Below, piece by piece: positions 1-64,000 of a stretch of 64,000 bases of DNA (position 1 is its first letter; every line of letters begins with the position of its first letter). Source of the stretch: Bacillus sp. SJS (lineage in GTDB: Bacteria > Bacillota > Bacilli > Bacillales > Bacillaceae); assembly GCF_000732485.2 (NCBI RefSeq), contig NZ_JAQV02000015.1:62001-126000 (forward strand), read 5' to 3'. Below the pieces are notes generated by a model. That model was not told where the DNA came from. It did not search any database and saw nothing but the letters and a program-made list of their open reading frames with translations. Position numbers and translations under genes: made by a program.

Positions 1-421
<421 letters not shown>

Positions 422-561
422 TCATGTTAAAAGGTCTTAAGGCTGCGCACACAGCCTTTTTGCTTTTTTGCTTCTTAAAACTTGCGTGAGCCCCGCAGGA
501 TGCAGTTCAGTTCTGTGTTGCGGCAGCAGAACTTCCTCAACCCAAGGCGCTTCCGCTTTTC

Positions 562-1746
562 TTATTTATCGTTAAGTGCCACTACTCCAGGAAGTTCTTT
601 GCCTTCCATGAATTCAAGGGAAGCACCGCCGCCTGTTGAGATGTGGTCCATTTTGTCTGCAAGACCGAACTTCTCAACTGCCGCTGCGGAGTCTCCTCCT
701 CCAATGACCGAATATGTATCGTTTGCTTCTGCAAGAGCATCGGCCACTGCTTTTGTACCGTGGGAGAATGGTTCAAGTTCGAATACTCCAAGCGGTCCGT
801 TCCAGATCACAAGCTTTGATTTCTTGATAACGTCTGCATAGATCTCACGGGATTTAGGTCCGCAATCAAGGCCTTCCCAATCTTCCGGAATGTTATCAAT
901 TGACACAACTTGAGTGTTGGCATCTTTAGAGAAATCATCTCCAACAACGATGTCAACTGGCATGTAGAAGTTTACGCCGTTTGCTTTTGCTTTTTCCATG
1001 AAGGATTTAGCCAGATCCACTTTGTCTTCTTCAAGAAGGGATTTTCCTACACCGTGTCCAAGAGCTTTAATGAAAGTGTAAGCCAAACCGCCGCCGATGA
1101 TCAGGTTGTCCACTTTGTCAAGAAGGTGATCAATGACACCGATTTTGTCTTTTACTTTTGCTCCGCCGATGATCGCTGTGAAAGGGCGTTCCGGATTGGA
1201 AAGTGCTTTTCCAAGTACATCCAGTTCTTTTTCCATAAGGAAACCGGAAACAGCCGGCAAGTGCTCAGCGATTCCTGCAGTAGAAGCATGTGCACGGTGT
1301 GCAGCTCCGAATGCATCATTTACATAAACATCAGCAAGCTCTGCAAATGCTTTTGCCAATTCTGCATCGTTTTTCTCTTCTCCAGGGTAGAAACGCACGT
1401 TTTCAAGAAGAAGCACATCGCCGTTTTCAAGCTTTGCAATTTCTTCTTTCACACTGTCGCCATGAGCTTCATCTGTTTTCACTACGTTTTTGCCAAGAAG
1501 CTCTTGAAGACGCTCTGCAACCGCATTTAGACGAAGTTCTTCCACAACCTGGCCTTTAGGACGTCCAAGGTGGCTTGCAAGCAAAACTTTCGCTCCTTGC
1601 TCTACCATGTACTGGATGGTCGGAAGAGCCGCACGTATGCGCGTATCATCTGACACTTTGCCTTCATTCATCGGTACGTTGAAGTCAACACGGCAAAATA
1701 CAACCTTACCTTGAATCTCGATGTCTTTTACAGATTTTTTGTTCAT
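562..1746 (-). CDS. pgk: Phosphoglycerate kinase
   Basis: Transfers the acyl phosphate of 1,3-bisphosphoglycerate to ADP, the first ATP-yielding step of glycolysis. The 394-residue length is typical of Bacillus Pgk. The N-terminal substrate domain shows CRVDFNVPM and SHLGRPKG; the C-terminal nucleotide domain has [16 protein letters not shown] and near its end [15 protein letters not shown]. An AGGAGG-type ribosome binding site precedes the ATG. A hairpin terminator in the 175-nt gap after gapA suggests pgk receives only part of the gapA transcript, or has its own promoter; the sequence does not decide this. Confidence 0.97.
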
Positions 1747-1822
1747 TTCAAAGGCCTCCTTCTTACGGATAAGGTGAAGCTTCCATCACAGCGATCTCCG
1801 CTGTTTCGGAATATAACCATAG

Positions 1823-1863
1823 AAAAAGGGAGGGGGAAATGCTGTAGATCCCCTTCCCCTTTT
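1823..1863 (-). terminator. Intrinsic terminator between gapA and pgk
   Basis: On the minus strand a G-rich arm pairs with a C-rich arm (AAAAGGGGAAGGGGA with TCCCCCTCCCTTTT, one or two mismatches) and is followed by T residues. It lies downstream of gapA and upstream of pgk, so it probably acts as a partial terminator that keeps gapA mRNA more abundant than the distal glycolytic genes. Confidence 0.7.
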
Positions 1864-1921
1864 CCGATTTCATTATATCGTTTCTTCTTCGGTTCGTCCA
1901 AACGTAACCGAATCGGGTTTA

Positions 1922-2944
<1,023 letters not shown>

Positions 2945-2980
2945 TTAAAGTGAGAAATTATTTTTTATATTTAGGGACTG

Positions 2981-3997
2981 TTAATCCCTTAATAACTCTT
3001 TTGCTGCGCCCTCATCCGTCACAAGGATGGAATCGAGCGATTGTTTCATATAGGCGTGGATTGCTTTTGCTTTCGATGAACCGCCGGCAACGGCAATAAC
3101 ATTTTTCAGGTTCGCCAGGTCATCAAGCTGAATCCCTACTGTGTGAACCTTATGAACAACTTTGCCTGTTTCATCAAAGTAATAGCCGAATGCTTCTGCC
3201 ACCGCTTTGCCATGTTCAATTTTCTCCATGTCAAAAGCAGCAGTTCTCCGCCGTTCTGCCATTGTCATAGCATCTCCTATTCCATGTACAACCATACTAG
3301 AAGACTTGATCATTTTCAAAAGTTCTTTAATAGAAGGTTCTTCTATCAAAGACTGCCAGGCTTCAGCGCTTAACTGGTCTGGCACATGAAGCAGGCGGTA
3401 ATTTCCCATTGCGCGCTCCGCCATCTTCGCACAAATCGTATTCGCCTGATTTTCAACGTTTTCGCCCAAGCCCCCTCTTGCAGGAACAAAAAGCAAATCA
3501 CGGTTTGAATCAGGTGTCATCATTTCTGCCACAGCAGCAAGGGTGGTGCCTCCGGTAACCGCGACGGTATTGTCTCCGGAAAGGTGTTCTTTTATGCAGG
3601 TCACACAAGCACGGCCCATCTCTTTCTTTACCCAAGACGACTGATCACTGTCACCCGAGACAATAATGACCCGTTTTAGATTCAGCTTCTCTTTTAGTTT
3701 ATTTTCCATAAGAGTCAAACCTAAAACATCTTTCATCATTTCTTCAAGGGCTCTCAAGAGATTCGTTCCGTCTTCAGTAAGCGTCATTCCGGAAGTTTCG
3801 ATTGAGATCAGATTTCGGTCTTTTAAGAACTGAACCTCTGCGCGTAAAATTCGTTCACTGATGCCAAGGCTGATGGAAAGGCTTCTGCGTCCAATAGGCT
3901 GCATAAGTCGTATGTACTGCAAGATCTGATACCTTTTTTGCATCGTGCTGAGCAGATCAGGAACTAGCTTCTTTTGTACCTCTATCATTTCTCTCAT
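2981..3997 (-). CDS. cggR: Central glycolytic genes repressor CggR
   Basis: A SorC/DeoR-type repressor of the gapA operon, whose known effector is fructose 1,6-bisphosphate. The 338-residue protein has an N-terminal winged-helix region (about residues 20-85; GRRSLSISLGISERILRAEV is the recognition region) and a C-terminal sugar-phosphate-binding domain with GGTTLAAVAEMM and GIGDAMTMAERR. It is the first gene of the operon and is directly preceded by two CggR half-sites, so it is autoregulated. Co-transcription with gapA is inferred from the 51-nt gap without a visible terminator. Confidence 0.95.
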   Translation of the reverse strand: MREMIEVQKKLVPDLLSTMQKRYQILQYIRLMQPIGRRSLSISLGISERILRAEVQFLKDRNLISIETSGMTLTEDGTNLLRALEEMMKDVLGLTLMENKLKEKLNLKRVIIVSGDSDQSSWVKKEMGRACVTCIKEHLSGDNTVAVTGGTTLAAVAEMMTPDSNRDLLFVPARGGLGENVENQANTICAKMAERAMGNYRLLHVPDQLSAEAWQSLIEEPSIKELLKMIKSSSMVVHGIGDAMTMAERRRTAAFDMEKIEHGKAVAEAFGYYFDETGKVVHKVHTVGIQLDDLANLKNVIAVAGGSSKAKAIHAYMKQSLDSILVTDEGAAKELLRD

Positions 3998-4026
3998 CTA
4001 CGCAATCCTTTCAAACGAGTCATCGG

Positions 4027-4062
4027 GACTTTTTGAGTCCCTATGAGACATATTATGTCCCG
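4027..4062 (-). promoter_or_regulatory. CggR operator with cggR promoter -10
   Basis: Read on the minus strand this is CGGGAC-N6-TGTC-N4-AGGGAC-N6-AGTC, two direct repeats with the spacing known for the B. subtilis CggR operator; the second repeat has two departures. A -10-like TAATAT falls inside the first repeat at 4050-4055, and the -35 position falls in a T-run (about 4073-4078). Bound repressor would cover the promoter and early transcribed region. The match to the published operator pattern is from memory. Confidence 0.88.
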
Positions 4063-4070
4063 CTTGCTGC

Positions 4071-4111
4071 AAAAAAAATCTCCCTGCTACAAATTCATTT
4101 TAACAGGGAGA
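4071..4111 (-). terminator. Terminator after sigL-glutaredoxin genes
   Basis: Minus-strand stem TCTCCCTG / CAGGGAGA with a 17-nt loop, followed by eight T residues. It ends the rpoN-glutaredoxin unit and lies immediately upstream of, and partly overlaps, the cggR promoter. Confidence 0.85.
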
Positions 4112-4117
4112 AGAATG

Positions 4118-4369
4118 TTATTCAATCCTTACGTGATCATGTATCCGCTTACTTAGAAAATCTTTTTTTATCTTGCCGTATGCAAGCTCTTTTCCGGCAT
4201 ATTCGACGACCGGAATCATTAATCCATATTTCTCTACTAATGCATCTTCGCAATGAATATCCACAATTGTAAAAGTAAAATCTATCTCATGGGACAATTC
4301 TTGTACAAGCTGAATGGCTTCCTCGCACAAATGACAGCCTTCTCTGGAATACACAGTCAGGTTAATCAT
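4118..4369 (-). CDS. Glutaredoxin family small thiol protein
   Basis: An 83-residue single-domain thioredoxin-fold protein. The redox motif CHLC is at residues 11-14 after the beta strand INLTVYSREG, and the cis-proline region is GLMIPVVEYAG, as in glutaredoxin-like/DUF836 proteins. It probably reduces protein or small-molecule disulfides in the cytoplasm; its specific partner is unknown. The ATG overlaps the 3' end of rpoN by 8 nt, so the two are translationally coupled. A terminator follows directly. Confidence 0.85.
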   Translation of the reverse strand: MINLTVYSREGCHLCEEAIQLVQELSHEIDFTFTIVDIHCEDALVEKYGLMIPVVEYAGKELAYGKIKKDFLSKRIHDHVRIE

Positions 4370-5690
4370 TGCTTGCCTCCGTGTAGCGCCTCCTAATAGA
4401 AGAAGCAGGAATTTTCAGCTGGTCTCTGTACTTTGCAACCGTCCGTCTCGAAAGCTTTAAATCATGCCGCTCAAGCATGACAGCAGCAATCATCTGGTCT
4501 GACAGCGGCGAGGTTTTGTCTTCATTATTTACAAGCCGAAGCAGCACTTCTTTTGCACCGGCTGCAGACTGGTCTGATTCATTTGCAGATCCGATTTTGT
4601 TGGTAAGAAAGAATTTCATTTCAAGCGTTCCGTACGGTGTCTGAACATATTTACCCTTCAAGGCCCGGCTGGCAGTCGATTCGTGAATTCCGCACGCTTC
4701 CGCTAAATCATTTAACGTTAGCGGCTTGAGCAGCTCCGGTTTACCCGTTTGAAAGAAAGCTTGCTGAACAGACAAAATTTCTTTCATTACTTTTACCATT
4801 GTTTCTTTCCTTTGGTCAAGCGTTTTGAGAAGCCACACACCCTGCTGCTGTTTCGCAGAAAGATATTTTTTCAGTTCTCCTTGCCCGGATTGAGTTTTCA
4901 AAGACTCGTATTCAGAGCTGATGCTAATTTCAGGAACTGCTGCATCGTTGGATCCTGCTTCAAATCCGTTTCCTGTCCGCTCGATTATGAGATCCGGAAC
5001 AACATAAGAAGCGTGAGTTCCTTCATATGTACTTCCAGGTTTAGGATGAAGGGTCTGGATATAGTCATAGGTGTTTTGTATTTCTTGTATTTTATAACCG
5101 GATATTCTAGAAAGCTCTTTCCAGGACCGTTCTGCAAAAAGCGTAAAATAACGGCTTATAATGTCCATTGCTGATTTAGGCTTGGATTGATGGCGGTTCA
5201 TCTGGAGCAGAAGGCACTCCTGCAAACTTCTCGCCCCTACACCTGCCGGATCCAGACTCTGCAGAATCAGAAGGCATTCTTTTTCTTCTGCATCCGAAAA
5301 ACCATGGCCGCGGATTCCAGCATCCTCCTCAAGGTAACCGTTTTCATTAAGCTGTTCTACAAACATCCTCGTTCCTTTTATGATCCGATCTGTCTCATCA
5401 ATCATTCTCAGTTGCTCAAACAGATAATCTGCGAGACCGCCGGACCGGGAGCCAATCAAGTCAATTTCACTGTAATCCCAGCTAGCTCCTTGAAATTGCC
5501 TTCTATGATAAAATGTATTAGGATTCATTTGTTCTTTTATTTCAATTAAAGGGTTATCAAGAGCCAGTTCCTGTACATATTGCTCTAACTCCATTGAATT
5601 GTATTGAAGAAGGGTGATCGCTTGCCTCAGCTCTTGCGATAAATGAAGCTTCAGCGACTGCTCTTGCGATAATCCTGTTTTCATGTTCAT
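4362..5690 (-). CDS. sigL: RNA polymerase sigma-54 factor (SigL)
   Basis: Alternative sigma factor that directs RNA polymerase to -24/-12 promoters and needs AAA+ activators. The N-terminal region I (SLKLHLSQELRQAITLLQYN, about residues 10-35) is the activator-responsive part, a core-binding region follows, and near the C terminus the RpoN box SRRTVAKYRDQLKIP contacts the -24 element. About 442 residues, the length of B. subtilis SigL. An upstream in-frame ATG at 5694-5696 lies one base from the AAGGGGG ribosome binding site; the ATG at 5690, seven bases away, is the better start. yvfG is divergent next door, as in B. subtilis. Confidence 0.95.
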   Translation of the reverse strand: MNMKTGLSQEQSLKLHLSQELRQAITLLQYNSMELEQYVQELALDNPLIEIKEQMNPNTFYHRRQFQGASWDYSEIDLIGSRSGGLADYLFEQLRMIDETDRIIKGTRMFVEQLNENGYLEEDAGIRGHGFSDAEEKECLLILQSLDPAGVGARSLQECLLLQMNRHQSKPKSAMDIISRYFTLFAERSWKELSRISGYKIQEIQNTYDYIQTLHPKPGSTYEGTHASYVVPDLIIERTGNGFEAGSNDAAVPEISISSEYESLKTQSGQGELKKYLSAKQQQGVWLLKTLDQRKETMVKVMKEILSVQQAFFQTGKPELLKPLTLNDLAEACGIHESTASRALKGKYVQTPYGTLEMKFFLTNKIGSANESDQSAAGAKEVLLRLVNNEDKTSPLSDQMIAAVMLERHDLKLSRRTVAKYRDQLKIPASSIRRRYTEASND

Positions 5691-5763
5691 AAACATTCCC
5701 CCTTACTGTATTTTACATGAAGCAAGGGGAGTTTAGGAGAAAATTTAGAAAGGAGAACCTTCC

Positions 5764-5985
5764 ATGAGTGAACTTTTTTCAATCCCTTACTTTGAACAGA
5801 ACTTCCGTCAGCATATCGAGCTGAATACGGGAAAAATGAACAAGGTCGATGCGATGAACAGCTACTATCGTTCTGTTGTATCGACACTTGTTCAGGATCA
5901 GCTAACGAAAAATGCTGAAGTGCTTAAACGGATTCAGCATCTTGATGAAGCTTATAACACGGTAAAGACTGAACAAAAGAAGTAG
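5764..5985 (+). CDS. yvfG: YvfG family protein
   Basis: A 73-residue protein closely resembling B. subtilis YvfG; the segment MNSYYRSVVSTLVQDQLTKN in the middle is essentially identical to it from memory. It looks like a short all-helical cytoplasmic protein with alternating charged and hydrophobic residues. No catalytic motif is visible and the function is unknown. It is divergent from sigL across a 73-nt gap. An AGAAAGGAG ribosome binding site precedes the ATG. A promoter for a separate short transcript begins 14 nt after its stop. Confidence 0.9.
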   Translation: MSELFSIPYFEQNFRQHIELNTGKMNKVDAMNSYYRSVVSTLVQDQLTKNAEVLKRIQHLDEAYNTVKTEQKK

Positions 5986-5998
5986 AAAACTTTCCCTC

Positions 5999-6027
5999 TT
6001 CACATTCCACAAAAAATTTGGTATGAT
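5999..6027 (+). promoter_or_regulatory. Sigma-A promoter for putative sRNA
   Basis: TTCACA (5999-6004), a 17-nt spacer, and TATGAT (6022-6027): one mismatch to consensus in each hexamer with ideal spacing. It starts right after yvfG and points into a structured, gene-free stretch that ends in a terminator. Confidence 0.75.
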
Positions 6028-6033
6028 CCTTTA

Positions 6034-6187
6034 ATCAGCAGTAGATTCTGCTGCTGCACACACGTCCATTCCAGGCCAGTGCCCCGTGCACTGGAGTGTA
6101 CATATGATCCGGTTTTCCTTGGAATAGACATGAAACTTAAAATAGTAACGTACAAACGCCCATCCTGAAAAGGAGAGGGCGTTTTTT
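6034..6187 (+). ncRNA. Putative small structured RNA between yvfG and tRNA-Arg
   Basis: From the predicted start near 6034 to the T-run the transcript would be about 154 nt and has no credible ORF. It folds into a 5' hairpin CAGCAG/CTGCTG (6036-6053), then a long-range helix GTCCATTCCA (6064-6073) with TGGAATAGAC (6120-6129, one mismatch) enclosing a 7-bp hairpin CCAGTGC/GCACTGG (6076-6094) whose loop is CCCGT, and finally a terminator with arms AACGCCC/GGGCGTT (6155-6183) plus T6. A C-rich exposed loop is common in Gram-positive sRNAs that pair with ribosome binding sites. I do not recognise the family; it does not resemble 6S, SRP or tmRNA. Confidence 0.6.
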
Positions 6188-6270
6188 ATTCGTTTAGGCT
6201 GATTACAGGGCAAGACTCCGCGGCCGGGCGTCCTGGCGTAACTGAAATAGTGTTTTCCATAAAAATGATA

Positions 6271-6301
6271 AAAAGTCCCCCCAGCAATAGCCAGGAGGAC
6301 T
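6271..6301 (-). terminator. Terminator of tRNA-Arg
   Basis: Minus-strand stem AGTCCTCC / GGGGGACT with a T5 tail, 15 nt after the tRNA 3' end. Confidence 0.8.
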
Positions 6302-6315
6302 GTGATTACTATGTA

Positions 6316-6394
6316 TGGCGCGCTCGAAGGGATTCGAACCCCCGACAGACGTGGTACCGGAAACCACCGCTCTATCCAACTGAGCTACGAGCGC
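6316..6394 (-). tRNA. tRNA-Arg (anticodon CCG)
   Basis: Minus-strand cloverleaf with acceptor GCGCTCG/CGAGCGC, D arm GCTC/GAGC, anticodon arm GTGGT/ACCAC around the loop TTCCGGT (anticodon CCG, reading CGG), T loop TTCGAAT and an encoded CCA tail at 6316-6318. The variable loop is counted as seven bases, slightly long, and the T stem uses two G-U pairs (GGGGG/CCCTT). It is a solitary tRNA with its own promoter and terminator, at a place comparable to the lone trnQ-Arg of B. subtilis. Confidence 0.95.
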
Positions 6395-6443
6395 CTTTAG
6401 TGTCAGCAAGGAATATTATATGACACTAAAGCTGATTAATCAA
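6395..6443 (-). promoter_or_regulatory. tRNA-Arg promoter with 11-bp inverted repeat around the -10
   Basis: On the minus strand TTGATT (6438-6443), 17 nt, TATAAT (6415-6420) form a strong sigma-A promoter. A perfect 11-bp inverted repeat, CTTTAGTGTCA at 6395-6405 and TGACACTAAAG at 6421-6431, brackets the -10 element and ends one base before the tRNA 5' end. The arrangement resembles an operator, although a role in DNA supercoiling response or chance cannot be excluded. Confidence 0.75.
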
Positions 6444-6550
6444 GCTTTTTCTCCTGCATTAACGTACGGTGTTATATCAGTCCTCAAGAATTGCACGAAT
6501 AAGCATCGTTTGGGAATACACGCCATAACACATGAGCTGGCTCCTGGGAG

Positions 6551-6808
6551 TTATGAATCGAGCTTTCGTTTGCGCAGCGGTTTTTCAAGAGAATAATATT
6601 CTTCCTCTAAATCAAGCAGCTTTTCATTTAATAAAGACCTTGCATCCTCAACACCCTGATTGTAGAAATAGGGCCCCAATTCATTCCCAATGTACTCAAG
6701 AAATATCTCGGCTGCCAGATCTCCAATCTCTTCATCCCACTCTTTATACAAATAATCCTGCAGCTTTGATACCATATCCGCCTTTGCTTCTTTTTTTATT
6801 TTAATCAT
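6551..6808 (-). CDS. DUF2164 family protein
   Basis: An 85-residue protein of the DUF2164 type: the conserved stretch DEEIGDLAAEIFLEYIGNEL followed by GPYFYNQGVEDA is the family hallmark. It is probably cytoplasmic and helical, with a basic C terminus (LRKRKLDS). Function unknown. A longer frame starts at a TTG (6841), but the ATG at 6806-6808, nine bases after AGGAGAGGG, is the supported start. It is flanked by the tRNA and the divergent clpP region and appears monocistronic. Confidence 0.8.
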   Translation of the reverse strand: MIKIKKEAKADMVSKLQDYLYKEWDEEIGDLAAEIFLEYIGNELGPYFYNQGVEDARSLLNEKLLDLEEEYYSLEKPLRKRKLDS

Positions 6809-7060
6809 CCGTCCCAGCCCTCTCCTGTTCGAATTCGGCAATCCGTTTTGTTGAATCTTATCTTACCATTCTAAGATTCTTTTGGGGGATTTGAGCCCTT
6901 CCCAAAACATTTTCAGTATGCTTGCGTGCATAACGGTAAAAAGCTGACGCGGTTCACCCGCTTCTCATTTTTAATGAAGCAATCGCCTGTTTAAATAATG
7001 TTTTATCGGGTATCATGAATACAGTCAGCATAGACTGATAAAAGCAGCTGTCATCCGGTT
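6809..7060. other. Gene-free stretch upstream of clpP
   Basis: About 250 nt between the DUF2164 gene and the clpP promoter. I see no ORF with a ribosome binding site and no convincing structure. It contains the start region of the DUF2164 gene and unremarkable AT-rich sequence. Confidence 0.5.
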
Positions 7061-7067
7061 GTTTTTG

Positions 7068-7097
7068 TTTGACCTTTATTGACCATAATTGTATGAT
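7068..7097 (+). promoter_or_regulatory. clpP promoter with CtsR operator
   Basis: TTTGACC-TTT-ATTGACC (7068-7084) is the reverse complement of GGTCAAT-AAA-GGTCAAA, the CtsR heptad direct repeat with one mismatch. Its first TTGACC (7069-7074) is also the -35, followed after 17 nt by the -10 TATGAT (7092-7097). CtsR binding would therefore occlude polymerase and link clpP to heat and protein-damage stress. Confidence 0.9.
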
Positions 7098-7142
7098 GAG
7101 AGTACATAATGAAATTACATATTAAATAAGGGAGGCTATACT

Positions 7143-7745
7143 GTGAATTTAATTCCTACAGTAATTGAGCAAACGAATCGCGGAGAGCGTGCATACGATA
7201 TTTATTCCCGCTTGCTGAAAGACCGAATCATCATGCTTGGGAGCGGAATTGACGACAACGTAGCGAATGCGGTTGTTGCTCAGCTCTTGTTCCTTGAAGC
7301 AGAAGATCCTGAGAAGGATATTTCCATTTACATCAATAGCCCAGGCGGATCCATTACAGGTGGTATGGCTATTTATGACACGATGCAATTCATCAAGCCG
7401 GATGTCAACACGATTTGTATCGGAATGGCTGCATCCATGGGAGCGTTCTTGCTTGCCGCAGGAACAAAAGGAAAGCGTTATGCTCTTCCAAACAGTGAGG
7501 TTATGATTCATCAGCCGCTTGGCGGAGCTCAAGGTCAGGCAACTGAAATTGAAATTGCTGCGAAGCGCATTCTGTTCCTTCGTGAAAAACTGAATCAGAT
7601 TCTAGCTGAACGTACTGGCCAGCCGATTGAAGTCATTGGACGCGATACAGACCGCGACAACTTTATGACAGCAGACAGAGCGCTTGAGTATGGTTTGATT
7701 GATAAAGTAATGACACGCAACCTGCTTGCCGATAAAGATAAATAA
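7143..7745 (+). CDS. clpP: ATP-dependent Clp protease proteolytic subunit
   Basis: Serine peptidase that forms the tetradecameric barrel loaded by ClpC, ClpX or ClpE. The 200-residue length is typical. The triad is visible as Ser98 ([11 protein letters not shown]), His123 ([11 protein letters not shown]) and Asp172 ([10 protein letters not shown]). The oxyanion-hole glycines are in SPGGSITGG. It is monocistronic: its own CtsR-controlled promoter lies upstream and a strong bidirectional terminator follows six bases after the stop. An AAGGGAGGC ribosome binding site precedes the ATG. Confidence 0.98.
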
Positions 7746-7751
7746 GAAGAG

Positions 7752-7790
7752 AAAAAACCGGATTGCTACCCAGGCAATCCGGTTTTTTTT
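7752..7790. terminator. Bidirectional terminator between clpP and crh
   Basis: AAAAAACCGGATTGC / GCAATCCGGTTTTTT, a 15-bp perfect stem with a seven-base loop. It has T-runs in both directions and so serves the convergent clpP and crh units. Confidence 0.93.
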
Positions 7791-7796
7791 GAATGA

Positions 7797-8054
7797 TTAC
7801 ACTTCCTGATGAACATATTCCGTCAAAGCTTCAAGAGCCTCTTGCTCATCATGCCCCTCTGCGATCAGCGTGATGGTGGAACCTGTACCGATGGCAAGGC
7901 TCATTAGCCCCATAATACTTTTAGCGTTGACTTTCTTGCCTTCTTTTTCAAGAAAAATGTCCGAGCCGTAACGGTTGGCTTCTTGGACGAATAAGGCTGC
8001 AGGACGTGCCTGCAGGCCATTCTTCAGGCGTACTTCCACTTGTTTCTCTACCAT
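7797..8054 (-). CDS. crh: HPr-like protein Crh
   Basis: HPr paralogue acting as a catabolite co-repressor with CcpA. The 85-residue sequence keeps the regulatory Ser46 (KSIMGLMSL), target of HPr kinase, but has Gln15 in place of the catalytic histidine (KNGLQARPAA), which is diagnostic of Crh and means it cannot carry PTS phosphate. It is the last gene of the yvcI-rapZ-yvcK-whiA-crh block. hprK, encoding its kinase, is in this window at 24.8 kb. The ribosome binding site is GGGAGAGGGG. Confidence 0.96.
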   Translation of the reverse strand: MVEKQVEVRLKNGLQARPAALFVQEANRYGSDIFLEKEGKKVNAKSIMGLMSLAIGTGSTITLIAEGHDEQEALEALTEYVHQEV

Positions 8055-8138
8055 ATGAATCCCCTCTCCCTTGCATCATAATTATGTTAAGTGCCCTTGC
8101 TATTGCGGCTTGAGCAAAAATGCACTAAATCCCCAAAT

Positions 8139-9089
8139 TTATTTCATGGAAACCGGTTTCCCGGCTCTGAGCTGATCGGCTATTTGATCAAGCTTGCGCA
8201 AACGATGATTGATTCCGGACTTGCTGATGGTTCCGCTGGAAACCATTTCGCCCAATTCCTTTAATGTCACATCCTGATAATCTACGCGGAGCCTTGCGAT
8301 TTCCCTCAGTTTTTCCGGAAGCATATCGAGTCCGATTTTGCTATCGATGTATTCAATATTCTCGACCTGTCTTAATGCCGCCCCGATTGTCTTGTTCAGG
8401 TTAGCGGTTTCACAATTCACAAGGCGGTTAACGGAGTTTCTCATGTCTCTGACAATCCGGATATCCTCGAATTTAAGCAGCGCAGTATGGGCCCCTATAA
8501 TATTCAGGAACTCCGCAATTTTCTCTGCCTCTTTCATATAGGCGATGTAGCCTTTTTTCCGTTCAAGCGACTTGCTGTTTAATTGAAATGTATTCATCAG
8601 CTCGCTCAAAGAATCACTGTGTTCCTTGTAAAGCGAGAAAATTTCAAGGTGATAGGAGGAGGTCTCCGGATTGTTTACAGACCCACCTGCTAAGAAGGCG
8701 CCTCTCATATAGGAGCGCTTGCAGCATTTTTTTTGGATCAGCTCAGGTGAAATTTCTCTTACAAATGTGAAGGATTCTCCTAGTATTTTAAGATCCTCAA
8801 GAATTTCTCTTGCTTGCAGGGTTAATCGTACAATGTAAACATTGTTCTTTTTCAGACGCATTTTTTTTCTTACAAGCAGTTCAACGGTAGCGTCATATTG
8901 CCGTTTCACTAAAATATATATTCTGCGGGCGATTGCCGCATTTTCTGTCTGAATATCCAGAACCAATTTTCTGTTTGAGAAGGAGAGGGAGCCATTCATT
9001 CGAATGAGAGCGGAAAGCTCTGCTTTAAGGCAGCAGCCCTTTATTTCAACCTGCGTCAGTTCTTTTTTGGTTTCGGATGCAAAAGACAT
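8139..9089 (-). CDS. whiA: DNA-binding protein WhiA
   Basis: Homologue of the sporulation regulator WhiA, in Bacillus linked to cell division and chromosome segregation. The protein of about 316 residues has an N-terminal LAGLIDADG-like region (about 1-190; [21 protein letters not shown]) and a C-terminal helix-turn-helix ([30 protein letters not shown]). The longer frame begins at 9104, but the ATG at 9089 lies eight bases after GGAGG and yields [11 protein letters not shown], the conserved family N terminus. It lies between yvcK and crh in one operon. Confidence 0.95.
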
Positions 9090-9125
9090 ATTCTGCACCT
9101 CCATTTTCCATTGCGCACGCCTTTT

Positions 9126-10079
9126 TTAGATGGATTTCTGTAAAATTCCGTAAAGCAGCTTAGCCACTTTATTCGTATCGTGCCTGATTACGTCCCGGTC
9201 ATCTGTAATGAGATGATCGTGGACGATCGAAAGCCCGAGATTCTCCAGTTCCTCCAGATCGGCATGCACAGGCTGGGCCAGTTCCGCAGCATAGCGCTGT
9301 TTAATCGTGTCAGGAATCGTGTCAGCATTGACAAGAATCGTATCAATAAATGCACAATTCATGTGATCATAAAGAGCTTTAATATGATCGCTCGCCTTGT
9401 AGCCAAGCGTTTCGCCAGGCTGGGTCATGACGTTGCAAATATAGACCTTCTTCGCCTTCGCCTTGCACACTTCCTGTCCAATTTTCGGTACAAGCAAGTT
9501 TGGCAGGATGCTTGTATATAAGCTTCCCGGGCCAAGTATGATTAAATCTGCTTCCTGAATGACATCAATGGTTTCAGGCAAAGGATCAATATTTTCAGGA
9601 GTCAGAAATACCCGCTTTATTTTCTTCGCAGACTCAGGGATTTTAGATTCTCCTGAAACAACGGAACGGTCTTCCATTTCAGCATGCAGCATGACACTGC
9701 TGTTCGCCGCAGGAAGAACCTTCCCTCTCACATTGAGCACCTTGCTCATTTCTTTTATTGCATGGGTGAAGTCACCCGTTATGTTCGTCATGGCGGCGAG
9801 AATTAAATTGCCAAGAGAATGGCCTGTCAAACTGTCTCCTTTATTGAAGCGATGCTGGAAAAGCTCCTCTACAAGAGGCTCTACATCTGAAAGGGCAGCG
9901 AGAACATTTCGAATATCCCCAGGAGGAGGAATTTTCAGTTCATCACGGAGGCGCCCAGAGCTTCCCCCGTCATCAGCTACTGTCACAATCGCCGTTATAT
10001 CAACGGGGTAGGACTTAAGTCCCCGGAGCAGAACGGATAGCCCGGTTCCTCCGCCAATGATGACGATTTTAGGCAGCAC
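9126..10079 (-). CDS. yvcK: YvcK/CofD-like gluconeogenesis factor
   Basis: A 317-residue UDP-sugar-binding protein needed for growth on gluconeogenic carbon sources and for peptidoglycan homeostasis in B. subtilis. The N-terminal nucleotide-sugar motif GGGTGLSVLLRGLK is clear, followed by VTVADDGGSSGRLRDEL and PPGDIRNVLAALSD, typical of the CofD/YvcK fold. No lactyl-transferase role is expected. Two bases separate it from rapZ upstream and 36 from whiA downstream, so the genes are co-transcribed. Confidence 0.95.
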   Translation of the reverse strand: MLPKIVIIGGGTGLSVLLRGLKSYPVDITAIVTVADDGGSSGRLRDELKIPPPGDIRNVLAALSDVEPLVEELFQHRFNKGDSLTGHSLGNLILAAMTNITGDFTHAIKEMSKVLNVRGKVLPAANSSVMLHAEMEDRSVVSGESKIPESAKKIKRVFLTPENIDPLPETIDVIQEADLIILGPGSLYTSILPNLLVPKIGQEVCKAKAKKVYICNVMTQPGETLGYKASDHIKALYDHMNCAFIDTILVNADTIPDTIKQRYAAELAQPVHADLEELENLGLSIVHDHLITDDRDVIRHDTNKVAKLLYGILQKSI

Positions 10080-10081
10080 GT

Positions 10082-11002
10082 CTATTTCTTGCTTCTTCTT
10101 TCAATATCGCGGTGGGACACATGGGCCTTGTAATCCTTTTTATAATAACCCGCGATGTGTTCTGCTAATGTTACTGAGCGATGCTGGCCTCCTGTACAGC
10201 CGATCGCAATGACAAGCTGGCTTTTCCCTTCCCTTTTGTAATACGGAAGCATAAACGTCAGCAAATCAAGCACTTTCTCCAGAAACTTGGTGGTTTCGTT
10301 CCACTTCAGCACGTAGGACGATACTTCTTCTTCCAATCCTGTTTTCAGTCTCATATGCTCGATATAGTGCGGATTCGGAAGAAAGCGGACATCGAATACG
10401 AGATCCGCATCAATCGGAATCCCGTATTTAAAACCAAACGACATGATATTTACCGTAAAGGTTTGCTCCTCTGCTGCTGAAAATTGCTTTAAAATCTTTT
10501 CCCGGAGCTGGCGCGGCTTTAATTCGGATGTATCATAAATGATTTGCGCCCGTCCTTTAAGCTCCTCCAAAAGTTCCCTCTCAATTTGAATCCCTTCGAG
10601 AGGAAGTCCGGTAGATGCCAGAGGATGAGAACGTCTTGTTTCCTTATAGCGTGTAACAAGAGTTGAATCCTTTGCATCCAGGAACAGGATTTGCGGAGTA
10701 ATCCAAGCTGATTCTCCAATTTCATCAAGTGCCTGAAGCAGGCTGTCAAAAAACTCACGGCCTCTTAAGTCCATAACCAAAGCCACTTTATTCATCTTTG
10801 AACCTGATTCTTTCATCAGTTCAAGGAATTTTGGAAGAAGAGTCGGCGGGAGATTGTCTACACAAAAAAAGCCTAGATCCTCAAAGCTTTGAATGGCAAC
10901 GGTCTTGCCTGCCCCGGACATTCCGGTAATAATGACCATCTGAATGTCTGAGTGGGTTTGGGTGCTTTCTTCCTGTCCAATGTTCTGGCTTGTCAGTTCC
11001 AT
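10082..11002 (-). CDS. rapZ: RNase adapter protein RapZ (YvcJ)
   Basis: A 306-residue P-loop nucleotide-binding protein. Walker A is GMSGAGKT near residue 28, and the C-terminal region has [17 protein letters not shown] and the conserved SHRDIE. In Enterobacteria RapZ guides GlmZ sRNA to RNase E; in Bacillus the homologue YvcJ affects competence, and its RNA partner is not established. The start ATG is preceded by GGGAGGAGG. The N-terminal ~20 polar residues before VIITGMSG are somewhat longer than in B. subtilis. Confidence 0.93.
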
Positions 11003-11046
11003 CCGGAATTTCCTCCTCCCCTTCTTTTAAAATTAAAGGGTATTTT

Positions 11047-11505
11047 TTACTGGGGATCGAGTCTGTAGCTCAATAATTCAAAATCCTTTGTATACGTAAA
11101 CGTGCCATAAATGACACCTGATCCCTTCATCATAAAATCCAGAATGTGATGGTCACCGGGAGCCATCGGCAAGTCGGCAATTTTGTCTGCATCATGCCAG
11201 ACGATCAGCCCTTCTTCGGACTCATCTACATGTTCACCGGTATAGTCCTCTGCAAAAAAAGTGAACATCATCCACTCTGAAACAATTTCATTTCCTTCCT
11301 TGATTAAGAAAGTGAAGATCCCTTTAATCTCAGGATTTTTTAAATATATGCCTGTTTCTTCCCGATATTCGCGGATGACGGAATCTTTTAAGGACTCACC
11401 CTGCTCCATTTTCCCTCCAGGAGCTACCCACCATCCCCTTCTCGGTTTTTGAAGAAGAAGAATTTTACTGTCTTTCTTTAAGACACAATTCGCAACACGC
11501 TGCAA
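11047..11505 (-). CDS. yvcI: Nudix hydrolase YvcI
   Basis: A 152-residue Nudix protein with the complete box G-x5-E-x7-REYREETGI in GKMEQGESLKDSVIREYREE. It is the first gene of the rapZ-yvcK-whiA-crh block, the same order as in B. subtilis. It resembles 8-oxo-dGTP diphosphatase-like members, but substrate choice cannot be read from the sequence. Forty-four nt separate it from rapZ. Confidence 0.9.
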   Translation of the reverse strand: MQRVANCVLKKDSKILLLQKPRRGWWVAPGGKMEQGESLKDSVIREYREETGIYLKNPEIKGIFTFLIKEGNEIVSEWMMFTFFAEDYTGEHVDESEEGLIVWHDADKIADLPMAPGDHHILDFMMKGSGVIYGTFTYTKDFELLSYRLDPQ

Positions 11506-11821
11506 CGTCTTTCACCTCGTTGTGTAAAAGCCAGATTTCATTCACTTAATTATACTATTTATACAGTTCACTCACAATGAACGAACCTTTTAAATTAAAG
11601 CACTGTTAAACTTAGCTGTTGATTTGCTCGCTTATCCTTGTGCGGGCGGTGAGGGATCCTCCCCGCTTTGCGCCTGCGGGGTCTCACCTGTCCCGCTGCT
11701 CTAAAGCTCAAGTCTCGCGCCTTCCACTCAATCAACAGGTGTTAAAAATCAACTATCAGCTTTAGCAGAGCCTAAATTAAAAGCTTGCGGAGCGGCTTGG
11801 AGCAGACCATATATTTTTACA
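11506..11821. other. Intergenic region upstream of yvcI
   Basis: Gene-free stretch between yvcI and the trxB terminator. It holds the yvcI promoter region near 11.51-11.58 kb and one copy of the dispersed repeat (11602-11753). Nothing else is recognised. Confidence 0.6.
11602..11753 (+). repeat. Dispersed repeat, copy A
   Basis: A ~150-bp element starting CTGTTAAACTTAGCTGTTGATT and ending AATCAACAGGTGTTAAAA, so CTGTTGATT-type ends are inverted. The interior has CGCTTTGCGCCTGCGGGGTC and CTCACCTGTC. The same interior occurs inverted at 48.5 kb (copy D), with shortened or decayed copies at 25.86 kb and 35.26 kb. No ORF. It resembles a MITE-like or palindromic intergenic repeat. Confidence 0.8.
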
Positions 11822-11822
11822 C

Positions 11823-11858
11823 AAAAAAAGGAGCGCAGGAAAGGGCACCTGCGCTCTA
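11823..11858 (-). terminator. trxB terminator
   Basis: Minus-strand stem GAGCGCAGG / CCTGCGCTC with an eight-base loop and a long T-run, about 95 nt after the trxB stop. Confidence 0.9.
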
Positions 11859-11951
11859 AACTTATTTATAAAAGGGGGTCAATTACTATTCATATCTTAC
11901 CCCATGTTTATTTCACCTGTGTTACAGGAGAGTTAAAACCTAATTACGGTT

Positions 11952-12917
<966 letters not shown>

Positions 12918-13165
12918 TTACAAAAAATCCGATTCGGATGATTGGTTCGTATTATTATTCCTTAGTATCATCCTATTAAATATTAAAAAAACACGCTATT
13001 TTTTTGCTCACGAATAAACGCACTGAGGCTGGAAGATGGTCCGTTCAGTACATTTTGATGAAAAGGGATCAATGGTGTAAGGCTTCTTTGCCATCTTTTT
13101 AAATGAGGTCTGCTCAATTTAAGAAAAAAGCACCGCATACGCTGCCGATACTTTTCCCGAAATGT

Positions 13166-14602
13166 TTATAGGCCTTTTACAAGCCGTTCATATTTGGTCA
13201 AAGTTGAAACCGTCACTCCAAATGCAGTGGCGACCTCTGTCTTTGTCACCCGTTCCTCATCTTTTTCCTTGAGAATGTAATAAAAGGCAGCGGACCAGGC
13301 ATTTGCATTCTTTAAACTGTGCTTGGCTGAATTAACCTTAAGCATCGTGTCAAAGAAGGAGAGAAATGTCTTTTCTTCAATTGAATGCAGCTGCTTTTCC
13401 AGTGCTTCGGCTGCATTATATAAATAAGCCCCGCTTCCTTTTTGGTGAGCATCAGGAGAGAGGATATGCTTTAAAAACTCCTGTTCAATATCAGATTGAG
13501 GTCTTAAAGCATGATGATGCCTAATTTCTTCAAGCTGATTGGATTTTGAAGCAATGTAAACCAGTGTCAGACGCTCTTTAAGCGTCATTTCCTTTAACGA
13601 TGACTGGTTCTCCCATGGCTCAGATCCGGCTTTGGAAGGATTTTCGCGGATGACGCGGTCCCAGGCCGATTTCGCCAGATCCTCATGCCCAAGATGCCAG
13701 GCCGAGTAGGACAGCCAGTAAAAGAAGGTATCATCACCCTCAAATCCTTGGCGCTGCAGGGAACGAAGCCATTTAAACGCCAGCTCGTATTTCCCGATCA
13801 AGGCGAATGTTGCACCAAGTTTATAGCGGTGTTCAATCATAATTGGATGAACTGCGGCCAGCTGCTCAGTCAGCGCCAGCACTTCCTTATCCTTGCGCTC
13901 GTAATAGTAAAAGACAAGCAGATTGCAAAAAGCATGCAAATTGCCTTCATTCAGCTCCAGTACAAGCTCCAGATAGTATTTTGCTTTTTCAACGTTTCCC
14001 GAGTAAAAATAAGCCAGGGATAAATTGTTGTAAGCAGACCAGAATTCAGGAAACTCTTCGATGATTTCATGCAAAAGAGAGATCGCTTCATCGAGTTTAC
14101 CGTTCTCAAGAAGAGATCTTGCCGTTTCCTGCTTTATAATCAGTTCATCTGAATCTTCGAAAGAAGGATCTTCATCTTCCCCTTCAATCATTAGTAATTC
14201 AAGCAATTCTTCGTTATCTTCTATAAAATCTCCGTCAGGAGCTTCAGTTGAATAGGCAGTCGCACATTTATACGCCTGATGGAACAATCCAAGATGGGCG
14301 TAATTGTTGGCCATGAAATAATGACACTCAATCTGGGACGGGTCCACTTTTTCAATAATGGATGTCAAAATTTCATTGGATTCCTGGTAATTCCCCATTT
14401 CCGTATAGATCATTGCAAGCTGGGATAGAAAATTGGAGTTATCAGGTTCGAGCGCTGCCGCCCGCTTAAGAAGCTTGCTTGCTCTCTCCAGATTTCGCTC
14501 CACCCGATAAGCCTTTAATGCTCTGCGGTAATAGTAGGCGCCGTTCTGGAAAAAAGGAACAACCTGCGCTTTTTGCTGTCGATCAAATAGTTGTTTTCCC
14601 AC
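13166..14602 (-). CDS. yvcD: Tetratricopeptide-repeat protein YvcD
   Basis: A cytoplasmic protein of about 478 residues made of TPR-like helical repeats: the ALKAYRVERNLERASKLLKRA region, then EPDNSNFLSQLAMIYTEMGN, then the WSAYNNLSLAYFYSGNVEKA unit and more. It ends in a short helix-turn-helix-like segment (EVATAFGVTVSTLTKYERLV), so it may couple protein contacts to DNA or RNA. Function unknown. The start is chosen at the GTG 14600-14602, six bases after GGAGG; the upstream ATG at 14620 lacks a ribosome binding site. Confidence 0.85.
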   Translation of the reverse strand: MGKQLFDRQQKAQVVPFFQNGAYYYRRALKAYRVERNLERASKLLKRAAALEPDNSNFLSQLAMIYTEMGNYQESNEILTSIIEKVDPSQIECHYFMANNYAHLGLFHQAYKCATAYSTEAPDGDFIEDNEELLELLMIEGEDEDPSFEDSDELIIKQETARSLLENGKLDEAISLLHEIIEEFPEFWSAYNNLSLAYFYSGNVEKAKYYLELVLELNEGNLHAFCNLLVFYYYERKDKEVLALTEQLAAVHPIMIEHRYKLGATFALIGKYELAFKWLRSLQRQGFEGDDTFFYWLSYSAWHLGHEDLAKSAWDRVIRENPSKAGSEPWENQSSLKEMTLKERLTLVYIASKSNQLEEIRHHHALRPQSDIEQEFLKHILSPDAHQKGSGAYLYNAAEALEKQLHSIEEKTFLSFFDTMLKVNSAKHSLKNANAWSAAFYYILKEKDEERVTKTEVATAFGVTVSTLTKYERLVKGL

Positions 14603-14734
14603 GGAAATCCTCCATTTCATACATTTAACCGTACGTTAGTATACCATAGTTTAACCCGTACACAACAGGGCAGAAGACAGTTCCCCCACAAAAAAGCAGA
14701 ATTTCCTTTTTCTGATAGCCGGAATCCTCAATCC

Positions 14735-14764
14735 AAAATAAAACCCGGCTTCAAAAGCCGGGCT
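14735..14764 (-). terminator. Terminator of the his operon
   Basis: Stem AGCCCGGCT / AAGCCGGGT followed on the minus strand by TTTATTTT. It sits just past the hisI stop and closes the his operon. Confidence 0.85.
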
Positions 14765-14777
14765 TCCATGAAAATCG

Positions 14778-15389
14778 TTATTTTCTTTCTTCGAGCGCCT
14801 TCAATACTTCGCTGAAAGGAAGCTTTTGCTCCCTAAGCAAAACAAGCAAATGGAAAATCAGGTCGGCTGCTTCCCACTTCAGTTCATCATGACTTCTGTT
14901 TTTAGCGGCAATAATGACTTCCGAAGCCTCTTCTCCAACTTTCTTCAGGATCTTGTCCACACCTTCTGTGAGAAGGTATGTCGTATAAGAGCCCTCAGGC
15001 CGCTCGGTATCCCGCTCGGCAATAACCCGTTCCAGATCACTTAATATAGCAAATGGATTGTGCTGTGTCTGGGACCCTCCGGCTTTTTCAAAGCAGGAAA
15101 AGGATCCGGTATGGCACGCGGGTCCTTTTGGTTCCACCAGTACAAGCAAGGCATCCTTATCACAGTCGTAACGGAGCTCGACAACGGATTGAGTGTTGCC
15201 AGAGGTTGCACCTTTATGCCACAGTTCATTGCGGGACCGGCTAAAGAACCAGGTCTCTTTGCTTTCTATCGTTTTTTTCAGCGATTCTTCATTCATATAG
15301 GCAAGCGTCAAAACCTCTTTGCTGACTGCATCCTGGACAATGGCAGGAACAAGTCCTTTTTCGTCAAATCGGATATCATCTGTATTCAT
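14778..15389 (-). CDS. hisI: Bifunctional phosphoribosyl-AMP cyclohydrolase / phosphoribosyl-ATP pyrophosphatase
   Basis: Catalyses steps 2 and 3 of histidine synthesis. The N-terminal HisI domain (about 1-110) has [20 protein letters not shown] and the zinc cysteine in [12 protein letters not shown]; the C-terminal HisE domain (about 115-203) has [20 protein letters not shown], then [11 protein letters not shown]. The 203-residue length fits the HisIE fusion. It is the last gene of the operon, overlapping hisF by 4 nt (ATGA-type), and a terminator follows. Confidence 0.95.
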
Positions 15390-16144
15390 CGTATATTCAC
15401 TCCTCTGGCTTTCAGCTGGCTTTTGACTTCCCTAACTGATGTCTCTTTATAATGGAAGATGGATGCAGCTAATGCCGCATCAGCTTTGCCTTCTGTAAAT
15501 GCATCATAAAAATGATCGGCATTCCCGGCACCGCCCGAAGCAATGACAGGTACTGATACCGCTTCGCTGATTCTTCGCGTAAGTTCAAGATTGAAACCAG
15601 TCTTCGCACCATCTTGATCCATGCTTGTGAGCAGAATTTCACCAGTGCCTCGCTTAACAGCTTCTTTTGCCCACGCGACAGCTTCCCATTCTGTTGGCTT
15701 GCGTCCGCCGTGTGTATATACTCGAAAAATCTCTAGCTCTTCATCGTATTTTGCATCGATCGCTGTCACGATACACTGCGAACCAAAGTATAGGGCTCCT
15801 TCAGAAATAAGATGGGGAGTTACGAGCGCAGCTGTATTAACCGACACTTTATCTGCACCCGCCCGAAGAATGGCTTTCATATCCTCCAGACTGTTGATGC
15901 CGCCGCCTACCGTAAACGGAATCGCAAGCTGTGCAGCGGTTTGCTCTACTACTTCAATCATTGTTTTCCTGCCTTCATGGGAAGCAGAAATATCAAGGAA
16001 AACAAGTTCGTCTGCCCCTTCTTCGTCATAAAACTTTGCTAGTTCCACCGGGTCTCCAGCATCTTTAAGCTCTACAAACTGCACTCCCTTTACGACTCTT
16101 CCATCCTTTACATCAAGACAGGGTATAATCCGTTTTGTTATCAT
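15386..16144 (-). CDS. hisF: Imidazole glycerol phosphate synthase cyclase subunit
   Basis: TIM-barrel subunit that uses ammonia delivered by HisH to convert PRFAR into IGP and AICAR. The 252 residues begin [20 protein letters not shown] with the catalytic Asp11; the second catalytic aspartate is in [10 protein letters not shown]. The phosphate sites GGGINS and ASGGAGN are present. It overlaps hisA by 4 nt and hisI by 4 nt, indicating tight translational coupling. Confidence 0.96.
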
Positions 16145-16872
16145 TGTCCTGTCACCTCTTGAAGAGCTTCACTTAGTGAAAAGCGTTTCGTATAAAGTGC
16201 TTTCCCGATAATTGCTCCTGAAATTCCCTCTTCACGGGATAATGCCTGAAGGTCATCAATTGAACTGACTCCGCCTGAAGCAATAACCGTTTTGCCGGTC
16301 GCTTTTGCCATTTCAGCCGTCGATTGAACATTTGGTCCTGACAGCATTCCGTCTGTAGCGATGTCAGTGAAAATAAATGTTTCCGCACCATGCTCAGCAA
16401 GCTCTTTCCCGAGGTCAGCCGCTTTTACCTGGGATGTATTCAGCCAGCCCTCCGTTGAAACAAATCCGTCCTTCGCATCGAGCCCTATAGCAATCTTCCC
16501 GCTGTACTTAGAGAGCATCTCCTTTACAAAAGCAGGATCAGAAATAGCCGAACTTCCCAAAATTACCCGATCAATACCTTGATCAAGATACCGTTCAACA
16601 TCACTCTCTGTTCGGATACCGCCTCCGATTTGCACCTTTACCTTCAATTCCCGGGCAACCTGGAGAACGTACTGGCTGTTTACCGGTTTGCCGCTTTTCG
16701 CTCCATCGAGGTCCACCATATGAATCCACTCAGCACCCTCTTCAGCAAACAGTTTGGCCATATCAAATGGGGAATCCCCATAGACAGTCTCCTGATTGTA
16801 ATCCCCTTGCACAAGACGCACACATTTGCCGTCCCTCATGTCGATCGCCGGATACAATATGAACGGTTTCAT
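16141..16872 (-). CDS. hisA: ProFAR isomerase HisA
   Basis: Amadori isomerase of histidine synthesis, a TIM barrel related to HisF. The 243-residue protein has the catalytic Asp in [20 protein letters not shown] and the second one in [16 protein letters not shown]. Phosphate-binding GGGIRT and ASGGVSS are visible. It overlaps hisH by 4 nt upstream and hisF by 4 nt downstream. Confidence 0.96.
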
Positions 16873-17501
16873 GCATTTGCCCCCTCTTTCACTTTTTCTG
16901 CAAACCTCTTTAAAATTGCGAGACCTGCTGTACTGCTTTTCTCCGGATGGAACTGCGTGCCGTACACATTTCCGCTTCCCACAACCGCAGGAACCTCAAC
17001 TCCATAATTTGTGCTTGCCAATACCGTTTTCGGACGGTCTGCTCTTACATAGAAGGAATGAACAAAGTAGGCATGCTGCCCATCAAGCCCGTTAATGAGG
17101 AATGACTCATTTTGTATAGTCAAATCGTTCCAGCCCATGTGCGGGACTTTTTGTCTTCCGTCTGGAATTTTAGTTGGAAGCTTGCCGACTTTTCCTTTCA
17201 GCAGTCCGAGTCCTTTTGTACGGCCATTTTCTTCGCTTTCATCAAACAGCAGCTGCATCCCGAGACAAATCCCAAGGATTGGTTTCCCTTTTGCCGCCTC
17301 TGCTTTAATGAAATCGGCCAGACTGTCTGCGTGAAGGTTCTGCATGGCATCTTTAAACGCTCCGACTCCAGGCAATATGTATCCGTCTGCTTCGATTAGA
17401 TCTTCGCGGATACCGGAGACAAAATACGGAATCTCCATACGTTCGAGCGCTTTCCTGACACTAAAGATATTTCCCATTCCATAATCAATGATTCCGATCA
17501 T
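16869..17501 (-). CDS. hisH: Imidazole glycerol phosphate synthase glutaminase subunit
   Basis: Class I glutamine amidotransferase that supplies ammonia to HisF. The 210-residue protein contains the nucleophile elbow [12 protein letters not shown], the substrate strand [15 protein letters not shown], and the catalytic His-Glu pair in [13 protein letters not shown]. The gene abuts hisB with zero intergenic bases and overlaps hisA by 4 nt. Confidence 0.96.
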
Positions 17502-18089
17502 TTACAGCATTCCTTTCGTCGATGGCACCCCTTTGATGCGGGGGTCAATCGTTGACGCTTCATCAAGTGCACGGGCAAGTGCTTTAAAGACAGCTTCAAT
17601 AATGTGATGTGTATTGTGGCCATAATGAATAATCACATGGAGGTTCATTCGTGCCTCAAGGGCGAGCTTCCACAAAAATTCATGAACGAGCTCGGTATCA
17701 AACGTGCCGACCTTTGAGCTTGGGAGACTGCCCTTCATTTCAAAATGCGGACGGTTGCTGAGGTCGACGACCACTTGGGCAAGAGCTTCGTCCATCGGAA
17801 TAATCGCTGAACCGTAGCGCTTAATTCCTTTCTTGTCTCCAAGCGCCTCGCGGAATACTTGTCCAAGACAAATCCCAATGTCCTCTGTTGTATGGTGGTC
17901 ATCCACCTCAACGTCACCCGTCGCATGAACCGACAGGTCAAACTGGCCGTGCTTTGCAAATAAATCAAGCATATGGGTCATAAATGGAACGCCTGTCTCA
18001 AGATTAGACTGGCCTTCGCCATCAATATTCAGTTCAAGGCTAATTTGTGTTTCATTTGTATTCCGTTCAATGGAAGATTTTCTGGACAT
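17502..18089 (-). CDS. hisB: Imidazoleglycerol-phosphate dehydratase
   Basis: Manganese-dependent dehydratase forming imidazole-acetol phosphate. The 195-residue monofunctional form has the two metal-binding motifs DDHHTTEDIGICLG and GHNTHHIIEAVFKALARAL, as well as GVPFMTHMLDLFAKHGQFDL. There is no fused HisN phosphatase domain as seen in Enterobacteria. It lies three bases after hisD. Confidence 0.97.
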   Translation of the reverse strand: MSRKSSIERNTNETQISLELNIDGEGQSNLETGVPFMTHMLDLFAKHGQFDLSVHATGDVEVDDHHTTEDIGICLGQVFREALGDKKGIKRYGSAIIPMDEALAQVVVDLSNRPHFEMKGSLPSSKVGTFDTELVHEFLWKLALEARMNLHVIIHYGHNTHHIIEAVFKALARALDEASTIDPRIKGVPSTKGML

Positions 18090-18092
18090 GTG

Positions 18093-19292
18093 TTATTCCC
18101 CCTGTTTCAATCGTTCTTCAATCGCGCGGGCGTGGGCCTCGAGGCCTTCATAGCGTGCGAACTCTGCGATTTTCCCTGCATTTTTCTCAAATGCTTCCTT
18201 GCTGTAATAAATGACGCTGGACTTTTTCGTAAAATCATCCACATTCAAAGGGCTCGAAAATCTGGCGGTACCGCTTGTGGGAAGGACGTGGTTCGGTCCG
18301 GCAAAATAATCGCCGACCGGCTCTGAGCTGTATCTTCCCATAAAAATCGCTCCTGCATGGCGAATGGAGCCAAGCCATTCAAATGGGTCCTTTACTAAAA
18401 GCTCCAGATGCTCAGGCGCAAGCTCGTTGACCAAACGGATTGCTTCTTCTTTCGTTTCAGCAACAAGAAATTCTCCATTTTGATCGATAGATGCTTTCGC
18501 TATGTCTTTCCGCGGCAAATCCTCCAGCTGCTTTTCCACTTCCAGCTTTACTTCTTCTGCAAATGCTTGAGAAGTCGTAATCAACATGCATTTGGAGAGC
18601 GGATCATGCTCAGCCTGTGAAAGAAGATCCGCTGCAGCCTCATTTGCTCTCGCCGTCTCATCTGCAACAACGGCAATTTCACTCGGGCCTGCAATCATGT
18701 CAATATCGACGTCACCGAAAACCTCACGTTTCGCTGTCGCTACATAAATATTTCCCGGCCCCACGATTTTATCAACCGGCTTAATGGTTTCCGTTCCATA
18801 TGCAAGCGCAGCTACTGCTTGGGCGCCGCCTGCTTTATAAATTTCCGTTACGCCCAGCTCATTTGCCGCCACAAGGACGCCTGCAGGAATAACCCCATCT
18901 CTAGATGGAGGGGAAACCATGGCGATTCTCTCTACACCAGCGACCTGGGCTGGAATGACGTTCATCAGGACCGAGGAAGGATAGGCAGCTGTCCCGCCCG
19001 GTACATAGACACCTGCAGAGTCGAGCGGTGTTACTTTTTGCCCTAATACCGTTCCATCAGGATTTGTCATAAACCAGGAATCACGCTTTTGCTTGCTGTG
19101 AAAAAGCCTGATGTTCTCAATGGCTTCCCTTATAATCTCAAGCAATGAATCATCTATATTGCGATACGCCTCTTGAATCTCAGTTTCTGTCACTTTGAAT
19201 GAATCGAGACGCACTCCGTCAAATTTCTCTGTATAATACCTCAGGGCTTCATCACCCTGCTTCTTTACCGCTTCAATGATTTCTTTTACCAT
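18093..19292 (-). CDS. hisD: Histidinol dehydrogenase, N-terminally short
   Basis: Zinc enzyme performing the last two oxidations to histidine. Zinc/catalytic segments [15 protein letters not shown] and [14 protein letters not shown] and the NAD region [18 protein letters not shown] are intact. The protein is 399 residues, about 28 shorter than typical HisD (~427). It begins [20 protein letters not shown], which aligns with residue ~30 of B. subtilis HisD, and an in-frame stop lies nine codons upstream, with AAGGAGG just before the ATG. So the N-terminal arm is absent in this sequence. Whether activity or dimerisation is affected is unknown. Confidence 0.93.
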
Positions 19293-19305
19293 ACGCCGCC
19301 CCTCC

Positions 19306-19938
19306 TTACCGGTTATTCACAGCTTTAGAAAGCCGTTCAGCCAGTTCATCAATCTGAAGATCCTTCATCCGGTAGCTGACAGGATTCACAATCAAGCGGG
19401 ATGTCACTTCCGTAATGTGCTCATATTCAACGAGTCCATTTTCCTTAAGAGTCCGGCCTGTCGATACAATATCCACGATTCTGTCAGCAAGACCAATCAT
19501 AGGAGCCAGCTCAATCGATCCGTTCAATTTAATGATCTCGACTTGCTCTCCCTGTTCTCTGAAATAACCGGATGCAATGTTCGGATACTTCGTTGCAATC
19601 CTTGGTGCTACATCACTCATCGGGTGATCCGGCAAGCCGGCTACTGCTAAATAGCAGCTGCTGATCTGTAGATCCAGAACTTCGTATACATCCCGTTCTT
19701 CTTCTAGCAGAACATCTTTTCCTGCAATCCCTACATCTGCAACACCATGCTCTACATATGTCGAAACATCCATCGGTTTTGCCAGGAAAAAGCGCAGATT
19801 TTCTTCAGGTATATCCAAGATCAGTTTTCGGCTGTCATCAAATTCAGGCGGAAGTTTATAGCCCGCCTCCCTTAACAGCTCAGCTGCCTCTTCAAAAATC
19901 CTGCCTTTAGGCATCGCAATCGTCAGCACATCATTCAT
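19306..19938 (-). CDS. hisG: ATP phosphoribosyltransferase, short form
   Basis: First enzyme of histidine synthesis. The 210-residue protein is the short HisG that needs HisZ as regulatory subunit. It begins [20 protein letters not shown] and carries the PRPP loop in [14 protein letters not shown]. The start is the ATG at 19938, overlapping the hisZ stop (ATGAATGA context), with AGAGGTG upstream; the longer frame to 20016 is inside hisZ. Confidence 0.96.
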
Positions 19939-21103
19939 CAGAAGCACCTCTTTTCGAACCAATAAAATAAGCAACCTCTTCAAATTGCTTCGTAAAGAAA
20001 TCCACATCCTGCACACCGGAGAGGTTTTGGAGAACTGTCATTTTACCGTCTTTTCTTAATTCCCCCGCATATTCAATAGCCTCTTTCATACGCTCTTGAG
20101 AAAACAGGACACAGTGCTTTGACTCCTCTTTTTCATGCACATCAAGTGCTTCTAAAAGCTGTCCAAGCTGTAAACCGAATCCTGTGGCAGCTGCAGGGCG
20201 GTCAAACTTTTCCATTAGGCGGTTGTATCTTCCGCCATTCCCAAGCGGAAATCCGACCTTATCTGTGTAAACCTCAAATAGAATCCCTGTGTAGTAGCTC
20301 ATATGGCTCACAATATTCAAATCAAGCTTTATATACTCAGAAACCCCGAATTCCTCCAGCATGCTCCAAAGCTTCTGCAGCTCATCTATAGCCTGTCTGC
20401 AGTCATTGGATTCACAAATGGAAAGAGCCTGCAGCATTTTCCCTGTATCCCCTCTCAGCGCCAGAAAATCAAGCAGCCTTTGCTTATCAATGGAAGACAA
20501 AGCCAGGGATTTCACATGCTCGCGGTACCCCACGTAATTTTTCTCATAAAGAAATCGTCTTAATTTATCCGCTCTCTCCTGGTTCCCGAGGATTTCTTTG
20601 AAAAGAGCATCCGCAAAACCGATATGCCCAATTGCAACCCTGAAGTTTGAGAGACCTGAAGCTTTAAGAGCGGAAATCATCAAGGATATTGCTTCCGCGT
20701 CTGCACTTATGGACTCATCCCCAATCAATTCCACACCAATCTGCTCAAACTCCGCCGGACGGCCGCCTTCTCTTTGCTGTGCTCTATAAACATTCGCTTG
20801 ATAAGAAAGCCTGAGCGGCGAATTGCCAGCCAGTCTTGAAGCCGCAACCCTCGCAATCGGGGCCGTCATATCCGGACGAAGCACAAGCGTCTTCCCCTGC
20901 TGATCCAATAATTTAAAAAGCTGCTGATCCAAAATCGCTGACTGTACACCAACTGTCTCATAATATTCAAGCGCAGGAGTTTCAATAAAATCATACCCCC
21001 AGCCGCTGATTTCCTTCATAATCTTATTCCTGACCGCTCTCTTCGTTTTATAAAGAGCTGGCAGTGTATCCCTCATACCAAGAGGCTTCTCAAACATAAA
21101 CAT
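19931..21103 (-). CDS. hisZ: ATP phosphoribosyltransferase regulatory subunit HisZ
   Basis: Histidyl-tRNA synthetase paralogue that activates short HisG and mediates feedback inhibition by histidine. The 390 residues contain class II synthetase motif 2-like [20 protein letters not shown] and motif 3-like [11 protein letters not shown], but no C-terminal anticodon-binding domain. It is the first gene of the operon. The promoter should lie in 21104-21180. I see no T-box in the leader. Confidence 0.95.
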
Positions 21104-21270
21104 CGAATCGGCACCCCCAATTAATACGAAATGTTCAAAATCCTTTAGTTCGCTAATATGTTACCATACTAACAAAATAAAGTTATACGTTCAAGGAAAA
21201 ATTCGTTTCTGTTTGTATGCTTCCCTCTTTTGAGTGAGAATCAACCTTGAAATGCGGGAGATGGATGTTA
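21104..21270 (-). promoter_or_regulatory. Presumed his operon promoter region
   Basis: AT-rich 165-nt stretch directly upstream of hisZ. The dyads TTAG-TTCG-CTAA and TATGTTACCATA (10 of 12 symmetric) lie near 21147-21170 and could be regulator sites. No strong -35/-10 pair stands out, and there is no terminator hairpin or T-box-like leader, so control by a DNA-binding regulator is more likely than attenuation. Confidence 0.35.
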
Positions 21271-21800
21271 TGCCTGGCATTGTTGGGTTCCGGGCGCTTG
21301 CCTGGCATTCTTCCCTGGCATTCCTTGATTTCGGGCGCTTGCCTGGCATTCTTGCCTGGCATTCCTGGATTTCGGGCGTTTGCCTGGCATTCTTCCCTGG
21401 CATTGTTGGGTTCCGGGCGTTTGCCTGGCATTCTTGCCTGGCATTGATTCTTTTCACGATGTTGCCTGGCATTTTTCCCTGGCATTGATTCTTTTCACGA
21501 TGTTGCCTGGCATTTTTCCCTGGCATTGATTCTTTTCACGATGTTGCCTGGCATTTTTCCCTGGCATTGATTCTTTTCACGATGTTGCCTGGCATTTTCC
21601 CCTGGCATTCCTGGGTTCCGGGCGTTTGCCTGGCATTCTTGCCTGGCATTTCTTGATTTCGGGCGTTTGCCTGGCATTCTTGCCTGGCATCGCTGCTTTT
21701 CACGATAATCCCTGGCATTCCTGCCACGCATTACTGCTTTTCTAGGATAATGCCATGCATTCCTGCCACGCATCTCTGCTTGCCCCACTAATGCCAGGCA
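21271..21800. repeat. Tandem array of 41-bp units
   Basis: Unit starts (TGCC of TGCCTGGCATT) fall at 21299, 21340, 21381, 21422, 21463, 21504, 21545, 21586, 21627, 21668, 21709, 21751 and 21792, i.e. steps of 41 bp with a single 42, plus a 28-bp first unit at 21271. Most units are two 13-bp subrepeats (TGCCTGGCATTCT-type) plus a ~16-nt tail of two classes, one ending CGGGCGTT and one CACGATGT. The 28-bp unit equals one unit minus one subrepeat. Units decay toward the right end (TGCCACGCATT, TGCCATGCATT). The array is intergenic between hisZ and yvoF. ORFs through it on both strands are repeat artefacts. Confidence 0.95.
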
Positions 21801-21814
21801 CCGCACCACCACCA

Positions 21815-21859
21815 CAAAAAAACCCGCCAAACAGAATCAGTCTTTCTGTTCAGCGGGTT
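21815..21859 (-). terminator. yvoF terminator overlapping the CDS end
   Basis: Minus-strand arms AACCCGCTGAACAGA and TCTGTTTGGCGGGTT followed by T5. The 5' arm includes the last codons of yvoF, so stop codon and stem overlap. Confidence 0.85.
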
Positions 21860-22367
21860 CGATCGTCGCTCTCTTTTCCATTTCTTCTTTTGTATAAATG
21901 ATCTGCATGGGGTTGCCGCCTGCGAAGGCTCCGGCTGGTACATCTTTATGTACAAGAGTACCGGCAGAAACGATTGCTCCGTTTCCAATCGTCACACCTG
22001 GCAAAATGGTGCTGTTTGCCCCAATCATAACCTCATCCCCGATGATCACATCACCAAGCCGGTATTCTTTAATGAGGTATTCATGAGCCAGAATGGTCGT
22101 ATTATAGCCAATCACGGAATTCCGGCCGACTTGAATTTTTTCCGGAAACATGACATCCAGCATGACCATGAGCGCAAAAGAGGTTTGCTCACCTGCTTTA
22201 ACTCCCAGGAATGTCCGGTACATCCAGTTTTTCATGCCGAGAAACGGGGTGTATCGGGCAAGCTGGATGACAATAAAATTTCTGGCAACCTTCCAAAACG
22301 GCACCGTTTTATAGATATGCCAAAGGGAATTAGCACCGGACACAGGGTAGCGTGTGGTTTGTCTCAA
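21837..22367 (-). CDS. yvoF: YvoF acyltransferase (left-handed beta-helix)
   Basis: A 176-residue hexapeptide-repeat acyltransferase. Isoleucine-rich turns run through the middle: [20 protein letters not shown], then [20 protein letters not shown] and [20 protein letters not shown]. The end is the family's [19 protein letters not shown]. It probably O-acetylates a sugar or other acceptor; the substrate is unknown. It overlaps ppaX by 4 nt and closes the hprK-lgt-yvoD-ppaX-yvoF operon, the same order as in B. subtilis. Confidence 0.92.
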
Positions 22368-23011
22368 GCTTTTTCCACTCCAGCGATTGGAAGCAAATCA
22401 CTCATTTGCTCCAGCATAAAGTCGGGTTTGTATGCTGATAGATATTCTCTGCCTTTAATCGTCCAGGCTACACCCGCAGTTAATGTACCTGCGTTTTGGC
22501 CCGCTTCGATATCATGATGATTATCTCCTACCATGATTGCTTCATCAGGTTTTGAATCAAGGAGTTCCAGCGCCTTCAGGACCGGCTCGGGATGCGGCTT
22601 TGCGTGTTCAACGTCATCCAGGGTAACAACGACATCAAAGAACTGGCCAAGGTTCGTTAACTTAAGCCCCATGTTTACGGTGTCTCTGATCTTCGTCGTT
22701 ACAATGCCCAGCTTGAATCCTTCTTGATGAAGCTTTTGAACGGTTTCAAAAACTGTGGCAAATTCCGTAACCAAAGCATCATGCTGCTTATGGTTAAAGG
22801 CCCGGTACACTCCAATCATTTCCTCGGCTTTCTCAGGATTGATTGAGTGGAAGGTGTCGTGAAGAGTCGGACCGATAAACGGCAGGACAAGCTCGCGGCT
22901 GTACTCGCCGGGCTTGTAGTGATTCAGTGTATGAAGAAACGATTCGATGATCAATTCGTTTGTATTAATCAATGTTCCGTCCAAATCAAACAGAATGGTA
23001 TTCCTTTTCAT
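22364..23011 (-). CDS. ppaX: Pyrophosphatase PpaX
   Basis: HAD-superfamily pyrophosphatase that hydrolyses the PPi produced when HprK dephosphorylates Ser46-P HPr/Crh. About 215 residues: nucleophile motif [11 protein letters not shown], motif II in [11 protein letters not shown], and motif III/IV in [12 protein letters not shown] and [16 protein letters not shown]. The start ATG at 23011 follows AAAGGAA. It overlaps the 3' end of yvoD by 26 nt. Its presence in the hprK operon fits its role. Confidence 0.94.
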
Positions 23012-23954
23012 GAACAGGTTCCTTTCTCGCTGAAGAATCAGGCTGTTTCCAAAGTTTTGCAATAATCACGGTTAACAGAACCGCAGTAATGACTCTTATT
23101 AAAAATAATGGCAGAACCGAAATTCCCAGTGGAACAAAAATAAGCGTATCTTCCACTACGGCATGGCATGAAACAAGGAAGATAAAAGCAAGTGTCAGAT
23201 CACGGTAGCTGACTCCATCCTCTTTCACTGCCTGAATCATGACTCCCGCTCCGTACGCGAGTCCAATTGTTAAGCCGGCAACGAGTGTCATTGAGGTATT
23301 CTCTCTCATGCCGAGGAATCTTGTAACCGGGGCCATCCATTTAGAAAATACCTTCAGCCAGCCAAAATCCTTCATAAACTGCATGATAATCATAAGCGGA
23401 ATCACGATGGCTGCTAGCTGCACAATGCCAAGCACACCCTTGCCGATTGCATCAAGCAGGATTTCTCCCCATCCATCCGGGTGAGACTGGCTTTTTGAAA
23501 TAAAACCGTACTGCGCCATTTCGCCGCCGCCTCTCCAGACCAGATTGATGACAGCCGCCGAAATAATGGCGAGCCCCACTCTCACAATGAGAATCAGCCA
23601 AAGCTTAATTCCCACTTTGGCGGCGACCGTGGATTCGATAATCAGATTATGAGAGAATGACAGCATCACGGCTAGTATGAAAACTTCCTTAACCGATAAA
23701 TCGAGTGTCAGGATGCCTGCAATTCCTGCGTACAGGTTTAAAAAATTCCCGAGCACAAGCGGAATGGCCGCCTCTCCTCTTAATCCAATCAGCCCCATCA
23801 GAGGTGCTATAAGCTGAATAATCCAATCCAATACAGGTTTATGACGAAGGATCCCTACGAGAAGCGTCACGGGAAAAATGACTTTTCCAAGCGTCCATGT
23901 TGTAGCAAGCCCCGCCTTCCAGCCATTTGCTAAACTCGCCTTCAGTCGAATCAC
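22986..23954 (-). CDS. yvoD: YvoD, nucleoside-recognition (Gate) domain membrane protein
   Basis: A 322-residue polytopic membrane protein with about eight hydrophobic segments and duplicated nucleoside-recognition (Gate) domains related to SpoIIM-adjacent and NupC-like proteins. Characteristic stretches are [20 protein letters not shown] and [20 protein letters not shown]. Transported substrate unknown. It lies between lgt and ppaX with very short or overlapping junctions. Confidence 0.88.
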
Positions 23955-23960
23955 TCCTTA

Positions 23961-24773
23961 TTATGAATCCAGGTATCTCTTTTTTGAAAGGCCGCTCATG
24001 CGACGGTATATGATGATTCCGACGGCCGTTACAATCAGTACAATCGAGATGACCTGAGCTATACGCAGGTCTGCTGTCAGCATTAAACTGTCTGTTCTCA
24101 TTCCCTCAATGAAGAAACGGCCGATTGAATACCAGATGACATAGGATAAAAACAGTTCCCCTCTTCTTAGATTCACTTTTCGCAAGAATAGCAGCAAAGC
24201 AAAGCCGGCTAAATTCCAGAGGGATTCGTATAAGAAAGTAGGGTGATAATATTGCCCATCTATGTACATCTGGTTAATGATAAAATTCGGAAGATGGAGA
24301 TTTTCTAAAAATCCCCTTGTAACCGGACCGCCAAACGCTTCCTGATTCATAAAATTTCCCCAGCGGCCAATTGCCTGCCCCAATATAATACTTGGCGCGG
24401 CAATATCTGCAATTTTCCAGAATGAGAGCTTTTTGATTCTGGCAAAAACGACACCTGTTGCCACTGCGCCAATCAGACCTCCATGGATTGCGAGACCTCC
24501 CTGCCAGATTTGAGGAATCATTGCGGGATTCTGCGAATAATAATCCCACTGAAATGCTACGTAATAAAGCCTTGCGCAGATGATGGCAATTGGAATAGCA
24601 AAAAGGACCAAATCAACAAACGTATCTTTATGAAGGCCTCTCCTTACACTTTCCCTTACAGCAATCCACAGGCCGAGCAGCGCCCCAAGACCGATTATGA
24701 TCCCATACCAGTGGACCTGCAGCCCTAAAAATTCAACCGCAATTGGATTAAGCGGCTGGATTGTTCCTAACAT
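23961..24773 (-). CDS. lgt: Prolipoprotein diacylglyceryl transferase
   Basis: Membrane enzyme adding diacylglycerol to the lipobox cysteine of prolipoproteins. The 270-residue protein has about seven transmembrane segments and the Lgt signature [16 protein letters not shown], preceded by the essential HGGLIGA. It lies 28 nt downstream of hprK. Lipoprotein substrates in this window include UgpB and YidC2. Confidence 0.96.
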
Positions 24774-24801
24774 TCCCTTCAGCTCCTCTTCTGACCGTTA
24801 A

Positions 24802-25728
24802 TCAGCGTTCTCCTTCTTCAATTACATCAGCAAGCTTTGTCGTGAATTGTTCGGCAGCATTCAGTCCCATCCGTTTCAGACGGAAGTTCATAGCAGCTAC
24901 TTCAATAATTACCGCCAGATTTCGTCCTGGGCGAACCGGTACCGTAAGCTTTTGAATATTCGTATCAATAATTTTCATCGTCTCTTCTTCTAAGCCGAGA
25001 CGGTCATATTGTTTTTTCGCATCCCATGTTTCGAGATCAATCACAAGCGTAATCCGCTTATTACTCCGGACTGCACCGGCCCCAAACAATGTCATTACGT
25101 CAATAATGCCGAGTCCCCGGATTTCCAGAAGATGCTCAATCAGTTCAGGAGCATTTCCAATCAGTGTGTTTTGATCCTCCTGCCTGATTTCAACACAATC
25201 ATCGGCTACAAGACGATGTCCGCGCTTAACCAGCTCAAGTGCGGTTTCGCTTTTTCCCACACCGCTTTTCCCGATAATCAGCACGCCTACACCATAAATA
25301 TCAACAAGCACCCCGTGTACAGCTGTAGTTGGAGCAAGCTTGCTTTCTAAAAAGTTCGTTAAATGACTCGATAGACGGGTAGTTTTCATGGAAGAACGAA
25401 GAACAGGTACACCGCTTCGTTCAGATGCCTCTTTCAGTTCTTCAGGAATATCAAGTTCACGAGAAATAATGATTGCCGGAGTAATCGGAGTGCATAGCGC
25501 CGTCATCCGCTCTTCTTTTTCATGACGTGATAATTTTTCAAAAAATGACAGCTCGGTTTTGCCTAAAATCTGAACCCGATCCTTCGGGTAGTATGCAAAA
25601 TAACCTGCAATTTCAAGGCCCGGTCTTGACAAATCACTTGTCATAATCGGACGGTTAATCCCTTCCTCACCGCTAATCAGTTCCATCTTGAATTTTTCCA
25701 TTAAATCCTTTGTACGTACTTTAGGCAT
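24802..25728 (-). CDS. hprK: HPr kinase/phosphorylase
   Basis: Bifunctional kinase/phosphorylase acting on Ser46 of HPr and Crh, the central switch of carbon catabolite repression. 308 residues: the C-terminal catalytic domain has Walker [10 protein letters not shown] (about residue 155) and the signature [11 protein letters not shown], and [18 protein letters not shown] lies near the end. First gene of its operon, preceded by AAGGAGGG. Confidence 0.97.
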
Positions 25729-25858
25729 AGATGAGCCCTCCTTTAGCCAACACCATAAGTGAAATCTTCTTTCATTTTAGCACTTTTATCTCTGCTGATA
25801 TAGTCTTTCAGGACGGTCCTCGAATCGAAGCAAGTTTTAGTAGAGTTTTTTTAAAAAT

Positions 25859-25925
25859 AAGCTCTGTTAAACTCCATCCGCTGCGCGTGATCGTTTATCC
25901 TTAGACAGGGAGTGAGCCTCCTTCA
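25859..25925 (+). repeat. Dispersed repeat, degraded copy B
   Basis: Begins AAGCTCTGTTAAACT as in copies C and D, keeps the CGTTTATCCTT and GGGAGTGAGCCTCC-like interior, then loses similarity before the right end. Located between hprK and the phosphoesterase gene. Confidence 0.5.
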
Positions 25926-25982
25926 CATCCTGCAGGTTCAATTTTAGTTTATCCATAGTTCCGCTACAGGTAAGCGAATATA

Positions 25983-26008
25983 AAAGAACCTCCCAGATTT
26001 AGAAGGTT
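25983..26008 (-). terminator. Terminator of the phosphoesterase gene
   Basis: Minus-strand GAACCTTC / GGGAGGTTC stem followed by TTTTATATT, overlapping the stop codon of the gene. Confidence 0.65.
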
Positions 26009-26868
26009 CCATTCATTTTCAAAAAATAAGGTTTTTCCCATTCTTTATTTAAATATGGAGAGTACGATCTAACTTGAATCCCGTCTTGCTTCCAGGTTAA
26101 GATTTGCATGTATCCCCCTCCGCCTTTAGGAAGTCCCTGATAGTTGGCAAGGAGCTGATAGACCTTTCTGCCCTTTTGAGGGACATCCACTCTTTTGGCG
26201 ATTCCATAATAATGGCCGCTCAGGACCAGTTTTACATTTTTATTTGGAACGACTACATTCCTATAGATTCTTTCTCCATTTTTACTTCGGGTTCCCTGAT
26301 ACGTAAGGTAATCATGTAAGGCCAGAACCGCTTCTTTGTTCCGGTAATGCTTAAGCACGCGGTTCATCCACTTTACTTCCCCTTTGCCTGCTTTGCACCA
26401 GCCCATATAAAGAAAAATCTTGCCTCCGGCTAAGTCATAGTGACCGCAATTATCTAAAAAGGAGCCCTTATAATAAGGCTTGGAATCAAAACGATGCTCC
26501 CCGAAAAAACGATGGTAAGGCTGAACGCCCGCATTGCCTGTGAAATCATGATTTCCGGGCAGAACACCGTATGAAAACCTTTGTGCATCAAGCTTGCGAA
26601 AAGCCCGATGATTTCTCTCCCATTGGCTGTATTGACTGGAATTATGCACCAAGTCTCCTGTATGAATCAAATATGAAAGCCTTTCTGGCGTTCTGTTTTT
26701 TAAAATCCATTTTATTTGATTTGTCAGTATCTCTGGATGGTCTCTAACGTAATATTGAGTATCCGACATCCATACAAAAGAGAAATCCTCACCGGCATGG
26801 CCTTTATATGGGAGAGCAATTAAAACAACGATAACCAGCAGGATGAGCAGTATGCGTATAAATTTCAT
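25999..26868 (-). CDS. Secreted metallophosphoesterase
   Basis: A 289-residue calcineurin-like phosphoesterase with an N-terminal signal peptide (about 1-25; IRILLILLVIVVLIALPYKG followed by HAG). Metal and catalytic motifs are in order: WMSDTQYY, HTGDLVH, GNHD, LHDYL and SGHYYG. It is probably exported and acts on an extracellular phosphate ester or nucleotide; substrate unknown. It is a single-gene unit with its own terminator. Confidence 0.88.
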   Translation of the reverse strand: MKFIRILLILLVIVVLIALPYKGHAGEDFSFVWMSDTQYYVRDHPEILTNQIKWILKNRTPERLSYLIHTGDLVHNSSQYSQWERNHRAFRKLDAQRFSYGVLPGNHDFTGNAGVQPYHRFFGEHRFDSKPYYKGSFLDNCGHYDLAGGKIFLYMGWCKAGKGEVKWMNRVLKHYRNKEAVLALHDYLTYQGTRSKNGERIYRNVVVPNKNVKLVLSGHYYGIAKRVDVPQKGRKVYQLLANYQGLPKGGGGYMQILTWKQDGIQVRSYSPYLNKEWEKPYFLKMNGTF

Positions 26869-26945
26869 TTCATCACCTGGTCGTTATCATTCCCATTTTC
26901 CCCGAAAGTACAAATGAGATTTTACTGGCGGCGCTTCAATCTGAA

Positions 26946-26980
26946 CAAAAAATATAGACCAGCGGCATATCGCTGGTCTA
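26946..26980 (-). terminator. yvlABCD operon terminator
   Basis: Perfect 10-bp stem TAGACCAGCG / CGCTGGTCTA, six-base loop, followed on the minus strand by TATTTTTTG. It touches the yvlD stop codon. Confidence 0.92.
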
Positions 26981-27343
26981 CTTGTTTTCCCGCATTGGCT
27001 CAATGACCCCTTTTTGCACGACAAGGTGCAGCAGGGAAATGACGATAGCGGCTAAAATGGCGGTTCCAAATCCATCGATGTTAAATGCGTCGCCCATGAT
27101 TGCTTGCGTAATCATAAGGGTAATGGCATTGATGACAAAGAGGAACAGACCAAGTGTTAACACTGTAACGGGCAGTGTCAAAATAATCAAAAATGGTTTT
27201 ATTAAAAAATTGATTATGGATAGGACCAGGCTTGCCAATACGGCAGCCCAGATGCTGGCAATTTGAAAATTGTCTTTAAAAATCAGCGCGCAGACCATTA
27301 AAATGACTGCATTGTTTAAAACGCTGATGATCCACCTAACCAT
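26978..27343 (-). CDS. yvlD: YvlD, phage-holin-4-like membrane protein
   Basis: A 121-residue membrane protein with four hydrophobic segments covering most of its length, of the Phage_holin_4_2 (DUF360) type. Conserved FLIKPFLIILTLPVTVLTLG and the NAITLMI segment are clear. In B. subtilis the yvl operon belongs to the cell-envelope stress regulon and is linked to LiaH/PspA-type defence. It overlaps yvlC by 8 nt. Confidence 0.9.
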   Translation of the reverse strand: MVRWIISVLNNAVILMVCALIFKDNFQIASIWAAVLASLVLSIINFLIKPFLIILTLPVTVLTLGLFLFVINAITLMITQAIMGDAFNIDGFGTAILAAIVISLLHLVVQKGVIEPMRENK

Positions 27344-27539
27344 GTATTTGATTTCCTTCTTTTTTCAATAAAAGCACTAAAACGAAATAAGCAATGATTA
27401 ACGGAGCACCGCCGGTCGGAAACAATGCAATGATATAAATCACGCGCAGCAGGTTCGCATTTATCCCAAACCTGTCAGCAATGCCTCCCAGTACTCCGGC
27501 TACTTTTTTATTCGTAACTGAACGAGTTAGTTTTCCCAT
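27336..27539 (-). CDS. yvlC: YvlC, PspC-domain protein
   Basis: A 67-residue PspC-domain protein with the conserved KKVAGVLGGIADRFGINANL and a C-terminal transmembrane helix (ALFPTGGAPLIIAYFVLVLL). It is probably a membrane-stress sensor or anchor. It lies between yvlB (6-nt gap) and yvlD (8-nt overlap). Confidence 0.92.
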   Translation of the reverse strand: MGKLTRSVTNKKVAGVLGGIADRFGINANLLRVIYIIALFPTGGAPLIIAYFVLVLLLKKEGNQIHG

Positions 27540-27545
27540 TTCTTC

Positions 27546-28664
27546 TCACCTCTCCATATGCTTTAAAACAACTGAGCCTGTTTTCGAATCAGCAAACACA
27601 GACAAATCACCTTTAGCGGTTTCGTTCGATCGGAATTTCAATTCCTTTGTGATCGACTCGTGTTTTTCACTTGTTACTTCAAGTGCATCCAAGTAACAAT
27701 GCAGGGACCCGAGGTTTGATTTCAACTCCCCATTCGCCTTAATGGTTTGCGGAATCGAAATTTCTACGCTGCCGGTGGCGGCACTGCAATGGATGGTTTT
27801 GCATTCCGGATCTGACACGTGAAGCAGGATTTTCCCGTTGAAGCTCTGCAGATCAAGCTTCCTCCCTGCCCCGCTTACATCAATCATTCCATGAATGGTT
27901 TCGGCTTCAACGGTTTGAAATTGATGCTGCGCTAATTTAATTTGCCCGTTTGCTGTTTCAAGCTCTGCTTTTTCACCACTGAGTGACGTTAGTGAAATCA
28001 CCCCGTTGGCGGTTTTTGCTTTAAAATCCTTCACAGTTAGCTGTTCCCCTCTAATAGGACCGCTAAACAGTTTTACTTTCGCGGACTCATAAACCTTTGC
28101 CGGCAGGAAAATGAGAACATTTGCCTTCATAGATTTTTTCTCGCATTGAATTCTTAGCTTGCTGCCTTCCATTTCGCAATAAAAGTTTTTAAGAAAAGCC
28201 TCTTTTGCCTGTGCAGCATCCTCCGTCTGATAAACCTTTGTTTCGCATTCTATCCGAACTTCATCTTCCGGCCAGGGTTTAAATGTGACGTTCCCATTCA
28301 CTATTTGAACATCCCATTCCATTAACCCTCTTCCGCTGAACTGAAAAATATGCTGAACATCAAAGGAAGAACCGATGGCTAAATCCAAATCCAGTTCTTT
28401 TACCTTCTTCACGGCGAAATCAATCCAGTTCATTAATTTCGAGGCAGTTTTTCCTGAAGGCGATCCTTCCTGGTTCTCCTGATAAGCGCTTTGCTGACTG
28501 CCTTTTTCGTCTTTTTTCAGTAAAATTGAGGGTGTAAAGGATGCCCACTTTTTCTCATGGCTTTCCTTTTCATGGTCAAGCTTTTCTATGAGAGAGAGCG
28601 CTTCTTCAACGTTCAGCTTTCCTTCCTCTACAAGCTTCAATATTCTTCGGCGTTCTTCCTGCAC
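27546..28664 (-). CDS. yvlB: YvlB, DUF4097 beta-helix-like protein
   Basis: A 372-residue protein with an N-terminal short helical domain (LKLVEEGKLNVEEALSLIEK, a SHOCT-like segment) and a long DUF4097 beta-strand region of repeated G-x-I/V turns (NGVISLTSLSGEKAELETAN, then GMIDVSGAGRKLDLQSFNGK). No signal peptide is evident, so it may act inside the cell in membrane stress together with PspC-like YvlC. Mechanism unknown. Confidence 0.88.
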   Translation of the reverse strand: MQEERRRILKLVEEGKLNVEEALSLIEKLDHEKESHEKKWASFTPSILLKKDEKGSQQSAYQENQEGSPSGKTASKLMNWIDFAVKKVKELDLDLAIGSSFDVQHIFQFSGRGLMEWDVQIVNGNVTFKPWPEDEVRIECETKVYQTEDAAQAKEAFLKNFYCEMEGSKLRIQCEKKSMKANVLIFLPAKVYESAKVKLFSGPIRGEQLTVKDFKAKTANGVISLTSLSGEKAELETANGQIKLAQHQFQTVEAETIHGMIDVSGAGRKLDLQSFNGKILLHVSDPECKTIHCSAATGSVEISIPQTIKANGELKSNLGSLHCYLDALEVTSEKHESITKELKFRSNETAKGDLSVFADSKTGSVVLKHMER

Positions 28665-28728
28665 GGTAACTCCTCCTCAAAAATACAACCTAGTATCACC
28701 CTATTCGGCAAGATGAAAATCAATCCCT

Positions 28729-29046
28729 TTAAACTGTTTTTAATATCTTAATTCCTTTAACAATGTTCCAGACGAAAACAATAAAATTAACAAGTAACAC
28801 GACAGGAAATCCAGAAAGAAATACGATACCTATCAGCTCATTCTGTCCGGCAAAGGCTGCACCCAGAAAGATAAACATATAAGCAATAATGGTGATCGCA
28901 GGGATGACATGAGACAAAAATGACTTTTTAGCATGTGATTTCGTTACAGCATCATCAGTGACAAAATAAACGATTAGCGGCAGTAAGAACGGTGCAAAAA
29001 GCACACTGAAATAGCATAGTGCGGAAAGTAATTTATCGGTTTTCAT
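28729..29046 (-). CDS. yvlA: YvlA, DUF4870 membrane protein
   Basis: A 105-residue membrane protein with about three transmembrane segments and the DUF4870 pattern: KLLSALCYFSVLFAPFLLPL, VTDDAVTKSHAKKSFLSHVI, then a terminal VNFIVFVWNIVKGIKIL. It is the first gene of the yvlABCD unit. Function unknown, presumably cell-envelope related like its neighbours. Confidence 0.88.
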   Translation of the reverse strand: MKTDKLLSALCYFSVLFAPFLLPLIVYFVTDDAVTKSHAKKSFLSHVIPAITIIAYMFIFLGAAFAGQNELIGIVFLSGFPVVLLVNFIVFVWNIVKGIKILKTV

Positions 29047-29104
29047 GAAGTTCCATCTCCTTTACATCCTTTTACGATTCAAATAGGTGATTGGTTTCAC
29101 TATA

Positions 29105-29135
29105 TGAAAATAGCCAGCTCAATAGATGAGCTGGC
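29105..29135 (-). terminator. uvrBA terminator
   Basis: Minus-strand GCCAGCTCA / TGAGCTGGC stem with a five-base loop and TATTTTC tail, just past the uvrA stop. Confidence 0.85.
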
Positions 29136-29141
29136 CCAAAC

Positions 29142-32015
29142 TTATTTAGCGACGGCTTCTTTTTCTTTTACTAGTTTTTTCATCCGCTCGCGTTCCCTTC
29201 CAATAATCGGTTTTAAATAATGACCGGTATAGGAGGCTTTTTCTTCCATGACTTGTTCAGGTGTACCGGAGGCAATGATCTGGCCTCCGCCATTTCCGCC
29301 TTCCGGACCCAGGTCGACTAAATAATCCGCTGCTTTAATAACATCGAGATTATGCTCAATAACCAGCACCGTGTCTCCATTCTCAACAAGACGCTGAAGA
29401 ACTTTCAGCAGCCTCGCAATGTCATCAACGTGCAGACCGGTTGTCGGTTCATCGAGAATATAAAGTGAGCGCCCAGTTGAACGGCGGTGCAGTTCTGAAG
29501 CAAGCTTCACCCGCTGCGCTTCTCCCCCTGACAGAGTCGTTGCCGGCTGGCCAAGCGTGATATATCCTAGTCCGACATCGTAAATGGTTTGCAGCTTCCG
29601 GTGTATTTTAGGAATGTTTTCGAAGAAATCGAGCGCATCTTCAACGGTCATTTCAAGAATGTCCGAAATGTTTTTGCCTTTGTATTTTACTTCAAGTGTT
29701 TCCCGGTTGTACCGTTTGCCGTGGCATACTTCGCACGGAACATATACATCCGGAAGAAAATGCATCTCAATTTTGATGATTCCGTCACCGCGGCAGGCCT
29801 CGCAACGGCCTCCTTTTACATTGAAGCTGAAACGGCCCTTTTTATATCCCCTGACCTTGGCCTCATTCGTCGAAGCAAACACATCGCGGATATCGTCAAA
29901 TACGCCTGTATAAGTAGCCGGATTGGAACGAGGCGTTCTTCCGATCGGCGACTGATCAATGTCGATGACTTTATCTAAATGTTCAATACCTAAAATCTCT
30001 TTATGCTCTCCAGGTTTTGTTTTTGCTTTATGAAGCCTTTGAGCCAGCGCCTTATGCAGTATTTCATTTACGAGTGTACTTTTACCTGAACCTGAAACAC
30101 CTGTAACGGAAATAAACGTTCCTAATGGAAATTTAACTGAAACATTTTTCAGGTTATTCTCATTTGCCCCTTTGACCTGAATGTAACGGCCATCCGGTTT
30201 TCTCCGTTCTTGAGGAAGAGGGATAAATTTTTTGCCGGACAGATACATACCAGTCAGAGAATTCTTATCCTTCATAACTTCCTTAGGTGATCCAGCGGAA
30301 ATGACGTTTCCTCCGTGCACGCCCGCTCCAGGGCCGATATCAATCAGATAATCGGCAGCAAGCATCGTATCTTCATCATGCTCTACGACAATGAGGGTAT
30401 TCCCAATGTCCCGCATATTCTGCAGCGTTTCAATAAGGCGGTCATTATCACGCTGATGAAGACCGATGGACGGTTCATCCAATATATACAGAACGCCAGT
30501 CAGCTTCGAACCGATCTGAGTAGCAAGTCTGATCCTTTGTGCTTCTCCTCCGGAAAGGGAGCCCGCTGAACGGTTTAAGGTCAGGTAATCCAGACCCACA
30601 TTAACAAGAAAGCTAAGGCGTTCGCAAATTTCCCTTAAAATCAATTTGGCAATTTTCATTTCCTTTTCAGTCAGGTCAAGCTTACCGAAAAAATCGTGTG
30701 CCTCCTGAACAGAAAGGGTGGTCGTTTCCCCAACATGGCGGCCGTCAATTTTAACAGCCAGTGTTTCTTTCTTCAGCCTGTATCCTTTGCACGAAGGACA
30801 TGGCTGCTGAGCCATATATTTCTCCATTTGCTCGCGAATGTAATCCGAGCTCGTTTCACGGTAACGGCGCTCAATATTTTTCATCACGCCTTCAAATTTA
30901 ATATAGCTCTCTCTTACCTGCCCAAAGTCATTTTCATAGCGGAAGTAGATCTCATCTTTTCCGCTTCCGAGTAAAATTTTATCCAATTGATGGTTTGGCA
31001 GATCCTTAACAGGAACGTTCATATCAATTCCATAATGGCTGCACACAGCTTCAAGGAGCTGAGGATAATACTGTGAGCTCGTAGGCTCCCATGGAGCAAT
31101 AGCGTGCTGTTTAAGCGTTAGGTACTCATTCGGAATAACGAGTTCACGGTCTACTTCCAGTTTAGACCCAAGACCGTCACATGAAGGACAGGCGCCAAAA
31201 GGACTGTTAAAAGAGAACATTCTCGGTTCAAGCTCTCCGATAGAAAATCCGCAGTAAGGGCAGGCATGGTGCTCGCTGAACAAAAGTTCCTCCTGGTCAA
31301 TGACATCAATCATGACCTTTCCTTCACCCAGGGCAAGCGCTGCTTCAAGAGAGTCGCTTAGTCTTGCCTCAATTCCCTCTTTGATTACAATCCGGTCAAT
31401 TACCACTTCGATCGAGTGCTTTTTGTTTTTTTCCAGGATGATTTCTTCAGAAATCTCCTGCATTTCACCATTTACCCGAACCCTTACATACCCTTGTTTT
31501 TTAATGTCCTCAAGGGTTTTGGCATGAGTTCCCTTCCGTCCAGATACGACTGGAGAAAGAACCTGCATCTTCGTTCGCTCCGGGAACTCCATAATTCTGT
31601 CCACCATCTGCTGGATGGTTTGCGAAGTGATTTCGATGCCATGATTTGGACAGACAGGCCGTCCTACACGTGCATAAAGAAGCCTCAAATAATCATAAAT
31701 TTCTGTGACCGTTCCGACTGTTGATCTTGGATTCCGGCTTGTTGTTTTCTGGTCAATGGATATAGCCGGAGACAATCCATCGATGGAATCAACATCTGGT
31801 TTGTCCATTTGACCGAGAAATTGCCTGGCATAGGCAGAAAGCGACTCGACATACCTGCGCTGTCCTTCCGCATAAATCGTATCAAATGCAAGCGATGATT
31901 TTCCCGATCCTGAAAGGCCCGTCAATACGACGAGCTGATTCCGAGGAATTGTGACATCTATATTTTTAAGGTTATGCGCTCTGGCTCCCTTTACAACTAT
32001 GTGTTCACTAGCCAT
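29142..32015 (-). CDS. uvrA: Excinuclease ABC subunit A
   Basis: Damage-recognition ATPase of nucleotide excision repair. 957 residues with two ABC modules: Walker [13 protein letters not shown] near the N terminus and [11 protein letters not shown] in the second half, each with an LSGGEAQR signature. Zinc modules are CPYC...CPSC and CEACRGDG...CEVCHG. The C terminus is rich in Lys and Glu. It follows uvrB by 6 nt and is co-transcribed with it under probable LexA control. Confidence 0.98.
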
Positions 32016-32021
32016 ACTTTG

Positions 32022-34001
32022 TCATCCTTCCGCTTTCAGCTCTATTAGCAAATCACGAAGCTCTGCGGCCCGTTCGAAATCCAGTCCCTTGGCAGCATCC
32101 TTCATCTCTTTTTCCATCTGAGCAATCACTTTTTCGCGCTCTTTCTTGGAGAGCTTCGCAATTGCCGGTGCTGCTTGGTCTGTATCTTCTTCCACCGCTT
32201 CCATAGTAGCTCGAATTACATCCCGGATTTCCTTTTGAATCGTTTTCGGTTCAATTCCGTGAACGCGGTTATATTCTTCCTGTGTTTCACGGCGGCGCTT
32301 CGTTTCATTTATTGCAACTTCCATTGAATTCGTGATTTTATCGGCATACATAATAACATGGCCATTTGAGTTTCTGGCTGCGCGTCCGGTAATCTGAATC
32401 AAAGATCGTTCAGAGCGAAGGAATCCTTCTTTATCCGCGTCCAGAATGGCTACCAGTGACACCTCAGGTATATCCAGACCTTCCCGGAGAAGGTTAATTC
32501 CAACGAGGACGTCATGTTTACCGAGACGCAGATCGCGTATTACTTCAATCCGCTCCAGAGTTTTTATTTCGGAGTGGAGGTAATTGACTTTGATTCCAAT
32601 TTCCCTAAGGTAATTCGTCAGATCCTCGGACATCTTTTTCGTCAGGGTCGTAATGAGAACCCGTTCATTCTTTTCGACTCTTGCATTGATTTCCCCGATT
32701 AAATCATCAATTTGTCCCTGAATAGGCCGGACTTCAATAGTAGGATCGAGCAATCCGGTCGGACGGATAATCTGCTCGACCATTTCGTCAGTATGCTCTA
32801 TTTCATAAGGGCCCGGTGTCGCCGAAACATAAACCATGTTCGTCATATGTTTTTCAAACTCTTCAAAACGAAGCGGTCTGTTATCTTTTGCAGAAGGCAG
32901 ACGGAACCCATGATCGACTAGAACCTGCTTTCGTGCCTGGTCCCCGTTGAACATTCCGCGTACCTGCGGAAGGGTAACGTGAGACTCGTCGACAACAATC
33001 ATAAAATCGTCCGGAAAATAATCAATCAATGTATAGGGGGTGGAGCCGGGAGGTCTTAATGTAAGATGGCGGGAATAATTCTCAATTCCCGAACAGAATC
33101 CCATCTCTCTCATCATTTCAAGATCATATCTTGTCCTCTGCTCAAGCCTTTGAGCCTCAAGAAGCTTGCCGGCTTCCCTCATCTTGACTAATTCTTCCTC
33201 CAGCTCTTTTTCAATGTTTCCTATGGCAACGCTCATTTTTTCTTCACGGGTTACGAAGTGGGAAGCCGGGAAGATCGCGACGTGTTCACGTTCGCCGAGT
33301 ATTTCCCCGGTTAAGGCGTCCACTTCGCGAATGCGGTCGATTTCGTCTCCGAAAAATTCAATTCTCATGCAGTGTTCATCCCTGGATGCAGGAAAGATTT
33401 CCACGACATCCCCGCGAACCCTGAATGTTCCGCGCTTAAAGTCAATGTCATTCCGCTCATATTGGATGTCTACAAGACGCCTTAACAGCTGATTCCGTTC
33501 AAGCTCCATTCCAGTCCGAAGAGATACTACGAGTTCTTTGTATTCTTCCGGAGAACCGAGGCCATAGATACAGGAAACACTGGCAATAATGATGACATCT
33601 CTGCGTTCGAACAATGAGGTCGTTGCAGAGTGGCGCAGTTTGTCAATTTCATCATTAATGCTTGCGTCCTTTTCTATAAAAGTATCGGTCTGGGGAACAT
33701 AGGCTTCAGGCTGATAGTAATCATAGTAACTCACAAAATATTCTACAGCGTTATTCGGAAAGAACTCCTTAAATTCACTGTAGAGCTGGCCTGCCAGCGT
33801 TTTATTATGAGCAATCACGAGGGTCGGCTTATTGACTTCCTTGATGACATTCGAAACGGTAAATGTTTTGCCTGTTCCGGTTGCCCCAAGAAGCGTCTGG
33901 TGCTTCTTCCCTTCATTAATTCCTTCAACAAGTTTCTTGATTGCCGCAGGCTGATCCCCTTCCGGCTTGTATTTCGAGACTAACTCAAACCGATGTTCCA
34001 C
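32022..34001 (-). CDS. uvrB: Excinuclease ABC subunit B
   Basis: Helicase-like damage-verification subunit of nucleotide excision repair. 659 residues: Walker [14 protein letters not shown], the beta-hairpin strand-separating region [20 protein letters not shown], the DE-box [11 protein letters not shown], helicase motif [11 protein letters not shown], and a C-terminal UVR/UvrC-binding motif ([16 protein letters not shown]). A near-consensus LexA box lies about 72 nt upstream. Confidence 0.98.
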
Positions 34002-34072
34002 ACAAAGGCCCCCAATTCACGCATTATCGTATTTATATTTTACCATACACTATATGGGAAATTCCAAAGATA

Positions 34073-34086
34073 CGAACTGACGTTTG
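34073..34086 (-). promoter_or_regulatory. LexA (DinR) box of uvrBA
   Basis: CGAACTGACGTTTG on the plus strand matches CGAAC-N4-GTTCG with a single mismatch. Located 72 nt upstream of the uvrB start, as expected for the SOS-induced uvrBA unit. Confidence 0.8.
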
Positions 34087-34167
34087 CAGTATTTTTCTTG
34101 CTGTCTATCAGTTTTCCCGCTTTTAGACATTCGCAACCTTTTTCTTTAAACGCACTCTTTATGCACA

Positions 34168-34193
34168 GAAAAAACCGCGCATCGCACGGTTTC
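34168..34193 (-). terminator. csbA terminator
   Basis: Minus-strand stem AAACCGTGC / GCGCGGTTT with T6 tail, just after the csbA stop; it separates csbA from uvrBA transcription. Confidence 0.8.
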
Positions 34194-34196
34194 TCT

Positions 34197-34433
34197 CTAT
34201 TTATTCAAATGGTTGGGTTTACGGTTCATTTTACGTGCATACATAGCCCCTGCAACAAGCGATACAGCATCAAGCCCCACAATATAGTCAAACTCTGTAT
34301 ATCCTTTAAAATAAGAAGCGATGATGAGTGCAGCGGTTAAAGCAGTCCCAACTATATAACTGTACGTGACTCTCGTAAAAAGCACGACAAGAACAAACGG
34401 AAAAATCAATGCCAGGATCGCTTTCGTCAGCAT
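34197..34433 (-). CDS. csbA: General stress membrane protein CsbA
   Basis: A 78-residue hydrophobic protein with two or three transmembrane helices, closely matching B. subtilis CsbA (KAILALIFPFVLVVLFTRVT, then GLDAVSLVAGAMY). In B. subtilis csbA is sigma-B dependent and lies next to uvrBA, as here. Function unknown. The basic C terminus (RKMNRKPNHLNK) is likely cytoplasmic. Confidence 0.92.
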   Translation of the reverse strand: MLTKAILALIFPFVLVVLFTRVTYSYIVGTALTAALIIASYFKGYTEFDYIVGLDAVSLVAGAMYARKMNRKPNHLNK

Positions 34434-34510
34434 TGTGAAACGCCCTCTTCCTTCTTGATATTACCGTTATTCTATCATGCTCCGCGAATGCTGAATAGCT
34501 TTAGAGGAAC

Positions 34511-35236
34511 CTATTCTTCAATTGTTCTTAACAGCAAATCCGGAAAGTCTGTCATCACTGCCGACACTTTTGTATGAATAAGACTTTGATATAAAGCAAG
34601 GTCATTAATCGTATACACTCTTAACGTTCCCCCGTTATTCATATATTCCAATCCGGCTTCGGAGAGACTGAATTCGGCAGGACAGTGGATACTGCTGCAG
34701 CCAAGCTGTTCAGCAATCAAGGCAGCATCTGGCATATTCCCTTCAAAAAGCCAGGCGATTTCAAAGACTTTATTTAGTTGTTTCATTCTTTTCACGCTTG
34801 CTTTGTTAAAGGATGAAAAAACAATTCTGCCGGCCAGATTTTTTTCTTCAGCCATCCGCATTGCTTTCTCCTCCAGACCAGGGTAATCAAATACATCATT
34901 TTTTAATTCAATATTTAAGACCGTGCCTGACTGGTCTTCCAAAAGCAAATCCAGAACTTCCTCCAGATGAGGAATCCTTTCATTATGAAAGGAAGGATGA
35001 AACCAGCTTCCTGCATCTGCATTCCGCAATTCCTTATATGTCATGTCCTTTACATATCCCACTCGATCTGTCGTTCGGTCAATTCTTTCGTCATGAATGA
35101 CGACAAGTTCACCGTCTTTTGACATTTGAACATCCAATTCAATTCCGCTTGCTCCTGCTTCTATCGCCTTTCTAAAAGCAAGCATCGTATTTTCCGGATA
35201 CTGTCCGCTGCATCCTCTGTGAGCAAATATCTTCAT
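34511..35236 (-). CDS. ugpQ: Cytoplasmic glycerophosphodiester phosphodiesterase
   Basis: Hydrolyses glycerophosphodiesters to glycerol 3-phosphate and alcohol. The 241-residue TIM-barrel protein starts with FAHRGCSGQYPENTMLAF (catalytic His and Arg), followed by GIELDVQMSKDGELVVIHDE (metal-binding Glu/Asp and second His). No signal peptide, so it acts after import. It is the last gene of the glpP-ugp operon (156 nt after ugpB, across a terminator-like stem and repeat C), which raises the possibility of reduced or separate expression. Confidence 0.92.
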   Translation of the reverse strand: MKIFAHRGCSGQYPENTMLAFRKAIEAGASGIELDVQMSKDGELVVIHDERIDRTTDRVGYVKDMTYKELRNADAGSWFHPSFHNERIPHLEEVLDLLLEDQSGTVLNIELKNDVFDYPGLEEKAMRMAEEKNLAGRIVFSSFNKASVKRMKQLNKVFEIAWLFEGNMPDAALIAEQLGCSSIHCPAEFSLSEAGLEYMNNGGTLRVYTINDLALYQSLIHTKVSAVMTDFPDLLLRTIEE

Positions 35237-35260
35237 GTTTGCAACTCCATTCTTAATACT

Positions 35261-35340
35261 AAGCTCTGTTAAACTTGGCTGTTGATTGAAGGTAGCAGGC
35301 GTTCGCTTTCCACTCCAATCAACAGGTGTTTAAAATCAAC
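35261..35340 (+). repeat. Dispersed repeat, internally deleted copy C
   Basis: Keeps both ends (AAGCTCTGTTAAACTTGGC and CTCCAATCAACAGGTGTTT) but has lost most of the interior, leaving about 80 bp. It lies between ugpB and ugpQ. Confidence 0.75.
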
Positions 35341-35347
35341 CAAAAAG

Positions 35348-35386
35348 TAAAGGGCCGGCCATGAAGAATTCTTCTGGCCAGCCCTT
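35348..35386 (-). terminator. Terminator after ugpB
   Basis: Minus-strand AAAGGGCTGGCCA / TGGCCGGCCCTTT with one mismatch and a 13-base loop, followed by a modest T-rich tail. It may partially terminate the ugp operon before ugpQ. Confidence 0.75.
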
Positions 35387-35392
35387 TGAAGC

Positions 35393-36727
35393 TTACTTCT
35401 GCTTGCGATTAGCCATCTCAAGCGATCGTTCTGTTTCCTTTGCTGCCCGATTCAATGCTTCTTGAGGATCTGTCCCTTGATATAAGCTTTCCATTCCAGT
35501 TACAACTTTTTGTCTGGATTCAGGGAAAACGGAAATCAAGGCTCCTTGTGTAGCCGGAGAAGGCTTTGTATTTTTCAGCTGGTCCACCGTTACCTTAAGC
35601 TGCGGATACTTTTCCCACTCTTTTTTCACGATATCCTGCTCATATGCTTTTGGATTGATAGAGAAATACCCGCTGTCTACATGCCATTTAGCCTGCACTT
35701 CAGGTGTAGATAAATATTTCATGAAATCCCATGCACCCTGCTGTTCTTCTTCAGCCGTACCTTTGGACATCCAAAGCGAAGCTCCTCCGATTACAACCCC
35801 TTGCCTTTCGATGCCATCAGGAACAGGAAGATAAGCAACCCCAACATCAAATGGAGCATTATCAATCAATTCTTTAATTCCTGCAGAAGAGTCAAGGAAC
35901 ATAGCAATTTTTTGCGATTGGAATGCCGCTCTCATAGAATCCCAGTTCTGTCCGCTATTGTAGAAAGAACCATCCTTGTGCATCTGGCTGATTAGATCAA
36001 AAACACGTTTTCCTTCCGGTCCATTGAACGTCGCTTTTTCCGCGTCTCCTTTGCGTCCGTTTTCATTATCCACATAGGTTCCGCCTTGTACAGCTACCAT
36101 TTCTTCAAAGAACCATCCGTAATTCAGGATCGAAAATCCTTTTTGGCTGCCAGTCGTAAGTGCTTGTGCTGTACTTTTCAGCTCACTGTAAGTTTGAGGT
36201 GCCTTTTCAGGATCCAGGCCAGCTTTTTTAAATGCATCTTTGTTGTATACCAAGACGGGTGTTGAGGAGTTAAACGGCATAGAATACTGCTTGCCATCCA
36301 CTGTGTAGTAATTTGAAATATTTTTTTCCCATTGAGATGTGTCAAATTTATCTTGATCAATAAACTTTTGGACAGGCTCGATTTTGTTGCTGTCGATCAT
36401 ATACTTTGTGCCGACTTCAAACGTCTGCATAATGGTTGGAGCGTCAGGAGATCCCGCAACGGTATTGAATTTTGTCAGTGCTTCTTCGTATGTTCCCTGG
36501 AATACAGGCTTAACCTCAATCTTATCTTGAGATTTATTGTATTCATCCACAATCTCTTTTAAAGAAGTCTCTAAATCTCCAGCCATTGCATGCCAGAATG
36601 TTACTTCAATTTTACCTTCAGCGTTTTTCTTCACAGGCTTTGCTGTTTCTTTTTCCGGCTGTGTTCCGCCGCAGGCTGAGAGCACGATCAGCATTAGCGC
36701 AGTAATCAATATCAATACCTTTTTCAT
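35393..36727 (-). CDS. ugpB: Glycerol-3-phosphate ABC transporter, substrate-binding lipoprotein
   Basis: Extracytoplasmic receptor for glycerol 3-phosphate or glycerophosphodiesters. 444 residues with a lipoprotein signal (LITALMLIVLSAC, lipobox LSAC; lipidated cysteine about residue 19). The mature part is a family 1 periplasmic-binding fold with VTFWHAMAGDLETSLKEIVD near the start, the typical UgpB/MalE pattern. The ligand is inferred from the operon (ugpC/A/E/Q and glpP). Confidence 0.9.
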   Translation of the reverse strand: MKKVLILITALMLIVLSACGGTQPEKETAKPVKKNAEGKIEVTFWHAMAGDLETSLKEIVDEYNKSQDKIEVKPVFQGTYEEALTKFNTVAGSPDAPTIMQTFEVGTKYMIDSNKIEPVQKFIDQDKFDTSQWEKNISNYYTVDGKQYSMPFNSSTPVLVYNKDAFKKAGLDPEKAPQTYSELKSTAQALTTGSQKGFSILNYGWFFEEMVAVQGGTYVDNENGRKGDAEKATFNGPEGKRVFDLISQMHKDGSFYNSGQNWDSMRAAFQSQKIAMFLDSSAGIKELIDNAPFDVGVAYLPVPDGIERQGVVIGGASLWMSKGTAEEEQQGAWDFMKYLSTPEVQAKWHVDSGYFSINPKAYEQDIVKKEWEKYPQLKVTVDQLKNTKPSPATQGALISVFPESRQKVVTGMESLYQGTDPQEALNRAAKETERSLEMANRKQK

Positions 36728-36865
36728 CTGTTTTCACTCCTGATTTTTTATTTGATTATGCATGGACCGGCTGGCAATTCCCCTTCATATGCAGAAAGGT
36801 GAGCTGGCCAATCTATGCCTCATTCAGTTAATTGACGGGAGAAATACCCGCTGCTTTTACAAACG

Positions 36866-37678
36866 TTATTTTATTGCACCTTGAGTCAATCCTTTTTGAA
36901 GGTGCTTCTGTCCTGCGAAAAGCAGGATCAGAGTCGGCAAAACAACAATGACAGCAGCCGCCATAACGATTCCCCATTCGGAAGAAACCTCTTGTGATTG
37001 CATTTGCTTCAGACCGATTTGGACTGTTCTTACCTTCTCGTTGTTTGTGACGAGAAGCGGCCATAAATACATATTCCATGTCGTTAAGAAGCTGTAAATA
37101 GCAAGAGTTATCATACTCGTCTTGGATACAGGCAGGACCACTTTCCAGAAAAAGCGGAAACGGCTTATACCCGCTACCTGCGATGCTTCAAAAAGCTCAT
37201 ATGGAATCGTCTTAAATTGCTGCCTGAGCAAGAACGTTCCAAAGGCTAGTGCGAAAAATGGAATGGTAAGCGAGCTGTACTGATTAATCCACCCAAGCTT
37301 TTGAACAATTAAGTAATTCGGAACCATCGTCGCTTCCCAAGGAATCATCATGGTAGATATAAACAGAAAGAAGAGTGTATTTCTTCCTCTGAATTTAATA
37401 AATACAAACGCGAAAGCCGCTAGTGATGACACAATGAGCTGACCTGCTGTGACAGTGACTGAAACGATTAGACTGTTCATTAAAAAATGAAGCAGCGGTA
37501 CTTGCTGAAAGGCCGACTGATAGTTTTCAAAGGAAAAAGATGAGGGCAGCAGCTTCCCTTGAAGGACTTCTCCTCCTTGCATGAAACTGATCATGACTGC
37601 ATATACAATCGGAAACATCATGAACAGAGCGGATAAAACGAGCAGCACGTACAATAAACTTTTCTTCATAAGGCTCAT
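36866..37678 (-). CDS. ugpE: Glycerol-3-phosphate ABC transporter permease UgpE
   Basis: Inner-membrane permease of about 270 residues with six transmembrane segments and the EAA loop EASQVAGISRFRFFWKVVLP that docks the ATPase. Start is the ATG at 37678, which overlaps the ugpA stop in the classic ATGA arrangement; a longer frame to 37738 runs inside ugpA. 138 nt separate it from ugpB, without a visible promoter. Confidence 0.93.
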   Translation of the reverse strand: MSLMKKSLLYVLLVLSALFMMFPIVYAVMISFMQGGEVLQGKLLPSSFSFENYQSAFQQVPLLHFLMNSLIVSVTVTAGQLIVSSLAAFAFVFIKFRGRNTLFFLFISTMMIPWEATMVPNYLIVQKLGWINQYSSLTIPFFALAFGTFLLRQQFKTIPYELFEASQVAGISRFRFFWKVVLPVSKTSMITLAIYSFLTTWNMYLWPLLVTNNEKVRTVQIGLKQMQSQEVSSEWGIVMAAAVIVVLPTLILLFAGQKHLQKGLTQGAIK

Positions 37679-38598
37679 TGATAATGCACCTTCTTTTCTC
37701 CAAGCCGAAATTGCAGAATCGTCACTGCCAGTATGCAAAAGAAAAGCAAGACTGCCTGCGCACTGGCCGAGCCGGCATTGTAATTAACAAAGGCATCCTG
37801 ATAAATTGAGTAAACAATCACGTTGGTGGATTGTACCGGACCGCCTTTGGTTAAAATATCGATTTGGCCAAATGTCTGAAAGGAATTAATCAGAGAAACG
37901 GTAGTAATGAAAAATAACGTTGGTGACAGCATGGGGAGAGTAATTCTCCTTAGCTGATAAAAAGACCCCGCCCCTGAAATTTTTGCACTTTCATAGAGCT
38001 GTTCATCAATGTTCTGCAGGCCTCCAAGCAGAATCAGGAAAGCGAAGCCTGTGTTCATCCAAATCGTTGATAAAGCAACCGCAAGCAGTGCTGTGTTTGG
38101 ATCCAGCAGCCACGAGTGCCCTTCAAACCCGATCAAATTCAATAGCTTATTAAACACTCCAATGGAGGGGTTGTACATAAACATCCATATGATTGAGGAT
38201 GCTGCAACACTCATCCCCATTGTTGATGAGAATAGCGTCCGGAATATACCAATGCCCTTAAGCTTCAAATTAGCGATTAAAGCAAGAAATAATGAAAGCA
38301 GAATACCCGCTGGAACTGTATACAGGACAAACAGTCCCGTTGCCTTTGCACTATTTAAAAATTCCTCAGACTGGAGCAGATACGTGAAATTTTCAAGACC
38401 GATAAATGCGATGGGATTCCCTTGAGGATCCGTATAAAATAGGCTCAGATAAATCGTTCTGATCATCGGATAAAACAGGAATACTCCGAACAGCAGCAGA
38501 GATGGAAGAAGATAAAGGAGACCTGAGCCTAAATCAGAGAGTCCATTTCCTGTTTTCATCTTCAGCTTTGATTGATTTTTCTTAACCAGGGCATTCAT
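37675..38598 (-). CDS. ugpA: Glycerol-3-phosphate ABC transporter permease UgpA
   Basis: A 307-residue permease with six predicted transmembrane segments and EAA loop ESAKISGAGSFYQLRRITLP. Partner of UgpE. The N-terminal ~25 residues are cytoplasmic and lysine-rich. Overlaps ugpC by 4 nt and ugpE by 4 nt. Confidence 0.93.
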   Translation of the reverse strand: MNALVKKNQSKLKMKTGNGLSDLGSGLLYLLPSLLLFGVFLFYPMIRTIYLSLFYTDPQGNPIAFIGLENFTYLLQSEEFLNSAKATGLFVLYTVPAGILLSLFLALIANLKLKGIGIFRTLFSSTMGMSVAASSIIWMFMYNPSIGVFNKLLNLIGFEGHSWLLDPNTALLAVALSTIWMNTGFAFLILLGGLQNIDEQLYESAKISGAGSFYQLRRITLPMLSPTLFFITTVSLINSFQTFGQIDILTKGGPVQSTNVIVYSIYQDAFVNYNAGSASAQAVLLFFCILAVTILQFRLGEKKVHYQ

Positions 38599-39710
38599 AT
38601 CGGCTGCTCCTCTGAAGCAAATGGTAATCTATTGCCGGTGCTCAGCCTGGTTCCGTTTTGAGGATCAAAAAAGAGTAAATCCTCTTGATTAAAGGTTAAT
38701 TCGATTGAATCACCCGGTTCCAAATCCCATTGTCCAGGCCATCTTGCAATCCATTGCTTCCCCTCAGATATGTCAAAGCTCAGCAGCGTCTCTGTTCCAA
38801 GTATCTCAGCATTAGCAACCAATCCCGTCAGCTTTCCTTCTCCGGCTGGCGCCTGTATTAAATGCTCAGGGCGAATTCCGGCTTCAACAGACTCTGCCCC
38901 TATAGACAGCAATACCTCCTGAGGAACATTAGATAAATGCTTATCTCCAATGTGAAGAAGGTTTCCTTCAGCCTTCGCTTCAGCCAGATTCATGGGCGGA
39001 GCTCCAATAAATGAAGCGACGAAAGAATTCGCAGGCTGATTGTATATATCAAGCGGTTTCCCCAGCTGCTGAATTTTCCCTCCATTCAAAATCATCATAC
39101 GGTCCGCCATTGTCATAGCCTCCGTCTGATCATGCGTCACGTAAATCATCGTAATGCCAAGCTTCCGCTGAATCTGACGAATTTCAGAGCGCATTTTTGC
39201 TCTCAGTTTTGCATCCAGATTAGACAGCGGCTCGTCCATCAGACAAATGGGGGCATGCGTAACGATGGCTCTAGCCAGTGCTACACGCTGCCTTTGACCG
39301 CCGGAAAGCTCACGCGGCTTCCTATCCATCAAATTAGAGAGTCCGAGCATTTCGCACGCTTCCGAACATCTCTCTTTTTGCTCCTGTTTGGAAATCTTTT
39401 TCGTATATAATCCGAACATAATGTTTTCAGCAACCGATAAATGAGGATATAGGGCATAGTTTTGGAAAACCATTGACAGATCCCGCTTGCTCGGATGAAG
39501 ATTGTTTGCTGCACGATCTCCGATTCGCAGTTCTCCTCCGCTTACTTCCTCAAGTCCTGCAATCATACGAAGAATGGTGCTTTTCCCGCATCCTGAAGGA
39601 CCAACCAGTACAAAAAACTCCCCAGGCTGAATGGATGCATTGATAGAGTCAATGACCATATTTTTGCCGTCATAGGATTTGCTGAGGCTGGAAAGCTCCA
39701 CACTTTTCAT
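38595..39710 (-). CDS. ugpC: Glycerol-3-phosphate ABC transporter ATPase UgpC
   Basis: Sugar-type ABC ATPase. 371 residues: Walker A GPSGCGKST, Q-loop VFQNYALYPHLSV, signature LSGGQRQRVALARA, Walker B ICLMDEPLSNLDAKLR, H-loop YVTHDQTEAM, and a C-terminal OB-like regulatory domain (about 240-371) typical of MalK/UgpC/MsmK. It lies 27 nt after glpP. The ATPase might also energise other importers, as MsmX does. Confidence 0.93.
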   Translation of the reverse strand: MKSVELSSLSKSYDGKNMVIDSINASIQPGEFFVLVGPSGCGKSTILRMIAGLEEVSGGELRIGDRAANNLHPSKRDLSMVFQNYALYPHLSVAENIMFGLYTKKISKQEQKERCSEACEMLGLSNLMDRKPRELSGGQRQRVALARAIVTHAPICLMDEPLSNLDAKLRAKMRSEIRQIQRKLGITMIYVTHDQTEAMTMADRMMILNGGKIQQLGKPLDIYNQPANSFVASFIGAPPMNLAEAKAEGNLLHIGDKHLSNVPQEVLLSIGAESVEAGIRPEHLIQAPAGEGKLTGLVANAEILGTETLLSFDISEGKQWIARWPGQWDLEPGDSIELTFNQEDLLFFDPQNGTRLSTGNRLPFASEEQPI

Positions 39711-39737
39711 CCATTATTCCACCTTTCTCCTTATCCT

Positions 39738-40319
39738 TTAAAATTCAGGCTTTTTCCAAAGCCATGGCTTCCCAGTCGAAACTGCCATTGCGCCGCTCTC
39801 TAGTGCAGCTTGAATATGTGCTTTATTTGAAATCAATCCGCCTGTAATAATCGGCAAATCGGTTTTCGCTTTTACTTTTGTTATCATTTCAGGAATAAGA
39901 CCCGGCATAAGCTCCAAAGCATCCGGCTTAATTTCGCAGGAGGTTTGAAGACCATGCTTGAGTGCATCTGTATCAACTAAAAACAAACGCTGAATCGTCA
40001 ATAACCCCTCTTTTTTCGCAATTTGGATCAGAGAACTTTTTGTCGTTACAATCCCGGTAGGTTTGACATATTTGGCTATAAATTTAAGCCCTTCCTTGTC
40101 AAAACTAATGCCCGGGATTTTCTCCAAGTGCAGGAAAACGAATCTCCCATTTTGCTTGAGAAGATCGACATACCGCTTGATCACACTGATATTACCCGTT
40201 AAAAGAAAAGCCGATTGAATATCCGACTCAAGAAAAAGCTCAAGACTTTTAGGATCTTTTATCGAAGAAATGAGCCGATCGTTTTCAAGGTGTTTAATAA
40301 ACTCACGCTGAATCTCCAT
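39738..40319 (-). CDS. glpP: Glycerol-3-phosphate-responsive antiterminator GlpP
   Basis: RNA-binding TIM-barrel antiterminator that on binding glycerol 3-phosphate prevents premature termination in leaders of glp genes. 193 residues with the GlpP pattern VDLLKQNGRFVFLHLEKIPG, then IVTTKSSLIQIAKKEGL and DLPIITGGLISNKAHIQAAL. It is unusually placed as the first gene of a ugp transport operon. A terminator hairpin precedes it, so it probably controls its own operon. Confidence 0.93.
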   Translation of the reverse strand: MEIQREFIKHLENDRLISSIKDPKSLELFLESDIQSAFLLTGNISVIKRYVDLLKQNGRFVFLHLEKIPGISFDKEGLKFIAKYVKPTGIVTTKSSLIQIAKKEGLLTIQRLFLVDTDALKHGLQTSCEIKPDALELMPGLIPEMITKVKAKTDLPIITGGLISNKAHIQAALESGAMAVSTGKPWLWKKPEF

Positions 40320-40343
40320 CCTGCTTCCTTCCTTCCTCCGTAA

Positions 40344-40401
40344 ACAAAAAAATCCATAAAAACGTACAGGGATTGTTTAAAGCATCCCCTTGTTTTTATG
40401 G
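40344..40401 (-). promoter_or_regulatory. Leader terminator of glpP-ugp operon (probable GlpP target)
   Basis: Minus-strand inverted repeat CCATAAAAAC / CGTTTTTATGG with an inner GGGGAT / ATCCCT helix, followed by ATTTTTTTG: a classic terminator in the glpP 5' leader, about 25 nt before the gene. GlpP in B. subtilis prevents termination at such leader hairpins of glpFK and glpD. That it is the GlpP target is inference. An inverted repeat TGTAAACATTACA at 40497-40509 lies farther upstream. Confidence 0.8.
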
Positions 40402-40532
40402 TTTCTCATATTTAACCGTTTTACTATTCACTTGTCTTTCCCTAAATACATATTACTGCATCATTATTAAGGTACTGTTTGCCGGATGTTTAGCAATGTA
40501 AACATTACATTTCATCTTCGTTAACTTATTGG

Positions 40533-40562
40533 AAAAAAGCTCCTCCTTATGGAAGAGCTGGC
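40533..40562 (-). terminator. Terminator of the haloacid dehalogenase gene
   Basis: Minus-strand GCTCTTCC / GGAGGAGC stem with a four-base loop (one G-U pair), then T6. Confidence 0.8.
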
Positions 40563-40569
40563 AGTTTGG

Positions 40570-41229
40570 TTAGTATTTTTCTTCCAGAAGCCCTTTTAAA
40601 TCAGAACATATAGCCGCTGGTTCGAATCCTAATGCGGATACAGGCTCCCCTGTGCGGTTAATCCAGGCAGTCCTAAATCCAAAGCTTGAAGCACCTGCAA
40701 TATCCCACTGATTAGAGGACACAAATAATATTTCGGCTTTATCGAGTCCAAGTTTCTCCATCGCATAACTATAGGAAGCAGGTGACGGCTTGTACTGCCT
40801 GATTTCATCTGCGCTCAACGCTCCTATTAAATCTTGAAATCCGTTATTTTTAATGAGAGGATCGAGCATTCCTCTCGTTCCGTTAGAATAAATAAACGTT
40901 TGTTTACCTTTAAGCTGTTTTAATACTTCTTCTGTTTCTTCGAAGGGCCTCAGCTGTTCGTATTCTTTCATTAAGTCTGCACATTCTTTTTCGCTTCCTT
41001 CTGCGCCATGAATCGCCAAAGAAGCTTTCAGCGCTTTTTCAGTGAGCTGATCAAAAGGCTCATATTTTTGCAAAATCTGTGTCAAAAAGCAGTATTCCAG
41101 CTGTTTTTCTCTCCATGTCCGGCTGATTTCCTCCCCTTTTCCCTGGAAATGCTGCTCGCATTTTTCTTTTACAGAGTAAACGTCAAACAAAGTACCGTAG
41201 GCGTCAAATAAAATTGCTTTAATGGTCAT
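40570..41229 (-). CDS. Haloacid dehalogenase type II family hydrolase
   Basis: A 219-residue HAD protein of the (S)-2-haloacid dehalogenase subfamily. Nucleophile Asp9 is in LFDAYGTLFDVYS; motif II is IYSNGTRGML, the lysine lies in IRQYKPSPASYSYA, and motif IV is FVSSNQWDIAGASSFGFRT. The SSNxWD pattern supports a dehalogenase-type active site, although a phosphatase or other 2-haloacid activity cannot be excluded. It is divergent from the flavin oxidoreductase gene. Confidence 0.87.
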   Translation of the reverse strand: MTIKAILFDAYGTLFDVYSVKEKCEQHFQGKGEEISRTWREKQLEYCFLTQILQKYEPFDQLTEKALKASLAIHGAEGSEKECADLMKEYEQLRPFEETEEVLKQLKGKQTFIYSNGTRGMLDPLIKNNGFQDLIGALSADEIRQYKPSPASYSYAMEKLGLDKAEILFVSSNQWDIAGASSFGFRTAWINRTGEPVSALGFEPAAICSDLKGLLEEKY

Positions 41230-41246
41230 GAGATGGCCTCCTTTGT

Positions 41247-41502
41247 ATCTGTTATGTATATTTCACAAAAACAGCCCCTGCAAAACACTGCAGGATGCTG
41301 ATAAGTGATTTACATCGTGAAAACGGGTAAAGTTTCATTACACGCAATCATATTGGAGGAATGAGCCATGGGAAATCTGTTATGTATATTTCACAAAAAC
41401 AGCCCCTGCAAAACACTGCAGGATGCTGATAAGTGATTTACATCGTGAAAACGGGTAAAGTTTCATTACACGCAATCATATTGGAGGAATGAGCCATGGG
41501 AA
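41247..41502 (+). repeat. Perfect 128-bp tandem duplication
   Basis: 41247-41374 and 41375-41502 are identical. The unit carries the region upstream of the flavin oxidoreductase, including its ribosome binding site TGGAGGAAT, start codon and the first codons, plus a CCTGCA/TGCAGG hairpin. Two ribosome binding site/ATG copies therefore exist; the first opens a 22-codon ORF. No transposase or inverted ends are present, so this is a local duplication, or an assembly error. Confidence 0.95.
41368..41436 (+). CDS. Short upstream ORF created by the duplication
   Basis: From the first-copy ATG, eight bases after GGAGG, 22 codons (MGNLLCIFHKNS...DADK) run to a TGA at 41434-41436, 60 nt before the real start. 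The ribosome binding site is identical to that of the main gene. It should be translated if the transcript starts upstream; it may be only an accidental by-product and is probably not a functional protein. Confidence 0.45.
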   Translation: MGNLLCIFHKNSPCKTLQDADK

Positions 41503-42590
41503 ATTACCCTGAACTTTTTGAAGAACAACTACTAGGACCCTATAAATTAAAAAACCGCTTCATTGTCTCACCGATGACGCGAATCAGTGCAGATGAAGAC
41601 GGAATGGCTAATTCCCGAATGGCACGCTATTACAAACGCTACGCAAAGGGTGGATTTGCCGCCGTTATTTCTGAGGGTATTTATACAGACAACCTATACA
41701 GCCAGGGTTATCTAAACCAGCCGGGCTTAGTATCCGCCGGTCATATTGCCTCTTGGAGACCGATTACTGAAGCTGTTCAGGACCACGGTGCCCTGATTAT
41801 CGCCCAGCTTATGCACGCTGGCGGCCAGTCTCAGGGAAACATTCATTCAAAACAGACAGCAGCACCTTCTGCTATTTCCCCTAAAGGAGAACAGCTCGAG
41901 TTTTATGGCGGCTCCGGCCCATATCCCGTTCCTAAAGAAATGAGTGAACAGGATATTGCGGATGTGAAAAGGGGGTTCGCGGCCGCAGCTATGAATGCCC
42001 GTCAGGCCGGATTCAATGGAGTAGAAATACACGGGGCAAACGGATATCTTCTGGACCAGTTCCTGACAGCGAGCTTAAATGAGCGAGAAGATTCTTATGG
42101 AGGGTCCCTCCAGAACCGTATGAGGCTGTTAATGGAAATCATATATGACGTTCAGCAGGCGGCAGGAAACGATATGATCATCGGAATCCGAATTTCACAG
42201 GCAAAGGTGTCGGATCCAAATTACAAATGGCCTCATGGCGATAAGGATGCAGAAGCGATCTTCTCCCTTCTTGGGAAAACCCCGCTGGATTATATTCATG
42301 TAACGGATGCAAACGGTACAGCATCGTCATTTGGTGATGGAAGTAAATCACTTGCAGCCGCCGCAAAAGAGTACAGCGGATTGCCGGTTATCGCCAACGG
42401 ACAGCTTCAGGATCCAAGAAAGGCTTCTTCTTTAATTTCCTCTGGGGATGCTGATTTTGTAAGCCTGGGTACAGGAGCTTTAGCCAATCCCGATGCACCG
42501 AAGAGAATCAGCAAAGGGAAGGATCTTGAAGCCTTCAGTCCGGAGGAAATCCTTATGCCGCTAGCACATATAAAAGATTCAGAGCTGTAA
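41496..42590 (+). CDS. NADH:flavin oxidoreductase of the Old Yellow Enzyme family
   Basis: A 364-residue FMN TIM-barrel oxidoreductase. Motifs are FIVSPMTRISADEDG near the N terminus, AQLMHAGGQS with the FMN-contacting residues, the catalytic EIHGANGYLLDQFLTASLNE then REDSYGGSLQNRMRLLMEII, and VIANGQLQDPRKASSLI near the end. It probably reduces an activated alkene or nitro compound; the substrate is not evident. It is preceded by the duplicated region and followed by a terminator. Confidence 0.9.
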   Translation: MGNYPELFEEQLLGPYKLKNRFIVSPMTRISADEDGMANSRMARYYKRYAKGGFAAVISEGIYTDNLYSQGYLNQPGLVSAGHIASWRPITEAVQDHGALIIAQLMHAGGQSQGNIHSKQTAAPSAISPKGEQLEFYGGSGPYPVPKEMSEQDIADVKRGFAAAAMNARQAGFNGVEIHGANGYLLDQFLTASLNEREDSYGGSLQNRMRLLMEIIYDVQQAAGNDMIIGIRISQAKVSDPNYKWPHGDKDAEAIFSLLGKTPLDYIHVTDANGTASSFGDGSKSLAAAAKEYSGLPVIANGQLQDPRKASSLISSGDADFVSLGTGALANPDAPKRISKGKDLEAFSPEEILMPLAHIKDSEL

Positions 42591-42598
42591 ATCATCAG

Positions 42599-42624
42599 CC
42601 GCCGGGACAATCCGGCGGTTTTTT
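42599..42624 (+). terminator. Terminator of the flavin oxidoreductase gene
   Basis: CCGCCGG / CCGGCGG stem, five-base loop, T6. Confidence 0.93.
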
Positions 42625-42685
42625 GAATGCCTGGGCGTAAAAAATGATATAATAGAAGCATTACAAATGAAGGGAGGTGAACTGG

Positions 42686-43057
42686 GTGTTCTTGGATTTG
42701 GATTTTTTAAATGATATGAGCCATTTAATTCTGCTCATATCCCTTGTCGTATCGGCTGGCGGGACCCTCGCTTTAACCTATGTATCGGGGAAAAGCGTTA
42801 AAACCGACATGTCGATAAAAAGAAATTGGCTGCCGGCCTTATCTGATACCGAACCGCACCGCTTTTTTATCGGCGGCATGGATCAGCTGCACACTTGGAT
42901 AATCAGGATTATGAAAATGGCTTCTTCTCCGGATGATGACGGTGACCGCCACCCCTTCTCGTACGATTCACAGGCGATAAAAATACGAGGAGGGCACTTA
43001 TGCCAAACCAATCATCTAAGTTCACGTTCCTTAAACGGTCAAGTTTATTACTTCTGA
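42686..43057 (+). CDS. mifM: MifM-like translation-arrest sensor peptide
   Basis: Likely monitor of membrane insertion activity. 123 residues from the GTG at 42686 (eight bases after GGGAGG): N-terminal transmembrane helix (LNDMSHLILLISLVVSAGGT, about 8-33), a soluble linker, then TWIIRIMKMASSPDDDGD at residues 70-87. This closely resembles the B. subtilis MifM arrest region (TWIRKVFRMNSPVNDEEDAG, recalled), including the acidic end. The ORF overlaps yidC2 by 58 nt and is longer than the 95-residue B. subtilis protein. When insertion is adequate, nascent MifM is pulled and arrest is released; when it is poor, stalling opens the hairpin hiding the yidC2 ribosome binding site. Confidence 0.85.
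   Translation: MFLDLDFLNDMSHLILLISLVVSAGGTLALTYVSGKSVKTDMSIKRNWLPALSDTEPHRFFIGGMDQLHTWIIRIMKMASSPDDDGDRHPFSYDSQAIKIRGGHLCQTNHLSSRSLNGQVYYF
42953..42994 (+). promoter_or_regulatory. Hairpin sequestering the yidC2 ribosome binding site
   Basis: CCCTTCTCGTA (42953-42963) pairs over 11 bp (one U-G) with TACGAGGAGGG (42984-42994), which contains the yidC2 Shine-Dalgarno; loop 20 nt. The acidic MifM arrest codons (D83-D87) lie at 42932-42946, so a stalled ribosome, reaching ~15 nt further, would melt the 5' arm. This is the geometry of MifM control. Confidence 0.85.
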
Positions 43058-43818
43058 TTTTTTCAGTACTCCTGCTAAGCGGCTGCTCGGCAGATCATAC
43101 ACCAATCAATAGCGAGACAACCGGGTTTTTTAACCATTTTGTTGTATTCCCTTTTTCTGCCTTGATCAAATATACAGCTTCTCTATTCGGAGGCAGCTAT
43201 GGAGTAGCGATTATCCTGGTGACATTTTTAGTCCGTCTGCTCCTTATGCCGTTTATGATGAAGCAATACAAAAATCAGCAGCAGATGAAGAAAAAAATGG
43301 CGATTCTGCAGCCCGAAATGAAAAAGCTTCAGGAAAAATACAAAGACAAGAAAAAAGATCCGGAGTCCCAGCGTCTTATGCAGCAGGAAACCCTTCAGCT
43401 TTATCAGAAGCATGGGTACAATCCGCTTGCTATGGGCTGTCTGCCGATCCTGATCCAGACTCCCATTCTTTTCGGATTTTACTTCGCGATACAACGAACT
43501 CCGGAGATCGCTGCACATTCGTTTCTCTGGTTTGACCTGGGGCATCCGGACACCATCATGCCGATTATTGCCGCAGCTGTCTATTTCCTGCAGGCAAAAG
43601 TCTCCCAAATGGATATGCCGGCGGAACAGCAAAAGCAAATGGCCATGGTCGCCTATGTGATGCCAATTATGATGGGGGCTGCGTCATTCGGAACAGCCGC
43701 ATTTCTTCCTCTGTATTGGACCATTGGAGGAGTGTTCGTCATTCTGCAGACACTGCTTGCTAAGCACCTGTACAAAGAAAAAAATCTTCCTGCTGTTCCA
43801 AAAACACTGGAAAATTAG
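43000..43818 (+). CDS. yidC2: Membrane protein insertase YidC2
   Basis: Second YidC/Oxa1 family insertase (YqjG/MisCB type). 272 residues with a lipoprotein signal (LLLIFSVLLLSGCSADH, lipobox LSGC), five predicted transmembrane segments and a hydrophilic cytoplasmic loop (KNQQQMKKKMAILQPEMKKL). The substrate-groove arginine is in ILVTFLVRLLLMPFMMKQY. It is preceded by the mifM-like ORF and the Shine-Dalgarno hairpin, identifying it as the regulated paralogue. SpoIIIJ would lie elsewhere. Confidence 0.95.
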   Translation: MPNQSSKFTFLKRSSLLLLIFSVLLLSGCSADHTPINSETTGFFNHFVVFPFSALIKYTASLFGGSYGVAIILVTFLVRLLLMPFMMKQYKNQQQMKKKMAILQPEMKKLQEKYKDKKKDPESQRLMQQETLQLYQKHGYNPLAMGCLPILIQTPILFGFYFAIQRTPEIAAHSFLWFDLGHPDTIMPIIAAAVYFLQAKVSQMDMPAEQQKQMAMVAYVMPIMMGAASFGTAAFLPLYWTIGGVFVILQTLLAKHLYKEKNLPAVPKTLEN

Positions 43819-43826
43819 GGTTTCAG

Positions 43827-43855
43827 AGCGCCTCCTTTTCGGGGGCGCTTTTTTT
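43827..43855 (+). terminator. yidC2 terminator
   Basis: AGCGCC-TCC / GGG-GGCGCT stem with a T7 tail, eight bases after the stop codon. Confidence 0.85.
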
Positions 43856-43898
43856 GGCGGCTTCGGTTGGTGCTGATTTTGCCGGAAAATGCCGAATG

Positions 43899-44019
43899 GT
43901 CGCTTTTCGACATAACCCCGTTGATAATCGACATTTCTTGGCGGCTATTCGACAACCGTCTGTTGCTATTCGACATATTCCCGTTGCTATTCGACATTCC
44001 GCTGCTATTGACAACCGCC
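43899..44019. repeat. Tandem array of 21-bp units
   Basis: Five full units with steps of exactly 21 bp (TCGACA at 43907, 43928, 43949, 43970, 43991) plus a shorter sixth. Consensus on the plus strand is GTTGCTATTCGACATNNCCN. It lies between the yidC2 and prfC terminators. The minus-strand frame reads as heptapeptides such as MSNSNRR because 21 is a multiple of 3, but there is no ribosome binding site and I regard it as non-coding. Confidence 0.9.
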
Positions 44020-44032
44020 AAAGCTTCCATCT

Positions 44033-44065
44033 AAAAAGACGCCCGGCATCCCGCCGGGCGTCTTT
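44033..44065 (-). terminator. prfC terminator
   Basis: AAAGACGCCCGGC / GCCGGGCGTCTTT stem with a five-base loop and T5 tail on the minus strand, near the prfC stop. Confidence 0.93.
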
Positions 44066-44070
44066 CCATC

Positions 44071-45660
44071 TTATTGAGCCGTATAGCTCTGATAATCATT
44101 GCTCTCAAGCAGATCAATCAGTTTGATGTCTTTGTTGTTATCTTTGAAATAGCGGTACGTAAAGGAATTTTCAAATAGGACAGCGTACTGGCCGTAGCGG
44201 TCCTTTACGAGCATGCTGCGGTTATCGAACTTTTTGCGGTCCACTTTTTCATCCTCGATCCAGCGGGCAATCCTGTCACCAAGAGACGTCCATTCAATTT
44301 CAACGGTGTATTCGGAACGCATGCGCTCTTCAAACACTTCGAATTGCAGCTGGCCGACAGCGCCAAGAATGATATCATCTGTAAGCTCCTGGCGGAAAAG
44401 CTGAATAGCGCCTTCCTGTACAAGCTGATCAATTCCTTTTTTGAATTGCTTCGATTTCATAACATTCTTCGCCCGGACCTTTTTAAACATTTCGGGCGGG
44501 AACTGCGGAAGCTCTTCATATTCAAACCGGTCTTTACCCGCTACGAGCGTATCCCCGATTTGATAGGCATTCGGGTCATAGATTCCGATGATATCACCTG
44601 GATAAGCAATGTCCACTGTTTCCCGGTCTCCTGCCATGAAGGATTGCGACTGCGCAAGCTTAATGACTTTATTCGTTCTGCTTAATGTTACGTTCATTCC
44701 GCGTTCGAACGTACCGGAGCAGATACGCAGGAAAGCGATCCGGTCTCTATGCTTTGTATTCATGTTTGCCTGTATTTTAAATACGTATCCGGAGAAATCC
44801 TCTTTTTCAGGCTCGACAAAGCCTTCGTTCGTACGGCGCGGCTGAGGTGAAGCGGCAAATTGAAGAAACGTATCAAAGAAGGTCTGAACTCCAAAGTTGG
44901 ACAAGGCGCTTCCGAAAAATACAGGGGTCAATTCGCCTTTTCTCACTCGTTCAGGATCAAAGTCGTTACCGGCTTCATTTAGGAGTTCAAGCTCTCCCAG
45001 TGTATCCTGATAGGTTGGGTTTTCATAAATATCCGCTGCTTTTTCTTCAATTTCATTTACTTTAAAAACGGTCTCTTCTTCATTCCCGTTGAAACGGACA
45101 AATGATTCGGAATAGCGGTCATAAATACCGAGGAAGCGTTTCCCCATTCCTACCGGCCAGTTCATTGGATAGGACTCAATGCCGAGTACCTCTTCGATTT
45201 CCGCCAGGAGTTCAAGCGGGTCGCGGCCTTCACGGTCCAGCTTGTTCATGAATGTGAAAATAGGAATTCCGCGCATCCGGCATACTTTAAACAGCTTAAT
45301 CGTTTGCGGCTCTACCCCTTTTGTTGAGTCGATAATCATAACCACACTGTCCACAGCCGTCAGAGTACGGTACGTATCTTCACTGAAGTCTTCATGTCCG
45401 GGAGTGTCGAGAATATTTACGTGAAATTCATGATATGGGAAGCTCATTACACTTGATGTTACAGAGATTCCACGCTTTTTCTCAATTTCCATCCAGTCGG
45501 AAGCTGCGAATTTACCTGATTTCTTTCCTTTTACGGTACCCGCTGAGCGGATCACGTTTCCGAAGAGAAGCAGTTTTTCTGTTAATGTTGTTTTCCCGGC
45601 ATCCGGGTGGGAAATAATCGCAAACGTTTTGCGTTTATTAATTTCCTGTTTTAAGTTCAT
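44071..45660 (-). CDS. prfC: Peptide chain release factor 3
   Basis: GTPase that recycles RF1/RF2 after termination. 529 residues: G1 [15 protein letters not shown]3 [17 protein letters not shown]4 [12 protein letters not shown]. The length matches RF3 (about 525-530). B. subtilis lacks a conserved PrfC, but many other Bacillaceae have it, so this may be one of the lineage-specific genes. The gene is preceded by a divergent unit and has its own terminator. Confidence 0.95.
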
Positions 45661-45835
45661 GTATATACCTCGTTCTATATCAGTTTATTCAGCTCTTAAA
45701 AAAGAGTCGGGTTCAAAGATCAAGATGCACTTCAAAAAATATACCATAAATGAAGGTTAAAAAGCTATCGGGTCCGGCGCCCAATTATCATATTCCACAT
45801 CCGCTAAATTGTCTCAATTTTTTGATTTTAAGAGC

Positions 45836-45871
45836 TTGCGGGGTTATACTTCAACTGAAAATACTATAACC
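45836..45871 (+). promoter_or_regulatory. Long-spacer promoter with dyad upstream of aldo/keto reductase
   Basis: TTGCGG (45836-45841), 20-nt spacer, TACTAT (45862-45867). Inverted repeat GGTTATA (45842-45848) and TATAACC (45865-45871) flanks the spacer. Such a stretched spacer with a central dyad is characteristic of promoters activated by MerR-family regulators. No regulator gene is adjacent. The assignment is inference. Confidence 0.5.
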
Positions 45872-45887
45872 AGAGGAGCGGATGACG

Positions 45888-46859
45888 ATGGAAAAAAGGA
45901 AGCTGGGTTCTTTAGAGGTTTCTGCCCTGGGTCTGGGCTGTATGGGAATGTCAGAGTTTTACGGGGAAACAAACCGCACGGAATCAATTGAAACCATTCA
46001 GCTGGCGTTTGAACTCGGACAGAACTTCTTTGATACGGCTAACGTGTATGGAAACGGCAAAAATGAAGAACTCGTTGGCGAAGCACTTAAGCCCATTCGC
46101 AAAAATGCAGTGCTGGCTACCAAATTCGGCATCGTCAGGGACGAAAACGGCCGTCCTGGAGGAGTTAACGGGCGCCCTGAATATGTGAAAAAATCTGCAG
46201 AAGAGAGCTTGAAGCGTCTGCAAACCGATTACATTGATTTATATTATCTCCATCGTCCCGATCCTGAAACACCGATCGAGGAATCAGTTGGGGCAATGGC
46301 TGAACTTGTGAAAGAAGGGAAAGTGCTGCATCTTGGGTTATCAGAGGTTTCAGCCGAAACACTCCGCCGCGCTTCCGCCGTTCACCCTATCTCGGCCCTG
46401 CAAACGGAGTATTCTCTCTGGAGCCGTGATGTAGAAGAGATTATACCGGCAGCGCGTGAGCTCGGTACAGGAATCGTAGCTTACAGTCCGCTTGGAAGAG
46501 GATTTTTGACCGGACAATTCAATCAGTTCGAAGATTTTGCAGAGAATGATTTCAGGCGCTTCCTCCCCCGTTTTCAAGGAGACAACTTCAAACGCAACCT
46601 TGATTTAGCAGAGGAAGTGCATCAGCTTGCTGAAAAGAAAAAGGCGAGGTCCTCTCAAATTGCACTGGCGTGGCTTTTGCATAAGGGAAAGGATATTGTT
46701 CCGATTCCCGGTACAAAGAGAAGAACCTATGCTAAAGAAAACATTGATTCTGTCAAAATCGAGCTTACTCAAGAAGAGATGGACATGCTCGATACATTGG
46801 CTGGAAGAACAGCAGGCGAAAGATACGATGAGCAAGGTATGAGAGGGATTAATAGATAA
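45888..46859 (+). CDS. Aldo/keto reductase
   Basis: NADPH-dependent (alpha/beta)8 oxidoreductase of about 323 residues, similar to YhdN/AKR11-type proteins. N terminus [12 protein letters not shown], the catalytic Asp-Tyr region [20 protein letters not shown], active-site Lys in [15 protein letters not shown], His in [16 protein letters not shown], and cofactor-binding [16 protein letters not shown]. Start chosen at the ATG 45888, nine bases after AGGAG; an ATG six bases upstream is also possible. A MerR-like promoter precedes it. Confidence 0.92.
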
Positions 46860-46862
46860 TGT

Positions 46863-46898
46863 AAAAATAGGGGCGGCCGGCAACCGCCTCTATTTTTA
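46863..46898 (+). terminator. Terminator of the aldo/keto reductase
   Basis: AAAATAGGGGCGG / CCGCCTCTATTTT with one mismatch, seven-base loop and T-rich tail. Confidence 0.87.
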
Positions 46899-46955
46899 AT
46901 GGAATGGAAGGATTTCCGGCGGGCTTTGTCAAAGTTTCTATAATGAAATGGAGGA

Positions 46956-48017
46956 ATGAACGTGTCAGCATCCTTAACAGAACTGCTTCGCATCAATTAT
47001 CCCATCATCCAGGCGCCCATGGCAGGAGGCATTACCGGCCCGGAACTGGTTTGTGCTGTGTCCCGCTCAGGCTGCCTCGGCTCAATCGGTGCAGGCTATA
47101 TGGCCCCCGGAGACCTTTCAGCATTAATCCGGGACATCAAAAAAAACATCCAGCAGCCCTATGCCGTCAACCTTTTTGTGCCTGAACATCCTGAAGCACC
47201 CCAGAGTGATATTCAAAATGCGTTTGAAGCATTGCGTGTTTTTCGTGATGAACTGCATATAAAAGAAGATCCCCCAACATTTAATGAAGGAACCAGCAAG
47301 TATGAGGAGCAGATTGAAATGGTTTTAAAAGAAAAGGTTCCTGTTTGCTCCTTTACCTTTGGCATGCCGGCAAAACACATGATCAAGGAGTTAAAGAATA
47401 ACGGATCCATCGTTATTGGCACGGCTACTTCCGTGATGGAAGCCATTCTTCTTGAAGAACAAGGTGTTGATGCCATCGTTGCTCAAGGAAGTGAAGCGGG
47501 CGGACACCGCGGTACTTTTTCAGGTCCTCCCACTCACCATATGCTGGGGTTAATGTCTCTCATTCCGCAGATTTGCGATTTTGTTAAAATACCTGTCATT
47601 GCAGCTGGCGGAATTATGGATGCACGGGGATATAGAGCGGCACTTTGCTTAGGAGCGCAGGGCGTTCAAATGGGAACGGCTTTTCTAACGGCATTTGAGA
47701 GCGCCGCTCATCCTGCATACAAAGAAGCCGTATTAAATGCACGTGAAGACCAGGTAGTCGTTACGGATGCTTTCTCAGGAAAAGAGGCACGCGGAATTAA
47801 AAATCAGTTCATATATGAGATGGAAAACGAAACAAGAATTCTTCCCTACCCGCTTCAAAATGATTTAACAAAGACAATCCGAAAAGCGGCAGCAGAGCAA
47901 AATAACGCAGAGTATATGTCATTATGGTGCGGACAAAGCCCGAGGCTGAGCCGCAGCCAGTCTGTAGAAAGCCTGGTTCAATCGATCTTATCTGTCTCAA
48001 AGGATGTGACACTATGA
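46956..48017 (+). CDS. Nitronate monooxygenase / NAD(P)H-dependent flavin oxidoreductase
   Basis: A 353-residue FMN TIM-barrel of the nitronate monooxygenase family: IIQAPMAGGITGPELVCAVS at the N terminus, VAQGSEAGGHRGTFSG with the catalytic-loop His, and VIAAGGIMDARGYRAALCLG. It probably detoxifies alkyl nitronates such as propionate-3-nitronate. Start supported by GGAGGAATG. The stop overlaps the start of the GNAT gene (ATGA), so the two are translationally coupled. Confidence 0.9.
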   Translation: MNVSASLTELLRINYPIIQAPMAGGITGPELVCAVSRSGCLGSIGAGYMAPGDLSALIRDIKKNIQQPYAVNLFVPEHPEAPQSDIQNAFEALRVFRDELHIKEDPPTFNEGTSKYEEQIEMVLKEKVPVCSFTFGMPAKHMIKELKNNGSIVIGTATSVMEAILLEEQGVDAIVAQGSEAGGHRGTFSGPPTHHMLGLMSLIPQICDFVKIPVIAAGGIMDARGYRAALCLGAQGVQMGTAFLTAFESAAHPAYKEAVLNAREDQVVVTDAFSGKEARGIKNQFIYEMENETRILPYPLQNDLTKTIRKAAAEQNNAEYMSLWCGQSPRLSRSQSVESLVQSILSVSKDVTL

Positions 48018-48451
48018 TTGTTGCCTTTATACAGCCTGAAGAAGTGATCCCGCTCAGGCAAAAGCTCCTTCGCCCCGGCCAGCCCAAAGACGCTTGCCGC
48101 TACGAAAATGATGATAAGGAAAGCTCCTTTCACCTGGGGTGCTATGAAGATGAACTCTTAATCAGCATCGCGAGCTTTTCTGAAGAAGTTACTCCGCTTC
48201 TGCCAGGGGATCATCAATACCGCTTGCGTGGCATGGCTACCCTCCCGCAATACCGGAACCGAAAGGCAGGCAGCTCTTTGCTTACTAAAGCGGAACAGGT
48301 GCTCGCCGAAAGAAAAGCAGATTTGTGGTGGTGCAATGCAAGAACAAGTGTTGAAGCGTATTACTTAAAGCAGGGATTGCATCCGGTTGGTGGAGTTTTC
48401 GAAATAGAAGGAATCGGACCTCATCAGGTCATGTATAAACAACTGAAATAA
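48014..48451 (+). CDS. GNAT family N-acetyltransferase
   Basis: A 145-residue GNAT protein with beta strand HLGCYEDELLISIASFSEEV, the acetyl-CoA-binding region RLRGMATLPQYRNRKAGSSL, and the C-terminal CNARTSVEAYYLKQGLHPVG. Start is ATG 48014 overlapping the nitronate monooxygenase stop; the longer frame is inside that gene. Acceptor unknown. The 3' end overlaps a 13-bp perfect stem (48445-48479) that may weakly terminate transcription. Confidence 0.88.
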   Translation: MIVAFIQPEEVIPLRQKLLRPGQPKDACRYENDDKESSFHLGCYEDELLISIASFSEEVTPLLPGDHQYRLRGMATLPQYRNRKAGSSLLTKAEQVLAERKADLWWCNARTSVEAYYLKQGLHPVGGVFEIEGIGPHQVMYKQLK

Positions 48452-48479
48452 GCGATCCTGCACCAGATCGCTTATTTCA
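48445..48479 (+). terminator. Possible terminator overlapping the GNAT stop codon
   Basis: GAAATAAGCGATC / GATCGCTTATTTC, a perfect 13-bp stem with a nine-base loop. The T-tract after it is weak (CATTGG), so efficiency is uncertain. Confidence 0.55.
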
Positions 48480-48503
48480 TTGGCTATGTTAAAGCATGGT
48501 ATT

Positions 48504-48662
48504 GGTTTAAAACGCCTGTTGATTGGAGTGGAAGCCGTGAGACTTGTGCTTTAGAGCAGCGTGACAGGTGAGACCCCGCAGGCGCAAAGCGGCGGGAAGG
48601 CTCAAGCAGCCCGCCCAAGGATAAGCGAACGCCTGAATCAACAGCCAAGTTTAACAGAGCTA
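48504..48662 (-). repeat. Dispersed repeat, full copy D (inverted)
   Basis: Reverse complement of copy A: starts (minus strand) AGCTCTGTTAAACTTGGCTG and ends AATCAACAGGCGTTTTAAAC. The interior shows GCGCCTGCGGGGTCTCACCT and TGCTCTAAAGCACAAGTCTC. It lies immediately downstream of lanT and marks the left edge of the lantibiotic operon. Confidence 0.85.
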
Positions 48663-48667
48663 TTTCA

Positions 48668-50833
48668 TTAAATGGCTAGCTCCTCTTTACTATCCAACTG
48701 TGTTTTATAAAGCTCAAAATACAACCCTTTATTCCCGATTAATTCTGCATGGGTTCCTTCATCTATAATGCTCCCATTCTCCATTACAAAAATTCGGTCT
48801 GAGTCATAGATTGTTGAGAGCCTGTGGGCAATGACAATTCTTGTACAGCCCATTTCCTTCAGGTAATCCCCGACAAGCGCTTCATTGATTGAATCCAGCG
48901 AGCTCGTTGCCTCATCTAAAATAATCACCTTAGGCTGGCTGATCAGAGCCCGTGCTAAAGCAATCCTCTGTCTTTGTCCGCCCGACAGGTTCATTCCCAT
49001 TTCAGAAACCAGCGTATGGTACCCCATTGGCATGCTTTCAATTTCCTCAGCAATTTGCGCAACAGAAGCCGCTTTTTGGATATCCTCCATTGTGACGTCC
49101 TCTTTGTTCATTTTGATATTCTCCATAATGGAGTTGTTAAAAAGATTGATATCCTGCGGAACGATTCCCATTTGCTGACGAAGCTCCTGCTTATTATAGC
49201 GGCCAAGCTCGATGTCATCATAATAAATTTCACCTTCTGTAGGCATATACAGCCCCAGCAGAATCTTGCTCAGCGTGCTTTTTCCGGAGCCGGATGGACC
49301 CACAATCGCCACCTTTTCCCCACGTTTAATATGCATGCTGATTTTCTTCACTACTTTTTCTGAGTGCTTTGTGTAAGAAAAAGAAACATCCGAGAGTTTA
49401 ATATCCCCGGTAATTTGAGCTCCGGCAGGCTTCTCGGGATTTTCCTCTGTTTCTGAATCCGTAATATCCCTTACTCTTTCTAAATAGGCATTGGCGAGCA
49501 GAAAATTATTGTACGTTTGAAAGATTGATACACCAACGGCAAAGAATGTGATCGACAGTGTATGAAAAGCGATCATTTCTCCAAGCGAAATGCTTTTCTG
49601 AGCAAATAGATAGATTCCTATAAGCAAAATCAGCAGCGGAGACAGTGTTTGAATGGTTGTTTGCACAGAGGTGTAGGAATTTTGAATCTCCGAACGTTTT
49701 TTAAACTTTTGCAGTGCCCGGTTGAATTGATGGTTCCAATTCTTATAAACGGTATCCTCCAGCCCGGTCGTTTTGACTCCGAGGATGGAATAAAGAGCTT
49801 CGACCTGAATGGTTTGCAGCTTGCTGTTTTCGGCAATTTCATGCTGATTTGCCTCCAGAATGTGAGGTCTTGTATACATGGTTAAGGCACCGTTTATAAA
49901 AAATAAAATAAGGGCTGCCCCCGCAAGGACTGGTGAGCTGTACAGCATATACATGAGAATAAAAAAGATGGATCCAAAATCAATAAGGCCTTTGATTAGC
50001 TGTTCTGACAGTAAATCACGGATAATGTGCAAGCTGTTCATCCGGAACAAAATATCTCCAAATGAACGGACCTCAAAAAATTTATACGGAACCCGAAGCA
50101 GATGCATAAACGTTTTCCCCATCAGCGATTTTTCCAAAACCATCTGAAAGCTGATTAAATTCTTTCCTCTTATATAAATGAGGAGACCGAAAAAAGCAAT
50201 CAGTCCCGCTGCCGTCCCAATCAAAGAATTGAGCTGGCTGAATTTATTCTTCATGACCACTTCATCGATCAAATATTGGACCGCGATCGGAATGGAAAGA
50301 GTAAACAGGTAAGTTATGAAGGAAAGTAAAACGATTTTCAAAAAAAGATACTTATGATGAAACACATCAGAGAAAAAGGAGTACCAGATGTTTTCTTTTT
50401 TCCTTACTGGAACGAACTCATCAGAAGGCTTGACGGTTACTGCATAGTTCGAAAAAGACTGGTGCAGTTCTTCCCTCGTCAGTTTCTTCCGGCCAAAAGC
50501 GGGATCTACAATCACGGCCTTCGATGGTCCGATTTCTTCTAAAATGACATAGTGATTGTCATTCCAATATAATATGGCGGGAAGCTCCAGCTGCCAAAGA
50601 CCTTCGAACTCGGTTTTGTACACATGGGTTTCGAATTTTAAGGAAAGAAGCAGGGAATTAAGCTGGTAAAGAGTCAGTCCGTCTCTTCCTGCTTCAATAA
50701 AGTCCCTCAGTTCACTCAGCGAGCTCTGGCTTTTGTAGTATCTCGTGATCATAGCTGCGCAGCATAAGCCGCATTCCGTCTGCTGCATCTGGGGAATATA
50801 CGGAATTTTTCTCTTCCTATGATGAATGCCCAA
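48668..50833 (-). CDS. lanT: LanT lantibiotic exporter with C39 peptidase domain
   Basis: Bifunctional ABC exporter that removes double-glycine leaders and exports the modified peptides. About 721 residues from a TTG (50833): N-terminal C39 peptidase (Cys in QMQQTECGLCCAAM, His in WNDNHYVILEEIG, Asp in VIVDPAFGRKKL), central six-helix transmembrane domain, C-terminal ATPase (Walker A GPSGSGKST, signature LSGGQRQRIALARAL, Walker B VIILDEATSSLDS). The frame opens to an ATG at 50938 inside lanM2; the TTG gives the domain start expected from homologues, but the start remains uncertain. Last gene of the operon, overlapping lanM2. Confidence 0.92.
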   Translation of the reverse strand: MGIHHRKRKIPYIPQMQQTECGLCCAAMITRYYKSQSSLSELRDFIEAGRDGLTLYQLNSLLLSLKFETHVYKTEFEGLWQLELPAILYWNDNHYVILEEIGPSKAVIVDPAFGRKKLTREELHQSFSNYAVTVKPSDEFVPVRKKENIWYSFFSDVFHHKYLFLKIVLLSFITYLFTLSIPIAVQYLIDEVVMKNKFSQLNSLIGTAAGLIAFFGLLIYIRGKNLISFQMVLEKSLMGKTFMHLLRVPYKFFEVRSFGDILFRMNSLHIIRDLLSEQLIKGLIDFGSIFFILMYMLYSSPVLAGAALILFFINGALTMYTRPHILEANQHEIAENSKLQTIQVEALYSILGVKTTGLEDTVYKNWNHQFNRALQKFKKRSEIQNSYTSVQTTIQTLSPLLILLIGIYLFAQKSISLGEMIAFHTLSITFFAVGVSIFQTYNNFLLANAYLERVRDITDSETEENPEKPAGAQITGDIKLSDVSFSYTKHSEKVVKKISMHIKRGEKVAIVGPSGSGKSTLSKILLGLYMPTEGEIYYDDIELGRYNKQELRQQMGIVPQDINLFNNSIMENIKMNKEDVTMEDIQKAASVAQIAEEIESMPMGYHTLVSEMGMNLSGGQRQRIALARALISQPKVIILDEATSSLDSINEALVGDYLKEMGCTRIVIAHRLSTIYDSDRIFVMENGSIIDEGTHAELIGNKGLYFELYKTQLDSKEELAI

Positions 50834-53816
50834 TTTCGTTTCCCACCCCTCTGTATGGCATAACATCCAAAGAAAGCACAGATGGATAGACTGGATTCTG
50901 AAGCCTGAGCAGCGAATATCCGATACCTGAAAAACCAAGCATAAAACCCATCAATCCACCCGAAGGATTCAATCCATAACGAAAGCCTTCTTCACTAAGC
51001 GTGAAAAGATGACGGTCTCCAAGCCTTCGCGCACTTTCAAGAAGTTCCTGGTCTCCGAGGATTCCGGCTGCTACGAGGAGAATATCCAGATTTCCGAAGA
51101 TCCCGTGACAAAGACTGTGATTGGAATCCGCCTCAAATCCATCCTTCACTACTTTTTCGAGCGCGCGTTCAGCATCCCGTATTAGCTCCTCGTCTGTCCT
51201 GGCTGCTAAAACCACCATTTTCGCTCTCGCTAAACCGATTCCTGCTGCCCCATGGCACCAGAAAACGAGATCCTGATCTTCTTCAGGTGTTCTTAAATCT
51301 CTCCAATTTCCTGTTTCATCTCGAAAATACGAATTTTCCTTAGCAACCAGTTCTTTAGCCGCTTCTGAATATTTTTCCTCCCCTGCCGCTTTGCCAAGGA
51401 AAGAAAGGGCGTAAGCATATCCGGCTAATCCATGGGAAAAGCCTGTTAGAAAATCAGTTTTTTTCCTGCTTTCAAGAAAAAGATGTTCTCCCATGCGGCA
51501 TGCAAGAACCAGAAGCTCCTCTTCCTTTTCCTGTTCATACATATTTAAAAGACAGACGATTAATCCGGAAAGACCGCCGATCCAGTCGAGCTCTGTTTCA
51601 GAATTCAGTTTTATGTCCGATAGCATTTTCACATATGTCCGGTATTGTTCATATAGCTTCTGGTCATTCCATAAAACAGACAGGTTGTAGGACAAATAAA
51701 GCAATGAACCCAATCCGGAGTATACAGAGTGCGTCCGCTCTTCTTCCTTTAACGGCCACAGCTCCTCAAGTCCCCCGAGCGCTCCCCTTGCTAAAATCCT
51801 GTATCTTTCGTCACCCGTTTCTTCAGCCAAGGCAGCGAGAAATAAAACGGCACCGGCGCCTTCATATAAGGAATCATTTATTGGCCCGAGGTGGAGCTTG
51901 TCTTCCCTTCCTAAATTAGGGGAAAGCCATGTGCAGCTCGTTCGCTTGCTGTTCCAGATTGCGCGTTCCAAAAGAAGATCCCCAAGCTGAATGGCAGCAT
52001 CGAGCGGACTTGCCGGTAAATGAAGGAGCTTTTCTTCATTCACCATCTCCGCTTGATTTTCCTGATGACGGCCGCCCCAATTTTTATCAAGCTTTGATAA
52101 AACGGACATTCGAATGTAGGAAATCTGCTTCTTACAGTCCATCATGCTAACTTCCGCTATTCTTTTAACGAGCAAATCTTTCAATGAATATTCATAGTAA
52201 TTCCTTGCACAGATCTCACGGCCGGCATGCAGGTGCAGTCCTGAAAATTCCGCAGTAAAATACGGAACGTCGTTTCTCATTAACGACTCGATCTCAGCCA
52301 GGTTTTTTGCCGCCGTTTCCTCTGTTTCGTGTTCCCTGAGGTAGGAAAATAAAGCATTTCGATCTTCTATGCTGCGCATATAGCCGGGATGTCCGGCTGC
52401 CTCCAGAAAGCGTCCATATATGTGAGTCGCTCTCAGTACCTGCCTGTATGTCCCGTTAAACATCTCAATCCGTCTAATGAGTTCATCCTTGTGCTTTTCG
52501 ACTGTTTGGTATCCATCCGTAAAGCCCTGTTCCATACTGTTCAAATAATCAGCGGCCCGAACGGTTTCTCCATTCAATCTAGTAATATTCTGATTGCTTT
52601 CAGAAACAAAGAAATCCGGAGTGAATCGTATTTCATCGGTACCTGGATTGATAAGCTGATAGGTGATCACGCGGTCTGACGTTTCCCCGCCATGGCCAAG
52701 CAAACCGCTCACATCAAAATCAATAGGCGACTGCTCCAGGTTTTGAGGGAGCAAAAGCGTTCCAAGAACAGAGCGATCCAGCTCCTCGAAAAAAGCGGTC
52801 ATCAGTTCTCCGCTTTTCTCTCCTTGGGGTTCATGGGTAAGCAGGGTTTCCAAATCGATTACGACAGGGTACTCTCCGTTTGAAATGATGTTTTCATAAT
52901 GAATGTCACTGCATTTAAGAATTTTGAATAGAGCAAGCAAGACCCCGATTCGGTAATAATAATCCGTAACCTCTTCCGTGCTCCGGCATTCCTGATAAGG
53001 GATAAACTCCTGCCATCCGTATTCTCCGCAGCTGATGATGTTCGCTCCTTTTAATGGGACGCGCAGTTCCCCTTTTGACTGAACCCAGTTAAGGAGAGTA
53101 TAAAAGCTTTTCTCCGGTGAAAGAGTATGAGGCTTGTACACAATTTTTCTGCCGCTGATTGTTAAGATCAGAACCGTCTGTCCGTTATTATGGGAGTCTC
53201 CCATGCTGAATTGAATATCCTCGAGCAGCATCTGTGAAACGCCGAGCATCGATTGGACAGGAAGGAGGTCAGCCAATAGCCGGTTCAGCACGTCAGAGAT
53301 CAGCTGCAGCTTCGTTTTCATTTTTCCTTCTATTAAATAGATCAGCACAGGGTATTTATTAAATAGTTCAATAAAAACGTCTTTCGTCTGAAGAGATCGA
53401 TGATAATCGTGATAGCGCTCTTCCTTTGTCTCCCCTTGAATCTGTCCCGATTTCTTTTTTTCATACAGGTCCGTTATAAGCGTTTTTATCGATAGATTGA
53501 TGAGCTCTTCCTTTAAAGAAATAAGGCAGCGGATCATGATTTTTTCGAAGTTAATAGCTAAATCAATGGAAGGAATGGAATGGAGCAAAGCGGATAGGTC
53601 TTGTTCAAAGGAGCGGATGAAGGGTGTATAAAAATCATCAAATAGACCCGTTTCATTAAAATGATTGGCATAAGGGGTGTTTTCATAGGTTTGATGGATT
53701 ATTTTCTCCGCAAATCGCTGTTCAGGAGTTATAATGGTTTTCATAGCATCTGGTAACCTCTCACAATTAGATTCGTAAAAATTGGCATATGTATCGTAAA
53801 ACAAGGGTATGATCAT
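50817..53816 (-). CDS. lanM2: Class II lanthipeptide synthetase LanM (for beta peptide)
   Basis: Dehydrates Ser/Thr and cyclises Cys to lanthionine rings on the adjacent beta precursor. 999 residues: kinase-like dehydratase domain (about 100-620; FSMGDSHNNGQTVLILTISG, then KCSDIHYENIISNGEYPVVI-D-LE) and C-terminal LanC-like cyclase domain with zinc ligands in VFWCHGAAGIGLA and HSLCHGIFGNLD. Start 53816 follows AAGGAACC located in a hairpin; an alternative ATG at 53744 follows AGAGG. It lies 56 nt after the beta precursor and overlaps lanT. Confidence 0.93.
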   Translation of the reverse strand: MIIPLFYDTYANFYESNCERLPDAMKTIITPEQRFAEKIIHQTYENTPYANHFNETGLFDDFYTPFIRSFEQDLSALLHSIPSIDLAINFEKIMIRCLISLKEELINLSIKTLITDLYEKKKSGQIQGETKEERYHDYHRSLQTKDVFIELFNKYPVLIYLIEGKMKTKLQLISDVLNRLLADLLPVQSMLGVSQMLLEDIQFSMGDSHNNGQTVLILTISGRKIVYKPHTLSPEKSFYTLLNWVQSKGELRVPLKGANIISCGEYGWQEFIPYQECRSTEEVTDYYYRIGVLLALFKILKCSDIHYENIISNGEYPVVIDLETLLTHEPQGEKSGELMTAFFEELDRSVLGTLLLPQNLEQSPIDFDVSGLLGHGGETSDRVITYQLINPGTDEIRFTPDFFVSESNQNITRLNGETVRAADYLNSMEQGFTDGYQTVEKHKDELIRRIEMFNGTYRQVLRATHIYGRFLEAAGHPGYMRSIEDRNALFSYLREHETEETAAKNLAEIESLMRNDVPYFTAEFSGLHLHAGREICARNYYEYSLKDLLVKRIAEVSMMDCKKQISYIRMSVLSKLDKNWGGRHQENQAEMVNEEKLLHLPASPLDAAIQLGDLLLERAIWNSKRTSCTWLSPNLGREDKLHLGPINDSLYEGAGAVLFLAALAEETGDERYRILARGALGGLEELWPLKEEERTHSVYSGLGSLLYLSYNLSVLWNDQKLYEQYRTYVKMLSDIKLNSETELDWIGGLSGLIVCLLNMYEQEKEEELLVLACRMGEHLFLESRKKTDFLTGFSHGLAGYAYALSFLGKAAGEEKYSEAAKELVAKENSYFRDETGNWRDLRTPEEDQDLVFWCHGAAGIGLARAKMVVLAARTDEELIRDAERALEKVVKDGFEADSNHSLCHGIFGNLDILLVAAGILGDQELLESARRLGDRHLFTLSEEGFRYGLNPSGGLMGFMLGFSGIGYSLLRLQNPVYPSVLSLDVMPYRGVGNEIGHSS

Positions 53817-53822
53817 AGTGAA

Positions 53823-53858
53823 CGGTTCCTTCGCTGGCCTGCAAACCGGAAGGAACCG
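53823..53858 (-). promoter_or_regulatory. Hairpin between beta precursor and lanM2
   Basis: Perfect 10-bp stem CGGTTCCTTC / GAAGGAACCG, 16-base loop, no T-run. The 3' arm contains AAGGAA, the probable ribosome binding site of the 53816 start. It could stabilise precursor mRNA, limit lanM2 translation, or both. Confidence 0.75.
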
Positions 53859-53872
53859 AACCTGTCCTTACA

Positions 53873-54079
53873 TCAACCGCATTTAGATGTACATTTGAAT
53901 GTAGAACATACTGCGATAGAAAGTGCTACTGTAGCTCCGCAAGCCCAAGAAGAAGTCGTAATGGTTGCAGTACCTCCGGCAGGGTTTTCAGCAGAAAGCT
54001 TTTTAAGCTCGCTTTCAGGGATGAAACCTGCTGGATCTTCCGTTTTATAGATTTCGATAAGTTCAAGACCTTTTTTCAT
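53873..54079 (-). CDS. lanA2: Lantibiotic precursor, beta type
   Basis: A 68-residue precursor. The leader (about residues 1-36) is acidic and ends ENPAGG, a double-glycine cleavage site for LanT. The core of 32 residues starts TATITTSSWACG and ends VCSTFKCTSKCG: four Cys plus many Ser/Thr, with the C-terminal C-x4-C-x3-C ring pattern of lichenicidin/haloduracin beta peptides. Start is the ATG at 54079, six bases after GGGAGGTG; the GTG at 54088 overlaps that site. Twenty nt after the permease stop. Confidence 0.93.
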   Translation of the reverse strand: MKKGLELIEIYKTEDPAGFIPESELKKLSAENPAGGTATITTSSWACGATVALSIAVCSTFKCTSKCG

Positions 54080-54099
54080 TATTTTCACCTCCCTTCAAG

Positions 54100-54816
54100 T
54101 TAGGTAAGATCCTTGCGATTCAGGAAATAGACGGCCAATGCTGCAAAGATCATTCCCGATAGAATAAGACCGGTCACCTCCGCCTGATTCCATGCAGGTT
54201 GATGAATGACATTGCTTGCTGAGTAAAAAGGGATGTACTCAACCGCTCTCACAAGCCCCGAGAATTTTGAGACGGCCATCCCGATTACCGCCGGCAGCAG
54301 AAAGAAAAATCCGATGGCAGAGAATAAAGATGCGATTGTATGAGAAGACAGGACTGTCCACAAAAGGACAAAGCTCCCCACACAAAAGGTATAAACCAAG
54401 TATCTGCCAATCACTCCTGTCAGTTCAAGCACTGCATGTAATGCAGTCAGCTCTCCCATTACTCCTAAAAAAATGACTCCAATCATGCCGCTTACAAGCC
54501 CCATCAGCAATCCAAGGCCAAGAAGACTCACAATCTTTGAAAAGAGAATCTCCATCCTTGAATAACGATTCGTAAAAAGAATGGCAGAGGTCTTAAACTG
54601 AAATTCATCTCCCAGTGATTTTGCTGCAAAAACGATCAGCACATACTGCGCTATATCCGCAAAAAATGCATATACATTTCGTTTTCCAAACGATTCAGGG
54701 TTGAGAAATGCTACATAGGCAATCGCGCATGAGAAAAGCGAGGCCAGGATTACACCAAGATAAATACTTGGTTTCCTCATCAGCTTTTTCGTTTCTAATA
54801 CCGCTAAATTACCCAT
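54100..54816 (-). CDS. ABC transporter permease (probable lantibiotic immunity)
   Basis: A 238-residue membrane protein with six hydrophobic segments; the N-terminal LETKKLMRKPSIYLGVILAS pattern and DEFQFKTSAILFTNRYSRME resemble ABC-2 type permeases of immunity (LanE/LanG-like) systems. Start ATG 54816 overlaps the ATPase stop (54809). Together with the ATPase it likely expels the mature lantibiotic from the membrane. A generic ABC-2 function cannot be excluded. Confidence 0.8.
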   Translation of the reverse strand: MGNLAVLETKKLMRKPSIYLGVILASLFSCAIAYVAFLNPESFGKRNVYAFFADIAQYVLIVFAAKSLGDEFQFKTSAILFTNRYSRMEILFSKIVSLLGLGLLMGLVSGMIGVIFLGVMGELTALHAVLELTGVIGRYLVYTFCVGSFVLLWTVLSSHTIASLFSAIGFFFLLPAVIGMAVSKFSGLVRAVEYIPFYSASNVIHQPAWNQAEVTGLILSGMIFAALAVYFLNRKDLT

Positions 54817-55723
54817 TCTTCTCACTTCTTTCTGTCAGTTCAAAGTATTGCGTTTCCAGACTTTCCTTCCATTCATACACACTCGAAAAACCAATCCCGC
54901 GCTCGGCAATTTTTGAAATCAGAGCTTGGACCTGTTCTTTTTTTATTTGGATTCTGATCCGGTTCTGTGACAGGACAGAAGGCTCGTACCCTTCTTCCTC
55001 TAGAAAGGCAGTCAGCAGCATTTCATCATTAGACTCAAATACATAGAACACGGTATCCTGCTCTGTTTCCGTTAAGTGCAGGGTTTTGACAACTTTCCCG
55101 TTATTAAGCACGATGACCCGCTCGCAGATTTTTTCGATTTCATCAAGTGAGTGGCTAGAAATCAGCATGGCGATTTTTTTTGTCTCCGCGATGACCTTTA
55201 AATAATTTCTCAGATTCCGCATACCGGAAGGATCCAGGCCGTTTGTCGGTTCATCCAGAACGAGAAGCTTCGGATCGCCGATGAGCGCCTGGGCGATTCC
55301 AAGTCTTTGTTTCATTCCCATGGAATAATGCTTCACCTTTTTGTTTAGCGCATCTTTAATTTCCGTAAGCTCAGCCGCCTCGAAAATTTCTTCCTTCGTA
55401 ATGGACTTCGTTAAAGCGCCAAAGAATTGAAGATTTTCGTAGCCGGTCATATTCGGATAGTAGCCGGGGGACTCAATCACACAGCCGATTTCCTTGCGGG
55501 AAAACTTTTTACCCGTTTTTACACTCCTGTTATTTAAAAGGATTTCTCCTTCGTAATTTTTAATTAAACCCGTAATCATTCTCATTAATGTAGTTTTTCC
55601 TGCTCCGTTGGGACCAGCCAGTCCGACAATTTCTCCTGTACCGATGGAAAAGCTGACGTTGTCTGTAACAAGCTGATTTTTAATGCTTCTGCTCACCTGA
55701 TCGACTACCAGAATATTGGACAT
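54809..55723 (-). CDS. lanF: ABC transporter ATPase (probable lantibiotic immunity, LanF-like)
   Basis: A 304-residue ATPase of the BcrA/LanF type: Walker A GLAGPNGAGKTTLMRMI, Q-loop CVIESPGYYPNMTGYENLQF, signature YSMGMKQRLGIAQAL, Walker B LLVLDEPTNGLDPSGM, H-loop LISSHSLDEIEKI. The C-terminal ~90 residues form the regulatory extension usual in this group. The start ATG 55723 follows GGAGGAGG; the frame to 55783 is in lanM1. It is inserted between lanM1 and the beta precursor. Confidence 0.88.
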   Translation of the reverse strand: MSNILVVDQVSRSIKNQLVTDNVSFSIGTGEIVGLAGPNGAGKTTLMRMITGLIKNYEGEILLNNRSVKTGKKFSRKEIGCVIESPGYYPNMTGYENLQFFGALTKSITKEEIFEAAELTEIKDALNKKVKHYSMGMKQRLGIAQALIGDPKLLVLDEPTNGLDPSGMRNLRNYLKVIAETKKIAMLISSHSLDEIEKICERVIVLNNGKVVKTLHLTETEQDTVFYVFESNDEMLLTAFLEEEGYEPSVLSQNRIRIQIKKEQVQALISKIAERGIGFSSVYEWKESLETQYFELTERSEKNG

Positions 55724-55742
55724 ATGATCCTCCTCCTGATGG

Positions 55743-58700
55743 TTATTCAAACCATAAAATATCCGGAACGATAGACGGTGCATACTGCTTTAGCAGGGAA
55801 TATCCAAACCCAGTTAACCCGATCATGACACTCATTGAATCGGTTCCGCGGAAAACCCCTTCCTTCCATCGCTTTGATAAGACCTGATCAAAAATCTGCT
55901 GAAAGGTCGACAGCGCCTGGCTTTGCAGCTGCTGATCACCGAAGGTTTCGGCTGCGAGCTGAACAATTGAGAGATTCCCAAGATCCCCGTGGCAATAGGA
56001 TGGATTATGTCCAAACCCATTGCTCAAAGTGGTTGAAAGAGCTGTGACAATTTCCGAGTCGATCTGGTCATCGGTGTAGCCGGAACGCTTCAGCAAGAGC
56101 CTGCTTAGAAGAATGCCGGGCGCGCCATGACACCAGCCAATGGACATTCTTGTTTTTTCCGGACTTGAGTACCAGTTCCCGTGCTCCTCTGAAAATAACT
56201 CTCTTTCATAGGCTAAGGCTTGCTGGATGGTGTTCAGCACTTCCTCATCCTTTGTCAGCTCATACAGTTTTCCTAGATATGCAGCAATCCCTGCATTGCC
56301 GTGAGAAAAACCGGATCCGGGATTGGTCACATCTGATTTCCATGCAATGGATGAGCCGAAGATTTGATGGTTTTTTCTCAAATGAAGGAAATGGGTATGA
56401 GCGCAATCAAGGATAACCTCACGATCTCCTGGAGTCAGCTCCTCTTTGTATAAGGAAAGAATAGCCCCTATGCTTCCGGCAGAACCCCCGACCACGTCGT
56501 AAACCTTGTCTCCTGATGCCAGGGATTTCAGCTTATTCATATGACGAATGGCGAATTCCTTCATTTCCGGGTCCTTCAACAGCTTTCCTGTATGATAAAT
56601 GGCATATAAATAACCGCTTAAACCGTTATAGGCTCCAACCAGGTATGGATGCTTAAAATCCAGGCTCTTTATTTCCTGAATCGGAGAATAAATCGTTTGA
56701 GCTGCTGCCTTCTTATATTTTTCCATCCCGGTGATCTCACCTAGACAGGCAAGAAAGACAGCGATGCCGCTGTTGCCGTTATAAAGGTCATTTCCGACAG
56801 GACCAATCGACCACGTCTCTTCCTCTTTTCCTTCCAGCATCGTGCTGATCCAGGTCCGGTCCAAACCTTCTTCTTGATCCGCAACACTCGTTTCAAGCAG
56901 GTGATCGCCAATCCGGCATGCAAGCTCAAGCCACTTTTCCGGCTCCTTTTTATCTGGTTCAAAAGAAAATTGGATCCCTGTTACTTCAGATTCAGCACTG
57001 CTCGTCTTTGCTTTAAACGACATGTCAATGATACTCAGCTGTCTTTGCAAATCCGGATCTCCCATACTCCTGATTTTGTGGGCTGCTTCCATTAGCGGGG
57101 TCCGGTTAAACGCCTCATCCATCTGGATACGTCCATTCCAGGCAATTGCATTCATATCCGTTCTCGAAGTGAAATACGGAATCGATCCGGTCATGAGATC
57201 CATTATTTCTGCTTTCAGCAAAGGTTTTTTCAATCTGCTCGCATGAATGCCGATTCTGTGAAGGAGGATTTCTCTGCTCAATTCATCCCTTAGAAAATCC
57301 GGGTGCAGAGCCGTGCTCAGCAGCTGACTGTAAACATATGTAGGCCTCGCTATGTACCTGCTTTGATTTCCCGCGAACCGATTTGAAAGCTCGGCGATCA
57401 CCAGTTCCTTATTCTCCGCAATCCATTCATAAAGGGCTGTAAATCCGTCTTTGATCTCTTTTGAAAATAGTTCGGAGCGCTGAACCTCTCCCTTTAAGCT
57501 CGGATTATTTTGTTCCGAATCAAGGGTGCCGGAATGTTTTTCAATTTTGATCTCATCGGTCAAATTACCGGAAACTGTCAATGAAACAAATGGGGATGCC
57601 TGTTCATCCTCTCCGCCAAGTCCGCTGATGTCCACACTGATTTCCTTGCCATCCACTCTTTTCACAATTTTCTGCGGCAGCAATCCAGCTGAATACACAG
57701 ACCGCGCAAGCTGTTCATGGGCCATGACCTCTGATGTCGAAGCAAAAGGCAAATCGACAATCACGGAATGAAACAGGGATTCAAGATCAATCGGAACAGG
57801 GTGCTCGCCGCTGGCAATCAGATTCTCATGGTGAAAATCATTGGCATTAAGGATATAAAAAACGGCAAGCTGATGACCGATTCGTTTATAAAACCGCTCC
57901 GCTCCCTCTGTATCCGTGCACTCCTCGTAAGGAACAAATTCCATCCAGCCATACTCACCCCGGTCCATAATCAAAACCGTTTTCAAAGCGAGCATATCGC
58001 CTGCCTTCTGTTCGTTCAGCCAGTCAATAAAACGCTGATAAGCAAGCTCGATCTTTACACAGCGTGGTTTGTACACAGCCTTGAATCCTGATGTAAAGCG
58101 GACGATGGAAACCGTTTGGCCGCCATTATGGTCATCTCCCAAATTGTTATCAATTGAATCGATTTTTCCAATTCCATCCTTCAGTCCGAATGCTTCCTCC
58201 AGCAGAAGCTGATCCTTTTCCGTATGTGCAGCGATTTCCAGGACAAAATTCAAGTAGTTTGCAGAAGCAGAGTCCATCATACGGGTCAATACCGTATATT
58301 CCTCATACAAAGACCCGGTAAATTCAGGCTCTTTAAGAAGGGTGCCGGTAAAGTAGAGAAAACGAGCTTCAGAGGTTTCCCCTTCGAGCTTATTTTGAAG
58401 ACGGGCAATATTCACCTCTAAAATCAGGGTGCGAATCGCAAGATTATGAAGGGTTTTAAAAAGCTCCGATGCAGCCCGTATGATAAAGGTTTGCAGGGAC
58501 GAAATACTCGGATAGTTTTTTAGTTTCTCTTCAAACAAATCAAGGTGATGCTTCACTACCGGCTTAAAAAAGAAATAGAAAGGGACATGGCTGAATTTCT
58601 CGTCAATAAACCAGTCCTGATTTAAATTGGATTGGAAGGTTTGCATGAATTGAGGAATATTCTCTGAAGCTGGATGCGGGGTATGTAGTCGGCTATGCAA

Positions 58701-58838
58701 ATCATTCAGGCTTGTCATACCCACATCACCGATTACCTGTTCAAAATCCTCTGCAGTTTTAATCTCCGGATAAAGAGTCATCCAGTATTGAAGCGTATCC
58801 TGAAATTGTTCGCTGTACATGTTTGCGCTCATCATCAT
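55743..58838 (-). CDS. lanM1: Class II lanthipeptide synthetase LanM (for alpha peptide)
   Basis: Bifunctional dehydratase-cyclase dedicated, by position, to the alpha precursor. 1031 residues: dehydratase half with NNLGDDHNGGQTVSIVRFTS and ILNANDFHHENLIASGEHPV-PIDLE, cyclase half with GWCHGAPGILLSRLL and PSYCHGDLGNLSIVQ for zinc. It resembles LanM2 throughout, so the two are likely duplicates that diverged. Three in-frame ATG codons follow AGGAG; the third (58832) has optimal spacing. It is followed after 19 nt by the ABC ATPase. Confidence 0.94.
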   Translation of the reverse strand: MMMSANMYSEQFQDTLQYWMTLYPEIKTAEDFEQVIGDVGMTSLNDLHSRLHTPHPASENIPQFMQTFQSNLNQDWFIDEKFSHVPFYFFFKPVVKHHLDLFEEKLKNYPSISSLQTFIIRAASELFKTLHNLAIRTLILEVNIARLQNKLEGETSEARFLYFTGTLLKEPEFTGSLYEEYTVLTRMMDSASANYLNFVLEIAAHTEKDQLLLEEAFGLKDGIGKIDSIDNNLGDDHNGGQTVSIVRFTSGFKAVYKPRCVKIELAYQRFIDWLNEQKAGDMLALKTVLIMDRGEYGWMEFVPYEECTDTEGAERFYKRIGHQLAVFYILNANDFHHENLIASGEHPVPIDLESLFHSVIVDLPFASTSEVMAHEQLARSVYSAGLLPQKIVKRVDGKEISVDISGLGGEDEQASPFVSLTVSGNLTDEIKIEKHSGTLDSEQNNPSLKGEVQRSELFSKEIKDGFTALYEWIAENKELVIAELSNRFAGNQSRYIARPTYVYSQLLSTALHPDFLRDELSREILLHRIGIHASRLKKPLLKAEIMDLMTGSIPYFTSRTDMNAIAWNGRIQMDEAFNRTPLMEAAHKIRSMGDPDLQRQLSIIDMSFKAKTSSAESEVTGIQFSFEPDKKEPEKWLELACRIGDHLLETSVADQEEGLDRTWISTMLEGKEEETWSIGPVGNDLYNGNSGIAVFLACLGEITGMEKYKKAAAQTIYSPIQEIKSLDFKHPYLVGAYNGLSGYLYAIYHTGKLLKDPEMKEFAIRHMNKLKSLASGDKVYDVVGGSAGSIGAILSLYKEELTPGDREVILDCAHTHFLHLRKNHQIFGSSIAWKSDVTNPGSGFSHGNAGIAAYLGKLYELTKDEEVLNTIQQALAYERELFSEEHGNWYSSPEKTRMSIGWCHGAPGILLSRLLLKRSGYTDDQIDSEIVTALSTTLSNGFGHNPSYCHGDLGNLSIVQLAAETFGDQQLQSQALSTFQQIFDQVLSKRWKEGVFRGTDSMSVMIGLTGFGYSLLKQYAPSIVPDILWFE

Positions 58839-58857
58839 TTGCTCCTAACCTTGATAG

Positions 58858-58884
58858 AGATAGTGGCGGATCCAACCACTATCT
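58858..58884 (-). promoter_or_regulatory. Hairpin between alpha precursor and lanM1
   Basis: Perfect 9-bp stem AGATAGTGG / CCACTATCT with a nine-base loop and no T-tract. Counterpart of the hairpin downstream of the beta precursor. Probably stabilises the precursor message or attenuates readthrough so that precursor exceeds synthetase. Confidence 0.75.
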
Positions 58885-58900
58885 GCAGAAAATGTAAAAA

Positions 58901-59128
58901 TTATTGGCATGAATTCTGGCACTCTTTCGTAGCTGTACACACATAACCTTTGTTGCCTAAGTATTTACTTGCAGTTGCACATAGAGAAATCGTAATGATT
59001 GTTCCCCCAACTTGAGACATCATATCCTGAGCAGAAATCTCTTCAAGTACGTTTCCAGCAGGATTTTCTACAGATAGGGATGATTTCATTCTTAAAACCG
59101 GGTTTTTAAGAAATGCTGCTTTGTTCAT
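58901..59128 (-). CDS. lanA1: Lantibiotic precursor, alpha type
   Basis: A 75-residue precursor. The leader (about 1-42) ends SAQDMMSQVGG with a double-glycine site; ENPAGN occurs at mid-leader. The 33-residue core starts TIITISLCATASK and ends CTATKECQNSCQ: four Cys and the CTxTxEC motif, which in mersacidin/lichenicidin/haloduracin alpha peptides forms the lipid II-binding ring. GNKGYVC before it also matches haloduracin alpha. Start ATG 59128, eight bases after GGAGG. It heads the operon after a ~180-nt leader. Confidence 0.95.
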   Translation of the reverse strand: MNKAAFLKNPVLRMKSSLSVENPAGNVLEEISAQDMMSQVGGTIITISLCATASKYLGNKGYVCTATKECQNSCQ

Positions 59129-59133
59129 CGAAT

Positions 59134-59196
59134 TCACCTCCTCTTTTGCTGTGTTGATTTTCCGTTTTCAGGAAAAGCACACTTTATTTTTAACAT
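59134..59196 (-). CDS. 20-codon upstream ORF in the lantibiotic leader
   Basis: ATG (59194-59196) seven bases after GAGAGGA; encodes a basic 20-residue peptide (MLKIKCAFPENG...QQKRR). Its TGA stop lies within the lanA1 ribosome binding site GGAGGTGA, so ribosomes terminating here could reinitiate on lanA1. Function is inferred from position only. Confidence 0.5.
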   Translation of the reverse strand: MLKIKCAFPENGKSTQQKRR

Positions 59197-59315
59197 CGAT
59201 AAATCCTCTCTGTCTAACTCTTTTTTTTTTCTGAAAAACAGAAAAATAAGACTATCTTCCTTAATAGAAGGCCCATTTGATTCACAAATGCAAACAATCG
59301 TTACTTCCGTACATG

Positions 59316-59350
59316 ACAAATATATAAAAATATTTGTAATATCCTGTCAA
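59316..59350 (-). promoter_or_regulatory. Lantibiotic operon promoter with palindromic operator-like site
   Basis: Minus-strand TTGACA (59345-59350), 18-nt spacer, TATATA (59321-59326). A perfect 8-bp inverted repeat ACAAATAT-N6-ATATTTGT (59316-59337) covers the -10 and part of the spacer. It points to a repressor or response-regulator site. No regulatory gene is in the cluster. Confidence 0.75.
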
Positions 59351-59423
59351 AATGAGACAAACTATTTATTTTTATGATGATATGGGTCTGATTTTACAAA
59401 AAAGGGGAACTGCCATATAATAT

Positions 59424-59464
59424 AAAAAATCCTTTTCACTTTGTCTAAAGCAACAGGATTTTTT
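59424..59464. terminator. Possible bidirectional terminator stem
   Basis: AAAAAATCCT / AGGATTTTTT 10-bp stem with a 21-base loop and A/T flanks. No gene clearly ends here on the plus strand. On the minus strand it could end transcription arriving from the right toward the lantibiotic promoter. Confidence 0.4.
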
Positions 59465-59484
59465 CCAATTTCACTGTCGAACGG

Positions 59485-59668
59485 ATGGATGGTGAAGGGG
59501 TATTTCTGATCATTGATTCTCCCTCAGTCGCTGCAGAATTTCACCGCTAGGAATCTTGCTTTAAGTAATCCATTTACCATCAAGGCTTTCTATAAAAAAA
59601 TGATATAGCCGGACGAGCTTATTTTTCCCACAATTGGAAAAAATGACTTAAGTCACTCCGTCTTTTGA
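59485..59668 (+). pseudogene. Possible acetyltransferase (GNAT-like) remnant
   Basis: In plus-strand frames, MDGEGVFLIIDSPSVAAEFH is followed after one frameshift by LALSNPFTIKAFYKKM and, after a stop, PDELIFPTIGKNDLSH. The N-P-F-x-I-K-A-F-Y-K-K-M pattern resembles the C-terminal helix of GNAT proteins. Two disruptions and no upstream start suggest decay. It is a weak, eye-based call. Confidence 0.22.
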
Positions 59669-59731
59669 TTGATGATTTTTAATCAATATCAGATTATCCT
59701 TAAGGTAAGAAAAAGAAGGAGGCGTCTTTTC

Positions 59732-59821
59732 ATGTCATTAGAAATGTGGATCGCGATTGGATTAGCGCTGTTTAGCGGGGTTGCTGGAAGCGTTTATATG
59801 AACAACAAAAAAAAGCGATAA
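59732..59821 (+). CDS. 29-residue single-transmembrane small protein
   Basis: ATG seven bases after AAGGAGG. The peptide MSLEMWIAIGLALFSGVAGS-VYMNNKKKR has one hydrophobic helix (about 5-23) with small residues and a lysine-rich C terminus, typical of small membrane-bound peptides. Unrelated to known holins that I recognise. The next feature is the minus-strand terminator of the histidine phosphatase. Function unknown. Confidence 0.6.
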   Translation: MSLEMWIAIGLALFSGVAGSVYMNNKKKR

Positions 59822-59857
59822 AAAAAGCCCGCTACTCTTCAAGCTCGAGTAATGGGC
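59821..59857 (-). terminator. Terminator of the histidine phosphatase gene
   Basis: Minus-strand GCCCATTACTC / GAGTAGCGGGC stem with a mismatch and T7 tail. Confidence 0.8.
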
Positions 59858-59864
59858 CGGCAAG

Positions 59865-60449
59865 CTAGTTAATTTCGAGATGTTTTGTGCAGTTATAAAG
59901 CCCGCATGACCACTTAGAGTCATCCAGCAGAAGATGGGTGATCGAAGTATTTTTTAGCGGTTCGCTTTCTTCATTCATCGGCGTTAATTCCTTTAGGAGA
60001 TGTCTGATAAATGAACCATGTGTCACCATGAGAATGTTCTTGCCGGGATGCTTTTCCAAAAGCTCTTCAACAAATTCTACTCCTCTTTTTGTTACCTGGC
60101 CCGACTGCTCTCTGCCCAGGTCAAGTTCTCTCCACCCAGTTCCCCATTTTTCCACACGTTCAGCTTCTGTTGTGCCTTCAATTTCCCCGCCACCGGTTTC
60201 CCGGATGCGTTCATCTGTTACTACCTCTAGACCACCGAGCTTTTTACTGATAAAATCCGCCGTTTGTTTTGCACGGAGCAGCGGACTTGAATAAAGGAGA
60301 TCCCAGTCCTCTTCCTTAAGCCGTTCTGCCAGCATTTCTGCTTCTTTAAGTCCTTGTTCATGAAGCGGAATATCGGAGCTGCCCTGCGCTCTTCCTTCCA
60401 TATTCCATTCTGTTAGGCCATGTCTGACAATTCCTAGCTTAGTCATCAT
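59865..60449 (-). CDS. Histidine phosphatase family protein (phosphoglycerate mutase-like)
   Basis: A 194-residue enzyme of the branch 1 histidine phosphatases: catalytic RHGLTEWNMEGRAQGSSD near the N terminus, LLYSSPLLRAKQTADFI, and the second His in ILMVTHGSFIRHLLKEL. It lacks the long insert of true dPGM (about 230 residues or more), so a phosphatase such as PhoE/YhfR is more likely than a glycolytic mutase. Single-gene unit with its own terminator. Confidence 0.9.
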   Translation of the reverse strand: MMTKLGIVRHGLTEWNMEGRAQGSSDIPLHEQGLKEAEMLAERLKEEDWDLLYSSPLLRAKQTADFISKKLGGLEVVTDERIRETGGGEIEGTTEAERVEKWGTGWRELDLGREQSGQVTKRGVEFVEELLEKHPGKNILMVTHGSFIRHLLKELTPMNEESEPLKNTSITHLLLDDSKWSCGLYNCTKHLEIN

Positions 60450-60581
60450 TTCACTCCATTCATTGATTTTCTTCCATGTTATAGACTATTTTATCCCTTT
60501 CGGACGGACAAGTCTTCATTGACACATTAAACAGGCCATGATAATATACACAAAACCAAGTAATTTTATAGGATTAATTAA

Positions 60582-60680
60582 ATTATCAAGAGTGAACGAG
60601 AGAACTGGCTCTATGACTTCACAGCAACCTCCATTTGGAAAGGTGCTCCTACCAGCAAAGCGCAGTGCTTTGGCCGATAA
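60582..60680 (+). ncRNA. SAM-I (S-box) riboswitch aptamer
   Basis: The conserved elements are in order: P1 TTATC (with GATAA at 60676-60680), CAAGAGTG, ACTGGC, GACTTCACAGCAACC, AAGGTGCTCCTACCAGCAAAG, with the P4 AGCGCAGTGCT-type arm. The junction bases of the SAM pocket match the consensus. Under high SAM it should stabilise the anti-antiterminator and shut the gene off. Confidence 0.92.
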
Positions 60681-60695
60681 AGAAATGTTGACCGT

Positions 60696-60734
60696 AAACT
60701 TTCTTAGCAGCCAATGCCAAAGAAGGTTTTTTTT
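60696..60734 (+). terminator. SAM riboswitch expression-platform terminator
   Basis: AAACTTTCTT / AAGAAGGTTT, a 10-bp stem (one U-G) with 14-base loop followed by T5+ATTT, about 50 nt before the alpha/beta hydrolase start. CTTTGGC (in the aptamer 3' side) can pair with GCCAAAG in the loop region, a candidate antiterminator. Confidence 0.8.
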
Positions 60735-60785
60735 ATTTGGCTGGCTCTCAGCTGTGAAACAATCGTTTAAAGGAGGAAGGCAGTT

Positions 60786-61562
60786 ATGAAAGAACTGAAA
60801 AGAGTGATTACCGGCGCTCAGTCCTTTTCCATCTATAGAAGTTCTGAACAGGCCATTCTTTTGTGCCATGGCTTCAACGGCACCCCCCAGAGCATGGAAT
60901 CACTGGGAGAGAAATTTGCCTCATTAGGCTATTCTGTATATGCTCCAAGACTTGCGGGACATGGTACATGTCCGTCCGATATGGAGCTATGCTCAGTTCA
61001 AGACTGGTACCGCTCATTGGAAACTGCTTACTTAAAATTAAAGAGCCGATTCAGAAAAGTATTTGTTATTGGACAATCCATGGGCGGCAGTCTGACGATT
61101 AAGCTTGCCAGCCAATTCACGCAAATCGATGGAATAGGTCTTATTAATGCAGCACTTGAAGTTCCAGATTACGAAAAGATTGTCGGAGATACTGGTTTTA
61201 TCAAGGAGGGACGGCCAGATATAAAGGATCCGTCTGTGGAGGAAATTGCTTATGAAAAAATACCTGTTAAAGCCATTTCCGAGCTGAGAAAGGCTATGAA
61301 TGAAGCAAAAATCAGGCTTGCAGAAGTCTCGTGTCCAGTCGTTGTATTCTGTTCTCCGGAGGATCATGTTGTTCCTGCCTCCTGTTCTGAAAGGATCATG
61401 GAGTCCATTTCCGCCAATCGTAAAAAGATGATTAGCCTTCCAAATTCTTATCATGTAGCATCCATGGATTTTGACCAGGATTTGATCGTAAGGGAAGCCA
61501 ATCAATTTTTCTCCATACAAAAAACAGCCCTTCCTGCCAATAGGAAGAGCATGAACGCCTGA
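60786..61562 (+). CDS. Alpha/beta hydrolase (carboxylesterase/monoacylglycerol lipase-like), SAM-regulated
   Basis: A 258-residue serine hydrolase of the Est30/lysophospholipase type. Oxyanion-hole motif CHGFNGTPQSM, nucleophile elbow GQSMGGSL (Ser at about residue 98), catalytic Asp in FCSPEDHVVPAS, His in NSYHVASMDFDQ. No signal peptide, so cytoplasmic. It is the only gene downstream of the SAM riboswitch. Regulation by SAM suggests a role in methionine/sulfur or methyl-ester metabolism, but the substrate is not indicated by the sequence. Its 3' end contains the bioY terminator. Confidence 0.87.
   Translation: MKELKRVITGAQSFSIYRSSEQAILLCHGFNGTPQSMESLGEKFASLGYSVYAPRLAGHGTCPSDMELCSVQDWYRSLETAYLKLKSRFRKVFVIGQSMGGSLTIKLASQFTQIDGIGLINAALEVPDYEKIVGDTGFIKEGRPDIKDPSVEEIAYEKIPVKAISELRKAMNEAKIRLAEVSCPVVVFCSPEDHVVPASCSERIMESISANRKKMISLPNSYHVASMDFDQDLIVREANQFFSIQKTALPANRKSMNA
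61518..61550 (-). terminator. bioY terminator inside the 3' end of the hydrolase gene
   Basis: Minus-strand GCTCTTCCT / AGGAAGGGC stem with a five-base loop, then TGTTTTTT. The genes are convergent with three bases between stop codons, so this terminator lies within the neighbouring coding sequence. Confidence 0.75.
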
Positions 61563-61565
61563 ATA

Positions 61566-62135
61566 CTAGGCTGCTTGAATCTTTTGATTGAGCAGTTTCG
61601 CTTGAATAAGCCGTCTTCTTACAGCTATTCCAATCCAGCTCGCCAGGACCGCTTTTATAAGGCCAACTGCTACAAATGGCCAGACACCCACAGCGAGTGC
61701 CTTGTCCCAAGGCAAACCCAGGACGATTTTTAGCCACACCGTTCCGAAGAGCAGTGTAACCAGCATCCCAATCGTGTTTGCGGCGAGCGCGAACTTGAGC
61801 GTAAACTTTGTTTTTTCAAGGAAATATCCTGTTAAAAACGCCGCCGCAATGAAGCCGATTATGTATCCCCCAGTTGGTCCCGCCAATATGTGAAGACCGC
61901 CTTTCGCCTCCGCAAAGACAGGCAGACCAATCATTCCAAGACCAGCATATACAGTCATAGCCAACGCCCCGTACCGGCTTCCGAGAATAGTAGCTGCCAT
62001 TCCTACGGCTAATGTCTGTCCGCTAATCGGAACGATTGGCAGTGGAATTTCAATTTGTGCAAATACAGCGGTAATCGCAGCAAACATTCCGGATAAGATC
62101 AGCATGCGCAGTTTTACCCTTTGTTTTTCCATCAT
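61566..62135 (-). CDS. bioY: Biotin transporter BioY (ECF S-component)
   Basis: A 189-residue membrane S-component of an energy-coupling factor transporter. Six transmembrane segments, the N-terminal Ala-rich motif AAITAVFAQIEIPLPIVPIS, GQTLAVGMAATILGSRYGAL, and HILAGPTGGYIIGF. No ATPase or T-component is encoded here, so shared EcfA/T must be used. A BirA operator lies just upstream. Confidence 0.95.
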   Translation of the reverse strand: MMEKQRVKLRMLILSGMFAAITAVFAQIEIPLPIVPISGQTLAVGMAATILGSRYGALAMTVYAGLGMIGLPVFAEAKGGLHILAGPTGGYIIGFIAAAFLTGYFLEKTKFTLKFALAANTIGMLVTLLFGTVWLKIVLGLPWDKALAVGVWPFVAVGLIKAVLASWIGIAVRRRLIQAKLLNQKIQAA

Positions 62136-62147
62136 TCTCCCCCTCTT

Positions 62148-62176
62148 TGTTAACTGTTATTTATTTAAAGTTAACA
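62148..62176 (-). promoter_or_regulatory. BirA (biotin repressor) operator upstream of bioY
   Basis: TGTTAACT-N13-AGTTAACA, a perfect inverted repeat with the spacing of Gram-positive BirA boxes (TGTTAAC-N15-GTTAACA). It ends 13 nt before the bioY start and should respond to biotinyl-AMP-bound BirA. Confidence 0.88.
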
Positions 62177-62202
62177 TAAGGAATCGATTTCTGTAAAAGT
62201 TT

Positions 62203-62955
62203 TTACAGGATATAGGTTCCGCCATGCCACGTTTTTTCACGGGGCTCCCTATTATTTTTTTGATAGAAAGAAACCGCGTAGATTCCTTTTTCTTGATGAT
62301 GTTCTGGTTTTCTAAAGCTGACATCTGCTTCTCCTACCTGTATTTTCACTTCTTCTCCGTGCGTTTCTGTTTTCTCAAGCTGAAGCCATTTAGACCATTG
62401 GTTCGCAAGCCTCACAGGATTTTCGGAAAGATAGATGACTTCCCGGATCGTGTTTATTCCATTTGGATGAGGCGCAATTGCCCCGGATCGTATCAAATCC
62501 TCTTTTCGCTCTTCATCCGAGCCGCTCCATTCAATGAAAAATGGCAAAGGCAGTTCGGATTCCGGGTGTTCGGCAAAAAGCATCCTCCAGGAGATTTCGG
62601 TCCCGTCAGCCCTAGTCCGGCTTCCTGAAAAAGGACCTGTCACCGTAAGCCCTGCACCCTTTAATTTTTCGGCTAAATCATCCATCTCGCTGGTTCGAAT
62701 CGCCATTTGACAAAGGCCTTCATTTTCAAGGCGGCTGCACATTTGAATAAGCGGATTGTCCGACTTTTCAGCCTTGTCCTTATTCTCAATTGCGAGAAAT
62801 TCAAGATATGCGAGATTAAAATAACTCAAACTGTTTGCTGTCCCCCAGTTCTCATGGCTTCCTCCCTGAACTGTGTGAAAACCGAGCATTTGAAATTCAG
62901 CACCCGCTTGCACGGGCGGCTGCTTTACATAATGAACAATATGATCGAGCTTCAT
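62203..62955 (-). CDS. VOC/glyoxalase-like family protein
   Basis: A 250-residue protein of the vicinal oxygen chelate superfamily (Glyoxalase_3 type), two-module fold: LDHIVHYVKQPPVQAGAEFQ at the start with the metal His, then YFNLAYLEFLAIENKDKAEK, and LPFFIEWSGSDEERKE in the middle. It may be a metal-dependent isomerase or a thiol-conjugating enzyme; substrate unknown. Single gene. Confidence 0.85.
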   Translation of the reverse strand: MKLDHIVHYVKQPPVQAGAEFQMLGFHTVQGGSHENWGTANSLSYFNLAYLEFLAIENKDKAEKSDNPLIQMCSRLENEGLCQMAIRTSEMDDLAEKLKGAGLTVTGPFSGSRTRADGTEISWRMLFAEHPESELPLPFFIEWSGSDEERKEDLIRSGAIAPHPNGINTIREVIYLSENPVRLANQWSKWLQLEKTETHGEEVKIQVGEADVSFRKPEHHQEKGIYAVSFYQKNNREPREKTWHGGTYIL

Positions 62956-63020
62956 CTGCTTCCCTCCCCATTATTTAGTTTAATAGTAGAGGGATTTGGG
63001 AGAAATAACAAGAAACCGGA

Positions 63021-63173
63021 CTAGTCTCTATATTCATCTGTTTGGCGCTTCTCCTCAATGAGCAGTCCCCAGGAGCTTTTCCCGCGGTACTCCATTCCCC
63101 ACCGATCCTTAAGCAAGCTTGCCGTTAGTCCAACAAATAGAAGACCCACTGCAGCTAAAAGAAATTCAATCAT
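63021..63173 (-). CDS. 50-residue single-transmembrane small protein
   Basis: ATG (63171-63173) five to seven bases after AGGGGGAG. The peptide begins MIEFLLAAVGLLFVGLTASL (transmembrane helix about 3-21), followed by a charged tail (KDRWGMEYRGKSSW, EEKRQTDEYRD). Good ribosome binding site and amino-acid composition argue for a real gene. No family recognised. Confidence 0.6.
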   Translation of the reverse strand: MIEFLLAAVGLLFVGLTASLLKDRWGMEYRGKSSWGLLIEEKRQTDEYRD

Positions 63174-63483
63174 CGTTCTCCCCCTTTTAGGTACAAGTGT
63201 ATGTGAGGGAGTAAGGGGTTATGTTAGGTCGGAGTTGACTTTTCATCCAAAATACTTCAGACAGAAAGAAACAAAAAACGAGCGATTCACTTCTTTTCCG
63301 ACACCTTTTTTGAATAATAATACAAGTTTATATAAATTTATCTTTATAAAATAACATTAAATCAATAAATATATGCAAAATAACTAATAATCATTCGTTT
63401 TTCTCTTTTTCTCCTGCTTATCCTGTGATAACCTTTTCTTGTATTGTAATTTTTTGATAGATACATAGGAAGGAAGGGGAACT
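63174..63483. other. AT-rich gene-free stretch before the secreted protein
   Basis: About 310 nt, very AT-rich from 63300 to 63400. It must contain the promoter(s) of the downstream gene, but no convincing -35/-10 pair, operator or structure was found by eye. Confidence 0.5.
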
Positions 63484-64000
63484 ATGGGTAAAAAGAGCTT
63501 GTCTATTTTAATGGCAATGATGGTATTTTTCACATTCGGTTTCGCCCCCGTACAGGCTATAACAACAAGTGAGTCTGCATCGGCTGTGACGATGAAAGCA
63601 AGCCAGTCGCTGATCTCCATGACGGAGGAAAGAGAGATTGAAGTAACAGCCGATCTGGGCTATTCAGCAGATTTAAGTAAGCTCCAATGGACCTTTGGCG
63701 GAAAGCCGCTCGATCAGTGGAAGCAATGGGACCCTGCTGCAAAGAAATACTCCGGTTCACCTTACATTACGTTTTCAGAGCCGCCTGCCTACATAGATGG
63801 AACCACGAAGATTAAAGCGAAACTGAAGTTCAGCCTCCTCTATGGAACTGAGGATGTCTCCCCAAGAAGTCTTCGTACGCTTTACCCTGCCTTAATCGGA
63901 ACCTATGAATTATCCGTAACAGATCCTGCAAAGGGTCAAACTGCAAACGTTCCTCTTAAATTGAACGTCTATGATGAATATTTAAAATGGGACGAAATCA
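63484..64000 (+). CDS. Secreted protein, N-terminal part (runs off the window)
   Basis: 172 residues are visible. A signal peptide (MGKKSLSILMAMMVFFTFGF, cleavage probably after APVQA) is followed by a beta-rich region with aromatic repeats: LQWTFGGKPLDQWKQWDP, SPYITFSEPPAYIDGTTKIK, RTLYPALIGTYELSVTDPAK. The visible part resembles an Ig-like or carbohydrate-associated N-terminal domain of a secreted hydrolase (an M14 carboxypeptidase-like protein is one possibility), but I cannot assign the family. Ribosome binding site GGAAGGAAGGGG. Confidence 0.75.
   Translation, partial: MGKKSLSILMAMMVFFTFGFAPVQAITTSESASAVTMKASQSLISMTEEREIEVTADLGYSADLSKLQWTFGGKPLDQWKQWDPAAKKYSGSPYITFSEPPAYIDGTTKIKAKLKFSLLYGTEDVSPRSLRTLYPALIGTYELSVTDPAKGQTANVPLKLNVYDEYLKWDEI

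Follow-up and report, generated by a model that had tools for sequence, protein, structure and literature searches.

Among described two-peptide lantibiotics, lichenicidin of Bacillus licheniformis and vagococcin T of Vagococcus fluvialis offer the main points of comparison for the cluster analyzed here. Lichenicidin is represented by locus L074, which comes from a genome of the same family as the window (the whole stretch of 64,000 nucleotides from Bacillus sp. SJS) and encodes lichenicidin-type precursors that we take to be lichenicidin itself. Its A2-M2-T and A1-M1 arms are divergent, an S8 peptidase is encoded, and the hexapeptide of its beta precursor reads NDVNPE. The window cluster shares with it similar alpha and beta cores, two LanM enzymes and a C39 LanT, but all its genes are on one strand, an F-E pair stands between the modules, LanP is absent, and GG adjoins the beta core. 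For vagococcin T, the published description gives the order F-E-A2-M2-A1-M1-T, calls a LanM gene between the precursors unusual, and reports a purified and weighed product (PMC9431498). As in the window, its precursor-LanM modules are apart, F and E are present, and Table 1 of the description lists no LanP; unlike the window, it has a different order, LanI, and an Fsr-like regulator (PMC9431498).

Two further types of loci are close in content. The Staphylococcus epidermidis plasmid SAP106A (L062) carries sub-cassettes A1-M1-F-permease and A2-M2-T, as does the window, but in the opposite cassette order, with an S8 peptidase and distant LanM enzymes. Two uncharacterized clusters, L077 from the window's family and L125 from its class, share the LanM1, LanM2, and LanT clades of the window and have the one-strand order A1-M1-A2-M2-T, but in both F and a permease not recognizably related to E follow LanT.

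Gene content and predicted product

The cluster occupies the minus strand and is read from 59128 to 48668 in the order A1, LanM1, F, E, A2, LanM2, LanT. All seven genes named in the earlier note are present on this strand, with open and tightly packed frames whose start codons were chosen from the sequence. The junctions computed from the coordinates are, in gene order, +62, +19, -8 (or -17), +20, +56, and -17 nt, consistent with the range of -17 to +63 given previously. This spacing is what suggests transcription as one operon, promoter-like sites being not above chance (14 found versus 19.6 in shuffles). A stem-loop between A1 and LanM1 (58858..58884, minus strand) is a possible attenuator (-13.3 kcal/mol, z -3.48, 0 of 200 shuffles as good). 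Another stem-loop candidate, between A2 and LanM2, was rejected (z -0.28, 69 of 200 shuffles as good). Downstream of LanT lies a terminator-like hairpin of 15 pairs (48444..48479, minus strand, z -5.06), the scan as a whole yielding 13 such sites versus 11.7 in shuffles, i.e., no excess. An intergenic repeat at 48501-48655, beside the left border of the cluster, recurs as an 84% copy at 11605-11752 and is matched in part at 35268-35339.

The alpha precursor A1 (58901..59128, minus strand, 75 aa, GAGGAGGTG ahead of its ATG) matches the plantaricin C family NF000539 (88.2 bits, cut-off 29) and PF14867 (41.7 bits, cut-off 27). Its leader runs to VGG and is followed by the core TIITISLCATASKYLGNKGYVCTATKECQNSCQ, which contains CTATKEC, an instance of the CTxTxEC motif. 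The beta precursor A2 (53873..54079, minus strand, 68 aa) matches the LchA2/BrtA2 family NF038161 (41.1 bits, cut-off 26) and no Pfam family; its leader runs to NPAGG and its core is TATITTSSWACGATVALSIAVCSTFKCTSKCG. Each core has four cysteines, as the earlier note had counted. Aligned with the lichenicidin-type cores of L074, 20 of 32 residues are identical for alpha and 18 of 29 for beta. These alignments and the family matches, which greatly exceed chance, support the suggestion of a new lichenicidin-like pair. The computed monoisotopic masses of the unmodified cores are 3511.68 (alpha) and 3168.50 (beta), from which each dehydration subtracts 18.01. NF000539 exceeds its cut-off in 13 of 397 genomes of the order and 14 of 398 of the class, the window's own genome included and the two samples overlapping. 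The plasmid search returned two records for A1 and none for A2 (limit 0.1).

Two LanM enzymes are encoded on the minus strand: LanM1 (55743..58838, 1031 aa), presumed to act on A1, and LanM2 (50817..53816, 999 aa, alternative ATG at 53744), presumed to act on A2. Both match TIGR03897 (898 and 800 bits, respectively; cut-off 304), and in the tree they are placed with the M1 and M2 enzymes of other loci. LanM1 groups with L058, L077, and L125 (100/100) and LanM2 with L077 and L125 (100/100). A search of genome contigs with LanM1 gave four loci, all distant; the plasmid search gave 195 records, all under 60% identity; and among 23 genomes of the family of G806 there were five matches, all already known, and no new locus. 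LanT (48668..50833, minus strand, 721 aa) starts with TTG, overlaps LanM2 by 17 nt, and combines a C39 peptidase domain (PF03412, 127.7 bits, Pfam cut-off 22) with an ABC exporter (PF00664, PF00005); it groups with L058, L077, and L125 (100/100), the L058 protein being its sister (97/95).

Between the modules lie F (54809..55723, minus strand, 304 aa), an ABC ATPase presumed to be a LanF-type immunity subunit, and E (54100..54825, minus strand, at most 241 aa), an ABC-2 permease presumed to be a LanE-type subunit that starts at GTG (54825) or at ATG (54816). In addition to the ABC_tran match, the best NCBIfam match of F is the lantibiotic protection ATPase family TIGR03740, at 200.5 bits, under its cut-off of 309.75. 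E matches over the cut-off only the general ABC-2 families PF12730 and PF12679. No regulator gene is seen within the cluster, in agreement with the earlier note, and a scan of ten flanking open reading frames assigned eight to other families and gave no match for the remaining two, which are small. S8 peptidases of the LanP type, also said to be missing, are absent from the window, all four of this genome lying elsewhere.

By this gene content, LanM1 would dehydrate and cyclize A1, and LanM2 would do the same for A2. LanT would then cut both leaders at GG and export the peptides. The alpha peptide is predicted to bind lipid II through the CTxTxEC ring and to recruit beta, which would form pores in Gram-positive competitors, while the F-E pair would protect the producer. 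The mode of action is drawn by analogy with lichenicidin alpha, as described in PMC9863751; for romsacin, another two-peptide lantibiotic, pore formation reportedly could not be measured (PMC10715183).

Distribution of the cluster within the genus

Judged by the permease and LanM1, the cluster is found in two of six genomes of the genus, the window's own (4.15 Mb, 36 contigs) and one of the same species. A block of about 11.2 kb is missing from the other four. In G001, homology reaches window position 48450 and resumes at 59639, so that 154 bp there correspond to 11,188 in the window (48451..59638). In G005, the flanking homology stops at 48439 and starts again at 59880, and 201 bp lie in between. 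The nearest flanking matches are about 755 bp apart in G003 (versus 12.1 kb in the window) and about 2.1 kb apart in G002 (versus 14.9 kb), which leaves no room for the cluster. Its absence from all four makes acquisition of the cluster probable, and acquisition by this species is a simpler reading than loss elsewhere. The G+C content of 0.44-0.47 over 48-58 kb and 0.39 at 58-60 kb, in a window of 0.42-0.47, does not clearly indicate a foreign origin.

The genes around the block are ordinary. On one side, it is flanked by those for release factor 3, aldo/keto reductase, nitronate monooxygenase, and an acetyltransferase, and on the other side by those for histidine phosphatase, alpha/beta hydrolase, BioY, and a glyoxalase-like protein. 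A SAM riboswitch (60580-60683, plus strand, 74 bits) lies about 100 bases upstream of the alpha/beta hydrolase gene (60786-61562), which to our knowledge is not a usual gene for this riboswitch.

The second genome of the species (L078) is 99.25% identical over 11,500 bases, and its cluster frames have the same lengths, none being broken. A single silent change is found in each of A1 and A2, the proteins being identical. The silent and other codon changes number 4 and 4 in LanM1, 21 and 11 in LanM2, 24 and 3 in LanT, 2 and 3 in F, and 1 and 2 in E. SNPs are denser in LanT and LanM2 (61 per 5149 bases) than in the rest of the cluster (19 per 5312; Fisher p 8e-7). Different module histories within the species were considered as a cause and rejected: the best step in density is near 51980, inside LanM2, and a break at the module border is thus unsupported. 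SNPs are dense at 49800-52200, covering the first part of LanT and the last part of LanM2, and sparse at 52800-59999, as if one stretch had recombined. Outside the cluster, the alignment to the second genome has 74 SNPs within the 600 bases 43800-44399, where the release factor 3 gene ends and the short open reading frames are repetitive; this may be a misaligned repeat.

The leader of the beta precursor

Beta peptides commonly retain a hexapeptide after cleavage by LanT, which is then trimmed by LanP, according to PMC10006061. For 13 of the 22 loci retained in the survey below, we aligned the beta precursors on the leader motif ELxxL, the window and L077 rows being registered by eye. All 12 other precursors have glycine at position -2 (GG, GA, GS, GT, or GN) and six residues from there to the presumed core; in L077, for example, GN is followed by EDVSGG. 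The window A2 has AE at this register, then NPAGG, and then the core start TATITTSSWAC, equal in length to TTPATTSSWTC of lichenicidin. Thus, the G[GAS] site with a hexapeptide, a common feature that is neither universal nor decisive for membership in the group, is not seen in it. The beta core also has CSTxxC where 11 of the 12 others have CPTxxC.

The window leader has a parallel in the wider group, since the beta precursors of L068, L072, L073, and L130, all outside the alignment table, have GG shortly ahead of the CPT region and no visible hexapeptide. Presumably these are lacticin-3147-like. S8 peptidases were detected by phmmer with three S8 sequences in the stretches of 5 of the 13 aligned loci (L062, L063, L064, L074, and L124); a motif search for LanP was dropped, as it missed the annotated LanP of SAP106A. 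The absence of LanP from the window is consistent with GG standing directly before the beta core. However, the link between leader and LanP is not strict, since the haloduracin-type locus L065 and also L125, from the window's own clade, keep the hexapeptide with no S8 peptidase in their stretches.

A tentative reading, to which we give somewhat less than even chances, is that beta is matured in one step. The cluster would have lost what its relatives have, namely the LanT site, the hexapeptide, and LanP, and would have placed GG at the core border. LanT would then do both jobs, on a leader that exceeds the usual length by some five residues after the conserved ELxxL. Along with this, the immunity ABC pair may have been exchanged for one that fits the altered peptide.

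Gene order and the origin of the immunity pair

The earlier note considered the gene order special on the ground that precursors are adjacent in the lichenicidin and haloduracin clusters. We annotated 35 loci, drawn from hits to the alpha family, LanM1, and plasmids and hence not a random sample, and kept the 22 with alpha, beta, and two LanM genes; the beta genes of L067, L069-L071, and L134 were placed from separate analyses. Among the 13 loci dropped, L078 is of the same species as the window, and the full set was not found in the stretches of L058, L066, L079-L082, L127-L129, and L131-L133. Precursors are separated in 11 of the 22 (the window, L062, L063, L067, L069, L070, L071, L076, L077, L125, and L134) and adjoining or divergent in the other 11 (L064, L065, L068, L072, L073, L074, L075, L123, L124, L126, and L130). 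The argument is therefore supported only in part: separated modules are also published for vagococcin T, but immunity genes between the two modules are found in the window alone (1 of 22), and its exact order was met only in this species. L063, like SAP106A, has A2-M2-T followed by A1-M1-F, the same sub-cassettes swapped, and L076 has the order A1-M1-A2-M2-T-F of L077 and L125. Across the surveyed loci, the same core genes are arranged in several ways, among which the exact order of the window is rare but a minor point. Tandem precursor genes were also seen: two alpha genes with identical cores before LanM1 in L075 (9739-10215) and two nearly identical beta genes in L124 (5914-6370).

None of the titles and beginnings of abstracts listed in the literature searches names this cluster, and no paper was found with any of three strings of its peptides. 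Published gene-map figures and most subscription papers lie outside this search, which therefore does not establish the exact order as new.

No relative of E was found at an E-value of 1e-8 in the other 396 of 397 genomes of the order, and no plasmid record at a limit of 1e-3; a PDB search gave two matches only, both at chance level. Among the permeases compared, the best match of E is the second permease on SAP106A (31.8 bits), followed by a weak one in L072 (10.5 bits). The plasmid search with F at 1e-50 gave 13 records, all under 60%. No literature on the E-loop in LanF was found.

Insertion of a precursor-LanM module, proposed earlier as the cause of the order, is not the best reading, because LanM1, LanM2, and LanT all group with those of L077 and L125, in which the modules stand side by side. 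That a whole module was inserted beside an existing single-peptide cluster is improbable, even though L058, a Priestia plasmid whose LanM1 and LanT fall in the window's clades and whose LanT is the sister of the window's, has A1-M1-T and no adjoining beta module, and SAP106A and L063 carry the same sub-cassettes in another order. The uneven SNP density could also point this way, but its step falls inside LanM2 and not at a module border. The changed part looks instead like the immunity pair, since E cannot be matched significantly with the permeases that adjoin the F genes of L077 and L125, and in the tree the window F is not joined to their F proteins and belongs to no well-supported set. With moderate confidence, judging from these comparisons of sequence, we favor a swap of the immunity pair in the window cluster over module insertion.

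A rather unlikely variant is relocation, in which the original pair shifted from its place behind LanT to its present position and no foreign pair came in. It would agree with the best BLAST match of the window F among 20 other F proteins compared being that of L125 (38% over 303), and the evidence against it, the separation in the F tree and the lack of a match for E, concerns proteins and permeases that diverge fast, with weak tree support. Finally, the cluster might be decaying and produce no active lantibiotic, as its beta precursor has neither the customary cleavage site in the leader nor the CPT motif, and LanM2 has 11 amino-acid codon changes between the two genomes. The unbroken frames in both genomes, the identical precursor proteins, and the excess of silent over amino-acid changes in LanT make this very improbable.

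In summary, we are highly confident that the window contains a two-peptide class II lantibiotic cluster that is complete and belongs to the lichenicidin/haloduracin group, with predicted functions in modification, export, lipid II and pore action, and F-E protection. The species probably acquired it as a block of 11 kb, at a site that relatives keep empty, and F-E has probably taken over from the pair found after LanT in related clusters. The genes, families, intact frames, empty site, and tree placement are observed; the pairing of each LanM with its precursor, the product, the mode of action, the immunity role of F-E, and the direction of the gain are predictions. This is a new, intact cluster within a well-known group, with the immunity pair and the beta leader as its notable parts, and it adds a predicted new two-peptide lantibiotic whose cores are defined and whose place in relatives is clearly empty. 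With its beta leader, the cluster is a natural case for examining how tightly the LanT site is tied to one distance from the leader helix, and why many beta peptides keep the LanP hexapeptide at all.
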